64,000 nt of DNA from contig NZ_QXPZ01000006.1 in the NCBI RefSeq assembly GCF_003664595.1, forward strand, positions 1 to 64,000, given 5' to 3'. Positions within the stretch are counted from its first letter, which is position 1, and every line of letters starts with the position of its first letter. The notes beneath the pieces are model-generated. The model was given only the letters and a program-made list of their open reading frames with translations, was not told the origin of the DNA and did no database searches. Shown here piece after piece: positions 1 to 64,000 of the stretch. The DNA comes from Atopobacter sp. AH10. Its GTDB lineage: Bacteria; Bacillota; Bacilli; Lactobacillales; Aerococcaceae. The position numbers and the translations under genes were made by a program.

Positions 1-1
1 G

Positions 2-63
2 AAATTTACATGGCGTCTTTTTTTTTCACAATTGAGTGGCTAAGTTCATTCTAAAATCCACCA
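2..63. repeat. Left long inverted repeat bounding the lanthipeptide remnant
   Basis: This segment is a near-perfect reverse complement of 4175-4233. Over about 60 bp the differences I can see are a T run of 9 versus 7 and three or so single substitutions. The repeat contains the stop codon (41-43) that closes the reading frame of the lanM fragment, so the truncation lies inside or at the edge of the repeat. Long inverted ends around a gene block are typical of IS elements in opposite orientation or of a transposon terminus. I do not recognise the element. Confidence 0.8.
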
Positions 64-1303
64 GAAATTTTCTCTTTTTTCAAATTATTCAATAAACAAA
101 GAAATAGTAGAGGAAGGATTAGATACAATTGTTAGATATATCCTCGATAAAGAAGTCGTTTCTGAGAGAGATGGAACAGTAAATTGGTTGAGTTTAACTG
201 TAGGAGACTTTGATGACTTGGAATTAGAGCCTATGAATTATTCTATTTATAATGGAATATCAGGATTAGCATTGAGTCTTATAGAATGTTACGATCTTTT
301 AAAAGATGAACATTTAAGAATTCAAGTAAAAGAAACGATTGTAAGAATATATAATACTCTCAAAATTTCTTATAATTCTTATGGAGAAAATTATTCCTTG
401 TTTTTAGGGAAGTTAGGAATGCTTTTAACCATGCGAAGCATAGAAAACTTTTTAAATATAACTCATACATTAAAATTTACAAAAGAGGTCAAAGAAATAT
501 GTAATTTGCTATGTCAACATAATTGTACAGATTTATTAGATGGGATAGCTGGAGCAGTAGATTACATATTTTGTAATCCCGAATTAATTAAAGAAACGAA
601 ACCGGAATTACTTCAAATGAAGGATATTCTATTGAATACCGTTCGACACAATGATGAAGGAAGCACATTCTGGGATAAATCGGATAGACCAAATGTTAGT
701 TTAGCTCATGGAAATCTAGGCATTGAAATAGCTCTTTTAGAATTATATGCCATATTTAGAGACTCTAGAATAAAGAAAGTATTTTCGAAAGCTATCGCTT
801 TTGATATCTCGAGAAAGTTAAATCAAGGATGGCTGGATATTAGAAATAATTCACATAGTGCTAATTGGTGTCACGGCTCAACGGGTGTTTTGATTTCTAG
901 ATTGAAATTTTTACGTATACATCAACAAAGTAATTGTCTATCTGAAAGTGAATGTAATACTTTCATTGAAGATATCAAACATGCAGTTTATGATATAAAA
1001 AATATTGGTATCGATATGACTAATTTTACGTTGTGCCATGGAACAAGCGGAAATCTATTGGCACTTTCTTACTATATCAGAGAAGATGTTTCAATTGATT
1101 TGAATAATGATATAAATCAAGCGTTTTTGTTAAATAAGTTTTGTAAGTTAAATAGTTTTGGCTTGGAGTTGGGATGGATGTGTGGACATGGAACTAATTA
1201 TGAATCGTTAGGGCTGTTTACAGGTATAGCTGGAATTATTATGGCTAATAGTAAGTATATAAAATCAGCTACGATATCAAATAGTAATTTGATTGGTATA
1301 TAA
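44..1303 (+). pseudogene. lanM: LanM C-terminal (LanC-like cyclase) fragment, 5' truncated
   Basis: The open frame continues upstream of the TTG at 188 to a stop at 41-43, and the upstream residues (DGTVNW before LSLTVGDFDD) match the linker into a LanC domain, so 188 is not a true start. Cyclase hallmarks are present: NGISGLALSL, SLAHGNLGIE, the zinc-ligand motifs WCHGSTGV and LCHGTSGN, and GWMCGHGT followed by a glycine-rich helix. In class II LanM enzymes this domain follows a ~600-residue dehydratase domain, which is absent here. The fragment could at most form thioether rings, not dehydrate Ser/Thr. It is followed 23 bp later by the transporter gene. Truncation at an inverted repeat marks it as a remnant. 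A stand-alone LanC is the less likely alternative because there is no RBS or start at the front. Confidence 0.85.
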
Positions 1304-1326
1304 CATAATAAAGGAAAAGGGTAGCA

Positions 1327-3399
1327 ATGAAAATTATTTTACAAAATAATGAAGAAGATTGCTTGTTGGCATGTTATGCAATGCTATTGAACGATCTGGG
1401 ATACAAAGTCCCTTTGTATGAAATCTATGATAAAGATTCGTTACCTGCTGATGGATTAAATTTAGAATATTTATTATCGTTAAATAATAGGTTTCATACA
1501 ACTATTAAAGCATACCGTGCTTCCTTTGAAGGGGTGTATAGATTTTATCAAGAAAATAAAAGAAGACTAATTCTACATTGGAATTATGATCACTTTGTTG
1601 TGCTTGAAAAAATTAACCTTAATCAAGTTACAATAGTTGATCCTGCTATTGGGCGTCTGAGATATAGCAATGAAGAGTTTTTAAAACATTATTCGGGAAC
1701 GATGGTTGATGTAAATAAAGCTAAAGATTTTCAAATAATCAAATATAAATCAATTTTTTGGAAGTATTTCAAAAAAACTTTAAGATTGAAGTCGATTAGC
1801 TTATTTCTTATGTCATTACTCTTAATCCAAGTCAGTATATTATTGTTTTCGGTAGTTCTACGACAGATTTTAACGAAGAGTCACGAAGTTGTCTCAAACA
1901 TACTAGTATTAAGTACAGTCGTCATTTTTCAACTATTAGGTTACTATATAAAAAATGGGGCGCTAGATAAGTATAATTGTGATTTCGATAAATATTATAG
2001 CAACATGATGTTTCAAAATTTATTGGAGAAGCCGTTGCTTTATTTTAGAAATCAGCTAAGCGGAGGGGTGTCCGAAAAAGTTAATATCAAGTCAACGCTT
2101 AGGGATAATGTAACTTTGAAAATTATCCCATCGTGTATAAGTTTGATTTCTGTGGTTATTATTTTCCTATATTTAATGATGATTTCAGTACGGCTGACTT
2201 TTGTTTTGATTACAATGATAGTTGTCTATGGTATAGTATCTGTCATGGTTTATCAGAGACAAAATGAGTATAATCAAACATATTTACAATATTTAATTGA
2301 TTTTAATTCGGAACTGCAGATAGATTTAGACGATATTGATTATATTAAAATTATGAGGAAGGAGAAAAAGACCCTTGAGTCTTGGAAGCATCATAATAAA
2401 CAACTTACCTCCAAGTATGCTCAAATTCTTAAATTAGAAAATTTTTCTCTGTCTATTGGAATTATTTTTAAGTATATTAGTTTGTCTATGATAATCATTA
2501 TCGCAACATACTATAAGGACTATATACAAATTTCTCTTGCTGATTTGTTGGTGTATCAAACAAGTATCTCTTTATTGATATCATCAATTGAACAAGTTAA
2601 AAGTGCAGTTTTTGAAATTAATCGATTAGATGTCTATGCAGATAGACAAGGAGATTTATTAAAAAAGACTGATCCTATTGTTACCCCAAGTAAGAAAAGT
2701 GATGAGTATTTAATAAGAGCAAAGCACTTAAATTTTTCATATGGTACACGATTAATATATAATAATCTGAATTTGACAATAAATAAAGGGGAAAAATTGG
2801 CTATTCTAGGTAAGTCAGGTAGTGGTAAGTCTACACTTCTTTTACTACTTGCCGGTGTGTTGAGATACGAAGGAGAATTAAATTATGGAGTAGAAAAAAT
2901 TGAAGATTCTTTGAGTGTGGTTCTTCAGAATATGACTCTTAGAAAAGGTAGTGTTTTAGAAAATTTGGAGTGGAAGTCTGAAGATGCAGAATTGCTCACG
3001 CAAGTATTGGACGATACAACTGCTTCTGAAGTTATTGAACAGCTACCAAATAAAATTTATTCAAAATTACTGAAACAAGGAAAAAATCTCTCAGGAGGAC
3101 AAATTCAAAAGATACTTATAGCTAAATCCCTTTTGAAAAAAGATGCAATTATTTTATGGGATGAAGCATTTAGTAATTTAGATGAACAAAGTAAAAATAA
3201 GATTTACCAAAATGTCCTACAAAATGATAAGTATTATGATAAGACAATGTTAATAGTGAGTCATCATCTTGATATCGTTAATTATGTCAACGGAGTAATT
3301 TTTATAGATAGTGAAACTGGAGAAGTTATAAAAGATAAGCATGAACACCTTATGAAAACAAATATTAATTATCGAAATTTCATCAAATCAAAGGTATAA
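1327..3399 (+). CDS. lanT: LanT: C39-peptidase bacteriocin ABC exporter
   Basis: 690 residues, full length for a bacteriocin-processing exporter. An N-terminal C39 peptidase has Cys12 in the QNNEEDCLLAC motif, His89 (NYDHFVV) and Asp105 (VDPAIG), the expected catalytic triad for cleavage after a double-glycine leader. Six membrane helices follow (about residues 160-430), then an ATPase domain with Walker A GKSGSGKST (about 495), signature LSGGQ and Walker B IILWDEAFSNLD. Walker B has the usual catalytic Glu. It sits directly after the lanM fragment with RBS AAAGGGTAGC and would cleave and export the lanthipeptide, but no precursor gene is visible in the window. The gene itself looks intact and is strongly AT-rich, unlike the genes after 5 kb. 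Confidence 0.93.
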   Translation: MKIILQNNEEDCLLACYAMLLNDLGYKVPLYEIYDKDSLPADGLNLEYLLSLNNRFHTTIKAYRASFEGVYRFYQENKRRLILHWNYDHFVVLEKINLNQVTIVDPAIGRLRYSNEEFLKHYSGTMVDVNKAKDFQIIKYKSIFWKYFKKTLRLKSISLFLMSLLLIQVSILLFSVVLRQILTKSHEVVSNILVLSTVVIFQLLGYYIKNGALDKYNCDFDKYYSNMMFQNLLEKPLLYFRNQLSGGVSEKVNIKSTLRDNVTLKIIPSCISLISVVIIFLYLMMISVRLTFVLITMIVVYGIVSVMVYQRQNEYNQTYLQYLIDFNSELQIDLDDIDYIKIMRKEKKTLESWKHHNKQLTSKYAQILKLENFSLSIGIIFKYISLSMIIIIATYYKDYIQISLADLLVYQTSISLLISSIEQVKSAVFEINRLDVYADRQGDLLKKTDPIVTPSKKSDEYLIRAKHLNFSYGTRLIYNNLNLTINKGEKLAILGKSGSGKSTLLLLLAGVLRYEGELNYGVEKIEDSLSVVLQNMTLRKGSVLENLEWKSEDAELLTQVLDDTTASEVIEQLPNKIYSKLLKQGKNLSGGQIQKILIAKSLLKKDAIILWDEAFSNLDEQSKNKIYQNVLQNDKYYDKTMLIVSHHLDIVNYVNGVIFIDSETGEVIKDKHEHLMKTNINYRNFIKSKV

Positions 3400-3463
3400 A
3401 CTTTTAATTTGATGAAATAAATGGAATTTTCTCTGGAGAGAGTGTAGTGGAGGAACTATATAC

Positions 3464-4186
3464 ATGGAAAACATAATTGAATTACATAACCTAACAAAGG
3501 TTTATAACGACGTAACAACAGTAAAATTAGAAAAAATTACAGTTAAAAGTGGTGAAATATATGGCTTTCTAGGGCCAAATGGAGCAGGAAAAACTACGAT
3601 AATGAAAATGATTTTATCATTGATTGAACCAACTACGGGAAAAATCCTAGTAAATGGGAGAGATGTAAAGAAAAATAAAGATTACCTTAGTCAAGTTGGT
3701 TCAATGATTGAAGAACCATCTTATTATCCCAATTTAACTGGTTACGAAAATCTATTAGTATTTCAAAAAATGATTGGTTTTAGTGAAGGTAATATTTGGC
3801 CAACTTTAGAATTAGTAGGACTAACTGAAGAAAAAAATAGAAAGAAATTGGTTAGGGATTATTCTTTGGGGATGAAACAAAGACTTGCATTAGCGTTTGC
3901 GTTAGTTAAAGAACCAAAAATTTTACTTTTAGATGAACCAACAAATGGTCTCGATCCATCCGGCATTCATGAAATTCGTGAATTAATTGTTAGATTGGCA
4001 AAAGTAAAAGGGCTAACAGTATTTATTTCCAGTCACATCCTAACAGAAATAGAACATATAGCTGATAGGGTAGGAATTATAAACAAAGGCCATCTTGTTT
4101 ATGAGGGAAAAATAGAGAGTATAAAATCTAGTAATTGGATAGAAATAGGTGGAAATTTCTATCAAAATAATATTGGCGGATTTTAG
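3464..4186 (+). pseudogene. LanF-type immunity ABC ATPase, 3' end fused to inverted repeat
   Basis: 240 residues of an ABC ATPase of the multidrug/bacitracin type used as LanF immunity subunits. Walker A is GPNGAGKT at 37-44, the signature is YSLGMKQRL and Walker B is ILLLDEPTNGLDP. The N-terminal ATPase core is complete. The last residues (IGGF and stop) are encoded by the right inverted repeat, so the native C-terminus is lost. The membrane partners LanE/LanG that should follow are missing. It might still fold as an ATPase, but without a permease it is unlikely to confer immunity. The position after lanT supports the lanthipeptide assignment. Confidence 0.8.
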
Positions 4187-4233
4187 AAAGAACTTAGCCG
4201 CTCAATTGTGAAAAAAAGACGCCATGTAAATTT
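4175..4233. repeat. Right long inverted repeat bounding the lanthipeptide remnant
   Basis: Reverse complement of 2-63. It supplies the stop codon of the LanF-type frame (4184-4186) and ends in GACGCCATGTAAATTT. About 30 bp further on, GAATTTACATGACGC partly repeats its outer end in the opposite orientation, at the start of a decayed IS30-like frame. Confidence 0.8.
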
Positions 4234-4253
4234 AATGTTAACATTGTAGCTGT

Positions 4254-4680
4254 ACGACAAACAATGAAAGGATGAATTTACATGACGCAAACCGATAGTA
4301 GCACATCTCTATCGAATAGGAAATATTTAACCTATTAGGATCTGTGTAAAATAGAAGCTTATCGTGAAGAAAAATTATCCTTTTCCCTAGTAGTTTAACA
4401 AATAATATTAGAACTTCTATCAGCTAAAGCTTCAACAGATGGCAAAATACTCCTAGACAAAGTAACAGCTAACAATGATAGAGATGCTTCGGTTGCTTAA
4501 AGCTGAAATGCAGTCTATCGAAACAATGCCTCAGCTTGTGAAATGGATTGATGAAGAGAAATTCAAATTATCGCAGTAATTTATGCGAAGCGTGATCAAA
4601 TAGCAGCGCTTAAAGGCCTTTAAATGCTGACCAAAGAATTACAAGCGTTGATCAGTAACTCAGATGAGTAGTAATAAGTC
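4254..4680 (+). pseudogene. Decayed transposase debris (IS30-like N-terminus)
   Basis: A frame starting at the ATG at 4281 reads MTQTDSSTSLSNRKYLTY, stop, DLCKIEAYREEKLSFS and then further stops. The pattern 'LTY-D-CKIEA--EE-LS' resembles the N-terminal helix-turn-helix of IS30-family transposases. Downstream short frames are broken by several stops and I cannot assign them. It directly abuts the right inverted repeat, so it may be the relic of the element that made the repeats. The family call is tentative. Confidence 0.45.
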
Positions 4681-4735
4681 ATCCTTCCTGAACTCCCAAG
4701 CTATGTAGAGATTGTTACTCTCAAAGTGAAATCGC

Positions 4736-4775
4736 TCCCCCTAAAGTTAGACCAATTAATCTAACTTTAGGGGGA
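4736..4775. repeat. Perfect 16-bp palindromic stem with 8-nt loop
   Basis: TCCCCCTAAAGTTAGA at 4736-4751 is exactly complementary to 4760-4775 around the loop CCAATTAA. There is only a short T tract afterwards, so it is a poor terminator. Its form fits two abutting insertion-sequence ends or a transcription-blocking hairpin at the edge of the IS debris. Apart from this hairpin and the terminator-like repeat at 4855, the stretch 4234-5014 holds no intact gene. Confidence 0.7.
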
Positions 4776-4854
4776 TTTGTAAAGTAGTTTATAGTTTTTC
4801 AATGCAGTCTTGAGATAAATCCTAAGACAGAGCAAATTGTATCAGTAGAAAAAC

Positions 4855-4914
4855 AAGAGAGACATCGAACGGCACATCAAAATGGGGAGTGCATGGTTCT
4901 GTGTCTCTCTTTTT
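4855..4914 (+). terminator. Terminator-like hairpin repeat, copy 1
   Basis: AGAGAGACA (4856-4864) pairs with TGTCTCTCT (4902-4910) followed by a T run. Inside the loop GAAC/GTTC and GCAC/GTGC add further pairing. A close relative lies at 9889-9950. It stands before the ABC/two-component operon, so it would insulate that operon from upstream transcription. Confidence 0.75.
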
Positions 4915-5014
4915 CTCCGGCCGACTATGTTTGCAGAAATTACTCATGCCAATTATTCGTTCCTCCTTTATGATAAATCTAGAATAAGAAAACAAAATTA
5001 AAGGAGGAAGCATC

Positions 5015-5677
5015 ATGAATGTCATCACTGTTAAGGATCTATCTAAGAATTTCAATAACAAGGCTCTCTTCAACAACTTTTCACTTTCAATTGAACAAAA
5101 TACCGTCCATGCTATTGTAGGACCAAATGGGTCTGGGAAGACCTCACTGCTACGTATTTTGACAGGTCTCTATCAGCCAGACCAAGGAGAAGTTCAAGTG
5201 AAAACTGACCACGCCATGCTATTAGAAAATGACTACCTCTATGAGGATAAGAGTGGACTGGAAAACCTAAAGTTGTTTGGTCTTTATTTTGGTTACCAAC
5301 CCCATGGTTACGAAGATTGTGCAGAACTTTTAGAGATTAAAAATGATTTAGACCGTAAGGTCTCGACTTACTCTAAGGGTATGAAGCGGAAACTCTCCTT
5401 ATTAATCATTGTGATGATGCAAAGAGGAATCATTTTTCTCGATGAAGTAACGTCTGGCGTGGATCCGATTTCTAGACGACAAATTCGCCAATTAATTGCC
5501 TTACTCAAAAGAAATGGGAAAACAATTGTCATCACATCTCATGACCTGGATGAAATTGAAAAGGTCGCCGATGTCGTCACAATGATAAAGCAAGGACAGA
5601 TTCTTTTTACCAAGCGGATGGAAGAGATTAACGGTGAGAGCCTAGAAGATTTATTTATTGAGGAGGGATTAAAATGA
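5015..5677 (+). CDS. ABC exporter ATP-binding subunit
   Basis: 220 residues, short for the family but complete: Walker A GPNGSGKT at 36-43, signature YSKGMKRKLSL, Walker B GIIFLDEVTSGVDP and switch His in TSHDLDEIE. It would energise the two membrane proteins that follow (ABC-2 type exporter). The start has a strong RBS, AAAGGAGGAAGC. Its last codons overlap the next gene by ATGA, which indicates translational coupling. With a histidine kinase and response regulator in the same operon, the set resembles self-regulated peptide or antibiotic detoxification exporters. The substrate is unknown. Confidence 0.9.
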   Translation: MNVITVKDLSKNFNNKALFNNFSLSIEQNTVHAIVGPNGSGKTSLLRILTGLYQPDQGEVQVKTDHAMLLENDYLYEDKSGLENLKLFGLYFGYQPHGYEDCAELLEIKNDLDRKVSTYSKGMKRKLSLLIIVMMQRGIIFLDEVTSGVDPISRRQIRQLIALLKRNGKTIVITSHDLDEIEKVADVVTMIKQGQILFTKRMEEINGESLEDLFIEEGLK

Positions 5678-6393
5678 GCCGTAAAGAAGGACTCTATAAA
5701 GCAAGTCAATATTATATACTCCATAGTCGGGATTATCGTGGAAATACGATATTAGCACTCATTTTCTGTATTTTGTTCAATGGAGTTATCTATGCCTTTG
5801 ATGTATTTCCAGGAGATCAACGAAATGACATCCTAGTTTTATTGCAATGGATGCTGATGTTGGGAATTAGCCTGCTCTTTGGGAATTCGATGATTGTCGA
5901 CTTAACGGTGAAGGATAAGTTGAGTCTGCGCTTGGAGTTTATCCTAGCATCAGGCCTACAAGTCAAAGATTTGGTTTTAGCCTACAGTTGGCAGATGTGT
6001 TATTTTTCAATGATTATCCCTTTTTTGCTTTTAATGACTATAGGTTTCTTATCTATATATGAGTTCAGCTTTCTTTATACATTTGGACTTTTCTTATCAA
6101 CATTTGCCTTGGTTTATGTGGTGATATTATACTTTAATCTATTGGCTCTGGAACAAAAAAACTTAAAATTTTTCAAGTACCTACTGTTTGCGTCGTTGAA
6201 TCTTTTGATCTTTTTACTCGGATCATATTCCAAAGCGTTTTTAATCTTCTTGAATGCCCATCGGATCGCCTTACCGATAATGATTCTTGCTGTTAACGGA
6301 TGTCTAGTCTTGGTTTTTGCAGTGTTAGCTTATCTTAAGTTCAGCAAATTGACCAATGAATCCGTCATTAGACAGGAGGGGACTTGGTCATGA
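5674..6393 (+). CDS. ABC exporter membrane subunit 1
   Basis: 239 residues with about six hydrophobic segments (near residues 25-45, 55-75, 100-125, 130-155, 165-185 and 205-230). No enzymatic motif is seen. The gene overlaps the ATPase gene by four bases and the next permease gene by four, so it is almost certainly a partner subunit of the same ABC-2 exporter. Its central stretch (NSMIVDLTVKDKLSLRLEFILASG) is paralleled in the next gene (TELSKSLIIRDKQSKRTEFMLANG), so the two permeases are distant paralogues and probably form a heterodimer. Confidence 0.82.
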   Translation: MSRKEGLYKASQYYILHSRDYRGNTILALIFCILFNGVIYAFDVFPGDQRNDILVLLQWMLMLGISLLFGNSMIVDLTVKDKLSLRLEFILASGLQVKDLVLAYSWQMCYFSMIIPFLLLMTIGFLSIYEFSFLYTFGLFLSTFALVYVVILYFNLLALEQKNLKFFKYLLFASLNLLIFLLGSYSKAFLIFLNAHRIALPIMILAVNGCLVLVFAVLAYLKFSKLTNESVIRQEGTWS

Positions 6394-7037
6394 AGCTCAT
6401 CCAGAGCCAAATCAATTCCTTGCTGGATCGGAATGCTTTTGTCTTAGCCGGTTTCGCCTTCTTAGGTGTATGGCTGTCAAGCAGTATTCAGGCTCCACCT
6501 CATGATCCGATGGCAATGTTAATGAAGATCGAAGGTCTTATTCTTTTATTCATGGTCATCGTGACAGAACTATCTAAGTCATTAATTATACGAGACAAGC
6601 AAAGTAAACGAACGGAATTTATGCTAGCCAATGGCGTGGACCAACAGACGTTAGTTAAACAATATGTCTCAACTCTATTTCTGACCAGCTTCTTATTACT
6701 TATTCCTGCTTTAGGCGTTTATGTTTTTAGTGCGTTAATTCAAAATAATCTAACAATGATATTGTGGTTTGGAGCTTCATTTCTGATACTAGCGCCATTG
6801 GCTTGTCTTTGGGTCACTTATTATATTCTGTACACCGAAGACCTTAATCGATTGAATGGGATTCAGATGAAGGCAATTGCCTTTATCCTATTTTTGATGA
6901 TCGTATCATTTATTATCTATCACTCTATTCCTATGATAGAATTATATTTAGGAATTAAGGTGATTATGATGGGCATAGCCACTCTAATACTAAATCATCT
7001 GACAACAACTGAACGAATTGTAAGGAGCTACTATTAA
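6390..7037 (+). CDS. ABC exporter membrane subunit 2
   Basis: 215 residues from the ATG at 6390. An upstream in-frame TTG at 6384 exists, but AGGAGGGG sits at the right distance for the ATG, which also overlaps the preceding stop as ATGA. About six membrane segments. The cytosolic loop 'I-RDKQSKRTEFMLANGVD' repeats the pattern found in subunit 1. It is inferred to pair with subunit 1 and the ATPase to export an unknown compound. Five bases separate it from the sensor kinase gene. Confidence 0.82.
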   Translation: MKLIQSQINSLLDRNAFVLAGFAFLGVWLSSSIQAPPHDPMAMLMKIEGLILLFMVIVTELSKSLIIRDKQSKRTEFMLANGVDQQTLVKQYVSTLFLTSFLLLIPALGVYVFSALIQNNLTMILWFGASFLILAPLACLWVTYYILYTEDLNRLNGIQMKAIAFILFLMIVSFIIYHSIPMIELYLGIKVIMMGIATLILNHLTTTERIVRSYY

Positions 7038-7041
7038 GCCT

Positions 7042-8196
7042 ATGTATAAAAAATTATCTGCCATTAGCTTAATTCATACCTCGATCATCATTTATTGGGC
7101 CTTTCTCTATCGGCAAGCTCTCTTGTTCTCTGAAGGTGTGGGATTGAATCTATTATCCATGCTTATATTTGGCACGCTTTATATTTATTTCTACGGCTGC
7201 TTATCGGGTCGACAGGCTTTTAGTCATAAGGATCTGTTCTGTTTAATAGGATCTTTCTTACCTTTGGCTGTCCTGCTTAGACAAGATGTACCTTATCCGA
7301 CCATTTGGCTTGTTACGAGTCTGGGGGTAACTGTAAGTCAATATCTAAGAAGAGAAAGACTTCGAACCTTCAGCCTCTTGCCTCTATCTAAAAAGGCCAC
7401 CCAGATCTTTACCTCCCTCTTTGTTTTGTTTTTGATGCTGATTATTTATTTATTGAATTTAGAAGTGGCTTTGGTTCAACTTTTTATCCATTTAATTTTT
7501 TGGGTGTGTGAGCAGTGGCTCATCTTCTATCTCAAGGAGAAGGAAAATACCTATGAAAAGCTCTATCAAATTTACTACTTGTCAGACTATTTGGCTCAAG
7601 ATCGCAATGAATTTGCACGCCTCATCCATGATGAAGTGATTCAAGATATTTATGCGGCGAAGAATTTGTTGGCGATAAAGTCACCAGATATTACCTATAC
7701 CAAAGAGGTGTTAACCCAATTAGAAGCAAAAGCGCGTGATATCATGAATTTCTACCAAAACCATCTCTTCGAAAACATGAAGTTAGAAGATAACTTGCTG
7801 ACGATCTTTCAATCAATTCGAGTTCTTTACCCTCAGAAAAAATTAGATATTCAATATCAAATTGAAGACACGCTCTCACAATCAATGGATCAAGCAACCG
7901 TTCGATTAGTGTGTATTTTGACTAAAGAATTAATTAATAATATCTATAAGCATTCTCAAGGAACTTATTTGTCCTACCAAATTCAACAAGTGGGACAGGA
8001 TATATTGATTGAATTGGAAAGTGATGGAGCAGATGATCAAGATATTGAAGAAATTCAAGCATCGAAGCGTGGTGTCCTGTTGATGAAAATGCTTGTGAAC
8101 ACACAAAGTGGCGAGCTTAACTACCAATTGAATGCCGATGTTTTAACCACAAAGATTCTACTGAAAGGAGGTCCTCATGAAGCTATTAATTCTTGA
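7042..8196 (+). CDS. NarL-type sensor histidine kinase
   Basis: 384 residues. The N-terminal half has about six membrane helices with little extracellular sequence, as in intramembrane-sensing kinases linked to exporters. The dimerisation/phosphoacceptor region carries the HisKA_3-type motif ARLIHDEVIQDIYAAKNLL (His about residue 195). The C-terminal ATPase domain has N-box KELINNIYKHS and a weak G-box. It is predicted to phosphorylate the response regulator encoded next, whose gene overlaps by 20 bp. Location behind the exporter genes suggests it senses the exporter's substrate or flux. It is likely autoregulated with the operon. Confidence 0.9.
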   Translation: MYKKLSAISLIHTSIIIYWAFLYRQALLFSEGVGLNLLSMLIFGTLYIYFYGCLSGRQAFSHKDLFCLIGSFLPLAVLLRQDVPYPTIWLVTSLGVTVSQYLRRERLRTFSLLPLSKKATQIFTSLFVLFLMLIIYLLNLEVALVQLFIHLIFWVCEQWLIFYLKEKENTYEKLYQIYYLSDYLAQDRNEFARLIHDEVIQDIYAAKNLLAIKSPDITYTKEVLTQLEAKARDIMNFYQNHLFENMKLEDNLLTIFQSIRVLYPQKKLDIQYQIEDTLSQSMDQATVRLVCILTKELINNIYKHSQGTYLSYQIQQVGQDILIELESDGADDQDIEEIQASKRGVLLMKMLVNTQSGELNYQLNADVLTTKILLKGGPHEAINS

Positions 8197-8773
8197 TGAT
8201 CACCAATTATTTGGTCAGAGCTTAAAGCGATTGTTAGAAGACCAGACAGAGATCGATCAATGCGATTATGTCAGTGACCCTGAACAGTTCTATAAATTCC
8301 TAGCTAGCAAAGAATACGATCTCCTCTTGATAGATATTAATCTTAAGGCCGATCTAACTGGTTTTGATGTGGTCCGTCAACTCAGGGAGAATCAGTGTGA
8401 ATTACCCGCTGTCATCTTAACAGCTTATGATTTAGCGAATTATCGAACCACCGCCTATGAACTAGGCGTTAAGGATTTTATCAATAAGTCCGTTGAAATT
8501 GATGAATTAGTCATGCGTCTTAAAGCAGCCAAAGATGGAATGAATGCACCTCAACCAGAGAAAATTCTTGATCCACTAACTCCTCGGGAGATTGAATTAT
8601 TACAAAAGCTCGTCCAGGGTCAAAGCAAGAAAGATCTAGCCAAGGAATTGTATATTAGCGAACGAACTTTATATAATCATTTAACTAATATTTATAGTAA
8701 GTTGGATGCCAGCAATTTAATTGAAGCCTATAATAAGGCGATGGAACTGGGCTACATTAATCCAGTGATGTAA
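8177..8773 (+). CDS. NarL/FixJ-family response regulator
   Basis: 198 residues. The receiver domain has acidic pair Asp7/Asp8, phosphoacceptor Asp53 (LLIDINLK), and conserved Thr82 (ILTAYD) and Lys104 (FINKS). The C-terminal LuxR-type helix-turn-helix begins LTPREIELLQKLVQG (about residue 130) and ends with SKLDASNLIEAYNKA. RBS AAAGGAGGTCCTC lies inside the kinase gene. It would control this operon or nearby peptide genes. No palindromic target could be fixed with confidence upstream of 5015. Confidence 0.92.
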   Translation: MKLLILDDHQLFGQSLKRLLEDQTEIDQCDYVSDPEQFYKFLASKEYDLLLIDINLKADLTGFDVVRQLRENQCELPAVILTAYDLANYRTTAYELGVKDFINKSVEIDELVMRLKAAKDGMNAPQPEKILDPLTPREIELLQKLVQGQSKKDLAKELYISERTLYNHLTNIYSKLDASNLIEAYNKAMELGYINPVM

Positions 8774-8795
8774 TTTCTCAAAGGAGGGATTAATT

Positions 8796-9012
8796 ATGAA
8801 AAATACAGGCAAATGTCCAAAATGTGGGGGATCTGATCTATGTACCCGGAACATCCAGAGCTTGGGGCGCCGGGAATAATATTATGACAGGCGCAACAAT
8901 CTTCTCGGCTGTGAATGTGAGTCGTTACGTTTGTGCAACATGCGGGTATATTGAAGAATGGGTGTATTTGGAAGATATTGCTAAGATTAAGAAGGCGTAC
9001 GAGCTTCCATAA
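8796..9012 (+). pseudogene. Zinc-ribbon protein, frameshifted at a G run
   Basis: The ATG at 8796 follows RBS AAAGGAGGGA and reads MKNTGKCPKCGGSDL before leaving the family pattern and stopping at 8880. From about 8824 another frame continues with DLIYVPGTSRAWGAGNNI and VSRYVCATCGYIEEWV to 9012. Joined, these give a small zinc-ribbon protein with two CxxC pairs (CPKC, CATC), a layout familiar in Firmicutes hypothetical proteins. The frames meet at GGGGG (8826-8830); losing one G restores a single frame. It is either a true frameshift, slippage-controlled expression, or a sequencing error. It is the sixth gene of the exporter operon. Confidence 0.75.
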
Positions 9013-9044
9013 ATAACATAAATAATAGGAAGGTTCTGAATAAG

Positions 9045-9122
9045 ATGATTCGACAAATAATTGATGTCATTCTTTTAATTGTTTTAGTCTATTTTTTGCT
9101 TCCTATATCCTATTTCTCATAA
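9045..9122 (+). CDS. 25-residue single-helix membrane peptide
   Basis: ATG at 9045 with RBS AGGAAGG about 11 bases upstream. The peptide is MIRQIID followed by an almost uninterrupted hydrophobic helix (VILLIVLVYFLLP) ending ISYFS. No family is recognised. It could be a regulatory small protein of the upstream exporter or kinase, or a toxin-like peptide. It comes 32 bp after the zinc-ribbon frame, in the same direction. Confidence 0.5.
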   Translation: MIRQIIDVILLIVLVYFLLPISYFS

Positions 9123-9430
9123 GATCTGTGCTTTACGGAAAGGATAAAGTATATGGAACCAAGAATCCGACATTGAGAGATAAGATAAGAGGGATATTTT
9201 TCTTGTAGAAAGAATGATGAAATAGAAAATAGAGATGCCCTTGGTGTTTTCATGATTTGTATCTTAGGAGCACTTGCCATATTGTGTGTTCCATATTTAT
9301 TTAATTTTGATTTTTTAATGAAAGTTTCAAGTTATTGGTAGGAAGACGCTTATAATGTCAACAAAAGAGTGCAATCAACCTATCTATTTCAATCCATAGC
9401 CTAACATCGACACATGTGGAGTGCGTCGTA
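9123..9430 (+). other. Gene-poor stretch with a hydrophobic ORF remnant
   Basis: At about 9204-9342 an open frame without a start reads NDEIENRDALGVFMICILG, continues as a membrane helix (ALAILCVPYLF) and stops at TAG. It looks like the tail of a small membrane protein whose front is lost. Then follows the dispersed repeat listed at 9352. Confidence 0.4.
9352..9429. repeat. Dispersed ~78-bp intergenic repeat, copy 1
   Basis: TATAATGTCA-CAAAAGAG, then CCTATCTATTTCAATC, ATAGC and CGACACATGT occur in the same order and spacing as at 13409-13486. The two copies are about 80% alike by eye. No coding potential was recognised. Confidence 0.7.
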
Positions 9431-9435
9431 TTGCT

Positions 9436-9532
9436 TGAGTCTGTTCGAACGTAGTGAGTTACAGACTCAGCTCCGTAGCGTGAGCGTAGGTGATTTTATA
9501 GGAGAGTTCGAACGCAGTGAGCTACTCTCCTA
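9436..9532. repeat. Pair of hairpins with conserved 16-nt loop and different stems
   Basis: Hairpin 1: TGAGTCTGT (9436-9444) pairs with ACAGACTCA (9461-9469). Hairpin 2: TAGGAGAGT (9499-9507) pairs with ACTCTCCTA (9524-9532). Both enclose 16-nt loops that differ at only two positions (tcgaacgTagtgagTt and tcgaacgCagtgagCt). Perfect stems of unrelated sequence around the same loop suggest selection for structure. Confidence 0.75.
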
Positions 9533-9547
9533 AATGCGTTAGCTGAA

Positions 9548-9722
9548 AAAGTTAAGTGATAAATCGCATAAGGACGGGGTTCATAGGCATGTACTGAATT
9601 TCTAGGGACCTCGTTTTTGGCTTGGAAAGTAGAAATTTTGATCTAGGAGATGATTTACTGAGGGAAAATAGTGGTTGGAATGTGGGAACAGGTCGATTGG
9701 TGTGATACGGTGGAAAAATAGT
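9548..9722. repeat. Diverged intergenic repeat (GCATAAGGACGGGGTT type), copy 1
   Basis: This stretch aligns by eye over about 165 bp with 12690-12860: AAATCGCATAAGGACGGGG, then GGGACCTCGTTTTTG, GTAGAAATTTTGAT and ACAGGTCG. Similarity is roughly 60%. No RBS or start supports a protein. It probably belongs to a dispersed noncoding repeat family. Confidence 0.55.
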
Positions 9723-9890
9723 AAGCGAAAGCGATTAGCAGACATCAAAACCTTCCTCAAGGGGCGGCATATTAAGCTAGAGGAGTATGATGAGAGCTTA
9801 GTCAACCGGTTGGTGGATGAGGTGAGAGTTAAAGAAGATAGCTTTGAGGTGAAACTGAAAACAAGCCGAATAATAGTTGTTGAAAAATAA
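9720..9890 (+). pseudogene. C-terminal tail of a large serine recombinase
   Basis: The frame ends with YDESLVNRLVDEVRVKED followed by SFEVKLKTSRIIVVEK, which matches the terminal beta-strand pattern 'EFDE-L---LI--V-VYED-F-V-FKSG' seen at the C-terminus of large serine recombinases (TndX/TnpX type). The preceding RKRLADIKTFLKGRHIKLEE is the usual charged linker. The catalytic domain and the rest are missing, and the fragment starts within the intergenic repeat. This marks a lost integrative element. Confidence 0.65.
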
Positions 9891-9950
9891 GAGAGACCTC
9901 GAACGATGCATCAGAATGGGGATTGCATGGTTCTGTGTCTCTCTTTTTAT
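9889..9950 (+). terminator. Terminator-like hairpin repeat, copy 2
   Basis: Begins at the stop codon of the recombinase tail. AGAGAGAC pairs with GTCTCTCT followed by TTTTT, with inner GAAC/GTTC and TGCA pairing. The sequence is about 85% the same as 4855-4914. Two copies 5 kb apart beside mobile-element debris suggest that it travelled with such elements. Confidence 0.75.
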
Positions 9951-10137
9951 GATGTGCAGAAATAGTCTCTTTTGAATTTATTTGGTGTAAATTTACCGCT
10001 GGTTTTTTCTTATATGATAAATTGAACAAAAAAATAAATCATTTATGCAATTCGAGGACAAATGGGTATTAATCCTTTAGTAAGCTTTCTTTCAGGCCGA
10101 AGTTGCTCTATGATTCCATTATTTATTAATAAAAATC

Positions 10138-10166
10138 TTGACACAGAAAACCCAAATCCGTATACT
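10138..10166 (+). promoter_or_regulatory. Promoter of the YtrA-type operon
   Basis: TTGACA (10138-10143), a 17-bp spacer and TATACT (10161-10166), close to the sigma-A consensus, 43 bp before the regulator start. Confidence 0.85.
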
Positions 10167-10185
10167 GTGTATATAGTATATACAC
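10167..10185. promoter_or_regulatory. GntR/YtrA operator palindrome
   Basis: GTGTATATAGTATATACAC is a 19-bp inverted repeat starting directly after the -10 box. Its position over the transcription start and its GTGTA-N-TACAC ends fit autorepression by the YtrA-type regulator encoded next. Confidence 0.85.
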
Positions 10186-10208
10186 AAAGTGTGAAGGAAA
10201 GAAGTTAA

Positions 10209-10583
10209 ATGATTAATATTAATCTTTCGAAATTTTCTAAAGTCCCATTGTACGAACAGATAATAAAAGAAATGAAGCGTAACATTATATCTGGTGAATT
10301 AAAGGAAAAGGAACGTTTGCCATCTATTAGACAGTTGGCTAAAGATTTAGAAGTCAGTGTTATTACTGTTAAAAAAGCATACGAAAATTTAGAACAAGAA
10401 AAATTTCTGATGTCCATCCCAAGTCAAGGAACGTATGTAGCCGATTTGGATATTGATTTGATTGAAAGAAAAATTCTAGCAGAAATAGATGCGGGTATCG
10501 AACAAGTTATTATAAAAGCAAAAAGTATAGGCCTAAGTTCTGAAGAAATAGTTCAACGGTTCAGTGAAAAAGTGGAGGAATAA
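10209..10583 (+). CDS. YtrA-family GntR transcriptional regulator
   Basis: 124 residues, the standard size for YtrA regulators, which have a winged helix (about residues 10-78: VPLYEQIIKEMKRNIISG, then LPSIRQLAKDLEVSVITVKKAYENLEQ) and only a short C-terminal dimerisation tail instead of a ligand domain. RBS GAAGGAAAGAAG. It is predicted to bind the palindrome at 10167 and repress the operon with the ABC exporter behind it, relieved by cell-envelope or antibiotic stress as in B. subtilis ytr. The stop lies three bases before the start of the ATPase gene. Confidence 0.93.
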   Translation: MININLSKFSKVPLYEQIIKEMKRNIISGELKEKERLPSIRQLAKDLEVSVITVKKAYENLEQEKFLMSIPSQGTYVADLDIDLIERKILAEIDAGIEQVIIKAKSIGLSSEEIVQRFSEKVEE

Positions 10584-10586
10584 AAA

Positions 10587-11447
10587 ATGCAATATGCGAT
10601 AAAAATGAAAGATGTTACCAAAACACTTGGTGACTTTAAAATTGATTTAAAGAATTTACGGATACCAAAAGGCTATATTACGGGATTTATAGGACCCAAT
10701 GGAGCTGGGAAATCAACAACCATTAAATTGATAATGGATTTGATTAAGGCGGATACAGGACAAATAGATCTTTTAGGCTATGATCATGAAAATGAAGGAA
10801 AAGCCGCACGTGAGCGAATAGGTTTTGTTTATGCTGAAAATATTTATTATGAAAATTTGAATGTTTGTTCTATTGGTAACTTAGTTAACGGTTTTTATCC
10901 TAAATGGGATAAAGATAAATTCGACTCTCTCTGTCGTGATTTTAAGCTGCCTTTGCAGAAAAAAGTAAAAGATTTATCTACAGGTATGAAGGTTAAACTT
11001 TCATTAGCCGTTGCTTTAAGCCATAATGCGGATCTGATCATCTTGGATGAGCCAACATCTGGATTAGATCCAGTCGTAAGGTTGGAGATTCTAGACTTAC
11101 TGTATGATATTATCCAAGATCAAGAAAAGACGATATTATTCTCCACCCATATCCTAGCCGATTTGGAAAAAATTGCGGATTATATTATCTTTATTAATGA
11201 TGGAAGATTATTAATTCAGGATTCTAAAAATTATTTGCTTGAAAATTACAATCTCATCAAGGGTCCACTTCAATTGCTGGATTCAGAGATGCGAGACTTA
11301 TTAATAGGTTATACAGAGAGAGAATCTGGCTTTGCTGGTTTGTGCGAAGATGCAAAAAGTTTTCAAGAAATTTATGGTGATAAGGTTCTAATTGAACCAG
11401 CGTCATTGGAAGATATTATGATTTATCACTTGAAGGGAGATAATTAA
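10587..11447 (+). CDS. ABC transporter ATPase (YtrB-like)
   Basis: 286 residues. Walker A is GPNGAGKST at 36-44, signature DLSTGMKVKLSLAVAL, Walker B LIILDEPTSGLDP and switch His in FSTHILADLE. A C-terminal extension of about 70 residues follows the ATPase core, as is usual for regulatory-linked exporters of the CcmA/YtrB type. It is co-transcribed with the GntR regulator (3-bp gap) and immediately followed by its permease (stop and start adjacent). Likely role: export or defence linked to cell-wall-active compounds; substrate unknown. Confidence 0.9.
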   Translation: MQYAIKMKDVTKTLGDFKIDLKNLRIPKGYITGFIGPNGAGKSTTIKLIMDLIKADTGQIDLLGYDHENEGKAARERIGFVYAENIYYENLNVCSIGNLVNGFYPKWDKDKFDSLCRDFKLPLQKKVKDLSTGMKVKLSLAVALSHNADLIILDEPTSGLDPVVRLEILDLLYDIIQDQEKTILFSTHILADLEKIADYIIFINDGRLLIQDSKNYLLENYNLIKGPLQLLDSEMRDLLIGYTERESGFAGLCEDAKSFQEIYGDKVLIEPASLEDIMIYHLKGDN

Positions 11448-12062
11448 ATGCGAGCATTACTAGTTAAAGATTGGATAGTAAGTCGAAAACTATTAATTTT
11501 ATCATTGATTATTCTTATCTTAGTCTCCTTTGTAGTGAGTAATGATCAATTACCTTTAATTTTAGGCTTACTGCTGTCCATGTTTAATATGCGAAATATC
11601 GATGGTCTGGAAGACAAAAATGAATATCACGCCCTCATTCAAAGTATGCCAGTGAGCCGCTTTGAAGTAGTAGTAAGTAAAACTATTTTTCATTTCTTAC
11701 AAGTTGGTGTTAACTTATCGATTATAATATTGTTAAACAGCATACTTCCAAGTTTAAAAGGCAATAGTATAAAAGAAGTTTTCTTAACTGTAGTCATGGC
11801 TATCCTGTTAATTTTAGGTTATCAATTGTTGTACATTATTTTTGGCCCTGTATTCATGAGTTATGTTACTATCATAATTTTTCTAGTATTAATAACGTTT
11901 GGGTGGACATTAGCAAATAGCCCATTTATTCAAGGAGCATTAAGGTGGCTATCATCAATAAAACCAGCCACTCTAATCCTATCTTCTGCTTTAATAGTTC
12001 TAGTGGTATCTGCTTTATTATTGTTCTTGACTGTGAAAGTTTATGAGAGGAAAGATCTGTAA
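11448..12062 (+). CDS. ABC-2 family permease of the YtrA-type operon
   Basis: 204 residues with about six membrane segments and the motif 'NMRNIDGLEDKNEYHALIQSMPVSR', a pattern typical of small ABC-2 permeases (ABC2_membrane_5 type) in which a short cytosolic helix precedes 'LP-SR---V--K'. It starts one base after the ATPase stop, with RBS AAGGGAGA inside the upstream gene. It would form the membrane channel with that ATPase. The operon appears to end here; no strong terminator hairpin is evident before the convergent IS fragment. Confidence 0.88.
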   Translation: MRALLVKDWIVSRKLLILSLIILILVSFVVSNDQLPLILGLLLSMFNMRNIDGLEDKNEYHALIQSMPVSRFEVVVSKTIFHFLQVGVNLSIIILLNSILPSLKGNSIKEVFLTVVMAILLILGYQLLYIIFGPVFMSYVTIIIFLVLITFGWTLANSPFIQGALRWLSSIKPATLILSSALIVLVVSALLLFLTVKVYERKDL

Positions 12063-12145
12063 TATATTTAATTGGAATCATATGTATTCTTCAGAGTGGT
12101 TTGGAGTGACTAGATAAAGTCCATATAAAGGAAAGTTCACCAAAG

Positions 12146-12571
12146 TCAACTTGCCTCGCCTGTTGGATGATCTAAAGGCAAGTAGACGACTGTCTCCTGT
12201 TTGACCTCTTCTCTTAATTCAGCCACTAAAGAGCGAATGATCCTAGGTGAAGCCTTTAAGAGCAAATCGCCTTGTTCGTGGAGTTCAAGGAGTCGGTCAT
12301 AGACTCTTTGAGCGGTATGTCTTTGCTTCCTGGGGGCTTTAAAATCGTCTAGGAGCCATTGCTTAACAAGTGCTCGATAGGGATCTGTTTTGCGACTTCG
12401 CTTCTGTTTAATTGGGACATCAGGGCTAAAATCTTCCTGATTGACATATTTACTAATTGTGTCGCGATCGAAACCAGTCTCCCTAGCAATGCTTCTGATA
12501 CTTTTCCCTTCCATGTCGTGCTTCAATCGTATATCATAAATTTGGTTCACTGTTAACACCTCTAATTCCAT
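12146..12571 (-). pseudogene. IS21-family IstA transposase, N-terminal fragment
   Basis: 141 residues of an IstA-like protein: an N-terminal helix-turn-helix (QIYDIRLKHDMEGKSIRSIA, then RETGFDRDTISKYV) and the linker ending VYLPLDHPTGEA, which in intact IstA runs straight into the DDE core (normally 'GEAQVDFGE'). The frame stops right there, so the catalytic domain is absent; IstA is usually 400-500 residues. No IstB helper gene is present. It points against the flanking genes and marks a past IS21 insertion. Confidence 0.85.
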
Positions 12572-12935
12572 CCTTTCAGTGGTCGTATACTAAAAGGATA
12601 TCGTATTATGGGCGGCAGTGGACTCTTTTGTTGGTCGAGTGGCTGGATTTTTAATTGCCACTTGGCTGATTTTTAGTTTACCAAATACAGATAAACCGCA
12701 TGAGGACAGGGTTATCGCTGTTAGATGAATGTCTGGCGACCTCCTGTTTTGAATTTAGAAAATGGTGGTTAAGAGAAGATTTCTGGTGGCAAAATAAAAG
12801 TTCGGATGAGGGACAGGTCGGTGGCTGCGAAACAGTGGTCAAATGAGAATGGACAAGCTGCAACAGTTTAATCGAATTAAACTTTAATTTAAGGGCAGTT
12901 TACTTTACCGTTTTGCGATAGAGAGGGAATTTTTA
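12572..12935. other. Gene-free stretch with a diverged repeat
   Basis: Contains the presumed outer end of the IS21 relic, a short hydrophobic frame fragment (VDSFVGRVAGFLIATWLIF) without a start, and the second copy of the diverged intergenic repeat at 12690-12860 (AAACCGCATGAGGACAGGG, GCGACCTCCTGTTTTG, GGACAGGTCGG). No supported gene was found. Confidence 0.5.
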
Positions 12936-13367
12936 ATGATTGACTTGCGTGCGATTACAGAAGAAAATTTTAGCGAGTGTATTGCATTGACACCACCGTG
13001 TATTAATGAAGATCATGTAGACAGTGTGTTATATTCATTGGCTGAGGCTTGGTTATATTATGAATATATTGAACCTTATGCGGTATATTCTGATAATAAT
13101 TTAATTGGATTCGTTTCTTTGTACACGGGAGAAAGAAATTACCAGATTATCAATTTTTATATTGATGAAAAGCATCGTTGCAAAGGAATCGGCAGCAAAG
13201 TAGTAACTATGTGTCTCAAGTATCTAAAATATAAATATGGAGCGGATCGAGTGTCTGCTCCAGTTGCACTCAGTAATAATGGTGCAAGAAGTTTTTGGAG
13301 AAAAATGGGTTTTGTTGATTCTTCCAATATTGAGGATGGCTATATTTATGTGCGGCGCATCTACTGA
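12936..13367 (+). CDS. GNAT-family N-acetyltransferase
   Basis: 143 residues with a single GNAT fold. The strand-loop motif 'INFYIDEKHRCKGIGSKVV' is motif A, with the acetyl-CoA pyrophosphate loop 'R-C-K-G-I-G'. It is followed by 'APVALSNNGARSFWRKMGF', the motif B helix. RBS GAGAGGG before the ATG. The general layout resembles polyamine acetyltransferases of the BltD kind, but the substrate cannot be deduced. It is monocistronic between IS debris and repeats. Confidence 0.85.
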   Translation: MIDLRAITEENFSECIALTPPCINEDHVDSVLYSLAEAWLYYEYIEPYAVYSDNNLIGFVSLYTGERNYQIINFYIDEKHRCKGIGSKVVTMCLKYLKYKYGADRVSAPVALSNNGARSFWRKMGFVDSSNIEDGYIYVRRIY

Positions 13368-13408
13368 TTTAGATACTCTATAGTAGGGAAGTTATCTGAA
13401 TAATAATT

Positions 13409-13486
13409 ATAATGTCAGTAAAAGAGCACAAGTACCCTATCTATTTCAATCTATAGCTCAAAGACGACACATGTTGAATCAATCGT
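13409..13486. repeat. Dispersed ~78-bp intergenic repeat, copy 2
   Basis: Second copy of the 9352-9429 element in the same orientation, with the same core CCTATCTATTTCAATC and CGACACATGT. It again follows the end of a short gene. Confidence 0.7.
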
Positions 13487-13590
13487 TTTGATGATAAGGA
13501 GCGATGCTACCATGCCATCAATTACGAAAGATTAATTCACTTATTAGTCAAGTGGCATGAATATAGTGATAATTAATGGAGTGAAGATAG

Positions 13591-14067
13591 ATGTCTGCTA
13601 TTTTATTTATGAACTTTATTTTTCTATTTGTAATTGGATTCAATCTCTATAGAAGAAAAAAGAACTTAATCCAAGCCGAAATGCCTAAAACAGCATGGTA
13701 TGGAGGAGCCTTATTATTCTTGCTAGGGCTGATGACTTGGTTCTGTAAGGATCAGTCAGTTCTGGGCTTAGTCACAGTCTTTCTTGCGGTAGGGACTTTT
13801 CTGTCTACTTTTTTAGCAATGGGTATTAATCACAAGGGAGTGAATTGCTTTATGGGAACCAATTGGTTCATTCAATTCATCCCCTATCAGAAAGTCAAGG
13901 GTATGAAGTTAATCTATACAGAAGGTCAGATCCAACTTCAGGTGGAAGCTTATGGGGATTTTGTCACACTATCCTTTGATACGAGTAAGAAAGAGCTTTT
14001 TAATAATCTACTCTTAAATAATTGCAAGGAATCTAAGTTATCACGCACTTATCTAAATGTTAGATAG
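13591..14067 (+). CDS. Membrane protein with three helices and a PH-like tail, unknown function
   Basis: 158 residues. Hydrophobic segments at about 3-18, 36-52 and 56-78 are followed by a soluble tail rich in beta-strand (KGVNCFMGTNWFIQFIPY, then KVKGMKLIYTEGQIQLQVEA), which is reminiscent of bacterial PH-like domains. RBS GGAGTGAAG. I do not recognise a named family. It stands alone between repeats and the toxin-antitoxin relics, and the frame looks intact. Confidence 0.65.
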   Translation: MSAILFMNFIFLFVIGFNLYRRKKNLIQAEMPKTAWYGGALLFLLGLMTWFCKDQSVLGLVTVFLAVGTFLSTFLAMGINHKGVNCFMGTNWFIQFIPYQKVKGMKLIYTEGQIQLQVEAYGDFVTLSFDTSKKELFNNLLLNNCKESKLSRTYLNVR

Positions 14068-14109
14068 GATCTATCTTCATTGGGTGATATTGCAATAACG
14101 GTCCATTCT

Positions 14110-14293
14110 AGCACCGTGGCTTTTCTGTTGATGAAGTTGATGTAACGATTGCAGAGGAATACGGTATATGATCGATTGTTATCAGCTTAGGTATTCAGTA
14201 GATGCATTTGGCGATTTAGGCGAAATCTATTCATATACCGCAAATGAACTTTTTGTTTCTGAAGTAGCTGCCGACCATTTTGGCAGTCTATGA
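14110..14293 (+). pseudogene. Relic of a ParE/RelE toxin with the end of its antitoxin
   Basis: The frame from ATG 14168 reads MIDCYQLRYSVDAFGDLGEI and then YSYTANELFVSEVAADHFGSL before a premature TGA. The pattern 'Y-L-YS--A--DL-EIY-YIANEL' is the N-terminus of ParE/RelE-type toxins, which are about 95-110 residues; 41 remain. Just upstream another frame ends VDEVDVTIAEEYGI with its stop overlapping the ATG (ATGA), as expected for an antitoxin-toxin pair. Both are degenerate. The relic faces the intact pair encoded on the opposite strand. Confidence 0.65.
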
Positions 14294-14373
14294 GAGCAGT
14301 TATGAATGCCTTTCGTAAGTCATTACAATTTTTGCCCATGTAAAAAGCACCCTCTAAATGAGGATGCCTGTCT

Positions 14374-14688
14374 TTATAATAAAGATTCCCATTTTCTAGA
14401 AGCGTGTAAAATACGATGGATAAAAACCTTAGTCTCTAATTCAGAGATCGTGTAAAAAATTAAATATTTTTTATAGCGTGTCAGACTGTAACCCTTACTG
14501 GCAAAGTAATCATCATGGATCAATTGAAATTTTTGAGGTATATAACATAAAGTACCCATCTCATGTTCAAATACTTCTAAAAAGCTGAGAGCAGTCGTAG
14601 GGGAGAGCAAATCTTGATTAAGGTAACGATTAATTGCCTCTAAGTCTTTTTGAGCGGATTGAGTCGCTTCAATTGTATAGTTAACCAT
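14374..14688 (-). CDS. ParE/RelE-family toxin
   Basis: 104 residues, normal length. N-terminal 'YTIEATQSAQKDLEAINRYL' and the later 'GYSLTRYKKYLIFYTI' and 'VFIHRILHASRKW' match the ParE/RelE fold, with the conserved C-terminal 'I--ILH-SR-W'. Its start overlaps the stop of the antitoxin gene by eight bases, so the two are coupled. It is predicted to act as an mRNA interferase or gyrase poison neutralised by the adjacent protein; which one cannot be decided from sequence. Its 3' end has a short duplicate at 17676. Confidence 0.9.
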   Translation of the reverse strand: MVNYTIEATQSAQKDLEAINRYLNQDLLSPTTALSFLEVFEHEMGTLCYIPQKFQLIHDDYFASKGYSLTRYKKYLIFYTISELETKVFIHRILHASRKWESLL

Positions 14689-14947
14689 GACGGAGTTCCT
14701 GCTTGAGATTATTTATTACTTCTTGAAGTGGTTTCGTACGATTTTCTTTCAGATCTTCTTCGCTTTCTTTGAGAAGGCTGTATAGTTCCTGTTTACCTAC
14801 CAATTGTTCATAAGACTCAATACTCATGACAGCTAAGTCACCCCGTCCATTTTTGGTGATGAAAACAGGATCATTTGTCTCATTACAAAAGTTTGAGATA
14901 GCGGTGTAGTTGTTCCTTAAATCGGTACTGGATTGAATACGTGGCAT
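14681..14947 (-). CDS. Phd/YefM-family antitoxin
   Basis: 88 residues. N-terminal DNA-binding and dimerisation part 'STDLRNNYTAISNFCNETND', followed by 'PVFITKNGRGDLAVMSIESYEQL', the hallmark of Phd/YefM proteins. The acidic C-terminal helix would wrap the toxin. RBS AAGGGGTGAT with the ATG at 14947. It lies upstream of the toxin on the minus strand and likely autorepresses the pair. Confidence 0.92.
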   Translation of the reverse strand: MPRIQSSTDLRNNYTAISNFCNETNDPVFITKNGRGDLAVMSIESYEQLVGKQELYSLLKESEEDLKENRTKPLQEVINNLKQELRHG

Positions 14948-15076
14948 AATATCACCCCTTCTAAATATATAGTGCCTTTAGTTCTTTAGGAAATCAATGA
15001 GGGATCTTATCACGTATGTGCCAACTTTTAAATGTTTTATAAGCAAGTCTACCGGTAGTACAATATACTATAAGGG

Positions 15077-15220
15077 GGAGGGTTAAGAGAGCTTTCTCAA
15101 TCAGACTTAGTGATCAAGAAAAAAGCATCGTTGAAAGTTACGCAGAAATTAAGGTGTTGAAGAGTTTTAGGAGAGACAAACGAGTTAATAGGCTGTTTTT
15201 TGTAGGAGCGTTTTCTAGAA
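15077..15220 (+). pseudogene. RelB/DUF6290-like antitoxin relic
   Basis: A frame without a proper start (TTAAGAGAG where ATG is expected after the G-rich RBS) reads RAFSIRLSDQEKSIVESYAE and then departs from the family. 'RLSD-EK-IVESYA' is the ribbon-helix-helix start common to DUF6290/RelB-like antitoxins. A promoter-like CAATATACTATAAG precedes it. The rest of the antitoxin and any toxin are absent. Otherwise 14948-15250 holds nothing recognisable. Confidence 0.6.
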
Positions 15221-15250
15221 TAATGATGAAATGACAGAAACTAGCGAGGA

Positions 15251-15771
15251 ATGAACATGAATAAGGGTAAAAACTTTAATCTTTTTCTTATGGATGGAGA
15301 AGTTACCGGTCGGATAAAATGCACTCTGGCTAACTGGACGGGTATTGCTTACAAAATCCCTCGTGCGTATTTGGATAGGTGTAAAGGAAGAACTGACTTA
15401 AAGCAAAGTGGTGTTTATTTTTTGTTCGGTAAAAATGATAAAGATGAAGATGCAGTTTACATCGGGCAAGCTGGTATTCGAATAAGCTGATTGAAGCAAG
15501 GTGTAAAAGGACAAGCGAGGGTTTTGTCGTTTTAGCTGGTAGTCAAATAGAAGAAACTGATGCTGAATCTATACCAGAAGTCATAAAGAAACTTCGAGAA
15601 AAATGTTATAAAAACGAGGAGATTGTCAATGGGCAATTGGCAAAAAATTATCTTTTCCAAAGTCCATCGTATGCGGCGTCTTTTGTTCTTGGAATGACTA
15701 CAAATGGTAGAACTAGCTGGAAAACTAAAGTGGGGATTACGCTCAAAGATCTAGAGGAAGAAGATCATTAA
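15251..15771 (+). pseudogene. GIY-YIG nuclease-family protein with internal deletion
   Basis: The first frame (79 residues) has the GIY-YIG signature 'SGVYFLFGKNDKDEDAVYIG' and 'QAGI', then shifts and stops at 15490. From about 15486 a second frame continues KLIEARCKRTSEGFVVLAGS and ends with 'SPSYAASFVLGMTTNGRTSW' and 'KTKVGITLKDLEEEDH', the C-terminal DUF4357 domain that normally follows GIY-YIG in these ~270-300-residue proteins. About 100 central residues, including the catalytic Arg/Glu region, are missing at the junction. The gene is therefore broken by a deletion plus frameshift. Confidence 0.8.
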
Positions 15772-15870
15772 GCATGATGTGTAGGGTTCGATGATCTTGT
15801 CTCATCATTCTTTCATCAGTAAGGTCAGTCAGTTAGGGGAATGTCAAAGAAATATAAAGGGGCTTTGTTT

Positions 15871-24600: not shown

Positions 24601-27600
24601 GTCGATCAGGATGGTTATGAAATTGACCAAGCCCGTCATCTGACTGGTGACACCATCTTAGTCGATAAGAACAATCGCTTGATCAAGAGCTTTACTCTGA
24701 CCAAGCAAAAGGATGGCAGCTATGTCTTAACCGAAGTCGTGGATAAAGATCAAAAACCACGGACGATTAAAGTGGAAACAGGTAAAGGCATCCAAATAGG
24801 CGATGGCACCATCTATGTTGCTAGTGGCAACCGAATTGTAGCCAAGCCTGAATTGGATTCCAAGAATTATCTTTTAGATGAAGCGGGTCAGCTCATTAAA
24901 AAAGCGACTGAAGGATTAAGCGAAATAGCCGGTAAATTCTTCAGTAAGGTCAAAGAACTTTTCGAATTAAAAGAAAAGAAAGCCCAACAAGTGGATGGCA
25001 AAGACATGGATCTTTCCGATAAGAAGCGCTTGAAGGGGCAACCTGACCAATGGGTTAAAGATCCAGATGGCAAGATTCTCATCTATGACGCTCAAACAGG
25101 TAAAGTCTACGACCAAACGGGTGCGCTTTTACACAGCCGCCAAGGGGGACAATTTATTGTTCAAACCCTTGCAGACGGTAGTAAAAAGATCATCCCAGGA
25201 GACAACCTCTACGAACTCTTGCTTAAGACCAAGCTGTCCTTCAAGTTCCCTGGCTTCAAGACCGGGAATGCGGTCCACCATATCTATCAAACCGAGTGGG
25301 AAGCGACTTATCATGATCCAGCAACTGGTAAAGATGAGTCTGTCTTTGAAGGCGGGTCCTTCAAGACCTTCCATACTTTCCGTTTGAAATCTTTTGTGAT
25401 GCCAAATGCTTTCAATAAGCTGCCACCAAAAGAATTAGATGGTCAGACCAAGATGGACTTCGAGCTCTTTAATCTCTTGTACCGTCATGAAGGGGATCGC
25501 AAGCGGTCACACTTCTTGATCAAGTACATGACGCAAGAATTGATCAAACGGACTGAAGCCAATCCTTCGATTGAAGATAAAGATCAAGCCATTGGTGAGA
25601 TCAAGGCGACTTTTAAGACCTTAACAGGGAGAGACTATGATAGCTATATCTTAAAGACTATCGAAGAGAATAAGGCGCGTGATCTCTTAGCCAAATACGA
25701 AAAACTAACGGGTAAGGCCTTGACCTTGAACGACCAAGGCGACCTGGATGTGCCACGTGAACTGATCTGGACCTTGAATTTCAATAATCAAAACACAAGG
25801 TTCAGCTACCCTGATGAGTATGACAAGCAATTGGTCTTCCATGATTCGCATATGGATAACCGCTTAGTCTACAAGGACTTGATATTTAAGGCACCTCAAA
25901 AAGACTTGGACGGCTTTGCGATTCAAGCCTTTAAGGCTGGACGTCGCTTTGAACGGCCAAATCATTACTTTGGTATTGATGAAATCGACCGTATTCTCTT
26001 AGGTGTTCATCCTTATATCAAACGGGCTGACTTTATCGGCGTGGAAACGATTAAGGGCGAGGATATTCTAGCGGAATACAAGAAGGTTCTAAATGGCGGA
26101 AGCTCTGACTGGTTGTTTATTGATTCAGAGACTGGCCTCGTGCGAGTTCGCTTAATGCATCACTTCTATAAAGATGGCGAATCCCCAGTGATTGAAGAAT
26201 TCTTGAAGCAATTTGGCAAGTTGAAGAAGATCTTTAATCCTGAAGATAACACGACTGCAAGCATGAAAGCTCTTGAAGAAGCTATGGCTAAGGCTAACAT
26301 TGCCGGCGCACCTAAACAAAGCCCATGCTTCCACGAAATCGTGATGCACATGAAAGATCGGGTTCAAAAATCCAAACTTTCAGAAGCAGAGGCAGTTAAG
26401 CAGCTGAAGAAAGATTTAACAGCTTATCTTGAGTCTGTCATGTTAGGCGACAACAAATTATCGCCATTCAATCGTTTCAACGGCTTCTTCAATGCCTTCC
26501 AAATCTTCTTCAAGAAGGGCATCTCTGTTCCTGCGGCTAAATCCAAGCAAGTGCTCGTCACTTCGGTGATCAAGCCAAATGTCGATGTGCCTTATACCGA
26601 TGAGTATGGCCAATTATTGACCAACCGCGGTATCCTCTTGCAACAAGCACTTCGCAAGCTTTACCAAGCAGGCAAGGAAGAATTCGACGAGACTAAGTTA
26701 AAAAAAGCTGGTTTAAGCTTCAAAAAGAAGAAATTAGCGGACTTAAGCGATGCGGAATTGCGTCAGCTTTATGATTATCTCGCTAAACAAGTCCCAGATG
26801 ATAAAGTCAAAGCTTTAGTAGAGAAAGCAGACCCTGATAAGTCTGTTTATGGCTTCTTAGCTAAGAAGGGGTCTGACCTTGCTTTAGAAGACTTGATGGA
26901 TTCAAACAAGAAAGCACTTGAAAGCAATGGAAAATTGCTGAATCCAAATTACATCTGGCATGCTACTCAAAAGCAATATGTCCAAGTAGAATCAATTTTA
27001 GGTAAGGATTCTGATCGTTCCAAAGCACGGATCAATTTGATTGGCTATTATCTGCACAAAGCGGGCTACAACCGAGCTTTCTTTGGCAATGCGGGTTCAG
27101 AATATCTCTTAGGCCGTTCGGAAGAAATCAATCCGTTCAAGCCAGGCTATTCTTGGACCAATGTCTACTGTGGTGTCGGCATCGGTCACTGTATCACCGA
27201 AACCGGTGGCGAACCAGGTCAAGAGGGCGATCCTGCTAAAGCTGGCGATCACAACTTCAGTCTGAATAAGACCCAAGTGACCATCACCTATACACCAGAA
27301 GCACCAACTTCTGACAACCATAACAAGATAGTCAAGAAGACCTTAACGCCTGGTAGGGTGAAGCCTAATGATCGGGTGGACTTTGAAATGGGTCTAGGCT
27401 TGGATATGTTAGACCTGAAGACCAAGGAAGAAAATGGCAAGCTTGAAAAGCTTAATAAAGATTGGAAAGTGGACGACAAGGAACGTCAAAAATATGGCAC
27501 TAACGGCAAGGGCTACTACCTGCTGAAAGATGGCTATATTTTCGAAGTCTTACCAAAAGAAGTGGAATATGATGATCAATCGCGTGTGAAAGTCATCACC

Positions 27601-30600
27601 CACTGGCAACATCTACGCTACTTTAATCCAATCACTAATGAGTATGACAATGCCAATGCGAAGCGTTTCGCAGATGAAGCAGCACGTAAAGCCTTCGAAA
27701 ATGGTGTGAAATACTTCTATGTCAGTGACTTTAGCCTCTACTATGCGTCGCTTGCTGACAATAATCCATTGAAAGCTTTGATGGAAAAGGCAGGCATCCA
27801 TACCCTTAAGGGCCATGGCTTGATCGTACAATTGCCTGAATTTGAAGTGCCGAACTTCCAAGGCAAGGGGGCAGACCTCTTCACCTTGCAAGTTAAGGGA
27901 CTGAAAGTGAAGCAAACGGTCTGGGGACAAAAGACCAACAAAGTCAAATTCTCCTCCACCCCATGGATTGGCGGGTCAGAATCTAACTTTACGGTCGGTG
28001 AAGGTAAGACTCAAGCCAACAAGTATGTGCGCTGGTATGTACCGTCAGACTATGATAAGAGGTACGGTTATACTGGTTCAGCTAGCGAATGGCATCAAGG
28101 GACCGCTAAGCTGGACTTTGGTCAACGTTACGATTATAAGTTGGAATATACCTACCAAACGCTCGATACCGGTCGTTTGGGTGTGGGAACGGACATGCGT
28201 AACCTAGTCTTGACCGATAAATTGCCTCAAAAGGGCGGTAACAATGGCCTTACGCCTTATCTAGTCGGTCGAGTTAAAGTGGAAAATGGTGCCGGAGCTC
28301 AGTTCTTGATTGAATACAAGCTTGGGGACAAGTGGCTGACTGATCCAGACGATTGGAAGTTAGTCACGGAAATCCGTATCAGCCAAAAACTAGGCATGGG
28401 TGGCATTAAGGCTGGCGATACCGTTAGCTTTATTATCCCAATGCAAGTGCCAAGTCTAACCCTCAAAGTAGACGAAAATGGCAAACCTGTCTTTAAAGAT
28501 GGCAAGCCAGAATACGAAAACTTGGATCGCTTTAATTTCGACAAGCTATTTGCGGAAAACCAATTTGAGAGCAACGATAATAAGACTTCTAACAAGGTCA
28601 ATATCGAGCTTGATAAGACGACCTTCATGCACTTCTACAAGATTTGGCAGAAGGAAAAACGTAAGCAAGATGGTAGCTTTGAAGTGGAAACGGAGCCGAA
28701 TAATCAGTATCACGTACCGCTTCAAATCGATATCATCCAAACAGCCAAGAATGAGTTGGACAAGAAGGCTAAAGCGACTGAAAAGACGCATACACGGGTT
28801 TACTTGAATTACAACAATCGTTGGAATGGCTCCATTAGCGGCCTACCAACTGAATACAAGGCTTACCAAATCCTTACAGATAAAGATGGCAATGTGACTA
28901 AGACCTTAATCAAGCACTTGACTTATACTTACCGTGTGGTTGAAAATGCCAACAGTTTGAACGGCTATGCGCCAGTTGAAAAAGTGCAAAAAGTTGACTT
29001 GAAGAATGGTAATTCAGGGCTTGGTACAGGCTATATTTTCCGTAATATTCTGAATTTGACTCAGGTCAAAGCTGAGAAGAAATGGGAAAAGGGTGACAAG
29101 GTTCGTCCAGGTAGCTTAAGCCTGCAATTGCTGCAAGATGGTAAGGCTTATGGCAGTCCAAAAGCCCAATCATATCTTCACTATACTTGGTCAGATCTAC
29201 CAGTTTATCAAATGGATGAAAAGACGGGTCTAGTCAAGCGTGACGATAAAGGAAACTTCATTCGTTATCAATACACGGTCGTTGAGTTAAACAGCGATGG
29301 CAGCATAGTAGCTTGGATTGTTCAAGATCCTAAGAAGCCTGCTGAAGGCCAAGAAGGTATCTACCATAACGGCGATCATCAATTTGCCTTGACCTTAAAA
29401 GGTAATATGTATGATGGCTTCACTTTAAGCAACAAATACATCGTGCCTGATCGAGAAGTAAAAGCCAAGAAGGCTTGGGTGAACGGTAGCAAAGTTCGTC
29501 CAAGTGGTAAGGTCTACTTCAAGCTCTGGCGTAAGATTGGTGAAAAGGGTCAAGCAACTCCTATGGTAGGCTTGAAAGCCATTGGCAATGCTGACCAAGA
29601 AGTGACTTGGAAGAAGCTCGACAAGACGGATGATCAAGGTAATGAATATATTTATTTCGTTACTGAAGTAGATCAAAATGGTAAGGAACTCAAGCTTACT
29701 GATTTCACTAAGAAAGAGGACGGCTTGACCATTACCAATACTTACCAAATTCCGAAGACTAACGTCACAGCTAACAAGACTTGGATCGGCGGTGAAAAAT
29801 TCCGTCAAAAAGTCTACTTCAAGCTCTATCGTAAGATAGGTAAAGATGGTCAAGAGGAAGCGGTCGGTGAGCTGAAAGAAGTCGGCACATCGAATGCTTC
29901 TGTCACTTGGAATGATCTTGACAAGACGGATGATCAAGGGAATGTCTATAGCTACTTTGTCAAAGAAGTGGACGAAAAAGGCAATGATTTTGTTCCTAAA
30001 TACTTCAGCAAGTTGGAAAAAGATCTCACCGTAACCAACACCTATGTGTCACCTAAGATCGAGATTGAAGCGACGAAGAAATGGATCGGCGGCCAAGCCG
30101 TTCGACCTCAAGTCTACTTCAAGCTTTACCGTAAGGTTGGCGAATCTGGACAAGCCGAAGCAGTGGGTCAAGTAAAAGCAGTCGGTACGGCTGATCAAGA
30201 AGTCGTGACTTGGACTGATTTAGACAAGACCGATGCGGATGGTCAAGATTTTATCTATTTTGTCCAAGAAGTGGATCAAGCGGGCAATGAGTTTGTTCCT
30301 GAACACTTCAAGAAGGCAGAAGATGGTTTAACCGTGACCAATACTTTTGAAGTACCACGGACAGCCATCGAAGTGCGCAAGATCTGGCAAGGCGGTCCAG
30401 ACACGCATCCGACTATCACCATCCATTTATTACGCGATGGTCAAGTAGTGGATAGCATTCAATTAGCTAACGGCCAATTGACTTACCGCTGGACAGACTT
30501 AGCACTCACCGATCTAAGCGGACGCTCCTATGAGTACACAATTAAAGAAGATGCCGTTAACAACTATCAAAGCAAGATTTCCGGCAATGCCACTGACGGC

Positions 30601-30837
30601 TTTGAAATTGTCAACGAGTACATTCCTACCACCCCACCGGAAGTTCCAGAGATCCCTGGCAAACCAGAAAAACCAGAAAAACCTGGCAAACCAGAAAAAC
30701 CTGGCAAACCAGAAAAACCAGAAACTCCAACGCTTCCGCAAACCGGTGAAGGATCGGTAACTGCGCTCTACCTATTAGCAAGCCTCAGCTTTATACTTGC
30801 TGCTGGTTTAATCACTAGCAAAGGCTACAAAGAATAG
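21673..30837 (+). CDS. Giant LPxTG wall-anchored protein with five Cna-B-like repeats
   Basis: 3054 residues from ATG 21673, chosen because AAAGGAGGTGCATC precedes it; an upstream ATG at 21640 lacks an RBS. Signal peptide at about 1-30 without a YSIRK motif. Residues about 140-185 contain three 15-residue repeats (SESADEPEGRSELSK type, 45 bp). Next comes a helical region (to about 430), then a very large central part rich in 'DKEGK', 'DxxGN' beta-hairpin motifs that I cannot assign. It includes a Cys-containing segment 'VYCGVGIGHCITETGG' near residue 1835. Five Cna-B-type domains of about 100-130 residues start near 2461, 2592, 2694, 2794 and 2895 ('VKAKKAWVNG', 'ANKTWIGG', 'EATKKWIGG'). A Pro-Gly-Lys linker and LPQTGEG (about 3021), a hydrophobic helix and a short basic tail form the sortase signal. 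Probably an adhesin; ligand unknown. Confidence 0.9.
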   Translation: MKFNMLKSKLSLMLFLTMATSLMTPSVADTSEKVIGRLSQSTQQLDKVSEPAGGTKTEQDQSPVSKTEAEMITPMKDPLELDEASGALSKSEQEEGLGESKASKTPDSLPAEKSHKEDDGSTDRSNSQADSGSLQVKKENEESEPADEPEGRSDLSKSESADEPEGRSELSKSESTDEPEGRENDPAVESESSTDRSSKSVRLDISDTAKEVYNTYYKADPSGMKKEEQRYFKNALAHLKKLLDKPLNSEQYQKDLALAVQRLQAFELQNAGQKKKTQAPQVETLRNLVQAVNQADKLGRLNAQETEDANKLILAAQSLLEEKQPDLSQLKQMIDQMKALQASIPRARTSKESQDLLPAISQANQLLSEKLAETSKVPDKVKDDYQKVRQALENAIKQAETLADVKKQAPSDEVIVKSLTTLGQAKKAYQDFIQAHDSHMLSDYTEGDQDQEFNSYVNQGGLPSERLKENHYYVTNNTPIDLTLQLVSNKATGPVTLVVDVRGEQGQKVQINGLNVPGLTNQKIEKRSDGSTRVKLYYDNLGARFMTSQIVFNLLNGDFHDQVTLTAKLYRGNGFEADLTEVLAEKELQFTVTKSAYDKHPGVGPNANFGKPGSGEYSNPFAPGEDSYGQDAPNQENPLDAGHVDSNGKVLDDKHTKTIDFINRLIKDSQFKDKPLVAGPADPIQLNHIRVEVTIPESMGKKAKHILNKEGINYQEKDGKLFLELDLKQLEGKSIYQSNGQLYVGGQAIGGFNKVTDVLFTDHQGKLVYLDSEGKRHYVEEQDYLALGDSDYRMLPGNTTSIYDKEGKLVAKLIGDYLVDPKGNHLKLEDNQFKITKEKNRYRLIGDKLISFDQVYRPLDDNMYVTKDKEGKTVLVPNTQKLKGKYLHSDGKQFYGRILPQTDQGYVADREGKILDKAEWKTLAVFDTTGKYLGQATADGKGYVYKDFRIEKIGERWVVKDKDGKPSTYRFALAVGVDQDGYEIDQARHLTGDTILVDKNNRLIKSFTLTKQKDGSYVLTEVVDKDQKPRTIKVETGKGIQIGDGTIYVASGNRIVAKPELDSKNYLLDEAGQLIKKATEGLSEIAGKFFSKVKELFELKEKKAQQVDGKDMDLSDKKRLKGQPDQWVKDPDGKILIYDAQTGKVYDQTGALLHSRQGGQFIVQTLADGSKKIIPGDNLYELLLKTKLSFKFPGFKTGNAVHHIYQTEWEATYHDPATGKDESVFEGGSFKTFHTFRLKSFVMPNAFNKLPPKELDGQTKMDFELFNLLYRHEGDRKRSHFLIKYMTQELIKRTEANPSIEDKDQAIGEIKATFKTLTGRDYDSYILKTIEENKARDLLAKYEKLTGKALTLNDQGDLDVPRELIWTLNFNNQNTRFSYPDEYDKQLVFHDSHMDNRLVYKDLIFKAPQKDLDGFAIQAFKAGRRFERPNHYFGIDEIDRILLGVHPYIKRADFIGVETIKGEDILAEYKKVLNGGSSDWLFIDSETGLVRVRLMHHFYKDGESPVIEEFLKQFGKLKKIFNPEDNTTASMKALEEAMAKANIAGAPKQSPCFHEIVMHMKDRVQKSKLSEAEAVKQLKKDLTAYLESVMLGDNKLSPFNRFNGFFNAFQIFFKKGISVPAAKSKQVLVTSVIKPNVDVPYTDEYGQLLTNRGILLQQALRKLYQAGKEEFDETKLKKAGLSFKKKKLADLSDAELRQLYDYLAKQVPDDKVKALVEKADPDKSVYGFLAKKGSDLALEDLMDSNKKALESNGKLLNPNYIWHATQKQYVQVESILGKDSDRSKARINLIGYYLHKAGYNRAFFGNAGSEYLLGRSEEINPFKPGYSWTNVYCGVGIGHCITETGGEPGQEGDPAKAGDHNFSLNKTQVTITYTPEAPTSDNHNKIVKKTLTPGRVKPNDRVDFEMGLGLDMLDLKTKEENGKLEKLNKDWKVDDKERQKYGTNGKGYYLLKDGYIFEVLPKEVEYDDQSRVKVITHWQHLRYFNPITNEYDNANAKRFADEAARKAFENGVKYFYVSDFSLYYASLADNNPLKALMEKAGIHTLKGHGLIVQLPEFEVPNFQGKGADLFTLQVKGLKVKQTVWGQKTNKVKFSSTPWIGGSESNFTVGEGKTQANKYVRWYVPSDYDKRYGYTGSASEWHQGTAKLDFGQRYDYKLEYTYQTLDTGRLGVGTDMRNLVLTDKLPQKGGNNGLTPYLVGRVKVENGAGAQFLIEYKLGDKWLTDPDDWKLVTEIRISQKLGMGGIKAGDTVSFIIPMQVPSLTLKVDENGKPVFKDGKPEYENLDRFNFDKLFAENQFESNDNKTSNKVNIELDKTTFMHFYKIWQKEKRKQDGSFEVETEPNNQYHVPLQIDIIQTAKNELDKKAKATEKTHTRVYLNYNNRWNGSISGLPTEYKAYQILTDKDGNVTKTLIKHLTYTYRVVENANSLNGYAPVEKVQKVDLKNGNSGLGTGYIFRNILNLTQVKAEKKWEKGDKVRPGSLSLQLLQDGKAYGSPKAQSYLHYTWSDLPVYQMDEKTGLVKRDDKGNFIRYQYTVVELNSDGSIVAWIVQDPKKPAEGQEGIYHNGDHQFALTLKGNMYDGFTLSNKYIVPDREVKAKKAWVNGSKVRPSGKVYFKLWRKIGEKGQATPMVGLKAIGNADQEVTWKKLDKTDDQGNEYIYFVTEVDQNGKELKLTDFTKKEDGLTITNTYQIPKTNVTANKTWIGGEKFRQKVYFKLYRKIGKDGQEEAVGELKEVGTSNASVTWNDLDKTDDQGNVYSYFVKEVDEKGNDFVPKYFSKLEKDLTVTNTYVSPKIEIEATKKWIGGQAVRPQVYFKLYRKVGESGQAEAVGQVKAVGTADQEVVTWTDLDKTDADGQDFIYFVQEVDQAGNEFVPEHFKKAEDGLTVTNTFEVPRTAIEVRKIWQGGPDTHPTITIHLLRDGQVVDSIQLANGQLTYRWTDLALTDLSGRSYEYTIKEDAVNNYQSKISGNATDGFEIVNEYIPTTPPEVPEIPGKPEKPEKPGKPEKPGKPEKPETPTLPQTGEGSVTALYLLASLSFILAAGLITSKGYKE

Positions 30838-30876
30838 CTTTTTGTAGAGCTTAGTTGAATACTGACTTCTGACTAA

Positions 30877-30912
30877 AAAAGGTGCTAGCCCTCGTTTGGG
30901 TTAGCACCTTTT
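30877..30912 (+). terminator. Terminator of the giant surface protein gene
   Basis: AAAAGGTGCTAGCCC pairs with GGGTTAGCACCTTTT; loop TCGTTT. It lies 40 bp after the stop codon. Confidence 0.85.
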
Positions 30913-31180
30913 GTGTGTGTTTTATTTACTGAAAGCGATTCACATCCCGTCTGCTTTTGATATAATAGAATTAAATGAAAGCAATTTCTATTTTGTAGAG
31001 GAGAATGGTGAGGATAGCTTGCATAAGAGGATAATTCGTTCATGGCTAGACAGCTTAAGCTGAATGCTTCCTTTTGTTTTGGGAATAAAGCTCCCTAGTA
31101 GTTTCTCCTGATTGCAATAAACAAATAATGTATTCTTGAAATTATTTGCCTGTAGAAAAGCTTTTTTATTTGCCAGCATA

Positions 31181-31195
31181 TGAGAATGATTCTCA
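31181..31195. promoter_or_regulatory. Fur-box-like 7-1-7 palindrome
   Basis: TGAGAATGATTCTCA is a perfect 7-1-7 inverted repeat matching the Gram-positive Fur consensus TGATAATNATTATCA except for one symmetric substitution. It lies about 50 bp before the first ABC gene, which fits iron-dependent repression. Confidence 0.75.
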
Positions 31196-31243
31196 GTCAA
31201 TCAATAATAAATCAATAATCAATATAGAAAGGATGTGGATTTT

Positions 31244-33013
31244 TTGACTCAAAAGAAACAATCTACTCTCAAAAGGTTGATGAAGTATGGACAAGATAAA
31301 AAAATCTTTCTCTTTTTAGCCATGCTTTTATCTGCTTTGTCAGGTGTTTTATTACTTTTACCAATGGTTTATATCCATAGAATCATTAAAGAGCTTATTT
31401 TAACTGGAAGCCCCAATTTTGACCTTCTAAAGACTAACGCTCTTTATGCCGCTCTCTTACCTATGTTGGGCTTACTGCTCTATGCCCTAGCGACCCTTTC
31501 TTCTCATATTTTTGCTTTTGAAGTGGAAGAAAATATTGTGAACAGTTCTATGGAAAAGCTGTTAGAGATGCCACTTGGTTATTTCGAGGATAAAGAAAGT
31601 GGTAAGTTAAGAAATATTATCATAACAGGTGCAGGGGAAACGCATAGTATTTTAGCCCACCAATTACCAGATATGGCTTCAGCGATGATTTCGCCTATTG
31701 TTATTGTCATTTTTTTATTTCACTTTGATTGGCGTTTAGGTCTGGTTTGCTTACTACCTATTTCTGTAGGGATGGCCTTTATGGCGACAATGATGACAGA
31801 ACAGGGGAAGGCTGATCGAGAGGCTTACTACGGCAATTTGAATAATCTTTCTGCAGAATCGATCGAGTACGTGCGTGGGATACCTGTCGTTAAGGTATTT
31901 GGGCAAAGTGTACTTAGCTTTCGTCAATTATATCAAACAATCATGACCATGAAGTCTAGCGTCTTAAAAATGGCTTTGGGTTGGCAAAATAAGATGGCCT
32001 TGTATGAAGCTGTTACTGAAGCTACAGCCTTTTTCTTGGTTCCCGTTGCCATTCTGCTCATCTTGTACGGGGATGACCCGAATAAAATCATCGTTCATAC
32101 GATTATCTATCTATTAATTGGACCAATTTTTGGGATATTTGTCATGCGTAATGCCACGATCTCGCAATATATGTATTTTGCTAGTCAAGGCTTAGATAAA
32201 ATAGAGGAAGCTTTAGATTATCCTGAAATGTCGGAAGGAAGCGAAACAGAACTAGCATCGGGTGCTTTAGAGTTTAGAAATGTTTCTTTCTCTTATGCTG
32301 AGGAGAAAATTTTAGACCATGTATCCTTTAAGGTTAATAAAGGGGAAACAGTGGCTTTAGTCGGTGCTTCTGGCGGGGGAAAAAGTACGATAGCAAAGTT
32401 GGCTGCTCGTTTCTATGATCCTCAAGATGGGAATGTTTTTATCGCTGGTAAGGATATTAAGGATTACACGAAAGCAAGCTTGATGGCAAATATAGCTATG
32501 GTCTTTCAAAATGCCAAGCTCTTCAAACAAAGTCTAAGAGCTAATCTTTTAATGGGCAAGACTAATGCTAGTGATGAGGACTTGGAGACCGCTTTGAAAG
32601 AGGCGGGAGCAAGTGAGATTATTACCAGTCTCCCTCAAGGCCTTGAAACAATTTATGGTAGCAAGGGTACTTACTTATCAGGTGGGGAAGCGCAACGTCT
32701 AGTTCTCGCTCGAGCTTTTTTAAAAAATCCCGACTATCTTATTTTAGACGAAGCGACCGCTTTTGCTGATCCAGAAAATGAAAAGCAAATTATCAAAGCC
32801 TTGCATCGCTTGGCGAAAAATAAAACGACCCTTATGATCGCTCATCGTTTATCATCAGTGGTGGATGTGGATCGCATATTAGTGGTTGAAAAGGGACAGA
32901 TTGTAGAAGCAGGCCGGCATGAAGAATTATTAGCAAAAGAAGGCCTTTATGCCAAGATGTGGAAAGAGTATCAAGAAAGTTGCAAGTGGGAAATAGGAGG
33001 GAAAAATGATTAA
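31244..33013 (+). CDS. ABC transmembrane ATPase, YbtP-like half
   Basis: 589 residues from the TTG at 31244, which has AAAGGA ten bases upstream; a GTG at 31235 is too close to that site. Six membrane helices (about 20-300), including the 'LEMPLGYFEDKESGKLRNII' coupling region. ATPase domain: Walker A GASGGGKST, signature LSGGEAQR, Walker B YLILDEATAFADPENE and switch His IAHRLS. Exporter-fold ABC pairs of this kind behind Fur boxes (YbtPQ, Irp6/IrtAB type) act as siderophore or iron importers. That role is inferred here from the Fur-like box and gene pairing. The downstream gene overlaps by eight bases. Confidence 0.85.
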   Translation: MTQKKQSTLKRLMKYGQDKKIFLFLAMLLSALSGVLLLLPMVYIHRIIKELILTGSPNFDLLKTNALYAALLPMLGLLLYALATLSSHIFAFEVEENIVNSSMEKLLEMPLGYFEDKESGKLRNIIITGAGETHSILAHQLPDMASAMISPIVIVIFLFHFDWRLGLVCLLPISVGMAFMATMMTEQGKADREAYYGNLNNLSAESIEYVRGIPVVKVFGQSVLSFRQLYQTIMTMKSSVLKMALGWQNKMALYEAVTEATAFFLVPVAILLILYGDDPNKIIVHTIIYLLIGPIFGIFVMRNATISQYMYFASQGLDKIEEALDYPEMSEGSETELASGALEFRNVSFSYAEEKILDHVSFKVNKGETVALVGASGGGKSTIAKLAARFYDPQDGNVFIAGKDIKDYTKASLMANIAMVFQNAKLFKQSLRANLLMGKTNASDEDLETALKEAGASEIITSLPQGLETIYGSKGTYLSGGEAQRLVLARAFLKNPDYLILDEATAFADPENEKQIIKALHRLAKNKTTLMIAHRLSSVVDVDRILVVEKGQIVEAGRHEELLAKEGLYAKMWKEYQESCKWEIGGKND

Positions 33014-34718
33014 CTATTTCATGAGAAGATACGCCATGAGTGAAAAGGGAGCCAAGAATCTCAAAAAAGCTATTCTCTCCCGTACTTTACTCAATTTAAC
33101 CAAACTTTGCCCTCCTTTTATAGCTTTTGTCTTTATTGGGCAATATTTAGAAAGCGACTATGGCTTATCATTAAATTTAGCGACCTACATCTCTTGTATT
33201 GCCGTGATGTTCGTCCTCATGTTTTTAGTGGCACGGTTTAATTATCGACATCTCTATATCAATGTTTATGAAGAGAGTGCGAATTCACGTATTGAAATGG
33301 CTAACCGTTTAAAAAAGTTGCCCCTCTCTTACTTTGACAAGCATTCGGCTTCTGATTTAGCGACGAGCATGATGTCGGATATTGGGACTTATGAGGAAAT
33401 TTTCTCGCATGCTGTCCCACATATTTATGCTACAGCCTTATCGACTTGCCTGATTTTCTTGATGTTATTCCTGTATAATTGGCGGTTAGCTGTATCGGCG
33501 ATATGGGTGATTCCAGTTTCCTTGCTCTTCTTTAACCTATCTAAGTTTTTACGGACAAAGGCAAATGATAGCTTTGTGAAAAATAATAGGCAAGTTATTG
33601 ATGTCATGCAAGAAAATATCGAACAAATACAAGAAATCAAGGCGTATTCTTTTGAAAAAGAAAGAGCCGATCAATTTAGTAATGTTGTTAATTCTAATAC
33701 GAAGGCCAAGATAAATGCTGAAATGGCTAGTGGGGCAACTCTTTCGATAGCCGTTATGCTATTAAGATTAGGCATTGTGAGTGTGGCTCTTGTTGGAGCT
33801 AATTTATTACAAGAGAAACAAGTTGATATGTTTACTTATGTCATTTTCCTCGTGATGACTGCTAGTATTTATTTACCAGTCCAAAATATTCTCAGTTTTA
33901 TGGGGATGATTGATATGCTGGATAGTGTGGTCAAACGCATAAAGGAAATTAAAACTTTGCCTATACAAGAAGGCTCCCAAAGTTTAGAAGTTCAGAATTA
34001 TGATATTGAATTCAATCATGTTGTTTTTGGCTACGAGGATTATTCAGTGATTAATGATGTCAGCTTCCTGGCTAAACAGGGAGAGGTGACGGCTTTAATT
34101 GGCCCATCTGGAAGTGGGAAAACAACATTGGCTAAGTTAGCGGCTCGCTTCTGGGATATTCAGCAGGGTAAAATTTTACTCGGGGGTGTTGATATTCATC
34201 AGGTTGATCCGGAAGTTTTGCTGAAAAATTTCTCTATTGTCTTTCAAGATGTCATCTTGTTTAATACCAGCATCAAGGAAAATATCAAGATAGGGAAAAA
34301 AGGAGCGACGGATGAAGAAATTTGGCAAGCGGCTAAGGTCGCTCGCTGCACAGAGTTTATTGAAGAGTTGCCTGAGGGGATAGATACAGTCATTGGGGAA
34401 AATGGGCAAAAACTATCTGGTGGTGAACGTCAACGTATTTCTATTGCTAGAGCCATTCTTAAGGATGCACCGATTATCCTTTTAGATGAGGCAACAGCTT
34501 CTTTGGATGTGGAAAATGAAAGCTTGATTCAAGCTGCTTTGTCGGATTTAGTCAAGGAAAAGACTGTTCTCATTATTGCTCATCGATTGCGAACGATTAG
34601 AAATGCTGACAAGATTATCTTATTGCAAGAGGGTAAGGTGGTCGCTAGTGGCACGGATAAAGAACTGATGGCAAGTTCAGAAGACTATCGTCAAATGCTT
34701 GAAGCTAGTTTGTCTTGA
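33006..34718 (+). CDS. ABC transmembrane ATPase, YbtQ-like half
   Basis: 570 residues, exporter fold. 'LKKLPLSYFDKHSASDLATS' is the coupling helix region; ATPase elements are GPSGSGKTT, LSGGERQR, IILLDEATASLDVENE and IAHRLRTIR. It overlaps the previous gene by eight bases with RBS AGGAGGGAAAA, so the two are translated together and should form a heterodimer. Two intact ATPase sites are predicted. Likely substrate: an iron-siderophore complex; multidrug export is the alternative. Confidence 0.85.
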   Translation: MINYFMRRYAMSEKGAKNLKKAILSRTLLNLTKLCPPFIAFVFIGQYLESDYGLSLNLATYISCIAVMFVLMFLVARFNYRHLYINVYEESANSRIEMANRLKKLPLSYFDKHSASDLATSMMSDIGTYEEIFSHAVPHIYATALSTCLIFLMLFLYNWRLAVSAIWVIPVSLLFFNLSKFLRTKANDSFVKNNRQVIDVMQENIEQIQEIKAYSFEKERADQFSNVVNSNTKAKINAEMASGATLSIAVMLLRLGIVSVALVGANLLQEKQVDMFTYVIFLVMTASIYLPVQNILSFMGMIDMLDSVVKRIKEIKTLPIQEGSQSLEVQNYDIEFNHVVFGYEDYSVINDVSFLAKQGEVTALIGPSGSGKTTLAKLAARFWDIQQGKILLGGVDIHQVDPEVLLKNFSIVFQDVILFNTSIKENIKIGKKGATDEEIWQAAKVARCTEFIEELPEGIDTVIGENGQKLSGGERQRISIARAILKDAPIILLDEATASLDVENESLIQAALSDLVKEKTVLIIAHRLRTIRNADKIILLQEGKVVASGTDKELMASSEDYRQMLEASLS

Positions 34719-34798
34719 GTGATTGAATGACCTGTGACAGTTCGGAACTAGAGCATGTGAGTTCGTTTGCCATCTAGCTCTCTTATAAGATAATAGAA

Positions 34799-34836
34799 AG
34801 AAGCTAAGTCATAAATCCTGCTTAGCTTCTTTTTTA
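34799..34836 (+). terminator. Terminator of the iron-type ABC operon
   Basis: AGAAGCTAAG pairs with CTTAGCTTCT, followed by T6. About 80 bp after the stop codon. Confidence 0.85.
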
Positions 34837-34952
34837 CTTTTAAAATATCAAGTCATTAGAAAGTGAATAGGCCTAAAACACCTCATTCTACCCGCATTAG
34901 CCTGCAAGTAAATTTAGTGAGTAGCCTGCTTCTTTTACGTAAAAGTTACTTG

Positions 34953-35360
34953 AAGGAATAAGGGATTTAATATTCAAGTCTATACTGAAGATTTTAATAA
35001 TGATTATATTAGCCTCACAGATATAGCCAGATACAAAAACAAGGAAGAGCCTAATGTCGTTGTAGCTAATTGGATGAGGAATTATAATACGATTGAATAT
35101 TTAGGGATATGGGAGCAGTTAAATAATCCAAATTTTAACCCCCTCGAATTCGAGGGGTATTTACAAGAAGCAGCTAGTAATGCTTTTACTTTATCCCCAC
35201 AAAAGTGGCAAAAAACAACCAACGCTATTGGGATATTTGTTAAAGGATTTGACCAAGGATCAATTGTCGTTTAAGTATGCCAGTGAAGCTGATATGTTAA
35301 ATGTGGCATTATTTAATATAAGACCTTCTTCGATAAGAGAAAATATTTTATTGTCATGAA
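34953..35360 (+). pseudogene. KilA-N domain protein relic with internal deletion
   Basis: The frame lacks a start (a stop lies a few codons upstream) and reads YISLTDIARYKNKEEPNVVV, ANWMRNYNTIEYLGIWEQLN and ALS-type LSPQKWQKTTNAIGI, the KilA-N DNA-binding domain. It then runs out of frame. In the next frame LKDLTKDQLSFKYASEADML and NVALFNIR match the C-terminal part of the same family. The stretch between (roughly 60-80 residues) is deleted. KilA-N proteins are phage or plasmid borne, so this marks a former mobile element. Confidence 0.75.
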
Positions 35361-35378
35361 TATGATTTATAGTAGGTC

Positions 35379-35407
35379 TTGACATTGTTCTAGAAAAGGT
35401 TTAAATT
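35379..35407 (+). promoter_or_regulatory. Promoter of the first T-box leader
   Basis: TTGACA (35379-35384), 17-bp spacer, TAAATT (35402-35407), about 35 bp upstream of stem I of the T-box. Confidence 0.65.
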
Positions 35408-35444
35408 AATCATCAATATAAACATTTCTTGTTTTCATAACAAA

Positions 35445-35717
35445 ACACGTAGAAGAGAAGAGTAGTTATGGAGAAGTCTTAAAGAGAGCCCGCTTGCTGA
35501 GAAAGGGTAGACATTCAAAGTAATGAAGATGAGCTCTGAGTGATTGGTTGGTTTACGCTAACCAAACGGATGCAGCCGATACCCTGCCAAGCCTCATGAG
35601 GAAGACTCCTCTTGGCGCTGTTGAGGCACTCATAACTTAAATGAGTGTAAATTTGGGTGGTACCACGGAGATTCTTCGTCCCTTTGCAGATTTGCAAGGG
35701 GCTTTTTTTTTTTTTTT
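35445..35717 (+). promoter_or_regulatory. T-box leader 1 (specifier unresolved), apparently orphaned
   Basis: Stem I carries the loop E pair AGTA (near 35460) and GAA, the AGAGAG element and a GAGCTCTGAG closing arm. The T-box core GGGTGGTACCACG lies at 35655-35667, followed by a terminator CCCTTTGCA/TTGCAAGGG and T15. After GAA the sequence is GATGAG, so the specifier could be GAT (Asp) or ATG (Met); the alignment with the Trp T-box at 40245 favours ATG slightly. No aminoacyl-tRNA synthetase or amino-acid gene follows directly. The next complete gene, a cyclase, starts 234 bp later. Confidence 0.85.
35680..35717 (+). terminator. T-box 1 terminator with a T15 tract
   Basis: CCCTTTGCA pairs with TTGCAAGGG. 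The exceptionally long run of 15 T could also slip during replication. Confidence 0.8.
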
Positions 35718-35950
35718 GTTAGAAAAATGAAATGAATTGGAGGAGGGATAGCATTAAGGGAGAATATACAAGGATCATTGATATAAAAAGCAAAAGAGGT
35801 AAGGGAATAGTTTTATTAAGACAAGCTTTAACAGATAAGAACTGTAGGAAAACTCGACAACATATAGGGCTATCCTTTTCGACCTGCAGTAGTTTTTTTA
35901 TCGAACGCTAGTACCATTATTCATTTCAAATAAGAAAGGAAGTTTTTTTC
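35718..35950 (+). other. Segment between T-box 1 and the cyclase gene
   Basis: After a good RBS (TTGGAGGAGGGATAGC, about 35738-35753) an open frame without a normal start (ATTAAGGGAGAA) runs for some 50 codons (IVLLRQALTDKNCRKTRQHI and following). It may be a fragment of the gene originally controlled by the T-box. I do not recognise the protein. A second RBS (AAGAAAGGAAG) serves the cyclase. Confidence 0.35.
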
Positions 35951-36691
35951 ATGACACAAGCATCTATTGATATTTTAACAGCTAAACGTATTGATTTAAC
36001 ACACGCCATTCACTCCGAAATCCCACATTTTCACGCCTTTGACCCTCTAAAAGAAAAGACGCTCTATACGATTGAAAAAGACGGATTCTTGGCGAAAGAA
36101 TACACACTCCCAACGGCTTACTCTACCCATATTGATACACCAGGGCATTTTTCAAAAGGCAAACGTCTTTTAGAGAAGATCAGTTTAGAAGAGCTAATCC
36201 TTCCTTTATATGTCCTTCATTTGGAGGAAGAAGTCGCTAAAAACCCAGATTTCGGGGTAGATAAAGCGACTATTCTTGCCTATGAAAAAGAGCATGGGGA
36301 AATCCCATCTGGCTCATTCGTTGCTTTTTCTAGTGGCTGGTCGGAGAAGTTTTCAGACCCAAAAGCTTACTATAATATTGACGAAAAAGGCATAGCTCAT
36401 ACACCAGGTTGGACGGTGGAGGCATTGGAATTCTTAGCACATGAACGTCAAGTAAAAGCAATCGGCCATGAAACTTTAGACACAGATCCTGGGATTATTT
36501 ATCATAAAACCCAAGCTTTAGATGGTGAATTTTACTGGTTAGATCAAGACCGCTATCAAGTGGAAGTCTTAAATAATTTAAGGGCTGTTCCAACCAAAGG
36601 GGCAGTGATAGTGGTAGCTCCCGCTAAAGTCGTCCAAGCCCCAAGTTTTCCCGCCAGAGTATTTGCGCTTGTTCCAGAAACAGTTCAGTAA
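35951..36691 (+). CDS. Cyclase-family metal hydrolase (kynurenine-formamidase-like)
   Basis: 246 residues. The cyclase-family metal site is visible: HIDTPGHF with His60, Asp62 and His66, and later 'AIGHETLDTD' with His and Glu contributing to the active site. The length is normal for the family (KynB and related amidohydrolases, about 210-270). These enzymes hydrolyse N-formylkynurenine, cyclic amides or related compounds; specificity cannot be read from sequence. RBS AAGAAAGGAAG. Its last ~285 bp are duplicated at 37564-37848. Whether T-box 1, 234 bp upstream, controls it is uncertain. Confidence 0.85.
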   Translation: MTQASIDILTAKRIDLTHAIHSEIPHFHAFDPLKEKTLYTIEKDGFLAKEYTLPTAYSTHIDTPGHFSKGKRLLEKISLEELILPLYVLHLEEEVAKNPDFGVDKATILAYEKEHGEIPSGSFVAFSSGWSEKFSDPKAYYNIDEKGIAHTPGWTVEALEFLAHERQVKAIGHETLDTDPGIIYHKTQALDGEFYWLDQDRYQVEVLNNLRAVPTKGAVIVVAPAKVVQAPSFPARVFALVPETVQ

Positions 36692-36856
36692 TTAAGTAAG
36701 TAAGATGAAAAATAGTTCCAAGAGGATTAGATCTATTAGCAAAATGATGTGGATAGTTATCCTAGCAATATAGTTAAACCTTTAACAAAGGTTGTTAAAC
36801 ATAGGATAATTTATTGTAAAAAATTAAAGAGATAATGGCGATAAAGGGAGAAGTAA

Positions 36857-37270
36857 ATGAAAAAACAATTTTGCTTAAGGAGCATAATGATAAATATTTT
36901 GCTAGTAGGATTGATTGGATATGGCTATTATAATTTAAAATCAAATTCTGTATATTATGCAAAAAAAACACCTCATAAGGAAGGCACCGAGCCAGTACTG
37001 ATGATGCTAGTTGACAACTTAGCTTGGATATATAAACCAGAAATAAAAGAAATAAAGTATGAAGGTGAGGGAAAATCTACAATAAAAATATATAGTGATA
37101 AGAAAAACCAGGCAGGTTTTCTAACGACAGCAAATAAAAACGGGAAAAAAGGATATTTATTTGATAACATAAAAGCAAGGACAATAGTTGAATTTGACAG
37201 CGGGTTTAATGCTATAAAAATGTATAATACTTCAGAATCCATACAGGAAATAGATTTTACAAAAAAATGA
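36857..37270 (+). CDS. Small membrane-anchored or secreted protein, unknown
   Basis: 137 residues. RBS AAGGGAGAAGTAA. A basic start (MKKQFCLRS) and hydrophobic helix (INILLVGLIGYGYYN) form a signal anchor; the remainder is a hydrophilic, probably exported beta-rich domain (PEIKEIKYEGEGKSTIKIYS, then GFLTTANKNGKKGYLF). No family recognised. It sits between the cyclase gene and its truncated copy, so it may have arrived with the rearrangement. Confidence 0.6.
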   Translation: MKKQFCLRSIMINILLVGLIGYGYYNLKSNSVYYAKKTPHKEGTEPVLMMLVDNLAWIYKPEIKEIKYEGEGKSTIKIYSDKKNQAGFLTTANKNGKKGYLFDNIKARTIVEFDSGFNAIKMYNTSESIQEIDFTKK

Positions 37271-37563
37271 AGGGGAAGAATATAAAAACACTCTATATAG
37301 TATGTTAAAACCGGTGATTGATGTCCAAACAAAACCATTAATAAATTTGCAATGGTTTTTTGACAGAGTTTATCATGACAAATTTAATGAATAAATTTGA
37401 ATGAGTCACAGGAACGCACAGGAGTCTAGTAATAAGTATCTTTAGCGGCTTTTTATTTCTTGGCATGGGTACATTTGGCATAGTCAGTGGGCATAATGTA
37501 ATTTAATCAAAAAGGACTAGGATGTGGTGACTACAGCTACCAATTCTAGTCTTTTTTTCATAA
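37271..37563 (+). other. Segment with hydrophobic ORF fragment and terminator
   Basis: A start-less frame at about 37404-37506 reads SLVISIFSGFLFLGMGTFGI and ends SGHNVI, a lone membrane helix perhaps left from a transporter gene. A terminator-like hairpin (AAGGACTAG ... CTAGTCTTTTTTT) spans 37509-37558. No complete gene. Confidence 0.45.
37509..37558 (+). terminator. Terminator before the cyclase duplicate
   Basis: AAAGGACTAG and GGT arms pair with ACC and CTAGTCTTT, followed by T7; the stem contains small bulges. Confidence 0.6.
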
Positions 37564-37848
37564 GGTTGGACGGTGGAGGCATTGGAATTCTTAGCTCATG
37601 AACGTCAAGTAAAAACAATCGGCAATGAAACTTTAGATACAGATTCTGGGATTATTTATCATGAAACCCAAGCTTTAGATGGTGAATTTTACTGGTTAGA
37701 TCAAGATTGCTATCAAGTGGAAGTCTTAAATAATTTAAGGGCGGTTCCAACCAAAGGGGCAGTGATAGTGGTAGCTCTAGCTAAAGGCGTCCAAGCACCA
37801 AGTTTTCCAGCCAGAGTATTTGCGCTTGTTCCAGTAACAGTTCAGTAA
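37564..37848 (+). pseudogene. Duplicated 3' third of the cyclase gene
   Basis: Nucleotides 37564-37854 repeat 36410-36697 with about 95% identity by eye. The frame covers the last ~94 residues only. Several changes hit functional positions: GHETLDTD has become GNETLDTD, losing the conserved His. There is no start codon with RBS, and the metal-binding HxDxPxHF half is missing. It is a recombination product, not a gene. Confidence 0.9.
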
Positions 37849-37876
37849 TTAAGGAGGATGGAAAAATAAACGATAA

Positions 37877-37911
37877 TTGACATCTTTTTTTTTTTTTTTT
37901 GCGAGTATAAT
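37877..37911 (+). promoter_or_regulatory. Promoter with T16 tract in the spacer
   Basis: TTGACA (37877-37882) and TATAAT (37906-37911) are both perfect consensus boxes, but 23 bp apart. The spacer contains an uninterrupted run of 16 T. Loss of about six T would give the optimal 17-bp spacing, so slippage could switch expression of the downstream cassette. Confidence 0.7.
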
Positions 37912-37943
37912 AATATTTAGTTTTGAAGAGGGGAGGGTTAGTG

Positions 37944-38018
37944 ATGATTAAAAAAGTCACAAAAGTAGCATCAAGTAAAGACACTCCGGTTATTTGTCAC
38001 TATGACCAAAATTGCTAG
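37944..38018 (+). CDS. 24-residue peptide with two cysteines, candidate exported peptide
   Basis: ATG at 37944 after GAAGAGGGGAGGGTTAGTG. The peptide starts MIKKVTKVASSKDTP and ends VICHYDQNC, with Cys18 and a C-terminal Cys24. A basic N-terminal half and a Cys-tailed C-terminus resemble a short precursor or signalling peptide. It is the first frame after a strong promoter in a cassette ending with an ABC exporter. No family is recognised; it may also be merely a regulatory leader. Confidence 0.5.
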   Translation: MIKKVTKVASSKDTPVICHYDQNC

Positions 38019-38093
38019 TTTATCAACTATAGAGAAGCCTCGTATTGATGATATATTCGATAACCAGGCTTTCTATAATAAGGAGGCTATTCG

Positions 38094-38279
38094 ATGTATT
38101 ATCAACTGAAACCATTTCTTCGTGTATTATATAATAAAGAAACTAATATTGTTCGAAGCGGAGAAAGTAAATTGTTAAATCAGACGGTTGTTATCAATTT
38201 AAGCGACCTTACTTTGCATTGGAATAACTTTAGGAAAAAGGAAGACTGTCCAGTCTGTGGTGATCATTATGATAAATAG
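38094..38279 (+). CDS. 61-residue protein resembling the C-terminus of an E1-like (ThiF/MoeB) enzyme
   Basis: ATG 38094 with RBS AAGGAGGCTATTCG. The C-terminal part, NQTVVINLSDLTLHWNNF and RKKEDCPVCGDHYDK, matches the end of ThiF/MoeB-type E1 enzymes, where a beta-strand 'YDAL--RFR---LRKDPDCPVCG' carries the second CxxC zinc pair. The adenylation domain is missing, so this is either a remnant of a peptide-modifying E1 or a free-standing zinc protein. It overlaps the exporter start by 14 bases. Confidence 0.5.
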   Translation: MYYQLKPFLRVLYNKETNIVRSGESKLLNQTVVINLSDLTLHWNNFRKKEDCPVCGDHYDK

Positions 38280-39870
38280 AGTATGGAGTAAGCCAAAATA
38301 TCTATTAATGTCTATTGTACTTGTTTTAGCGTCTCTAGATGGGGTGGTAATTGCCGATTTATTTAAAAATTTAATCGAACTTACCCACCAAGCAAATGAG
38401 AAAGCATTTTTGGCCTTAATTGAAAAGATACTCATAGTTTATGCGCTTGTTGGTATATCTAATTATGTGTATAATCTCATGAAATATCGATTTGCTTTTG
38501 ATGCTAATCTTTTTTTGAAGGAAAAAATCGTTCGGCATTTTTTGGTACAGCCTTTTGATCCTGAAACACAAGCCAATATCAAAAAAGAAACACTGTCTTT
38601 TATGTTGAATGACATGAAATTATTAGAAACAAATTATCTTTTCCCATTCTTTGACTTTTATTTGTATATCTCTTATGCAACTACAGCTTTTATCTATAGT
38701 CTCTTACTTGATCCGGTATTGGCACTTGTGTTTTTAGCTTTTTCATTAGTTCCCTCTATAGTGCCAATGATCTTTAAAAAGCCATTGGCCAAGAAAACAG
38801 ATCACTGGACTGATTGCAACCAAGATTATACGGAAAGAATGAATGAAACTGTTGAGGGAGCAGAAGAGATCAAAGAATTTCATCAAGAAGAAGTCTTTCT
38901 CAGTCGAATGATGAAAACTATTTTAGGCAGCGAAAAAGCCTTTTTGGATTTGCATAATCTACAATCCTTATCGCTATTTAGTGTGGGCACCATTTCCGTT
39001 CTATGTTGTGTATTACCTTTAGCTATTGGAGGGTTTTGGGTCATTCATCAACAGGCTAGTCTGGCTAATTTAGTAGCTGTATTTTTTGCTTCCGATCGCA
39101 TCATTACACCGCTTAAATTATCGATTAATATTTATAATCAATTTAATTCAGTTAAGACCATAAGAGGTAAACTGGAAAGGATTATAAAAGCTGATGAGCA
39201 ATTGCCTGAGAAAGAACAAGCAGCTTTACAGGGGATTTTGATTAAAGAAGGCAAGATGGTTCTTAAAGATCAGCTGATTCTCCAAGATATCAATATGGAA
39301 TTAAAGCCCTATGATAAAGTTTTAGTTGTCGGGGAAAGTGGGGCTGGAAAGAGCGTTTTATTGAATCTTATTCGAGGCAATTTATCGCTTACTGATGGAG
39401 AATATAAGCGACAACCAGAAGATGCCAATCTTCTTTTGGGCTATCAAAAGGATTGTGTTTTCAAGGATTCTTTGAATTTTAATATTTTCTTTTCAGATAA
39501 AAAGATAGATGAAAAGCTAAAAAATGTCTTTGATATTCAAGATCAATTCCCTCATACTATTGCCTATCAAGGGGAAAATATATCCGGTGGGCAAGCTAAG
39601 CGTATCAATCTGGCTAGGCTCGTTAATCATGGGGAAAATTTGTTATTGGATGAACCTTTTCAAGGTTTAAGTAGTAAACAGTCTGAAAGGATAGAAAGTT
39701 ATTTACTCCATCAGACCCATCTTTTGGTCTTAACGAGTCATATTCTTCATGAAGAAAACTTACCTCTTTATTCCATGTTTATCGTTGTTGAAAATAAGAA
39801 AGTTCATATTTATCGGGATTTAGCTACATTTAAACAAAGTAGTTATTATCAGAGAAACCACTTGGCTTGA
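38266..39870 (+). CDS. ABC exporter (fused membrane and ATPase domains)
   Basis: 534 residues from ATG 38266; an in-frame GTG at 38257 lies inside the previous gene. Six membrane helices cover about residues 10-290. The ATPase has Walker A GESGAGKSV, signature ISGGQAKRINLARL, Walker B NLLLDEPFQGLSS and switch His in LVLTSHIL. Compared with usual exporters the ATPase domain is short and its Q-loop region (NLLLGYQKDCVFKDSLNFNI) diverged. No C39 peptidase. It closes the small-peptide cassette and is the natural candidate to export the 24-residue peptide. Confidence 0.85.
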   Translation: MMINRVWSKPKYLLMSIVLVLASLDGVVIADLFKNLIELTHQANEKAFLALIEKILIVYALVGISNYVYNLMKYRFAFDANLFLKEKIVRHFLVQPFDPETQANIKKETLSFMLNDMKLLETNYLFPFFDFYLYISYATTAFIYSLLLDPVLALVFLAFSLVPSIVPMIFKKPLAKKTDHWTDCNQDYTERMNETVEGAEEIKEFHQEEVFLSRMMKTILGSEKAFLDLHNLQSLSLFSVGTISVLCCVLPLAIGGFWVIHQQASLANLVAVFFASDRIITPLKLSINIYNQFNSVKTIRGKLERIIKADEQLPEKEQAALQGILIKEGKMVLKDQLILQDINMELKPYDKVLVVGESGAGKSVLLNLIRGNLSLTDGEYKRQPEDANLLLGYQKDCVFKDSLNFNIFFSDKKIDEKLKNVFDIQDQFPHTIAYQGENISGGQAKRINLARLVNHGENLLLDEPFQGLSSKQSERIESYLLHQTHLLVLTSHILHEENLPLYSMFIVVENKKVHIYRDLATFKQSSYYQRNHLA

Positions 39871-39978
39871 AAATCTGAGAGATTTGTAGCTTGAGATGAA
39901 GAGAGGATGGGACTGGCAAGATTCTAAGGTTAGTAGGAATCTATTTTCTCTAGCTCTACTATATCTTATTAGCTTAAA

Positions 39979-40118
39979 CGGATAGTCAATCGTGTGCGAT
40001 AACAACTGACTACTATAGGCGAATGGGATATCCTACAATAAAAAGTCGCGGATAGTCAATTGTGTGCGATAACAACTGACTAGTCTAGGTGAATGGGATA
40101 TCCTACAATAAAAAGTCT
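39979..40118. repeat. Tandem duplication of a 70-bp unit containing a hairpin
   Basis: Units 39979-40048 and 40049-40118 are about 90% identical (GGATAGTCAAT-GTGTGCGAT, then AACAACTGACTA and GAATGGGATATCCTAC). Each contains the imperfect inverted repeat AGTCAATTGT...AACAACTGACT and the palindrome GGATATCC. Confidence 0.85.
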
Positions 40119-40185
40119 AGGGAAAAGGATGGGCTCAACTTGAAATAGGATGTAAAAAGCAAAGTGAGATAAGTTGAAATAGCTA

Positions 40186-40214
40186 TTGACTTTAAATAAA
40201 TAGGGTGTTAAAAT
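40186..40214 (+). promoter_or_regulatory. Promoter of the trpEG T-box transcript
   Basis: TTGACT (40186-40191), 17-bp spacer, TAAAAT (40209-40214), about 30 bp before stem I. Confidence 0.75.
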
Positions 40215-40244
40215 TCTAAACAAATTTAATAAGATATATTAAAC

Positions 40245-40528
40245 CGATGAAGCGGAGATAAAAATAATTATGCCTATACAGAGAGTCTAAGTGGCTGAGA
40301 TTAGACTAGAAACAGATTATTAAATGGACCGCTGAGGGCGCAGTGAAAAGTTTTTCTGAGTATTCTGCGACGTGTGCATACGTCAGTTGCTAGGGGTATG
40401 TTAGTACCCTGATAGAGAGGATGGTAGGATCTCTGAAGGAGATTCGTTTTACCATCAAAACAAGGTGGCACCACGAATATGGCTTATTCGTCCTTGACAG
40501 ATAGTTTGTCTGTCAGGGACTTTTTTTA
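40245..40528 (+). promoter_or_regulatory. Tryptophan T-box leader (specifier UGG)
   Basis: Stem I starts GATGAAGCGGAG and closes with CCGCTGAGGGCG; its specifier is TGG at 40325-40327 followed by the usual A. The AGAGAG element lies at about 40279. The T-box core AGGTGGCACCACG is at 40463-40475, then a terminator GTCCTTGACAGA/TCTGTCAGGGAC with T7 (40489-40528). Uncharged tRNA-Trp would stabilise the antiterminator and switch on trpE and trpG. Confidence 0.92.
40489..40528 (+). terminator. Terminator of the Trp T-box
   Basis: GTCCTTGACAGA and TCTGTCAGGGAC form a strong stem with a short loop, followed by T7. Confidence 0.88.
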
Positions 40529-40562
40529 TGCAGGAATGGTTGGAAATTAAAGGAGGGTAAAA

Positions 40563-42026
40563 ATGAATATTTCGCATACGATTGAAGAAATAAGAAGTAT
40601 ATGTAAAAGGGGGAATTTTGATGTCTTCCCCCTATCAATGGAAGTGGTAGGAGATTGCACGACACCGATAAAACTTCTTAAAACGCTAAAAAAGCATTCT
40701 AAAAAGGCTTATCTGTTAGAATCTGTTACTAAAAATAATATTTGGGCGAGATATTCCTTCCTTGGTTATCGTCCTAAACTTGAAATTAGTTTAAGAAATA
40801 ATCTGATGCAGATAGGTGAAAAAACGATTGAAACAAATGATCCTAATGCAGAATTAAGGCGAATACTGCAAGACTATAAAGCCCCAAAACTTGAAGAACT
40901 CCCACCATTTACTGGGGGCTTGGTCGGTTATTTTTCCTTCGATTATTACAAGTATGCCGAAAATACCGTCATTAGGGATGTGTCGGATGACTATCAATTC
41001 AAGGATTTAGAATTGATGTTGTTTGACAAGGTGATAGCCTTTGATCATTATCGCAATAAAATTATTATAATCATTAATGTATCACTGAAAGACCTTGAGA
41101 CTTCCTATAATCAAGCGATAGAGGAATTTAAAGAGATCAGAGACTTGTTAGTTAAAAATGAAGAAGTCGTTGATAATGGCCATATTATAGGGCAATGGAA
41201 AAGTTTATTTCAGAAAAAAGAATTTTGCCAGATGGTTGAGAAAGCCAAAAAATATATATACGAAGGTGATATTTTCCAAGTTGTCCTATCGAATGTGCTC
41301 TATGCAGGTTTCAAGGGTTCTCTTGTAAATGCTTATCGGAAATTAAGAAGTATTAATCCGTCGCCCTATATGTTTTATTTTTGCGGGACGGATATTGAAA
41401 TTGCCGGAGCCAGTCCAGAAACTTTAGTGAAGTTAGTGGACGATAAACTCTATACTTTCCCATTGGCTGGGACGAGGCCGAGAGGGAAAAATGACAAAGA
41501 GGATGAGGCTTTGATAAAAGATTTATTGAGCGATGAGAAAGAAATTGCTGAACATAATATGTTGGTGGATCTTGGACGAAATGATTTAGGGAAGATATGC
41601 CAATTTGGCACGGTGAAAGTCGATAAGCTGCATACCATAGAGAAATTTTCACATGTGATGCACATTGGTTCTGTGGTTAGTGGGAGAATTGACGACCAAT
41701 ATGATGGCTTGGATGCCATAAGTGCAGTTTTACCAGCGGGGACTTTGTCAGGTGCTCCTAAAATTCGAGCCTGCCAGATTATATCTGAACTGGAAGGAGA
41801 CAAAAGAGGCCTCTATGGTGGGGCGATTGGCTATCTGGATTTTTCTGGGAACATGCAAACTTGTATCGGCATACGGATCATTTTCAAAAAGAATGGGACA
41901 GTATTTGTGAGAAGTGGTGCTGGAATAGTCTACGATTCCAAGCCAGAAAAAGAATACCAAGAGTGTATTAATAAAGCAAAATCATCAGTTAAAGCATTGG
42001 AAGATCTTGAGGAATTTGAAAAATGA
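40563..42026 (+). CDS. trpE: Anthranilate synthase component I
   Basis: 487 residues, normal for TrpE. The N-terminal feedback motif LLES (residues 51-54) that binds inhibitory Trp is intact. The chorismate-binding domain has 'ASPETLVKL', 'PLAGTRPRG', 'EHNMLVDLGRNDLG', 'HVMHIGSVVSG', 'LPAGTLSGAPKIRA' and 'GGAIGYLDFSG'. It forms anthranilate from chorismate using ammonia supplied by the amidotransferase encoded next (four-base overlap). RBS AAAGGAGGGTAAAA. Regulation by a Trp T-box supports TrpE over PabB. The rest of the trp pathway does not follow. Confidence 0.95.
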   Translation: MNISHTIEEIRSICKRGNFDVFPLSMEVVGDCTTPIKLLKTLKKHSKKAYLLESVTKNNIWARYSFLGYRPKLEISLRNNLMQIGEKTIETNDPNAELRRILQDYKAPKLEELPPFTGGLVGYFSFDYYKYAENTVIRDVSDDYQFKDLELMLFDKVIAFDHYRNKIIIIINVSLKDLETSYNQAIEEFKEIRDLLVKNEEVVDNGHIIGQWKSLFQKKEFCQMVEKAKKYIYEGDIFQVVLSNVLYAGFKGSLVNAYRKLRSINPSPYMFYFCGTDIEIAGASPETLVKLVDDKLYTFPLAGTRPRGKNDKEDEALIKDLLSDEKEIAEHNMLVDLGRNDLGKICQFGTVKVDKLHTIEKFSHVMHIGSVVSGRIDDQYDGLDAISAVLPAGTLSGAPKIRACQIISELEGDKRGLYGGAIGYLDFSGNMQTCIGIRIIFKKNGTVFVRSGAGIVYDSKPEKEYQECINKAKSSVKALEDLEEFEK

Positions 42027-42598
42027 TATTAATGATAGATAATTACGATTCATTCGCCTATAATTTATACCAATTAATTGGAAAATATGAAAATGATATT
42101 AAAGTCATCAGAAATGATGAATTGACACTAGAAGAAGTGGAAAAACTTCATCCAGACAAGATTATTATTTCTCCAGGGCCAGGGAAATGTGAGGACGCTG
42201 GAATTATCGTAGATTTGATCAAGACATTAGGATATCAAATACCTATTTTAGGGGTTTGTCTAGGTCACCAAGCTATTTGTCAAGCTTTCGGTGGAGAGAT
42301 TACCTATGCGAAAAGATTAATGCATGGGAAAGTTTCTACCATCAAAATTGACAAGCAAGCTACTTTATTTAAGGGTTTGCCGAGTGAAATAAAGGTAGCT
42401 AGATATCATTCACTAGCTGCAGATAGAAAAAGTCTGCCGAGTGAATTACGGGTGATTGCTTCTGCGGAAGATGGCGAAATCATGGCTGTGGAGCATAATA
42501 GCCTCCCTATTTATGGCCTACAATTTCATCCGGAATCTATTATGACGCCTTGTGGGGAAGAGATTATTCAGAATTTTTTAGGAAAGATGCCTGAATAG
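42023..42598 (+). CDS. trpG: Anthranilate synthase component II (glutamine amidotransferase)
   Basis: 191 residues, class I amidotransferase. 'MIDNYDSFAYNLYQLIG', oxyanion 'SPGPGKCEDAG', nucleophile Cys79 in GVCLGHQAIC, and His169/Glu171 in LQFHPES complete the triad. It overlaps trpE by ATGA. It channels ammonia to TrpE; like other TrpG/PabA proteins it could also serve p-aminobenzoate synthesis. It is the last gene before a terminator. Confidence 0.94.
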   Translation: MILMIDNYDSFAYNLYQLIGKYENDIKVIRNDELTLEEVEKLHPDKIIISPGPGKCEDAGIIVDLIKTLGYQIPILGVCLGHQAICQAFGGEITYAKRLMHGKVSTIKIDKQATLFKGLPSEIKVARYHSLAADRKSLPSELRVIASAEDGEIMAVEHNSLPIYGLQFHPESIMTPCGEEIIQNFLGKMPE

Positions 42599-43291
42599 TT
42601 TCGTCGTTATAGGGGGAGAGGAATAGAATAAGCTATTGTAAGTTTTGCCTTATAGCTAGTTACAATCTATGGGTAGGACGAGCAATAGCTTTTTTTACCG
42701 TATTTTTTTGACAATTGCTCGGAAAGTTGATGAGCAAGATGACTGACAGTGTAAAATTTCTTGTGTAAGCTCCAAACAACCATAGAAAAAGGGCCTGCCT
42801 TTTGTAAGATTGTTGAAATATTGTAGAGTTACAGTAAATATAGCTCATAATATCGCCAATATTAATTTTAATACGCCAAAATCAGAATAATGGCGAAATG
42901 ATTCTTGTCATTTTTTATTTGCTGGATACATTAAATAATGCTGACAATATTTTACTGCCTTAGATTAATCGAATAGGGCGGCTGATTGAGTGATTATAGC
43001 CCTTATGTGCTTAGCGTGATAGAATGACTATAGGCATACCCTGGGATAAGGCTCACTGTTTGGATATATGATGAAAAGGCAACTGGCTATAAGCCCCCCT
43101 AGATGGTGGATGAGATATTTTGGACTTGGAATAACAAAAGTTACTGGAATGGACAATAGGAGGTGTGAATAAGTGATGATGGATTGGTGCCTTTGAGTTC
43201 GGAATGGCAGCGTAAGCGCTAACTTTTTTTGAAGATGCCAACTGAAAAGCGTGGATGTATAGTAAGAGCTATTCAAATGGGAGGTGTTTTT
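42599..43291. other. Gene-free stretch after trpG
   Basis: Contains the terminator at 42630-42697 and AT-rich sequence with no supported gene. Around 43090-43230 the sequence (GGAATAACAAAAGTTACTGG and neighbours) may be a further, strongly diverged member of the repeat family at 9548 and 12690. That assignment is weak. Confidence 0.4.
42630..42697 (+). terminator. Terminator of trpEG
   Basis: AAGCTATTG (42630-42638) pairs with CAATAGCTT (42683-42691) across a long loop, followed by T7. Confidence 0.65.
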
Positions 43292-43699
43292 ATGGAATAT
43301 GTGGCAAATCCGGATCTTGATTTCGATCAGGTGCTCCATCTTTATCAGGCCAATCAATGGACAAACTACACGACTCATCCAGAGATGCTTCGTCAGGCGA
43401 TCAGTCATTCCCTCTACATTTTAGCTTGCTTTGAAGAGGGGGAGCTTGTTGGCTTAATTCGATTAGTAGGAGACGGCTACTCCATTATTTTTATCCAAGA
43501 TATTTTGGTGTTACCCGACTATCAAGGCCAAGGGATAGGGACTCGACTAATGAAACAAGCATTAAATGAGTTCAAAGGGGTCTATCAAATTCATCTGCTG
43601 ACGGATAAGACAGAGAAGACGAAAGCTTTTTATGAAAGTTTAGGCTTTATTGAGGTGGGAGACATGGAATGTAGAGCATACAGCTATTTGCCCCATTAA
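43292..43699 (+). CDS. GNAT-family N-acetyltransferase
   Basis: 135 residues from ATG 43292, supported by GGGAGGTGTTTTT; an upstream start at 43229 would add an unlikely N-terminus. Motif A is 'IQDILVLPDYQGQGIGTRLM' with the Q-G-Q-G-I-G pyrophosphate loop; motif B is 'DKTEKTKAFYESLGF'. The size and the short N-terminus fit the small single-domain GNAT proteins common in Firmicutes. Substrate unknown. Followed by its own terminator. Confidence 0.88.
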   Translation: MEYVANPDLDFDQVLHLYQANQWTNYTTHPEMLRQAISHSLYILACFEEGELVGLIRLVGDGYSIIFIQDILVLPDYQGQGIGTRLMKQALNEFKGVYQIHLLTDKTEKTKAFYESLGFIEVGDMECRAYSYLPH

Positions 43700-43762
43700 C
43701 TGCTGGGCTGGGGATTTAGCGAGAGGGCTAGTCTAGAATATATTTTTTGAAAAATATGATGA

Positions 43763-43802
43763 GGACAAGTTATCGATTTTTTTGGTAACTTGTCTTCTTT
43801 TT
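43763..43802 (+). terminator. Terminator of the GNAT gene
   Basis: AGGACAAGTTA pairs with TAACTTGTCTT, followed by T-rich sequence. Confidence 0.8.
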
Positions 43803-44270
43803 GTGTAAGTGATTTCTTTTATAGGGAAAGTTTTTTCAACATAAGCGATAAGGTAAAGTTTACTTTTTTTCTAAAAAATAGATTCCAAATTTGGGGTTGA
43901 TTAGAAATAAAGAAAATTTACGACTTTCATTAATCTTTTTTATAGAATCTTCATCAATTAGTGGTCGTTGGAGTGTCTAAGTGATAATTTAATAGTATTT
44001 AAAACTATGAAATAAAAAATTACTTTTGTAACGAATTGTTTTCTAAAAAAAGTGACAGATGTCATTATTTAAATGGATTCTTCACAATTTAACTGTGCTT
44101 AAATGGAATGATAAGACTCTTGTTAATATGTTATTTTTGTTGTTATAATAGGAATCTTTAAGTTCTTAAGCTGTTCTTTTGATCTCTTTTTGAAAAACTA
44201 GTAGAAAGCATTTTTATTCATAACAAGGTGAAATGAACATGAAAAAAAATTGCTTTTCGATAAACGTTAC

Positions 44271-44298
44271 TTGATTTTACTGAATATTAATTTATAAT
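44271..44298 (+). promoter_or_regulatory. Probable promoter of the collagen-like surface protein
   Basis: TTGATT (44271-44276), 16-bp spacer, TATAAT (44293-44298), 70 bp before the start codon. Confidence 0.7.
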
Positions 44299-44367
44299 AA
44301 ATAGCCGTATAATATGCTATTTATATACAGAAAATCGTTCGCAAAAATATGAAAAGGGGATTAAAGA

Positions 44368-47300
44368 ATGGTCGGAAAGAACAATATAAAAGAACTTCGA
44401 AGAAAAAATTCTAGAAAAGTTACTCGCTACGGGATTAGACGATTGAATGTGGGGGTTGCTTCTGTAGCTGTTGGGGGCTTGCTGTTTTTATCTCAAGCAG
44501 CCATTGCTAATGTTCAAGCGGATGAAGAAGGAATCAATTCTTCCAATACGCTCAATATCAATAATGCTGATCAAGGAGCTAATGGGTTAGCCAGCAATGG
44601 CGATAAAGAACAAGCTACTGCGACTTCAGAAAAAGAAGTTAAAGAAGAGGATAAAGCTGTTCTTTCAACCGACCCTAAATCTGAAGAAAAAGACGCTTCA
44701 GTGAACGAAGAATCTGCTAGTCAACCAACTGAAAAAGAAAACGCTCCTGTAGGGACACCAGCTTTAGAAACAAGAGACTTACGACCAGTTGCTGCTACTA
44801 CTGCTGGATACTATAGTGGAGCTAATGAGGATCGTAATAATTCTTTTGACAGCTTAGCCAAAAAAATACAGGCTTCTAATGATCCGAAGTCTGTTTTAAG
44901 AAATGAATTGAAAGAAGTTTATGGAGATAAGGATGCAGAAGGTATTCTAGCTCTTGTAGATTTCCGGAAGATTGTCAATGGGACTTCTTTACAAGAAGAA
45001 GTGATGAAAGCGGGAATTGCTTTTGCCAACAGTCGTCGTTTCTTGGATAAAGTGAGCCTATATGCAACTTTTGAGGCGAATAAGGGGAAAGATGTTTCTG
45101 GGAAAATGAATCCAGTGATATCACTAAAGGTGCCAGATCCAAGGAAACCAGTTTATCCTAATTTAGGACAAAGTGTGTATTTAGATTTTACTGTTGATGT
45201 ACCTGAAGATGTTAAAGAGGGGGATTATTTTGTCATTGATTATGGCAAATTTATCCAACCAGGTGGACTTGAATTTCCGATTAACACAAGTAATTTAATC
45301 ACCAAAGAAGGGTCTGTTGTTGCAACGCCTACGTATGATGTGGAACGTAACCAAGTGGTTTATAAATTCACCAATTGGGTTAATAGCCGTGGAAATATTA
45401 AGGCATATTTGAGGGAAGCTGTCTGGCCAAAGCGTGAAGCAATTAGAGATAATAATAAAGCTTATCCTATCACAGTTACAGTAGCAGGGAAGAAGTATAC
45501 GCAAAAGATTTCCTATGATTACGGTAATAAAGATAATGGTGTGCATAAACTTTTGCATGGGCAAAGTATTTCTGTTGATCAAAGTAATCCAAATAAATAT
45601 AGATTAACTCAAGTTTGGCATATCAACCGTGATGGGAAAAAAGTGCCTAATGGTGATCATACGATATTGTTTGAATCTAAAACCGATAATTTAGAGTATA
45701 TTAAGGTGTACGAAGTTTTAGATAATAGAGCTTTTACAGATAGCGGTAGTTTAGATATCAATCCTGCCTATGTAAAAGAACTGCAACTGAACCCTTACAC
45801 AGATAAAGAAGGGGTTCGTGTGAACGTTGGCAAATATGTAGCGCAAGGGAAACGTTTTATTGTTAAAACAGTGTCAAATCCTAAAGGAAAAGCTGCTGGT
45901 TACTATAATAGTGAGATTTTTCTGTCTCTTCGAAACAAACAAAATGTATCTGAAGCTTATCAAGGTTTATATTTAGGTTATAATTTCAGCGACTCTGTAG
46001 TGACTGGAGATAAGGTTCCGGGCTTGTTTGTAGAAAAGCATCGCTACGAAGTAACTGATGAACATGGGCGTTTAATCGGTGTAGACGAGTTAGTGACTAG
46101 ATCACCGCAAACCGGTCTTAAAACTGAAAAGTATACCACCAAGCGTGAAGATCGTGAACATTACACATTTGTACGTGCTGAAAATCCAAAGAATGAACCG
46201 ACCTATTCGCCAGAGGGTAATGAAGCTAGTGGCTTCTTTAAGCCTGGTAAGACACAAGAAATTACCTATGTTTATCAACGCAAATTGAAAAACTATGAAA
46301 TGACTGTTGAAGATTCGTCTTATGAAACTAAGTATCAATTTGACAAAAACGTTAAACCAGGGGAAATCAAGGAAATTCAAAAGGGGCAAGACAAACGAGT
46401 TCGTGTGTTATATGAACATGTGAATCCTAAAGATATTCCTAACTTTAATCCAACTGACTTTAAACAAATGCGTGGCCAATTTTGGCGTGAAGTGTCTCGT
46501 GAAGTGATCCAAGAAGCCAGACCACAAATTTTCGCCTTTAACCTCAAATCTATTGTGAGAACGGATAAGAACAGTGATGGTGGGGTAACCATTATTTATA
46601 GTGACGGTGAAAAAGTCATCATTCCTGGACCAGATAAACCGAAAGAACCATTAAAACCAAATAAACCAATCGTGAAAGTAACACGTGGTGAAGGTAAACA
46701 TCCTGAAACTGGTAAAACAGTGAAGGGGAGCTGGGTTACGGTTCAAATTTATAACCCTAATACGGATCGCTTTGAAGATAGTGAAACGACAAGAACCTTT
46801 ATTCCTGATGGCTTAGATGGACAAAAAGGTGACAAGGGTGACCGAGGACCTCAAGGGCCAAAAGGTGACAAGGGTGACCAAGGCCTGAAAGGTGACAAAG
46901 GAGACCGTGGTGAAAAAGGTCAAAAAGGCGATAAAGGTGACAAGGGTGACCAAGGTTCGAATGGTAAAGATGGCAAGGATGGGTTGACGCCAGAAGTTAC
47001 CGTTAAAGATAACAAGAATGGTACACATACTGTTACTGTTCGTATGCCACATCGTGACGAAAAGACAGGCGAGATCACTTATACTGAAACCACAACCATC
47101 ATCAAAGATGGTAAAGATGGTGACAAGGGTGAAAAAGGTGACAAGGGTGATCGCGGTGAACGTGGTGAAAAAGGTGCCGACGGTCAAAACGGTAAAGACG
47201 GTAAAGATGGTAAGGACGGGAAAGACGGTCTAACACCAGAAGTAACCGTGAAAGACAACGGCAACGGCACTCACACTGTAACTGTACGTACCCCACACCG

Positions 47301-50300
47301 TGATGAAAAGACAGGTGTCGTGACTTATACTGAAACAACTACTGTGATCAAAGATGGTAAAGACGGTAAGTCTCCAGAAGCCAAAGTAGTGAATAACGGT
47401 AACGGGACTCACACAGTTACTATCAAGAACCCAGATGGCACCGTTACTGAAACCATCATCAAAGATGGTAAAGATGGTGACAAGGGTGATCGCGGTGAAC
47501 GTGGTGAAAAAGGTGCCGACGGTCAAAACGGTAAAGACGGTAAAGATGGTAAGGACGGGAAAGACGGTCTAACACCAGAAGTAACCGTGAAAGACAACGG
47601 CAACGGCACTCACACTGTAACTGTACGTACCCCACACCGTGATGAAAAGACAGGTGTCGTGACTTACACTGAAACAACTACTGTGATTAAAGATGGAAAA
47701 GACGGTAAGTCTCCAGAAGCTAAAGTAGTGAATAACGGTAATGGCACTCACACTGTTACTATCAAGAACCCAGATGGAACTATCACTGAAACTGTCATCA
47801 AAGATGGTAAAAATGGTGACAAAGGTGACAAGGGTGAACGTGGTGAGAAAGGTGCCGACGGTCAAAACGGTAAAGACGGTAAAGATGGTAAGGACGGGAA
47901 AGACGGTCTAACACCAGAAGTCACCGTGAAAGACAACGGCAATGGCACTCACACCGTAACTGTACGTACCCCACACCGTGATGAAAAGACAGGTGTCGTG
48001 ACTTATACTGAAACAACTACTGTGATCAAAGATGGTAAAGACGGTAAGTCTCCAGAAGCCAAAGTAGTGAATAACGGTAACGGGACTCACACAGTTACTA
48101 TCAAGAACCCAGATGGCACCGTTACTGAAACTGTCATCAAAGATGGTAAAAATGGTGACAAGGGTGATCGCGGTGAACGTGGTGAAAAAGGTGCCGACGG
48201 TCAAAACGGTAAAGACGGTAAAGATGGTAAGGACGGAAAAGACGGCCTAACACCAGAAGTAACCGTGAAAGACAACGGCAACGGCACTCACACCGTAACT
48301 GTACGTACCCCACACCGTGATGAAAAGACAGGTGTCGTGACTTACACTGAAACAACTACTGTGATCAAAGATGGTAAAGACGGTAAGTCTCCAGAAGCTA
48401 AAGTAGTGAATAACGGCAACGGAACCCACACTGTTACCATCAAGAATCCAGATGGCACTGTTACTGAAACCATCATCAAAGATGGTAAAAATGGTGACAA
48501 AGGTGACAAAGGTGACAAGGGTGATCGCGGTGAAAAAGGTGCCGACGGTCAAAACGGTAAAGACGGTAAAGATGGTAAGGACGGGAAAGACGGTCTAACA
48601 CCAGAAGTCACCGTGAAAGACAACGGCAACGGCACTCACACTGTAACTGTACGTACCCCACACCGTGATGAAAAGACAGGTGTCGTGACTTACACTGAAA
48701 CAACTACTGTGATCAAAGATGGTAAAGACGGTAAGTCTCCAGAAGCTAAAGTAGTGAATAACGGCAACGGGACACACACTGTTACCATCAAGAACCCAGA
48801 TGGCACTGTTACTGAAACTGTCATCAAAGATGGTAAAAATGGTGACAAGGGTGATCGCGGTGAACGTGGTGAAAAAGGTGCCGACGGTCAAAACGGTAAA
48901 GACGGTAAAGATGGTAAGGACGGGAAAGACGGTCTAACACCAGAAGTCACCGTGAAAGACAACGGCAATGGAACACACACTGTAACTGTACGTACCCCAC
49001 ATCGTGATGAAAAGACAGGCGTTGTGACTTACACTGAAACAACTACTGTGATCAAAGATGGTAAAGACGGTAAGTCTCCAGAAGCTAAAGTAGTCAACAA
49101 TGGCAACGGGACACACACTGTTACCATCAAGAACCCAGATGGCACTGTTACTGAAACTGTCATCAAAGATGGTAAAAATGGTGACAAAGGTGACAAGGGT
49201 GACAAGGGTGAACGTGGTGAAAAAGGTGCCGACGGTCAAAACGGTAAAGACGGTAAAGATGGTAAGGACGGTAAAGACGGTCTAACACCAGAAGTAACCG
49301 TGAAAGACAACGGCAACGGCACTCACACTGTAACTGTACGTACCCCACATCGTGATGAAAAGACAGGTGTCGTGACTTACACTGAAACAACTACTGTGAT
49401 CAAAGATGGTAAAGACGGTAAGTCTCCAGAAGCTAAAGTAGTGAATAACGGCAACGGAACCCACACTGTTACCATCAAGAATCCAGATGGCACTGTTACT
49501 GAAACCATCATCAAAGATGGTAAAAATGGTGACAAGGGTGATCGCGGTGAACGTGGTGAAAAAGGTGCCGACGGTCAAAACGGTAAAGACGGTAAAGATG
49601 GTAAGGACGGTAAAGACGGTCTAACACCAGAAGTAACCGTGAAAGACAACGGCAACGGCACTCACACTGTAACTGTACGTACCCCACACCGTGATGAAAA
49701 GACAGGTGTCGTGACTTACACTGAAACAACTACTGTGATCAAAGATGGTAAAGACGGTAAGTCTCCAGAAGCTAAAGTAGTGAATAACGGCAACGGGACA
49801 CACACTGTTACCATCAAGAACCCAGATGGCACTGTTACTGAAACTGTCATCAAAGATGGTAAAGATGGTGACAAGGGTGAAAAAGGTGACAAGGGTGATC
49901 GCGGTGAACGTGGTGAAAAAGGTGCCGACGGTCAAAACGGTAAAGATGGTAAGGACGGGAAAGACGGTCTAACACCAGAAGTCACCGTGAAAGACAACGG
50001 TAATGGCACTCACACTGTAACTGTACGTACCCCACATCGTGATGAAAAGACAGGCGTTGTGACTTACACTGAAAAAACTACTGTGATCAAAGATGGTAAA
50101 GACGGTAAGTCTCCAGAAGCCAAAGTAGTCAACAATGGCAATGGTACACACACTGTCACCATCAAGAACCCAGATGGCACCGTTACTGAAACTGTCATCA
50201 AAGATGGCGCTAAGGGTGATAAAGGTGACAAGGGTGAACGTGGTGAGAAAGGTGCCGACGGTCAAAACGGTAAAGACGGTAAAGATGGTAAGGACGGGAA

Positions 50301-52710
50301 AGACGGCCTAACGCCAGAAGTAACCGTGAAAGACAACGGCAACGGCACTCACACCGTAACTGTACATACCCCACACCGTGATGAAAAGACAGGCCTTGTG
50401 ACTTACACAGAAACCACAACTGTGATCAAAGATGGTAAAGACGGTAAGTCCCCAGAAGCCAAAGTAGTCAACAATGGCAATGGTACACACACTGTTACCA
50501 TCAAGAACCCAGATGGCACCGTTACTGAAACAATCATCAAAGATGGTAAAAATGGTGACAAAGGTGACAAGGGTGATCGCGGTGAACGTGGTGAAAAAGG
50601 TGCCGACGGTCAAAACGGTAAAGACGGTAAAGATGGTAAGGACGGGAAAGACGGTCTAACACCAGAAGTCACCGTGAAAGACAACGGCAACGGCACTCAC
50701 ACTGTAACTGTACGTACCCCACATCGTGATGAAAAGACAGGTGTCGTGACTTACACTGAAACAACTACTGTGATCAAAGATGGTAAAGACGGTAAGTCTC
50801 CAGAAGCTAAAGTAGTGAATAACGGTAACGGGACACACACTGTTACCATCAAGAACCCAGATGGCACTATCACTGAAACTGTCATCAAAGATGGTGACAA
50901 GGGTGAAAAAGGTGACAAGGGTGATCGCGGTGAACGTGGTGAAAAAGGTGCCGACGGTCAAAACGGTAAAGATGGTAAAGACGGTAAGGACGGAAAAGAC
51001 GGTAAAGATGGTAAATCGATTGTCGCTACTGTCGAAAGAGGAGATCATAAGGGTAAAGCAGGCGCATGGCTTGTGATTCGTGATCGTGAAACACTAAAAG
51101 AAATTGATCGTGAATTTATTGCGGATGGTGTCGATGGTAAATCAGCAGACATTTCGTCTGAAGAAACCAAAGATGGCTTAAAAGTCACTATTCACCACGC
51201 TAATGGGACAACACATACTCATCTGATTAAGCATGGTAAAGATGGTAAGGACGGAAAAGATGGTAAATCCATCACCGCTACTACTGAACCAGGTACATTT
51301 AAAGGAAAAACTGGTGTTTGGGTAGTTATTCGTGATAGAGCGACTGGTCAAGAATTAGATCGTGATTTTGTTGCTGATGGAGTGGATGGTAAAGACGGTA
51401 AGGATGGTAAAGATGGTAAATCTCCTATTGTCTCAACCGAAAAAGTCTTCGATAAAGACGGCAAAGAAATCGGTGTAAGAATTACCGTGAAACATCCAGA
51501 TGGAACTGTTGAGAGTCAAGTCATCTATCATGGTCGTGACGGAAAAGACGGTAAAGATGGTGAAGCACCAAAAGTTCGTGTAGAACCTGGTAAGGATGGC
51601 CAAGGAAACTTAGGTAGATGGTTGATCATCGAAGATAAGAATGGCAAGGAACTTGTTCGTGAATTTATCCGAGATGGCAAGGATGGAAAGACCCCTACAG
51701 CTAAAGTTGAACCAGGTAAGAATGAAAAAGGTGAAAGTGGTCAATGGATTATCATTCATGATGGAGATGGAAATGAAACTTCCCGTGAATTTGTCCGTGA
51801 TGGAAAAGATGGTAAAGACGGTAAAGATGGATTATCATCTACTATTGAAACGACTCCTGGTAAAAATGCGGATGGAGAAAGTGGCTTATGGGTCATTGTA
51901 AAAGATGGCTATGGTAAGGAAATTAGCCGACACTTTGTTCGTGATGGAAAAGATGGAAAAGATGGTAAGGATGGTCGAGGGATCAGTAAGATTTATAATG
52001 GAAATGGGAAGTTAGTGGTGGTTTACACCGATAGAACTAAAGTGGTTATTGAACTTCCATGCGCTAATGTTTGCCCAGCTCCAAAACCAGCTACTCCTAA
52101 TCCTTTCCTTGTATTGAAAGTTAAAGGAAAAGATCGGACACCAAACAATCCGAAACCAGTGACACCAGAAGATCGGACACCAAACAATCCGAAACCAGTG
52201 ACACCAGAAGACCGGACACCAAACAATCCGAAACCAGTGACACCGGAAGATCGGACACCAAACAATCCAAAACCAGTGACACCGGAAGATCGGACGCCAA
52301 ATAATCCGAAACCAGTGACACCGGAAGATCGGACACCAAATAATCCAAAACCAGTGACACCGGAAGATCGGACACCAAATAATCCAAAACCAGTGACACC
52401 GGAAGATCGGACACCAAACAATCCGAAACCAGTGACACCAGAAGATCGGACACCAAACAATCCAAAACCAGTGACACCGGAAGACCGGACACCAAACAAT
52501 CCAAAACCAGTGACTCCTGAAAAACGTATTCCAAAGGTAACCAAACCAGAAGTAAAAGTAACTGAGCCAACTCATAGGACAGCAGTTGAACCAACAGTTC
52601 CTACTTTGCCACAAACTGGTGAAGCAGGTAGAGAAGTAGTAGGCCTTGTTGCAACAGCTACGATGGTTACAGGATTGGGCGTATCAACTCTTCGTCGTAA
52701 AGAAGGATAA
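44368..52710 (+). CDS. Collagen-like YSIRK/LPxTG surface protein
   Basis: 2780 residues. RBS AAAAGGGGATTAAAG. The YSIRK-type signal is a variant, RYGIRRLNVGVASVAVGG, with Gly for Ser and Arg for Lys. A Glu/Lys/Ser-rich stretch (to about 140) precedes an adhesin-like region (about 210-560) with Ig-like features ('SVYLDFTVDVPEDVKEGDYF'). A MucBP-like part follows, with 'YTFVRAENPKNEPTYSPEGN' and ITYVYQR. From about 815 Gly-X-Y collagen blocks rich in KGD/RGE/KDG alternate with two ~35-residue beta units ('LTPEVTVKDNGNGTHTVTVR', 'SPEAKVVNNGNGTHTVTIKN'); twelve LTPEVTV units run to about 2200. Variant KDG-linked units follow, then ten 13-residue DRTPNNPKPVTPE repeats and LPQTGE (about 2747) with the sorting tail. 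Likely a fibrous adhesin. Confidence 0.93.
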   Translation: MVGKNNIKELRRKNSRKVTRYGIRRLNVGVASVAVGGLLFLSQAAIANVQADEEGINSSNTLNINNADQGANGLASNGDKEQATATSEKEVKEEDKAVLSTDPKSEEKDASVNEESASQPTEKENAPVGTPALETRDLRPVAATTAGYYSGANEDRNNSFDSLAKKIQASNDPKSVLRNELKEVYGDKDAEGILALVDFRKIVNGTSLQEEVMKAGIAFANSRRFLDKVSLYATFEANKGKDVSGKMNPVISLKVPDPRKPVYPNLGQSVYLDFTVDVPEDVKEGDYFVIDYGKFIQPGGLEFPINTSNLITKEGSVVATPTYDVERNQVVYKFTNWVNSRGNIKAYLREAVWPKREAIRDNNKAYPITVTVAGKKYTQKISYDYGNKDNGVHKLLHGQSISVDQSNPNKYRLTQVWHINRDGKKVPNGDHTILFESKTDNLEYIKVYEVLDNRAFTDSGSLDINPAYVKELQLNPYTDKEGVRVNVGKYVAQGKRFIVKTVSNPKGKAAGYYNSEIFLSLRNKQNVSEAYQGLYLGYNFSDSVVTGDKVPGLFVEKHRYEVTDEHGRLIGVDELVTRSPQTGLKTEKYTTKREDREHYTFVRAENPKNEPTYSPEGNEASGFFKPGKTQEITYVYQRKLKNYEMTVEDSSYETKYQFDKNVKPGEIKEIQKGQDKRVRVLYEHVNPKDIPNFNPTDFKQMRGQFWREVSREVIQEARPQIFAFNLKSIVRTDKNSDGGVTIIYSDGEKVIIPGPDKPKEPLKPNKPIVKVTRGEGKHPETGKTVKGSWVTVQIYNPNTDRFEDSETTRTFIPDGLDGQKGDKGDRGPQGPKGDKGDQGLKGDKGDRGEKGQKGDKGDKGDQGSNGKDGKDGLTPEVTVKDNKNGTHTVTVRMPHRDEKTGEITYTETTTIIKDGKDGDKGEKGDKGDRGERGEKGADGQNGKDGKDGKDGKDGLTPEVTVKDNGNGTHTVTVRTPHRDEKTGVVTYTETTTVIKDGKDGKSPEAKVVNNGNGTHTVTIKNPDGTVTETIIKDGKDGDKGDRGERGEKGADGQNGKDGKDGKDGKDGLTPEVTVKDNGNGTHTVTVRTPHRDEKTGVVTYTETTTVIKDGKDGKSPEAKVVNNGNGTHTVTIKNPDGTITETVIKDGKNGDKGDKGERGEKGADGQNGKDGKDGKDGKDGLTPEVTVKDNGNGTHTVTVRTPHRDEKTGVVTYTETTTVIKDGKDGKSPEAKVVNNGNGTHTVTIKNPDGTVTETVIKDGKNGDKGDRGERGEKGADGQNGKDGKDGKDGKDGLTPEVTVKDNGNGTHTVTVRTPHRDEKTGVVTYTETTTVIKDGKDGKSPEAKVVNNGNGTHTVTIKNPDGTVTETIIKDGKNGDKGDKGDKGDRGEKGADGQNGKDGKDGKDGKDGLTPEVTVKDNGNGTHTVTVRTPHRDEKTGVVTYTETTTVIKDGKDGKSPEAKVVNNGNGTHTVTIKNPDGTVTETVIKDGKNGDKGDRGERGEKGADGQNGKDGKDGKDGKDGLTPEVTVKDNGNGTHTVTVRTPHRDEKTGVVTYTETTTVIKDGKDGKSPEAKVVNNGNGTHTVTIKNPDGTVTETVIKDGKNGDKGDKGDKGERGEKGADGQNGKDGKDGKDGKDGLTPEVTVKDNGNGTHTVTVRTPHRDEKTGVVTYTETTTVIKDGKDGKSPEAKVVNNGNGTHTVTIKNPDGTVTETIIKDGKNGDKGDRGERGEKGADGQNGKDGKDGKDGKDGLTPEVTVKDNGNGTHTVTVRTPHRDEKTGVVTYTETTTVIKDGKDGKSPEAKVVNNGNGTHTVTIKNPDGTVTETVIKDGKDGDKGEKGDKGDRGERGEKGADGQNGKDGKDGKDGLTPEVTVKDNGNGTHTVTVRTPHRDEKTGVVTYTEKTTVIKDGKDGKSPEAKVVNNGNGTHTVTIKNPDGTVTETVIKDGAKGDKGDKGERGEKGADGQNGKDGKDGKDGKDGLTPEVTVKDNGNGTHTVTVHTPHRDEKTGLVTYTETTTVIKDGKDGKSPEAKVVNNGNGTHTVTIKNPDGTVTETIIKDGKNGDKGDKGDRGERGEKGADGQNGKDGKDGKDGKDGLTPEVTVKDNGNGTHTVTVRTPHRDEKTGVVTYTETTTVIKDGKDGKSPEAKVVNNGNGTHTVTIKNPDGTITETVIKDGDKGEKGDKGDRGERGEKGADGQNGKDGKDGKDGKDGKDGKSIVATVERGDHKGKAGAWLVIRDRETLKEIDREFIADGVDGKSADISSEETKDGLKVTIHHANGTTHTHLIKHGKDGKDGKDGKSITATTEPGTFKGKTGVWVVIRDRATGQELDRDFVADGVDGKDGKDGKDGKSPIVSTEKVFDKDGKEIGVRITVKHPDGTVESQVIYHGRDGKDGKDGEAPKVRVEPGKDGQGNLGRWLIIEDKNGKELVREFIRDGKDGKTPTAKVEPGKNEKGESGQWIIIHDGDGNETSREFVRDGKDGKDGKDGLSSTIETTPGKNADGESGLWVIVKDGYGKEISRHFVRDGKDGKDGKDGRGISKIYNGNGKLVVVYTDRTKVVIELPCANVCPAPKPATPNPFLVLKVKGKDRTPNNPKPVTPEDRTPNNPKPVTPEDRTPNNPKPVTPEDRTPNNPKPVTPEDRTPNNPKPVTPEDRTPNNPKPVTPEDRTPNNPKPVTPEDRTPNNPKPVTPEDRTPNNPKPVTPEDRTPNNPKPVTPEKRIPKVTKPEVKVTEPTHRTAVEPTVPTLPQTGEAGREVVGLVATATMVTGLGVSTLRRKEG
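46985..51010 (+). repeat. Tandem array of 339/348-bp modules in the collagen-like gene
   Basis: The GACGG(T/C)CTAAC-CCAGAAGT module start recurs near 47220, 47559, 47898, 48237, 48585, 48924, 49272, 49611, 49959, 50298 and 50646. Spacings are 339, 339, 339, 348, 339, 348, 339, 348, 339, 348. A shorter first unit starts near 46984. The 9-bp steps correspond to one Gly-X-Y triplet (GACAAGGGT type). Copies are nearly identical in sequence. Confidence 0.92.
52132..52521 (+). repeat. Ten tandem 39-bp repeats encoding DRTPNNPKPVTPE
   Basis: Exactly 390 bp, ten units of 39 bp, differing only by silent changes (CCGAAA/CCAAAA, CCAGAA/CCGGAA). It encodes the wall-spanning proline-rich stalk before LPQTGE. 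Confidence 0.95.
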
Positions 52711-53089
52711 GAATTTAGTGAGGCTCTAATTTTATTGAGTCATGTCAAGTCTTTGCTTGATGATACTTAATAGGATCCTCGCCACTAACTATCGATCAGG
52801 CATCCTTTCTAGTAGTCTTGTTTTAGGCCTAAACAAAGGATGTCTGCGATAGAAAGGATTAATGAATGAACTCTTGATTTTTTGTACAGATGATGAGAAG
52901 TAGCCTTAATATTATTGAGGGGGACTTCAGCTATCTAACTTGCTTTTGAAAGCTTGATGTTTTTGGGAGTGTCATTATTGGCCTTTTAAAAGGGTTGAGT
53001 TACAGTGAGTGGGATTTAAGTAATAGCGAGCTTGTACAGACTTAAACTGTTCATTTTAACAAGTCATGAGCTTAAATCATGATTCAAAC

Positions 53090-53120
53090 AAAAAGAGGCT
53101 GGGAAACCAGCCTCTTTTTT
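53090..53120 (+). terminator. Strong terminator downstream of the collagen-like gene
   Basis: AAAAGAGGCTGG, loop GAAA, CCAGCCTCTTTTTT: a 12-bp stem with a GAAA tetraloop. It lies 380 bp after the stop, so it may belong to a lost gene. Confidence 0.9.
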
Positions 53121-53437
53121 ATTAAGGGGGGACTCGTCTTATTGTAAGCGGGCGACTATTAGTTGCTCATCTTCTATGACGTGGCCGTAAGTGGGCATCT
53201 ACTAGCTAGCTATCCTTTTTGACTATATTCCTGTAGAGTAAAACTAACTCATACAGAAAGGAAGCCCTAAATAAAAGTATCGATATGGCCAAAGTAAAAT
53301 CGTTAATGCCCCACATGGTTAAGGCAAGATGTTCTTCTTTTTGACGAATCTACCCATCCTTTTTACTAGAATTTCTTTAAAAATATCGCTACTTTAAGCC
53401 AATTGGTACCACTTACAATATAGCATATCGTTCTTAC

Positions 53438-53485
53438 AAAAAAGCCTCGGTCTATCTAAAAATCAGATAGCAGAGGCTTTTTTAT
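53438..53485. terminator. Second, bidirectional terminator
   Basis: AAAAAAGCCTC and GGCTTTTTT arms plus CTATCT/AGATAG form a long stem around the loop AAAAATC. A run of A before and T after allows function on both strands. Confidence 0.85.
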
Positions 53486-53808
53486 TTAGCTAAATGGATG
53501 AAGAGCTTTCATCACTAGAGATTATGCAATTATATCAATGTAATTTTACGGTGTCGGATGAATAGCTTAGACAGTTAAAGCTTGCATTTTTAAGGCATTT
53601 TATAGATAGGGTCATCTATTACATGTAGCTACAAAGCTAATCTTATTGTGCTCAGCAAGATAGAAATGAGCTAGACTAATAGAGCTACTTTTGACAAAAT
53701 AGAAAGGAGCTGGCAAATAATAAAGAAGGAAAGTAAATCGTTGATCCAAGGTATTCGAACTAAATGGCTATGAACTTAAGATATCAGCTGTGCGTTCTTT
53801 TATAATTA

Positions 53809-53991
53809 GAAACAGGAGAAGCTACATGGGGAGCTGGAGTACAAGTAATGCCTGGCGTGACTATTGGGGATAACACGGTGATAGCTGGGGGCAGTGTAGT
53901 GGTGAAGGACATTCCTGAAAACAGCTTAGTTGCAGGGAATCCTTGTAGACTTATTAGAGAAATAAATGAAGCAGACCGAATGACGGATTGA
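53809..53991 (+). pseudogene. Hexapeptide acetyltransferase (Maa/LacA-like), C-terminal fragment
   Basis: About 60 residues remain: [20 protein letters not shown], then [20 protein letters not shown] and [11 protein letters not shown]. This is the left-handed beta-helix and end of maltose/galactoside O-acetyltransferases (normally about 185-200 residues). No start codon or RBS. The rest of the gene is missing. Confidence 0.85.
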
Positions 53992-54166
53992 AATAAGTCG
54001 TTCAGATGACTATTTAACAAGAAAAAATTTTGGGGGAAGTTATTGCTGGGGTTAAAGCTAAGGGAAGCTTTTCCCATCATTATAAAAACAGGGTAATAGC
54101 ATGAAGTTGCATTTCATATTAGGTTGATAACATGAATGATATTTTATATAAGGGAGTGATTTGATC

Positions 54167-54607
54167 ATGAATATTAGAAAAGTAGTCCATTCTGATATCA
54201 TAGCTCTAGCTCAGTTAATGTTATCTGTCTATAATGCCCCACCGTGGAATGAGGAGTGGACAGAAAAAACAGCCCGACAATCTTTGGAGTCATTGCTAAC
54301 TTTTCCTCATTTTTATGGGAATGTGATGGAAAAAGACGGGAAAATAGTTGCTGCCATGTTGGGCCATATAAGGATATATGCGACAGAAAAAAGTTATTAT
54401 ATGGATGAATTCTTTGTTTCACCGACTTGTCAAGGGCAGGGCTTTGGAAGTCATTTATATCAAACAACGCTCAAAGAATTAAAGCAAGAGGGAGTTGCTG
54501 GCAGCTTTTTTACTAGTTTAAAGAATAGTCCAGCCTATCATTTTTATAAGAAACAGGGAGCAAAGGATTTAGCCGATTCAGTTTGTTTTTACCATCACTT
54601 GTATTGA
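54167..54607 (+). CDS. GNAT-family N-acetyltransferase
   Basis: 146 residues from ATG 54167 (RBS AAGGGAGTGA); an in-frame TTG at 54161 is closer to the RBS than is usual. Motif A: 'YYMDEFFVSPTCQGQGFGSHLY' with Q-G-Q-G-F-G; motif B: 'LKNSPAYHFYKKQGA'. N-terminal 'MNIRKVVHSDIIALAQLM' is typical of the fold. Substrate unknown. It precedes the split exporter gene but a gap of 120 bp suggests separate transcription. Confidence 0.87.
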   Translation: MNIRKVVHSDIIALAQLMLSVYNAPPWNEEWTEKTARQSLESLLTFPHFYGNVMEKDGKIVAAMLGHIRIYATEKSYYMDEFFVSPTCQGQGFGSHLYQTTLKELKQEGVAGSFFTSLKNSPAYHFYKKQGAKDLADSVCFYHHLY

Positions 54608-54726
54608 AAAAAGCTATCACCATATTGCTCTAGTAATCGAATCATTTTTATAAAAAGGCAATCCTGGTTGGCTAGAAAAGGGTGGCTAACTTGTACTTGA
54701 AATTTACGACTAGAAAGGGGTCTAGC

Positions 54727-55410
54727 ATGATTGAAAAAGAAATATTAGCTTATTGTGGGAAGGCAAAAACTTATTTAGCCCAATCTTTGGCTTATAATTG
54801 TTGCAAGCTTTTGGCCAATGTTGTTTTTTCGGCTGTTTTGGCCAATTTTTTGAATTTCTTTCTAAAAGGAGAATGGCTACTTTCTTTTCCATTGTCTGGA
54901 TTTCTACTCATCTTATCCCTTATTTTGAGACAAGTGAGTTTGAGAAATTCTTGGAAAGCCAATCAAGAGTTAGTGAAGGAATTGAAGATTAAATTACGGC
55001 AGTCTTTGTATCGAAAGGTTTTAGAATTAGGAACTTTATATAGGGAAACGATGACGAGTCAAGAAGTTTTACAGAATGGTGTGGAAGGGATTGAAAATTT
55101 AGAGAGTTATTTTGGACTCTATCTCGGGCAATTGTATTATTGTATATGTTCCACCCTAATTCTTTTTCTGATTATTCTTCCGATACAAGCTAAAGTAGCC
55201 TTAGTATTGCTTACTTTGTCTCCCCTTATTCCTCTGTTCTTAGCCTTTATTTTGAGGATGGTCAAGAATGTTCAGAGAAAATATTGGTCTAAATACGCCG
55301 ATGTAGGTAATTTATTTTTAGATAGTTTAGAAGGAATGACTACTCTAAAAGTTTTCCAGGCAGATCAAGCGAGAGCTAAAGAAATGGAGGAGCGATTGTC
55401 GGGACTCTAG
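54727..55410 (+). pseudogene. CydD-like ABC exporter, N-terminal half of a split gene
   Basis: 227 residues from ATG 54727 (RBS AAAGGGGTCTAGC). Membrane helices 1-4 and the coupling region of an exporter-fold ABC protein, ending 'NLFLDSLEGMTTLKVFQADQ' and ARAKEMEERLSGL. In CydD-type proteins this is followed by about 40 residues including the fifth helix, which are absent. The next frame resumes at 'LKQYQAGDLNLYALLF'. A deletion plus frameshift at about 55400-55412 thus splits the gene. The stop and the next GTG overlap (TAGTG), so coupled translation of two halves is imaginable, but the missing helix argues for loss of function. Confidence 0.8.
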
Positions 55411-56570
55411 TGTCTTTGAAACAATATCAAGCAGGAGACTTGAATTTGTATGCCTTGCTTTTCATTCTTTTGTTGATTATGGAATTTTTTGTTCCTATGC
55501 GTACTTTAAGTTCCTATTTCCATATTGCGATGACAGGGATAGCTTCCGCTGAAAGAATCCTAGACCTGATGAAAAGAAAGACCGATTTTTCATACGGTGA
55601 AGCCGATTATCAAAAAGAGAGTGATTTATCAGTAAGGCATCTTTCTTATAGCTATGCGGATGGATTCGAAGCCTTAACAGATCTTACGATGCAATTTCCC
55701 TATCAACAACTGACGGCTATTGTTGGCCCTTCAGGTTCTGGGAAGTCTACCTTAGCAGCTTTGCTAGCTGGTCAGTATCAAACTAAAGAAGGACAAGTGT
55801 TTTGTGGAAATTTGCCTTTTCAAGAATTAAAGAAAGATGAAATAGCGAAAAATGTGATTCGGATTAGTCATGATGGTCATCTTTTCCAAGATACGCTGAA
55901 AAATAATTTACGCCTAGCGAAGGAAGAGGCGACGGAAGAAGAAATGATTCGAGTACTTGAAAAGGTTGGCTTGTTGGACTTTTTTAAAACCAGAGAAGGA
56001 TTGGAGACGATGATTCTATCGCAAGGAAAGAATTTGTCAGGCGGTCAAGCTCAGCGGGTGTGTTTAGCTCGTGCCTTGTTGTTTGATGCCCAAGTCTATA
56101 TTTTTGATGAAGCGAGCTCCAATGTGGATAGCACGTCAGAAAAAATTATTTTAGAGCAAATTTATCGTTTATCACAGGAAAAGACAGTGGTTTATATTTC
56201 CCATCGATTGGATACAGTTAAGGAAGCCAGCAATATTTATGTTTTAAATCATGGCCACTTGATAGAACATGGCCAGCACGACCAGCTGATGAAGGAAAAG
56301 GGGCTATATAAAAAACTTTACCAAGAGCAAACAGCTATCGATCGTTTTTTGACAGATGATCTAACGGAGGAAGAGCTTGATGATCTGGAAGACGTCACCA
56401 GTGAGGCAGAGCTTGTTGATTTAGGAGATAGTGCCAGTGAGGCAGAGCTTGATGATCTGGGGGATGGTATCAGTGAGAACGAACTTGACGATTTAGGAGC
56501 CCCCACTACAAGGGAAAGAAAAACTGTAGCGAATAGAGCTAGAAAGGATTTGAGAGGGGAGAAAGGCTAA
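55410..56570 (+). pseudogene. CydD-like ABC exporter, C-terminal half with acidic repeat tail
   Basis: 386 residues from a GTG overlapping the previous stop. It starts with the last membrane helix (NLYALLFILLLIMEFFVPMR, then TLSSYFHIAMTGIASAERIL) and a complete ATPase domain: GPSGSGKST, LSGGQAQR, VYIFDEASSNVDS and ISHRLDT. Unusually, about 75 extra residues follow the domain, made of acidic imperfect repeats (EEELDDLEDVTSEAELVDLG and variants). Such tails are not usual for the family. The four-base overlap with the next ABC gene shows that the two were co-translated. Confidence 0.8.
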
Positions 56571-58288
56571 TGAAGCAAACGTATACCAATTCCAATATAA
56601 TGAAAAAACTCATTCATTTAGTTTATCCCTTGTTGCCAGTTATGCTAGTAGCCATATTTTTGGGTACGCTAGGTTTTCTCTTATCTTTTGGCATTAGTAT
56701 ATGGGGAGGATATGCCCTATTATCACTTTTACCTAAAAGTCTTGTGACAAGTCCACTGGCTTTTTATGGACATCATTTTTCCTTCTATGTGAACCTATTA
56801 ATCGCTTGTGGTATTTTACGTGGGCTTTTCCGTTATGGAGAGCAATTTTGTAACCATTACATTGCTTTTAGGATTTTAGCGCAATTGCGTCATCATGTTT
56901 TTCATGCCATGCGAAAGCTGGCTCCGGCCAAATTAGAAAGAGAAAATTCTGGGCAACTGATGAGTTTGATTATGGGGGATATTGAATTGCTGGAGGTTTT
57001 TTATGCCCATACTATTTCACCTATAATGATTGCTTTATTGACCAGCTGCTTTTTGGAAGGATATTTCTGGACTATTCATCCTCTTTTAGCTCTAGGGGCT
57101 ATGTTTTCGCAATTACTTTTAAGCGTATTTTATCCGATGCGTGTGGCTAAAAGGAACAAATTAATTGGTGAACATTTACGAAAAGAAGTGAGTCAGTTGA
57201 ACGCTTTATTTTTAGACCAACTCAAGGGCTTAAAAGAAGTGATTCAATATGATCAAGGCAGTCACTTTTTAAAAAAAATAGACAAGACGAGCCGAAATTT
57301 ATTGTTTTGCCAAAAACAACTTAAAAGGCAAGAAATGACGATGAAAACGCATATAGATTCAGTCCTTCTTTTCCTTATTGTGGGCTTTGCTCTTTTGAAT
57401 GTAACTTTATTTACAAGAGGGCAAATTTCTGCGGGAGCAGCTTTTATGGCTATCTTTTTATATCTTTCCAGTTTTGCCCCATTTTTAGCTTTAGCCAATT
57501 TGGGAGTCACTTTATCGCAAACTTTGGCGAGTGGGTCAAGAATTTTGGATATTTTAGAAGATAAACCTCTGATAGAAGAAGTGACACAAGGTCAAGATAT
57601 TGATTTAGAAAAGCTTGAAGTAGACCATCTGGCTTTTTCTTATGATGGGCAGAAGTTACTAGAGGATATTTCTCTAGTGATCAAATCAGAGGAGAAAGTA
57701 GGCATTAAGGGGCCTTCAGGTTGTGGGAAGTCGACACTATTGAAGTTACTGATGAGATTTTTCGACGCTGATCGAGGGAAAATACGTTTAAATGGGCTAA
57801 ATATTAAAGAAGTGAATAGTCAGTCGATTTATAGGAATATAGACTATATGACTCAGACAACTAGTCTATTTACTGGTAGCATTAGAGATAATCTCCTTAT
57901 GGCCAACCCTATGGCGACGGATGAAGATTTGTGGGAGGCCTTGAGAAAAGCTTCCATGGATGAAAGGGTGCGCTCTTTAAATCATCAGCTCGATACGAGG
58001 GTTTCAGAATTAGCGGATAACTTTTCATCTGGTGAAAAGCAACGGCTTGGATTAGCCCGTATCTTTCTGACGAAGAGTAAACTAGTTCTTTTAGATGAGC
58101 CGACCTCTAATTTGGATAGCCATAATGAAGCAGTTATTTTAAAGGCTTTGAAAGAAGAAATGAAAGATCGGAGTATTCTACTGGTTTCACATCGCGCCTC
58201 TACTTTAGCTATTTGCGATAGAATTTTTAACATGAAAGATGGTTGTTTAGAAGAGTTGGAAAAAGGGGGAGCTATAAAGAATAGCTGA
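56570..58288 (+). CDS. CydC-like ABC exporter half
   Basis: 572 residues, intact. The wording 'FRYGEQFCNHYIAFRILAQL', 'LRKLAPAKLE'-type MRKLAPAKLERENSGQLMSL and 'DIELLEVFYAHTISPIMIAL' is typical of CydC-like subunits. The ATPase has [39 protein letters not shown] and SHRAST; the signature is SSGEK instead of SGGQ. CydDC exporters pump thiols or haem-related compounds, but Lactobacillales carry related exporters with unknown cargo. Its partner is the split gene just upstream, so the heterodimer may not form. Confidence 0.85.
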   Translation: MKQTYTNSNIMKKLIHLVYPLLPVMLVAIFLGTLGFLLSFGISIWGGYALLSLLPKSLVTSPLAFYGHHFSFYVNLLIACGILRGLFRYGEQFCNHYIAFRILAQLRHHVFHAMRKLAPAKLERENSGQLMSLIMGDIELLEVFYAHTISPIMIALLTSCFLEGYFWTIHPLLALGAMFSQLLLSVFYPMRVAKRNKLIGEHLRKEVSQLNALFLDQLKGLKEVIQYDQGSHFLKKIDKTSRNLLFCQKQLKRQEMTMKTHIDSVLLFLIVGFALLNVTLFTRGQISAGAAFMAIFLYLSSFAPFLALANLGVTLSQTLASGSRILDILEDKPLIEEVTQGQDIDLEKLEVDHLAFSYDGQKLLEDISLVIKSEEKVGIKGPSGCGKSTLLKLLMRFFDADRGKIRLNGLNIKEVNSQSIYRNIDYMTQTTSLFTGSIRDNLLMANPMATDEDLWEALRKASMDERVRSLNHQLDTRVSELADNFSSGEKQRLGLARIFLTKSKLVLLDEPTSNLDSHNEAVILKALKEEMKDRSILLVSHRASTLAICDRIFNMKDGCLEELEKGGAIKNS

Positions 58289-58528
58289 ATGTTTAAGCAA
58301 GCGCTACTACTTTATAGATCGGCTATCTTTGAATAAAAAAGCATGATATAATCAACTGATGTCTGTTGAATTTTTAGACGAGAAGGACTTGACGAGTGAT
58401 AGATCGCCCTAACCCAAGTGAAAGTTCCGAGAAAAATAGGGCAGTAGTTAGGGTTTACTCAAAAACGATTAGGAAGAAAACGAGGAAAGCATAATCGCTT
58501 TTATGGAAAGAGAATGGAGTTCGAATAG

Positions 58529-59515
58529 ATGCCTAAGCTTGCATGTTTGTATTTAGTGATTCCTTGCTACAATGAGGAAGAGATGCTTCCGATTAGTTGT
58601 GAAAAATTAAAGAAATTGTATGAAAGGCTAGTGGATTCTGGCCAAATTAGTCAAGAGAGCCGGATACTTTTTGTTAACGACGGTTCTAAAGACAAGACTT
58701 GGCAGCTTATTCAAGAAGCTCATCAAAAAAATGCTATATTTTCGGGAGTAAATTTGACGCGAAATAGAGGACATCAGAACGCCCTTTTAGCAGGATTAAT
58801 GCTAGCTAAAGACTATGCTGATGTGACCATCTCTATCGATGCTGACTTGCAAGACGATCTGAATGCCATTGACGATATGTTAAAAGCCTATCAGGCAGGA
58901 GCTAATATTGTCTATGGTGTTAGAAATAATCGTGAAGCGGATTCTTTCTTTAAACGAGTGACCGCACAAGCTTACTACAAAGTCCTAAGCTATTTGGGTG
59001 GAGATATTATATATAATCACGCTGATTTTCGCTTGATGGATCGTAAGGCTTTAGAGGAATTAAGTCGCTATAAAGAAGTTAATTTATTCTTGAGAGGGCT
59101 AGTGCCCATGATTGGACTGAATACTAGTTGTGTTTATTATGAACGACATAAACGTTTGGCCGGAGAAAGTAAGTATCCTCTAAAGAAAATGCTGGCTTTA
59201 GCGTTTGAAGGGATCACCTCTTTAAGTATAAGACCCATTAAGTTGATTACTTATATGGGGCTAATGATGTCTTTAGTTAGTTTAATCGCTTTAGTGTATG
59301 CACTTGTCCAATATTTTAGAGGGGAAGTTGTTTCTGGTTGGACCAGTATAGTGGCTTCTATTTGGCTATTGGGTGGAATACAGATTAGTGCGATTGGACT
59401 TATTGGGGAATATATAGGGAAAATATATCTTGAAAGCAAGCATAGACCGCGTTATGGCATTAAAGAAGTATTAAATCATTTAAGTAAAGGAAGTTATGAT
59501 GATCAACAAAGATAA
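58529..59515 (+). CDS. gtrB: GtrB-like polyprenyl-phosphate glycosyltransferase
   Basis: 328 residues. GT2 domain with 'LVIPCYNEEEMLP', 'FVNDGSKDKTW', 'NLTRNRGHQNALLAGL' and DXD-type 'SIDADLQDDL', then 'HADFRLMDRKALEEL'. Two C-terminal membrane helices (about 235-300). This is the DPM1/GtrB layout: it transfers a sugar from a nucleotide to undecaprenyl phosphate at the inner membrane face. The stop overlaps the start of the next gene. Works with the membrane glycosyltransferase and GtrA that follow to decorate a cell-wall polymer. Confidence 0.9.
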   Translation: MPKLACLYLVIPCYNEEEMLPISCEKLKKLYERLVDSGQISQESRILFVNDGSKDKTWQLIQEAHQKNAIFSGVNLTRNRGHQNALLAGLMLAKDYADVTISIDADLQDDLNAIDDMLKAYQAGANIVYGVRNNREADSFFKRVTAQAYYKVLSYLGGDIIYNHADFRLMDRKALEELSRYKEVNLFLRGLVPMIGLNTSCVYYERHKRLAGESKYPLKKMLALAFEGITSLSIRPIKLITYMGLMMSLVSLIALVYALVQYFRGEVVSGWTSIVASIWLLGGIQISAIGLIGEYIGKIYLESKHRPRYGIKEVLNHLSKGSYDDQQR

Positions 59516-61052
59516 ACTAGAAAAATTTGAAAAATTTGCGAATCAATTTGTGTTTTATTTACTAGCCTTTTTTACTGGATTGGCGGCCTTTTCTTACCTC
59601 TTTGTAAGAGCGGAGGTCTCTTTGATATATAGTGAAGATGGGCGTTTTGTATGGGGGAGCTATAAGGCCTGGATAGGGATGCTTATAGTGGGGACGTGCT
59701 TATTAGTATCAGCCAAGTGGTTAAAGAAGATATCGACAGGTAGACTTTGGACCATTTTAGCGCTTGTAACGTTTAGCTTTGGACTCTATGTAATTTGCTT
59801 TTCGAAGCCTTTTTTAAAGGCTGATGCTTCATCTGTCTATTGGGGAGCCATGGAGATCAATCATGCGAACTATCAGTCTTTGTTGGGGTATTTAAAAGAG
59901 TATCCTCATCAATTAGGACTAGTGACTTTTGAAAGGTTAATACTTTCAGTTGTGCCTTCTATTCGTTTTATTAGAGGGGTATATTTACTGTTGACCATTG
60001 GCAGCCATTATTTCCTTTTTAAATTATGCCAATTGTTTTTTGATAGGGAACATCTCTTTATGAAATATTTGACGCTCCTATCCTTTGCTTTTGTTCCTAT
60101 GCTCTTCTTTATCATGCACGTTTATGGTAGTACGCCAGCAATCTTTTTCTTAACGGCTTCTTTATATGCTTTTGCACGTTATCGCCTGGATAAGCGCATG
60201 GCTTTTGGGCTAGCTAGTTCGATCCTACTCGTATTGGCCGCTTTAGTCAGGATGAATTACCAAATAGCAGTCATAGCCATGTTGATTGTCTATCTATTAG
60301 AGGCATTAAAGAGATGGTCATGGAAGCCATTTGTCCAAGCTTCCTTACTGCTTGTGATGTTCATTGGAGCTAATAAGGGAGTGGTCGCCTATTACGAATC
60401 GATTAGTGGCTATTCCCTTAATCAGGGTATGCCTCCGACTTACCATTTAGCTATGGGGCTTCAAGATGGGCAGCAAAGATTTCCAGGATGGTACAATGGC
60501 TATAATGTTTCTACTTATGAAAAGTATAAAAACGATCCTGAACAAATGAAAGCTGTTGGTAAAAGAGATTTGCGAAAAATTATTCACTATCGCTTGTCTC
60601 ATCCTAGAAGTTCCTTTATCTTTTTTAGTAAAAAATGGTTATCGACTTGGTTAGAACCGACTTTCCAATCGATCTGGTCTGGACCTATTGGATCTCCTGC
60701 TTCTGTTACTTTTACTAAAATATTGAATAGTATTTATAATGGTGGGGTTCTTTATAAAGGCCTAGTGATCTTTTTACAGGCTTTGGTATGGATTATATAT
60801 GGGCTTACCGCCTTTACGGGATGGTCGTATCGAAAGATTAAAAATCCTCTACTCAAAGATATTTTTCTCTTTATCAGCTTATTCTTCATTGGAACCAATA
60901 TTTTTCATATTGGGTGGGAAGCTAAAGCCCAATACACATTTACTCACGTTTATTTGCTGATCCCAATAGCGGTTCAAGGCTTGTGCCTTCTGATGGATTA
61001 TGCAGGAAAAAAGGGGTATATAGGGCAAAAGGATAGCCCAGTTGAAAACTAG
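59496..61052 (+). CDS. Polytopic membrane glycosyltransferase (GtrC/GT39-like)
   Basis: 518 residues with about 11-12 membrane helices and a short luminal loop after helix 1-2 containing conserved acidic residues ('EDGRFVWGSYK', 'KADASSVYWGAMEI'). The general plan fits GT-C-fold transferases that use polyprenyl-phosphate sugars as donors outside the membrane. Overlap of 20 bp with gtrB implies one operon. It probably transfers the sugar to teichoic acid, wall polysaccharide or a surface glycan; the acceptor is unknown. Confidence 0.8.
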   Translation: MMINKDKLEKFEKFANQFVFYLLAFFTGLAAFSYLFVRAEVSLIYSEDGRFVWGSYKAWIGMLIVGTCLLVSAKWLKKISTGRLWTILALVTFSFGLYVICFSKPFLKADASSVYWGAMEINHANYQSLLGYLKEYPHQLGLVTFERLILSVVPSIRFIRGVYLLLTIGSHYFLFKLCQLFFDREHLFMKYLTLLSFAFVPMLFFIMHVYGSTPAIFFLTASLYAFARYRLDKRMAFGLASSILLVLAALVRMNYQIAVIAMLIVYLLEALKRWSWKPFVQASLLLVMFIGANKGVVAYYESISGYSLNQGMPPTYHLAMGLQDGQQRFPGWYNGYNVSTYEKYKNDPEQMKAVGKRDLRKIIHYRLSHPRSSFIFFSKKWLSTWLEPTFQSIWSGPIGSPASVTFTKILNSIYNGGVLYKGLVIFLQALVWIIYGLTAFTGWSYRKIKNPLLKDIFLFISLFFIGTNIFHIGWEAKAQYTFTHVYLLIPIAVQGLCLLMDYAGKKGYIGQKDSPVEN

Positions 61053-61191
61053 TCGGGGATTTTCTTAAAGTCTGGCCTTATGCATGAAAGTAAGCTAAAA
61101 GGCCAATGGGACAAAAAGATGACGATGAGCTTGAAACTTTGCTTAAAGTCATAGAGAAATTTGACCAGATAAAAGTAAGGATGTTATAGGA

Positions 61192-61578
61192 ATGAAATTG
61201 TTACAGCAAATAATCAAATTCGGTATGGTGGGAGTAATGGCTACCCTAATTGATTTTGCTTTGTTAAGCTTTTTGGTGGAAGTTTGTCAGATCAATTATC
61301 TTCTAGCGGCAGCTATATCTTTCATTGCATCGACAATTTTCAATTATTTGGCGAGTATGCGCTATGTATTTTCAAGTCGTTTTGGCAAAGAGCAACGGCA
61401 TCAAGAGGCTAGTCTTTTCCTTGTCTTATCCTTGATCGGCTTAGCCTTGAACCAATTTTTCATGTGGTTTTTTGTTGAAAAATGCGGACTTTTTTATGTC
61501 TTAGCTAAAATATTGGCGACAGTATTAGTGATGGCTTGGAATTTTATTTCCAGAAAAATATGGTTGGAAGCTAGATAA
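61192..61578 (+). CDS. gtrA: GtrA-family flippase
   Basis: 128 residues, four membrane helices. 'QIIKFGMVGVMATLIDFALL' and 'NYLLAAAISFIASTIFNYLA' with 'FVFSS'-type YVFSSRF are the GtrA/DPMS-flippase hallmarks, as is the ending 'AWNFISRKIWLE'. It flips undecaprenyl-phosphate-sugar made by GtrB. It completes the three-gene glycosylation set, separated from the transferase by 139 bp containing a short degenerate frame. Confidence 0.9.
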   Translation: MKLLQQIIKFGMVGVMATLIDFALLSFLVEVCQINYLLAAAISFIASTIFNYLASMRYVFSSRFGKEQRHQEASLFLVLSLIGLALNQFFMWFFVEKCGLFYVLAKILATVLVMAWNFISRKIWLEAR

Positions 61579-61650
61579 AGCGCATGAATAGAGACTTGCT
61601 CTCCTTTGTGACAGGTGGTTAAAAAGGGATAGCATTAAATTGAAATGGTG

Positions 61651-61698
61651 AAAGCCACAGCGATTGTACGAATGAAAAGTACGATAGCTGTGGCTTTT
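61651..61698 (+). terminator. Terminator of the Gtr operon
   Basis: AAGCCACAGC and GTAC arms pair with GTAC and GCTGTGGCTTTTT; the stem is about 14 bp with one internal mismatch region. Confidence 0.85.
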
Positions 61699-61853
61699 TA
61701 TCTGCAATGAAGTGGTTTGAGAACACGGTGAACTGTTGATGCAGGCAGTTTGTGGCCAATTCCATTGAAGTTGATTGCCTTGTCTGGAACATGTAGGGGA
61801 TCAACAGGATGGGCTGTAGGCAGTAAGCGGTAGATAGACTGCTTATGTAATAG

Positions 61854-61991
61854 AGAAAGTTCAGTTGATTATTAAGCGCTGACGCTAGAAAGTTCAGTTG
61901 ATTATGGAGCACTAAAGATAGCTAATGGGGTTGATTATGGCGCACGGCACTGTCGATAGCTAGTGAAGTTACTTATGGAACACTGATGATA
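61854..61991. repeat. Four degenerate tandem repeats of about 35 bp
   Basis: GAAAGTTCAGTTGATTAT occurs twice exactly, then AATGGGGTTGATTATGG and AGTGAAGTTACTTATGG follow in phase. Each is followed by G-GCAC/GCGCAC/ACACTGA-type sequence and usually GATAGCT. Confidence 0.7.
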
Positions 61992-62411
61992 GGATGTGCA
62001 ATGATTGGGATCACTTGACTGGGACAAAGTTTTTAGTTTATAGAGGAAAAGGGTAAATTTACTCCCCTATTAGTATAAAGAATAAAATAATGATGTATAA
62101 AATAAAAGAGAATAGAACAAATGAAAACAAACATCAGAAAAGGTCAATAGAATTGCTTTATTGTTAGCCTAGTGCATTTTTGATAGTGCTTATATTCACA
62201 AAAAAAGTTATAAAAAACAGATTGCTTATGAGAATGAACTGTGATACCATATCTCCTAATAAATTGATTAAGATATTTTTAAGAATTGAAAATTCTTCAT
62301 TCGATGAAAGAATTACGGCCGGCTTAAAGGTATCAGTCAGTGAAAACAATAACTGGGATGAAACAGTTGTCAAAAACTGAGCGGATCCTAGATGTCAGGA
62401 GGTAGACAAAC

Positions 62412-64000
62412 TTGAGTATAAATATAAAAGAGGATCAGGATGTGGTGGTAAAACAAATCAGTTTTAAGACTTTTTGGCGAACGTTAACTTCTATTAAAAT
62501 GCCTTGGCTAGTATTAATAGGGACTATCGCTATATCAATGCTTAATTCTCGAGTGAGTATTATTTTCCCCGATTATCAACAAAAATACTTTGAAAAAGGT
62601 CACTTGACACAACATACGGTTATGGTCGGGATTGGTATTTTGTTGGCTAGTGGGGCAGTTAGTATCGTGTCCTATGCTTTAAAGACCTATGTTTTAAGTG
62701 ATATTATATGCCGTTATCGTGAAAAAATTTGGGAGAAGTGCGTCAATTTGTCTATCCCAAGTTTAGAAAAGTTGAATCCTAATGAATTAATTTCACGGAC
62801 AAGTGCAGATACCTCTAATCTAGGGGAATTTCTTTTTACTATCACCATTACAACGATTACAGCTTTATATGCGACTTATACGAAATTGTCTTTGATTTCT
62901 TCTTACAATAAAAAGCTAGTCTATTGCCAACTTGTGCTCATTCCTTTTCTATTGATTTTGCGTATTTTGGAGGGACGTATTGATTATAAGATTCAGTACC
63001 GTTTGAAATATCGTTTGTCCCGCTTAACGGAGTATTTAGCAGAAATTTTGATCAATGTTCCTTTAATTAAATCCTATGTCAAAGAGAAAGAAAAATTAGA
63101 TAAGGGCGCCCAAGCTATTGAAAGCTATAATGACGAATTATTTAGAATGGAAAGAGTGTCTTATATCTTTGCCGTATTGGATTATCTTTTACTATTGGCT
63201 GCTAGGGTATTTGCTATTTTTTATGGGGTCTATTTGATCCATCGTGGAGAGTTAAAATTAGCGACTTGGATTTCGTATTTCATGATATCTCAAATGCTCT
63301 ACCGGAATCTTAATCAGATATTGAGTCAGTGGACTTTCTTAAAAGATGCTCAAAGTTCAGTGGCGCGTGTTTCAGAAATTTTAGCTTTAGATGAAGAAGC
63401 TGTGGGTAAAAAGCAAGCTCCAGCCGATTTACCTATCCGTGTTTCTGATTTAGAAGTTCAGTTGGGTGGTAGAAATGTCTTAGAAGGAATTAATGTTGAA
63501 ATTTCTCCTAAGGGTAAAACGGCTATTGTCGGGCCTTCTGGTTCTGGAAAATCTAGCTTTTTGAATAGCTTATTGGGATTTTACCCTATCTCTAAAGGGA
63601 AGATTCAATTGGATCAGACCGATATAGGGGATCTTGATTTAGATCGCTATAGGGAATGTTTCGCCTATGTTCCTCAGAAAGTGGAAATATTTAGCGATAG
63701 TTTACGCTTTAATTTGACTTATGGTGTTCATCATGAAGTGGACGATCAAGAGTTATTAGATGTCATTCATCAGGTCGATTTAGATGAATTCTTCAATAAG
63801 CTATCGGATGGTTTAGATAGTCAAATGGCAGAAGCTGGACGGAATGCATCTGGTGGGGAAAGGCAAAAATTAGCCCTGGCTCGAGCTATCTTGCAATTAA
63901 AGGATCCAGAGCGGAAATTACTCTTGTTAGATGAAGCAACATCTCATTTAGATCCAGAAAGTGAAGCAACGATTAATGGAGTTATAGACGATTTGGCTGA
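62412..64000 (+). CDS. ABC exporter, incomplete at the window end
   Basis: TTG start at 62412 with TCAGGAGGTAG about 8 bases upstream; the frame is open to the window end (529 codons). Six membrane helices in the first ~330 residues with 'SLEKLNPNELISRTSADTSN' as coupling region. ATPase: GPSGSGKSS (near 63532), ASGGERQKLALARA and KLLLLDEATSHLDPESE. Only the last few dozen residues should be missing. Exporter-fold ABC proteins of this kind usually occur in pairs, so a partner may lie beyond the window. Cargo unknown. Confidence 0.88.
   Translation, partial: MSINIKEDQDVVVKQISFKTFWRTLTSIKMPWLVLIGTIAISMLNSRVSIIFPDYQQKYFEKGHLTQHTVMVGIGILLASGAVSIVSYALKTYVLSDIICRYREKIWEKCVNLSIPSLEKLNPNELISRTSADTSNLGEFLFTITITTITALYATYTKLSLISSYNKKLVYCQLVLIPFLLILRILEGRIDYKIQYRLKYRLSRLTEYLAEILINVPLIKSYVKEKEKLDKGAQAIESYNDELFRMERVSYIFAVLDYLLLLAARVFAIFYGVYLIHRGELKLATWISYFMISQMLYRNLNQILSQWTFLKDAQSSVARVSEILALDEEAVGKKQAPADLPIRVSDLEVQLGGRNVLEGINVEISPKGKTAIVGPSGSGKSSFLNSLLGFYPISKGKIQLDQTDIGDLDLDRYRECFAYVPQKVEIFSDSLRFNLTYGVHHEVDDQELLDVIHQVDLDEFFNKLSDGLDSQMAEAGRNASGGERQKLALARAILQLKDPERKLLLLDEATSHLDPESEATINGVIDDLA

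Follow-up and report, generated by a model that had tools for sequence, protein, structure and literature searches.

A probable decayed TLAT-RiPP operon behind a poly-T promoter spacer in Atopobacter sp. AH10

The window, by which we mean the whole stretch of 64,000 nucleotides analysed here, comes from the 2.2-Mb draft genome of Atopobacter sp. AH10 (G000, contig C55). The window carries a small cassette, flanked by a cyclase gene that has a T-box leader and by a T-box-controlled trpE, with the features below.

37563..37853, forward strand: second, incomplete copy of the cyclase (arylformamidase-like) gene's 3' end, directly preceding the cassette; 291 bp, 94.8% identical to 36406-36696
37877..37882, forward strand: -35 hexamer TTGACA, exact consensus
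37885..37900, forward strand: T16 tract within the 23-bp promoter spacer
37906..37911, forward strand: -10 hexamer TATAAT, exact consensus
37944..38018, forward strand: 24-aa putative precursor peptide, MIKKVTKVASSKDTPVICHYDQNC, with a C-terminal Cys
38029..38095, forward strand: imperfect inverted repeats between the peptide and the 61-aa ORF, weak
38094..38279, forward strand: 61-aa protein, by profile match a probable remnant of an RRE-ThiF-like adenylyltransferase (TLAT), with approximately its first 25 residues joined in frame to the last 36
38257..39870 (GTG start, or ATG at 38269), forward strand: ABC exporter, intact by its motifs and placed by clade support (100/100) among the GggC/Rgg-associated RiPP exporters

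The T-box leader before the cyclase (35441-35686) scored 92.9 bits, just below the gathering score, and its terminator tail is a T15 run at 35703-35717, 2.2 kb upstream of the T16 tract. The leader before trpE (40238-40498) scored 107.8 bits. The partial cyclase copy borders the cassette, which suggests that there was a rearrangement at the point where the cassette was inserted. Between the exporter and the trpE leader there is also a 69-bp tandem repeat (39979-40047 and 40049-40117, 94% identical).

The first-pass annotation of this DNA had described consensus -35 and -10 boxes separated by 23 bp around a T16 tract, and this is borne out at the positions given above. Using an independent-base estimate, runs of at least 16 Ts are expected about 0.03 times in the entire genome, and the joint chance that a given run has an exact TTGACA within 7 start positions and an exact TATAAT within 9 is about 2e-5. 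The poly-T spacer is genuine, and chance is an improbable source of it. A pattern search, which is the source of our T-run counts, found only four runs of at least 13 Ts in the genome. One of these is the T15 terminator tail just mentioned, which shows that this genome also forms long T runs in other ways; a second T16 run lies at 6058-6073 of contig C76, apparently between genes. The hexamer pair alone is not special, as an unrelated ORF contains another TTGACA-23-TATAAT pair, at 37194.

The usual optimum for a promoter spacer is 17 bp (16-18 bp). At 6 bp above this, the promoter is probably weak as assembled, and slippage in the tract could therefore raise its activity (a T10 tract would give 17 bp). 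The earlier suggestion that the promoter can be tuned or switched by slippage is plausible given a T16 tract between two exact hexamers, and a change in tract length would be expected to alter promoter strength. There is also a streptococcal precedent. The length of a T tract in an intergenic promoter region of S. pyogenes controls the R28 and Spy1337 transcripts, and bca of group B streptococcus likewise has a length-variable T tract in its promoter region (PMC7098570). The R28/Spy1337 case makes this kind of control credible in low-GC Gram-positives, and it is a precedent for a possible phase switch at T16. For the streptococcal tracts the effects of length on transcripts were measured, whereas what we have for the window is sequence only, with the tract directly between the -35 and -10 boxes.

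The putative precursor ORF has a Shine-Dalgarno sequence (AGAGGGGAGGG) upstream and lies directly before the 61-aa ORF with a gap of 75 nt, which is the order of a TLAT cluster, where a short precursor precedes the enzyme. The Cys-tailed peptide of 24 residues that the first reading proposed is thus present, and it is likely to be a precursor because it resembles the short ...GSC peptides beside TLATs at two loci from streptococcal-type genomes, L065 and L067. Cys-ending precursors before TLATs are MKKVAEVKSFSEKEKMGSC at L065, MNKVHERILTAQEKADSRTKVGSC and MKKINERVLTAQEKSDTTSKSGSC at L067, and a peptide ending in ...SCNNNC at L102. The peptide of the window is 37% identical to the 19-aa peptide of L065, and the L065 and L067 peptides share with it a length of 19-24 aa, a basic N-terminus (KKV/NKV/KKI) and the C-terminal Cys. 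Those precursors also sit directly before a TLAT gene. The differences are that the enzyme of L065 is full length while that of the window is a putative remnant, and that both loci have an MFS exporter where the window has an ABC exporter. The region 37912-38100, which includes the inverted repeats, folds no better than shuffled sequences (z -0.83).

For the 61-aa protein, which is preceded by a consensus AAGGAGG Shine-Dalgarno, we used a profile of length 368 made from 24 full-length TLATs collected from the order, with the window protein left out. The last 36 residues match positions 336-365 of the profile with 22.7 bits (single-sequence E 2.4e-9), and none of 2000 shuffles did as well (the best shuffle reached 6.3). 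This agrees with the first-pass annotation, which had likened the protein to the tail of ThiF/E1-like enzymes. The first 25 residues match positions 5-26 with 0.5 bits, and 24 of 2000 shuffles were as good. The N-terminal match is weak alone, but its position is exactly where the TLAT family begins. What is missing between the two matches is about 310 residues, in frame, and these hold the ATP site, most of the RRE and one zinc Cys pair. All of the invariant residues of four aligned TLATs (GxGxxG, the DxD/NLxRQ region and the first CxxC) are absent, so the ORF has no ThiF/E1 adenylation domain with ATP- and Mg-binding residues. In place of an N-terminal RRE domain it has approximately the first 25 residues of the enzyme, and of the E1 tail with CxxC(G) it keeps the second Cys pair only.

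The 61-aa ORF is best read as an internally deleted TLAT, about 310 codons short, in which the modifying enzyme appears to have been reduced by about 85% of its length. It had been taken for a working component of the cassette; we instead see the two ends of an enzyme of about 370 aa with the catalytic middle gone. In NCBIfam there are weak matches to E1-containing families of RiPP cyclodehydratase partners (TIGR03882, SagC). We rejected two other identities for the ORF. A standalone RRE (GrcE-like) does not fit because it is the E1 tail that the ORF matches strongly, and a GtgE-like protease (Pfam E 0.013, PDB GtgE E 0.04) is a local match around the Cys tail that is far weaker than the TLAT profile match. 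We found no relatives of the 61-aa protein in 395 genomes of the order, or in plasmids or phages. Weak homologues at L019, L020 and L021 are chance matches: the ones at L019 and L020 are antisense to a UvrA-like gene, and the one at L021 is within a gene that looks like one for nucleotide-sugar biosynthesis.

It is unlikely that another ThiF enzyme complements the loss in trans, because the genome has no other detectable ThiF domain. A TLAT search of the genome at 1e-12 found no match, and a PF00899 search at E<=0.01 found none, though the same search was positive in 14 of 14 control genomes.

The ABC exporter ORF, which overlaps the 61-aa ORF, has all of the expected motifs (Walker A, SGGQ, Walker B and H-loop), and we found no motif of an N-terminal C39 peptidase in it. 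A dedicated exporter within the operon is again what a TLAT cluster has. The best named family is NF050039, the streptosactin exporter GggC, which matches over nearly the whole length with an E of 1.2e-49. We do not consider it to be GggC itself, since the score is 169.9 bits against a cut-off of 750 and there is no GggB radical SAM enzyme nearby. In the tree, a placement at clade level, it falls with 100/100 support in a clade with Rgg-, LanM-, radical-SAM- and TLAT-associated exporters, including those of loci L068 and L101, and three other exporters of the window fall outside this clade. No close intact orthologue was found, the best identity for the exporter being about 30%; the plasmid and phage searches gave distant ABC matches only, and a scan of genome contigs gave just one irrelevant actinomycete locus.

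L068 and L101, from the same taxonomic order, are counterparts in gene order, both with a full-length enzyme. L068 has a divergent Rgg-type regulator, a small WYFI peptide, a 373-aa TLAT and an ABC exporter. (A candidate precursor at 3740-3832 of L068, ending in ...RTYC, does not count here as a Cys-ending example, since the published family is matched better by the WYFI peptide at 3883-3936.) At L101 there are two NWYFI peptides, a 391-aa TLAT, an M16 peptidase and an ABC exporter. Our names for neighbouring genes (Rgg, M16 peptidase, LanM, MFS and radical SAM) were read from the sequences and are not profile hits. Among the relatives, TLAT loci with Cys-terminal precursors have MFS-type exporters; TLAT loci with an ABC exporter of the same clade have WYFI-type peptides. 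A further locus is L067 (4230-4951 of G121:C23), where two Cys-ending precursors of 24 aa are followed by a TLAT without approximately its first 200 residues and by an MFS-type exporter. It is an independent decayed TLAT locus. Its TLAT is truncated and both of its precursors are kept, so the loss of the enzyme with retention of precursors seems to recur.

The comparison included one other genome of the genus and 76 genomes in the family group, counting that of the window. The genome of the same genus (G001) has neither the 61-aa protein nor the adjacent cyclase nor any close exporter, and because the cyclase and a close exporter are missing there, an empty site could not be compared.

An order of peptide, modifying-enzyme-like protein and exporter had been noted in the first pass as RiPP-like, and the same order with a full TLAT in L068 and L101 supports it. 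The accompanying statement that no system with this make-up has been described does not hold, because a peptide with a ThiF-like enzyme and a transporter is a published RiPP class (PMC12250964, PMC12150305). In these pathways, TLATs adenylate a carboxylate of the peptide and various nucleophiles then attack it; the products are the phosphoramidate of microcin C, the Glu-Cys thiolactone of GRC, the imide or amide of enterofaecin and the indolylamide of ind (PMC12250964, PMC12150305). ThiF-like and radical SAM genes are also common beside Rgg/SHP regulators in S. thermophilus (PMC13361665).

Two of the published systems are especially close. The ind (IndF; S. pneumoniae)/NWYFI group, represented among our loci by L101, likewise has a short precursor, an RRE-ThiF-like enzyme and an exporter in one operon (PMC12150305, PMC12250964), and the exporter of L101 is in the same clade as that of the window. 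It differs in having a full-length enzyme, an M16 peptidase and a WYFI end, whereas the window has a putative enzyme remnant, no peptidase and a Cys end. GRC of S. pneumoniae (the GrcA/GrcB thiolactone) likewise combines a precursor with a C-terminal Cys, a ThiF-like enzyme and a transporter. However, GrcA is 39 aa long with Glu35 and Cys39, and the GRC cluster also encodes a standalone RRE and a pair of radical SAM enzymes, which are missing from the window (PMC12250964). By inspection of the ORFs of 34000-44000, there is no radical SAM-like gene beside the cassette. The thiolactone of GRC joins an internal Glu to the C-terminal Cys, while the window peptide ends in Cys and has no Glu.

As the mark of a decayed copy, the first-pass annotation had named homologous loci in which the ThiF gene is full length and the peptides differ, and L068 and L101 are such loci. 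We therefore read the cassette as a degraded TLAT-RiPP operon, with precursor and exporter intact, just the two ends of the enzyme left, and a poly-T promoter spacer that could slip, and from its sequence and that of its relatives we put the probability of this at about 0.84. In the intact form, the short Cys-ending precursor would be bound by the RRE domain of a TLAT of about 370 aa, which would adenylate the precursor carboxylate with ATP. A nucleophile would then trap the acyl-adenylate, the C-terminal Cys possibly giving a thiolactone as in GRC, and the dedicated ABC exporter would carry the modified peptide out of the cell. The 61-aa ORF would be what remained of the enzyme, its two ends, after about 310 internal codons had been deleted in frame. 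With the catalytic middle of the TLAT deleted, the locus could presumably still make the peptide and the exporter and would no longer be able to modify the peptide, and we detected no substitute in the genome. Since no close intact orthologue was found, the deletion is deduced from distant relatives. Against decay, the frame has stayed open and neither of the two Shine-Dalgarno sites nor the exporter is damaged, so this is not an obvious pseudogene. The pairing of a Cys-ending peptide with an ABC exporter, which differs from the pairings in the relatives, also counts against our reading.

For the T16 tract, we give about even odds that it plays no part in switching: once the enzyme had been lost and the promoter was silent, slippage would have lengthened a relaxed tract. 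At 23 bp the spacer lies well outside the 16-18 bp optimum, so the promoter is likely already weak, and the longest T runs that the relatives carry upstream of their precursors are of 4-6. Both flanking hexamers are still exact consensus, though, and the R28 and Spy1337 transcripts of S. pyogenes are governed by T-tract length (PMC7098570). We consider an evolved switch no more likely than the lengthening of a relaxed tract in a locus that is decaying. Another idea, that only the enzyme was lost and the rest is under selection, with the exporter and poly-T promoter giving immunity to related modified peptides or exporting the unmodified Cys-tailed peptide as a signal, is in our view unlikely. 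The intact exporter with all ABC motifs, the good-looking translation signals of all three ORFs and the retained precursors of L067 after a similar loss of the catalytic enzyme are in its favor. Against it, many relatives have an Rgg-type cognate regulator, of which there is none near the cassette in the window, and the promoter spacing is poor as assembled.

We consider it very unlikely that T16 slippage toggles the Cys-tailed peptide and its exporter in subpopulations, from an enzyme-free cassette, with the TLAT remnant acting as a small peptide-binding chaperone or the linear peptide as a signal. Slightly less credible again is the original model, which makes the 61-aa protein the working modifier or carrier of a miniature RiPP or signalling system that functions, with T16 slippage switching the operon. 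The compact order, overlapping genes, open frames and real slippable tract would suit such a system, but a protein that matches the extreme ends of an enzyme only, with no ATP-binding residues and one of two zinc Cys pairs, would not, and the 61-aa form is not independently conserved, its three weak matches being out-of-gene or antisense chance. Just as hard to credit is an artefact of sequencing, assembly or laboratory passage, either in the deletion or in the T16 length, with a full-length TLAT in the natural strain. The genome is a draft of 77 contigs and homopolymers of 16 are difficult to size; against this, an in-frame internal loss of about 930 bp with clean flanks on a 74-kb contig is atypical of assembly errors, and the missing ThiF domain is on no separate contig.

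With the degraded operon as our preferred reading, a small ORF that keeps just the CPVCG tail of an E1 enzyme would be the trace of a gutted TLAT, which corrects its reading as a miniature enzyme. The genome, an outlying one within the order, would thereby contribute a further TLAT-RiPP locus that has decayed, one with an ABC exporter, and the relatives L065, L067, L068 and L101 make it possible to study the intact form. Should the T16 spacer turn out to vary in length, this would be homopolymer phase control of a RiPP operon, for which we know of no report.

Elsewhere in the window there are two giant LPXTG surface proteins, one of 3065 aa with repeats toward its C-terminal side (21640-30837) and one of 2780 aa with collagen-like GKDGKDG repeats (44368-52710). 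At the edge of the window (188-3399), a LanC-like protein adjoins a peptidase-type bacteriocin ABC transporter in what is apparently a lanthipeptide cluster.
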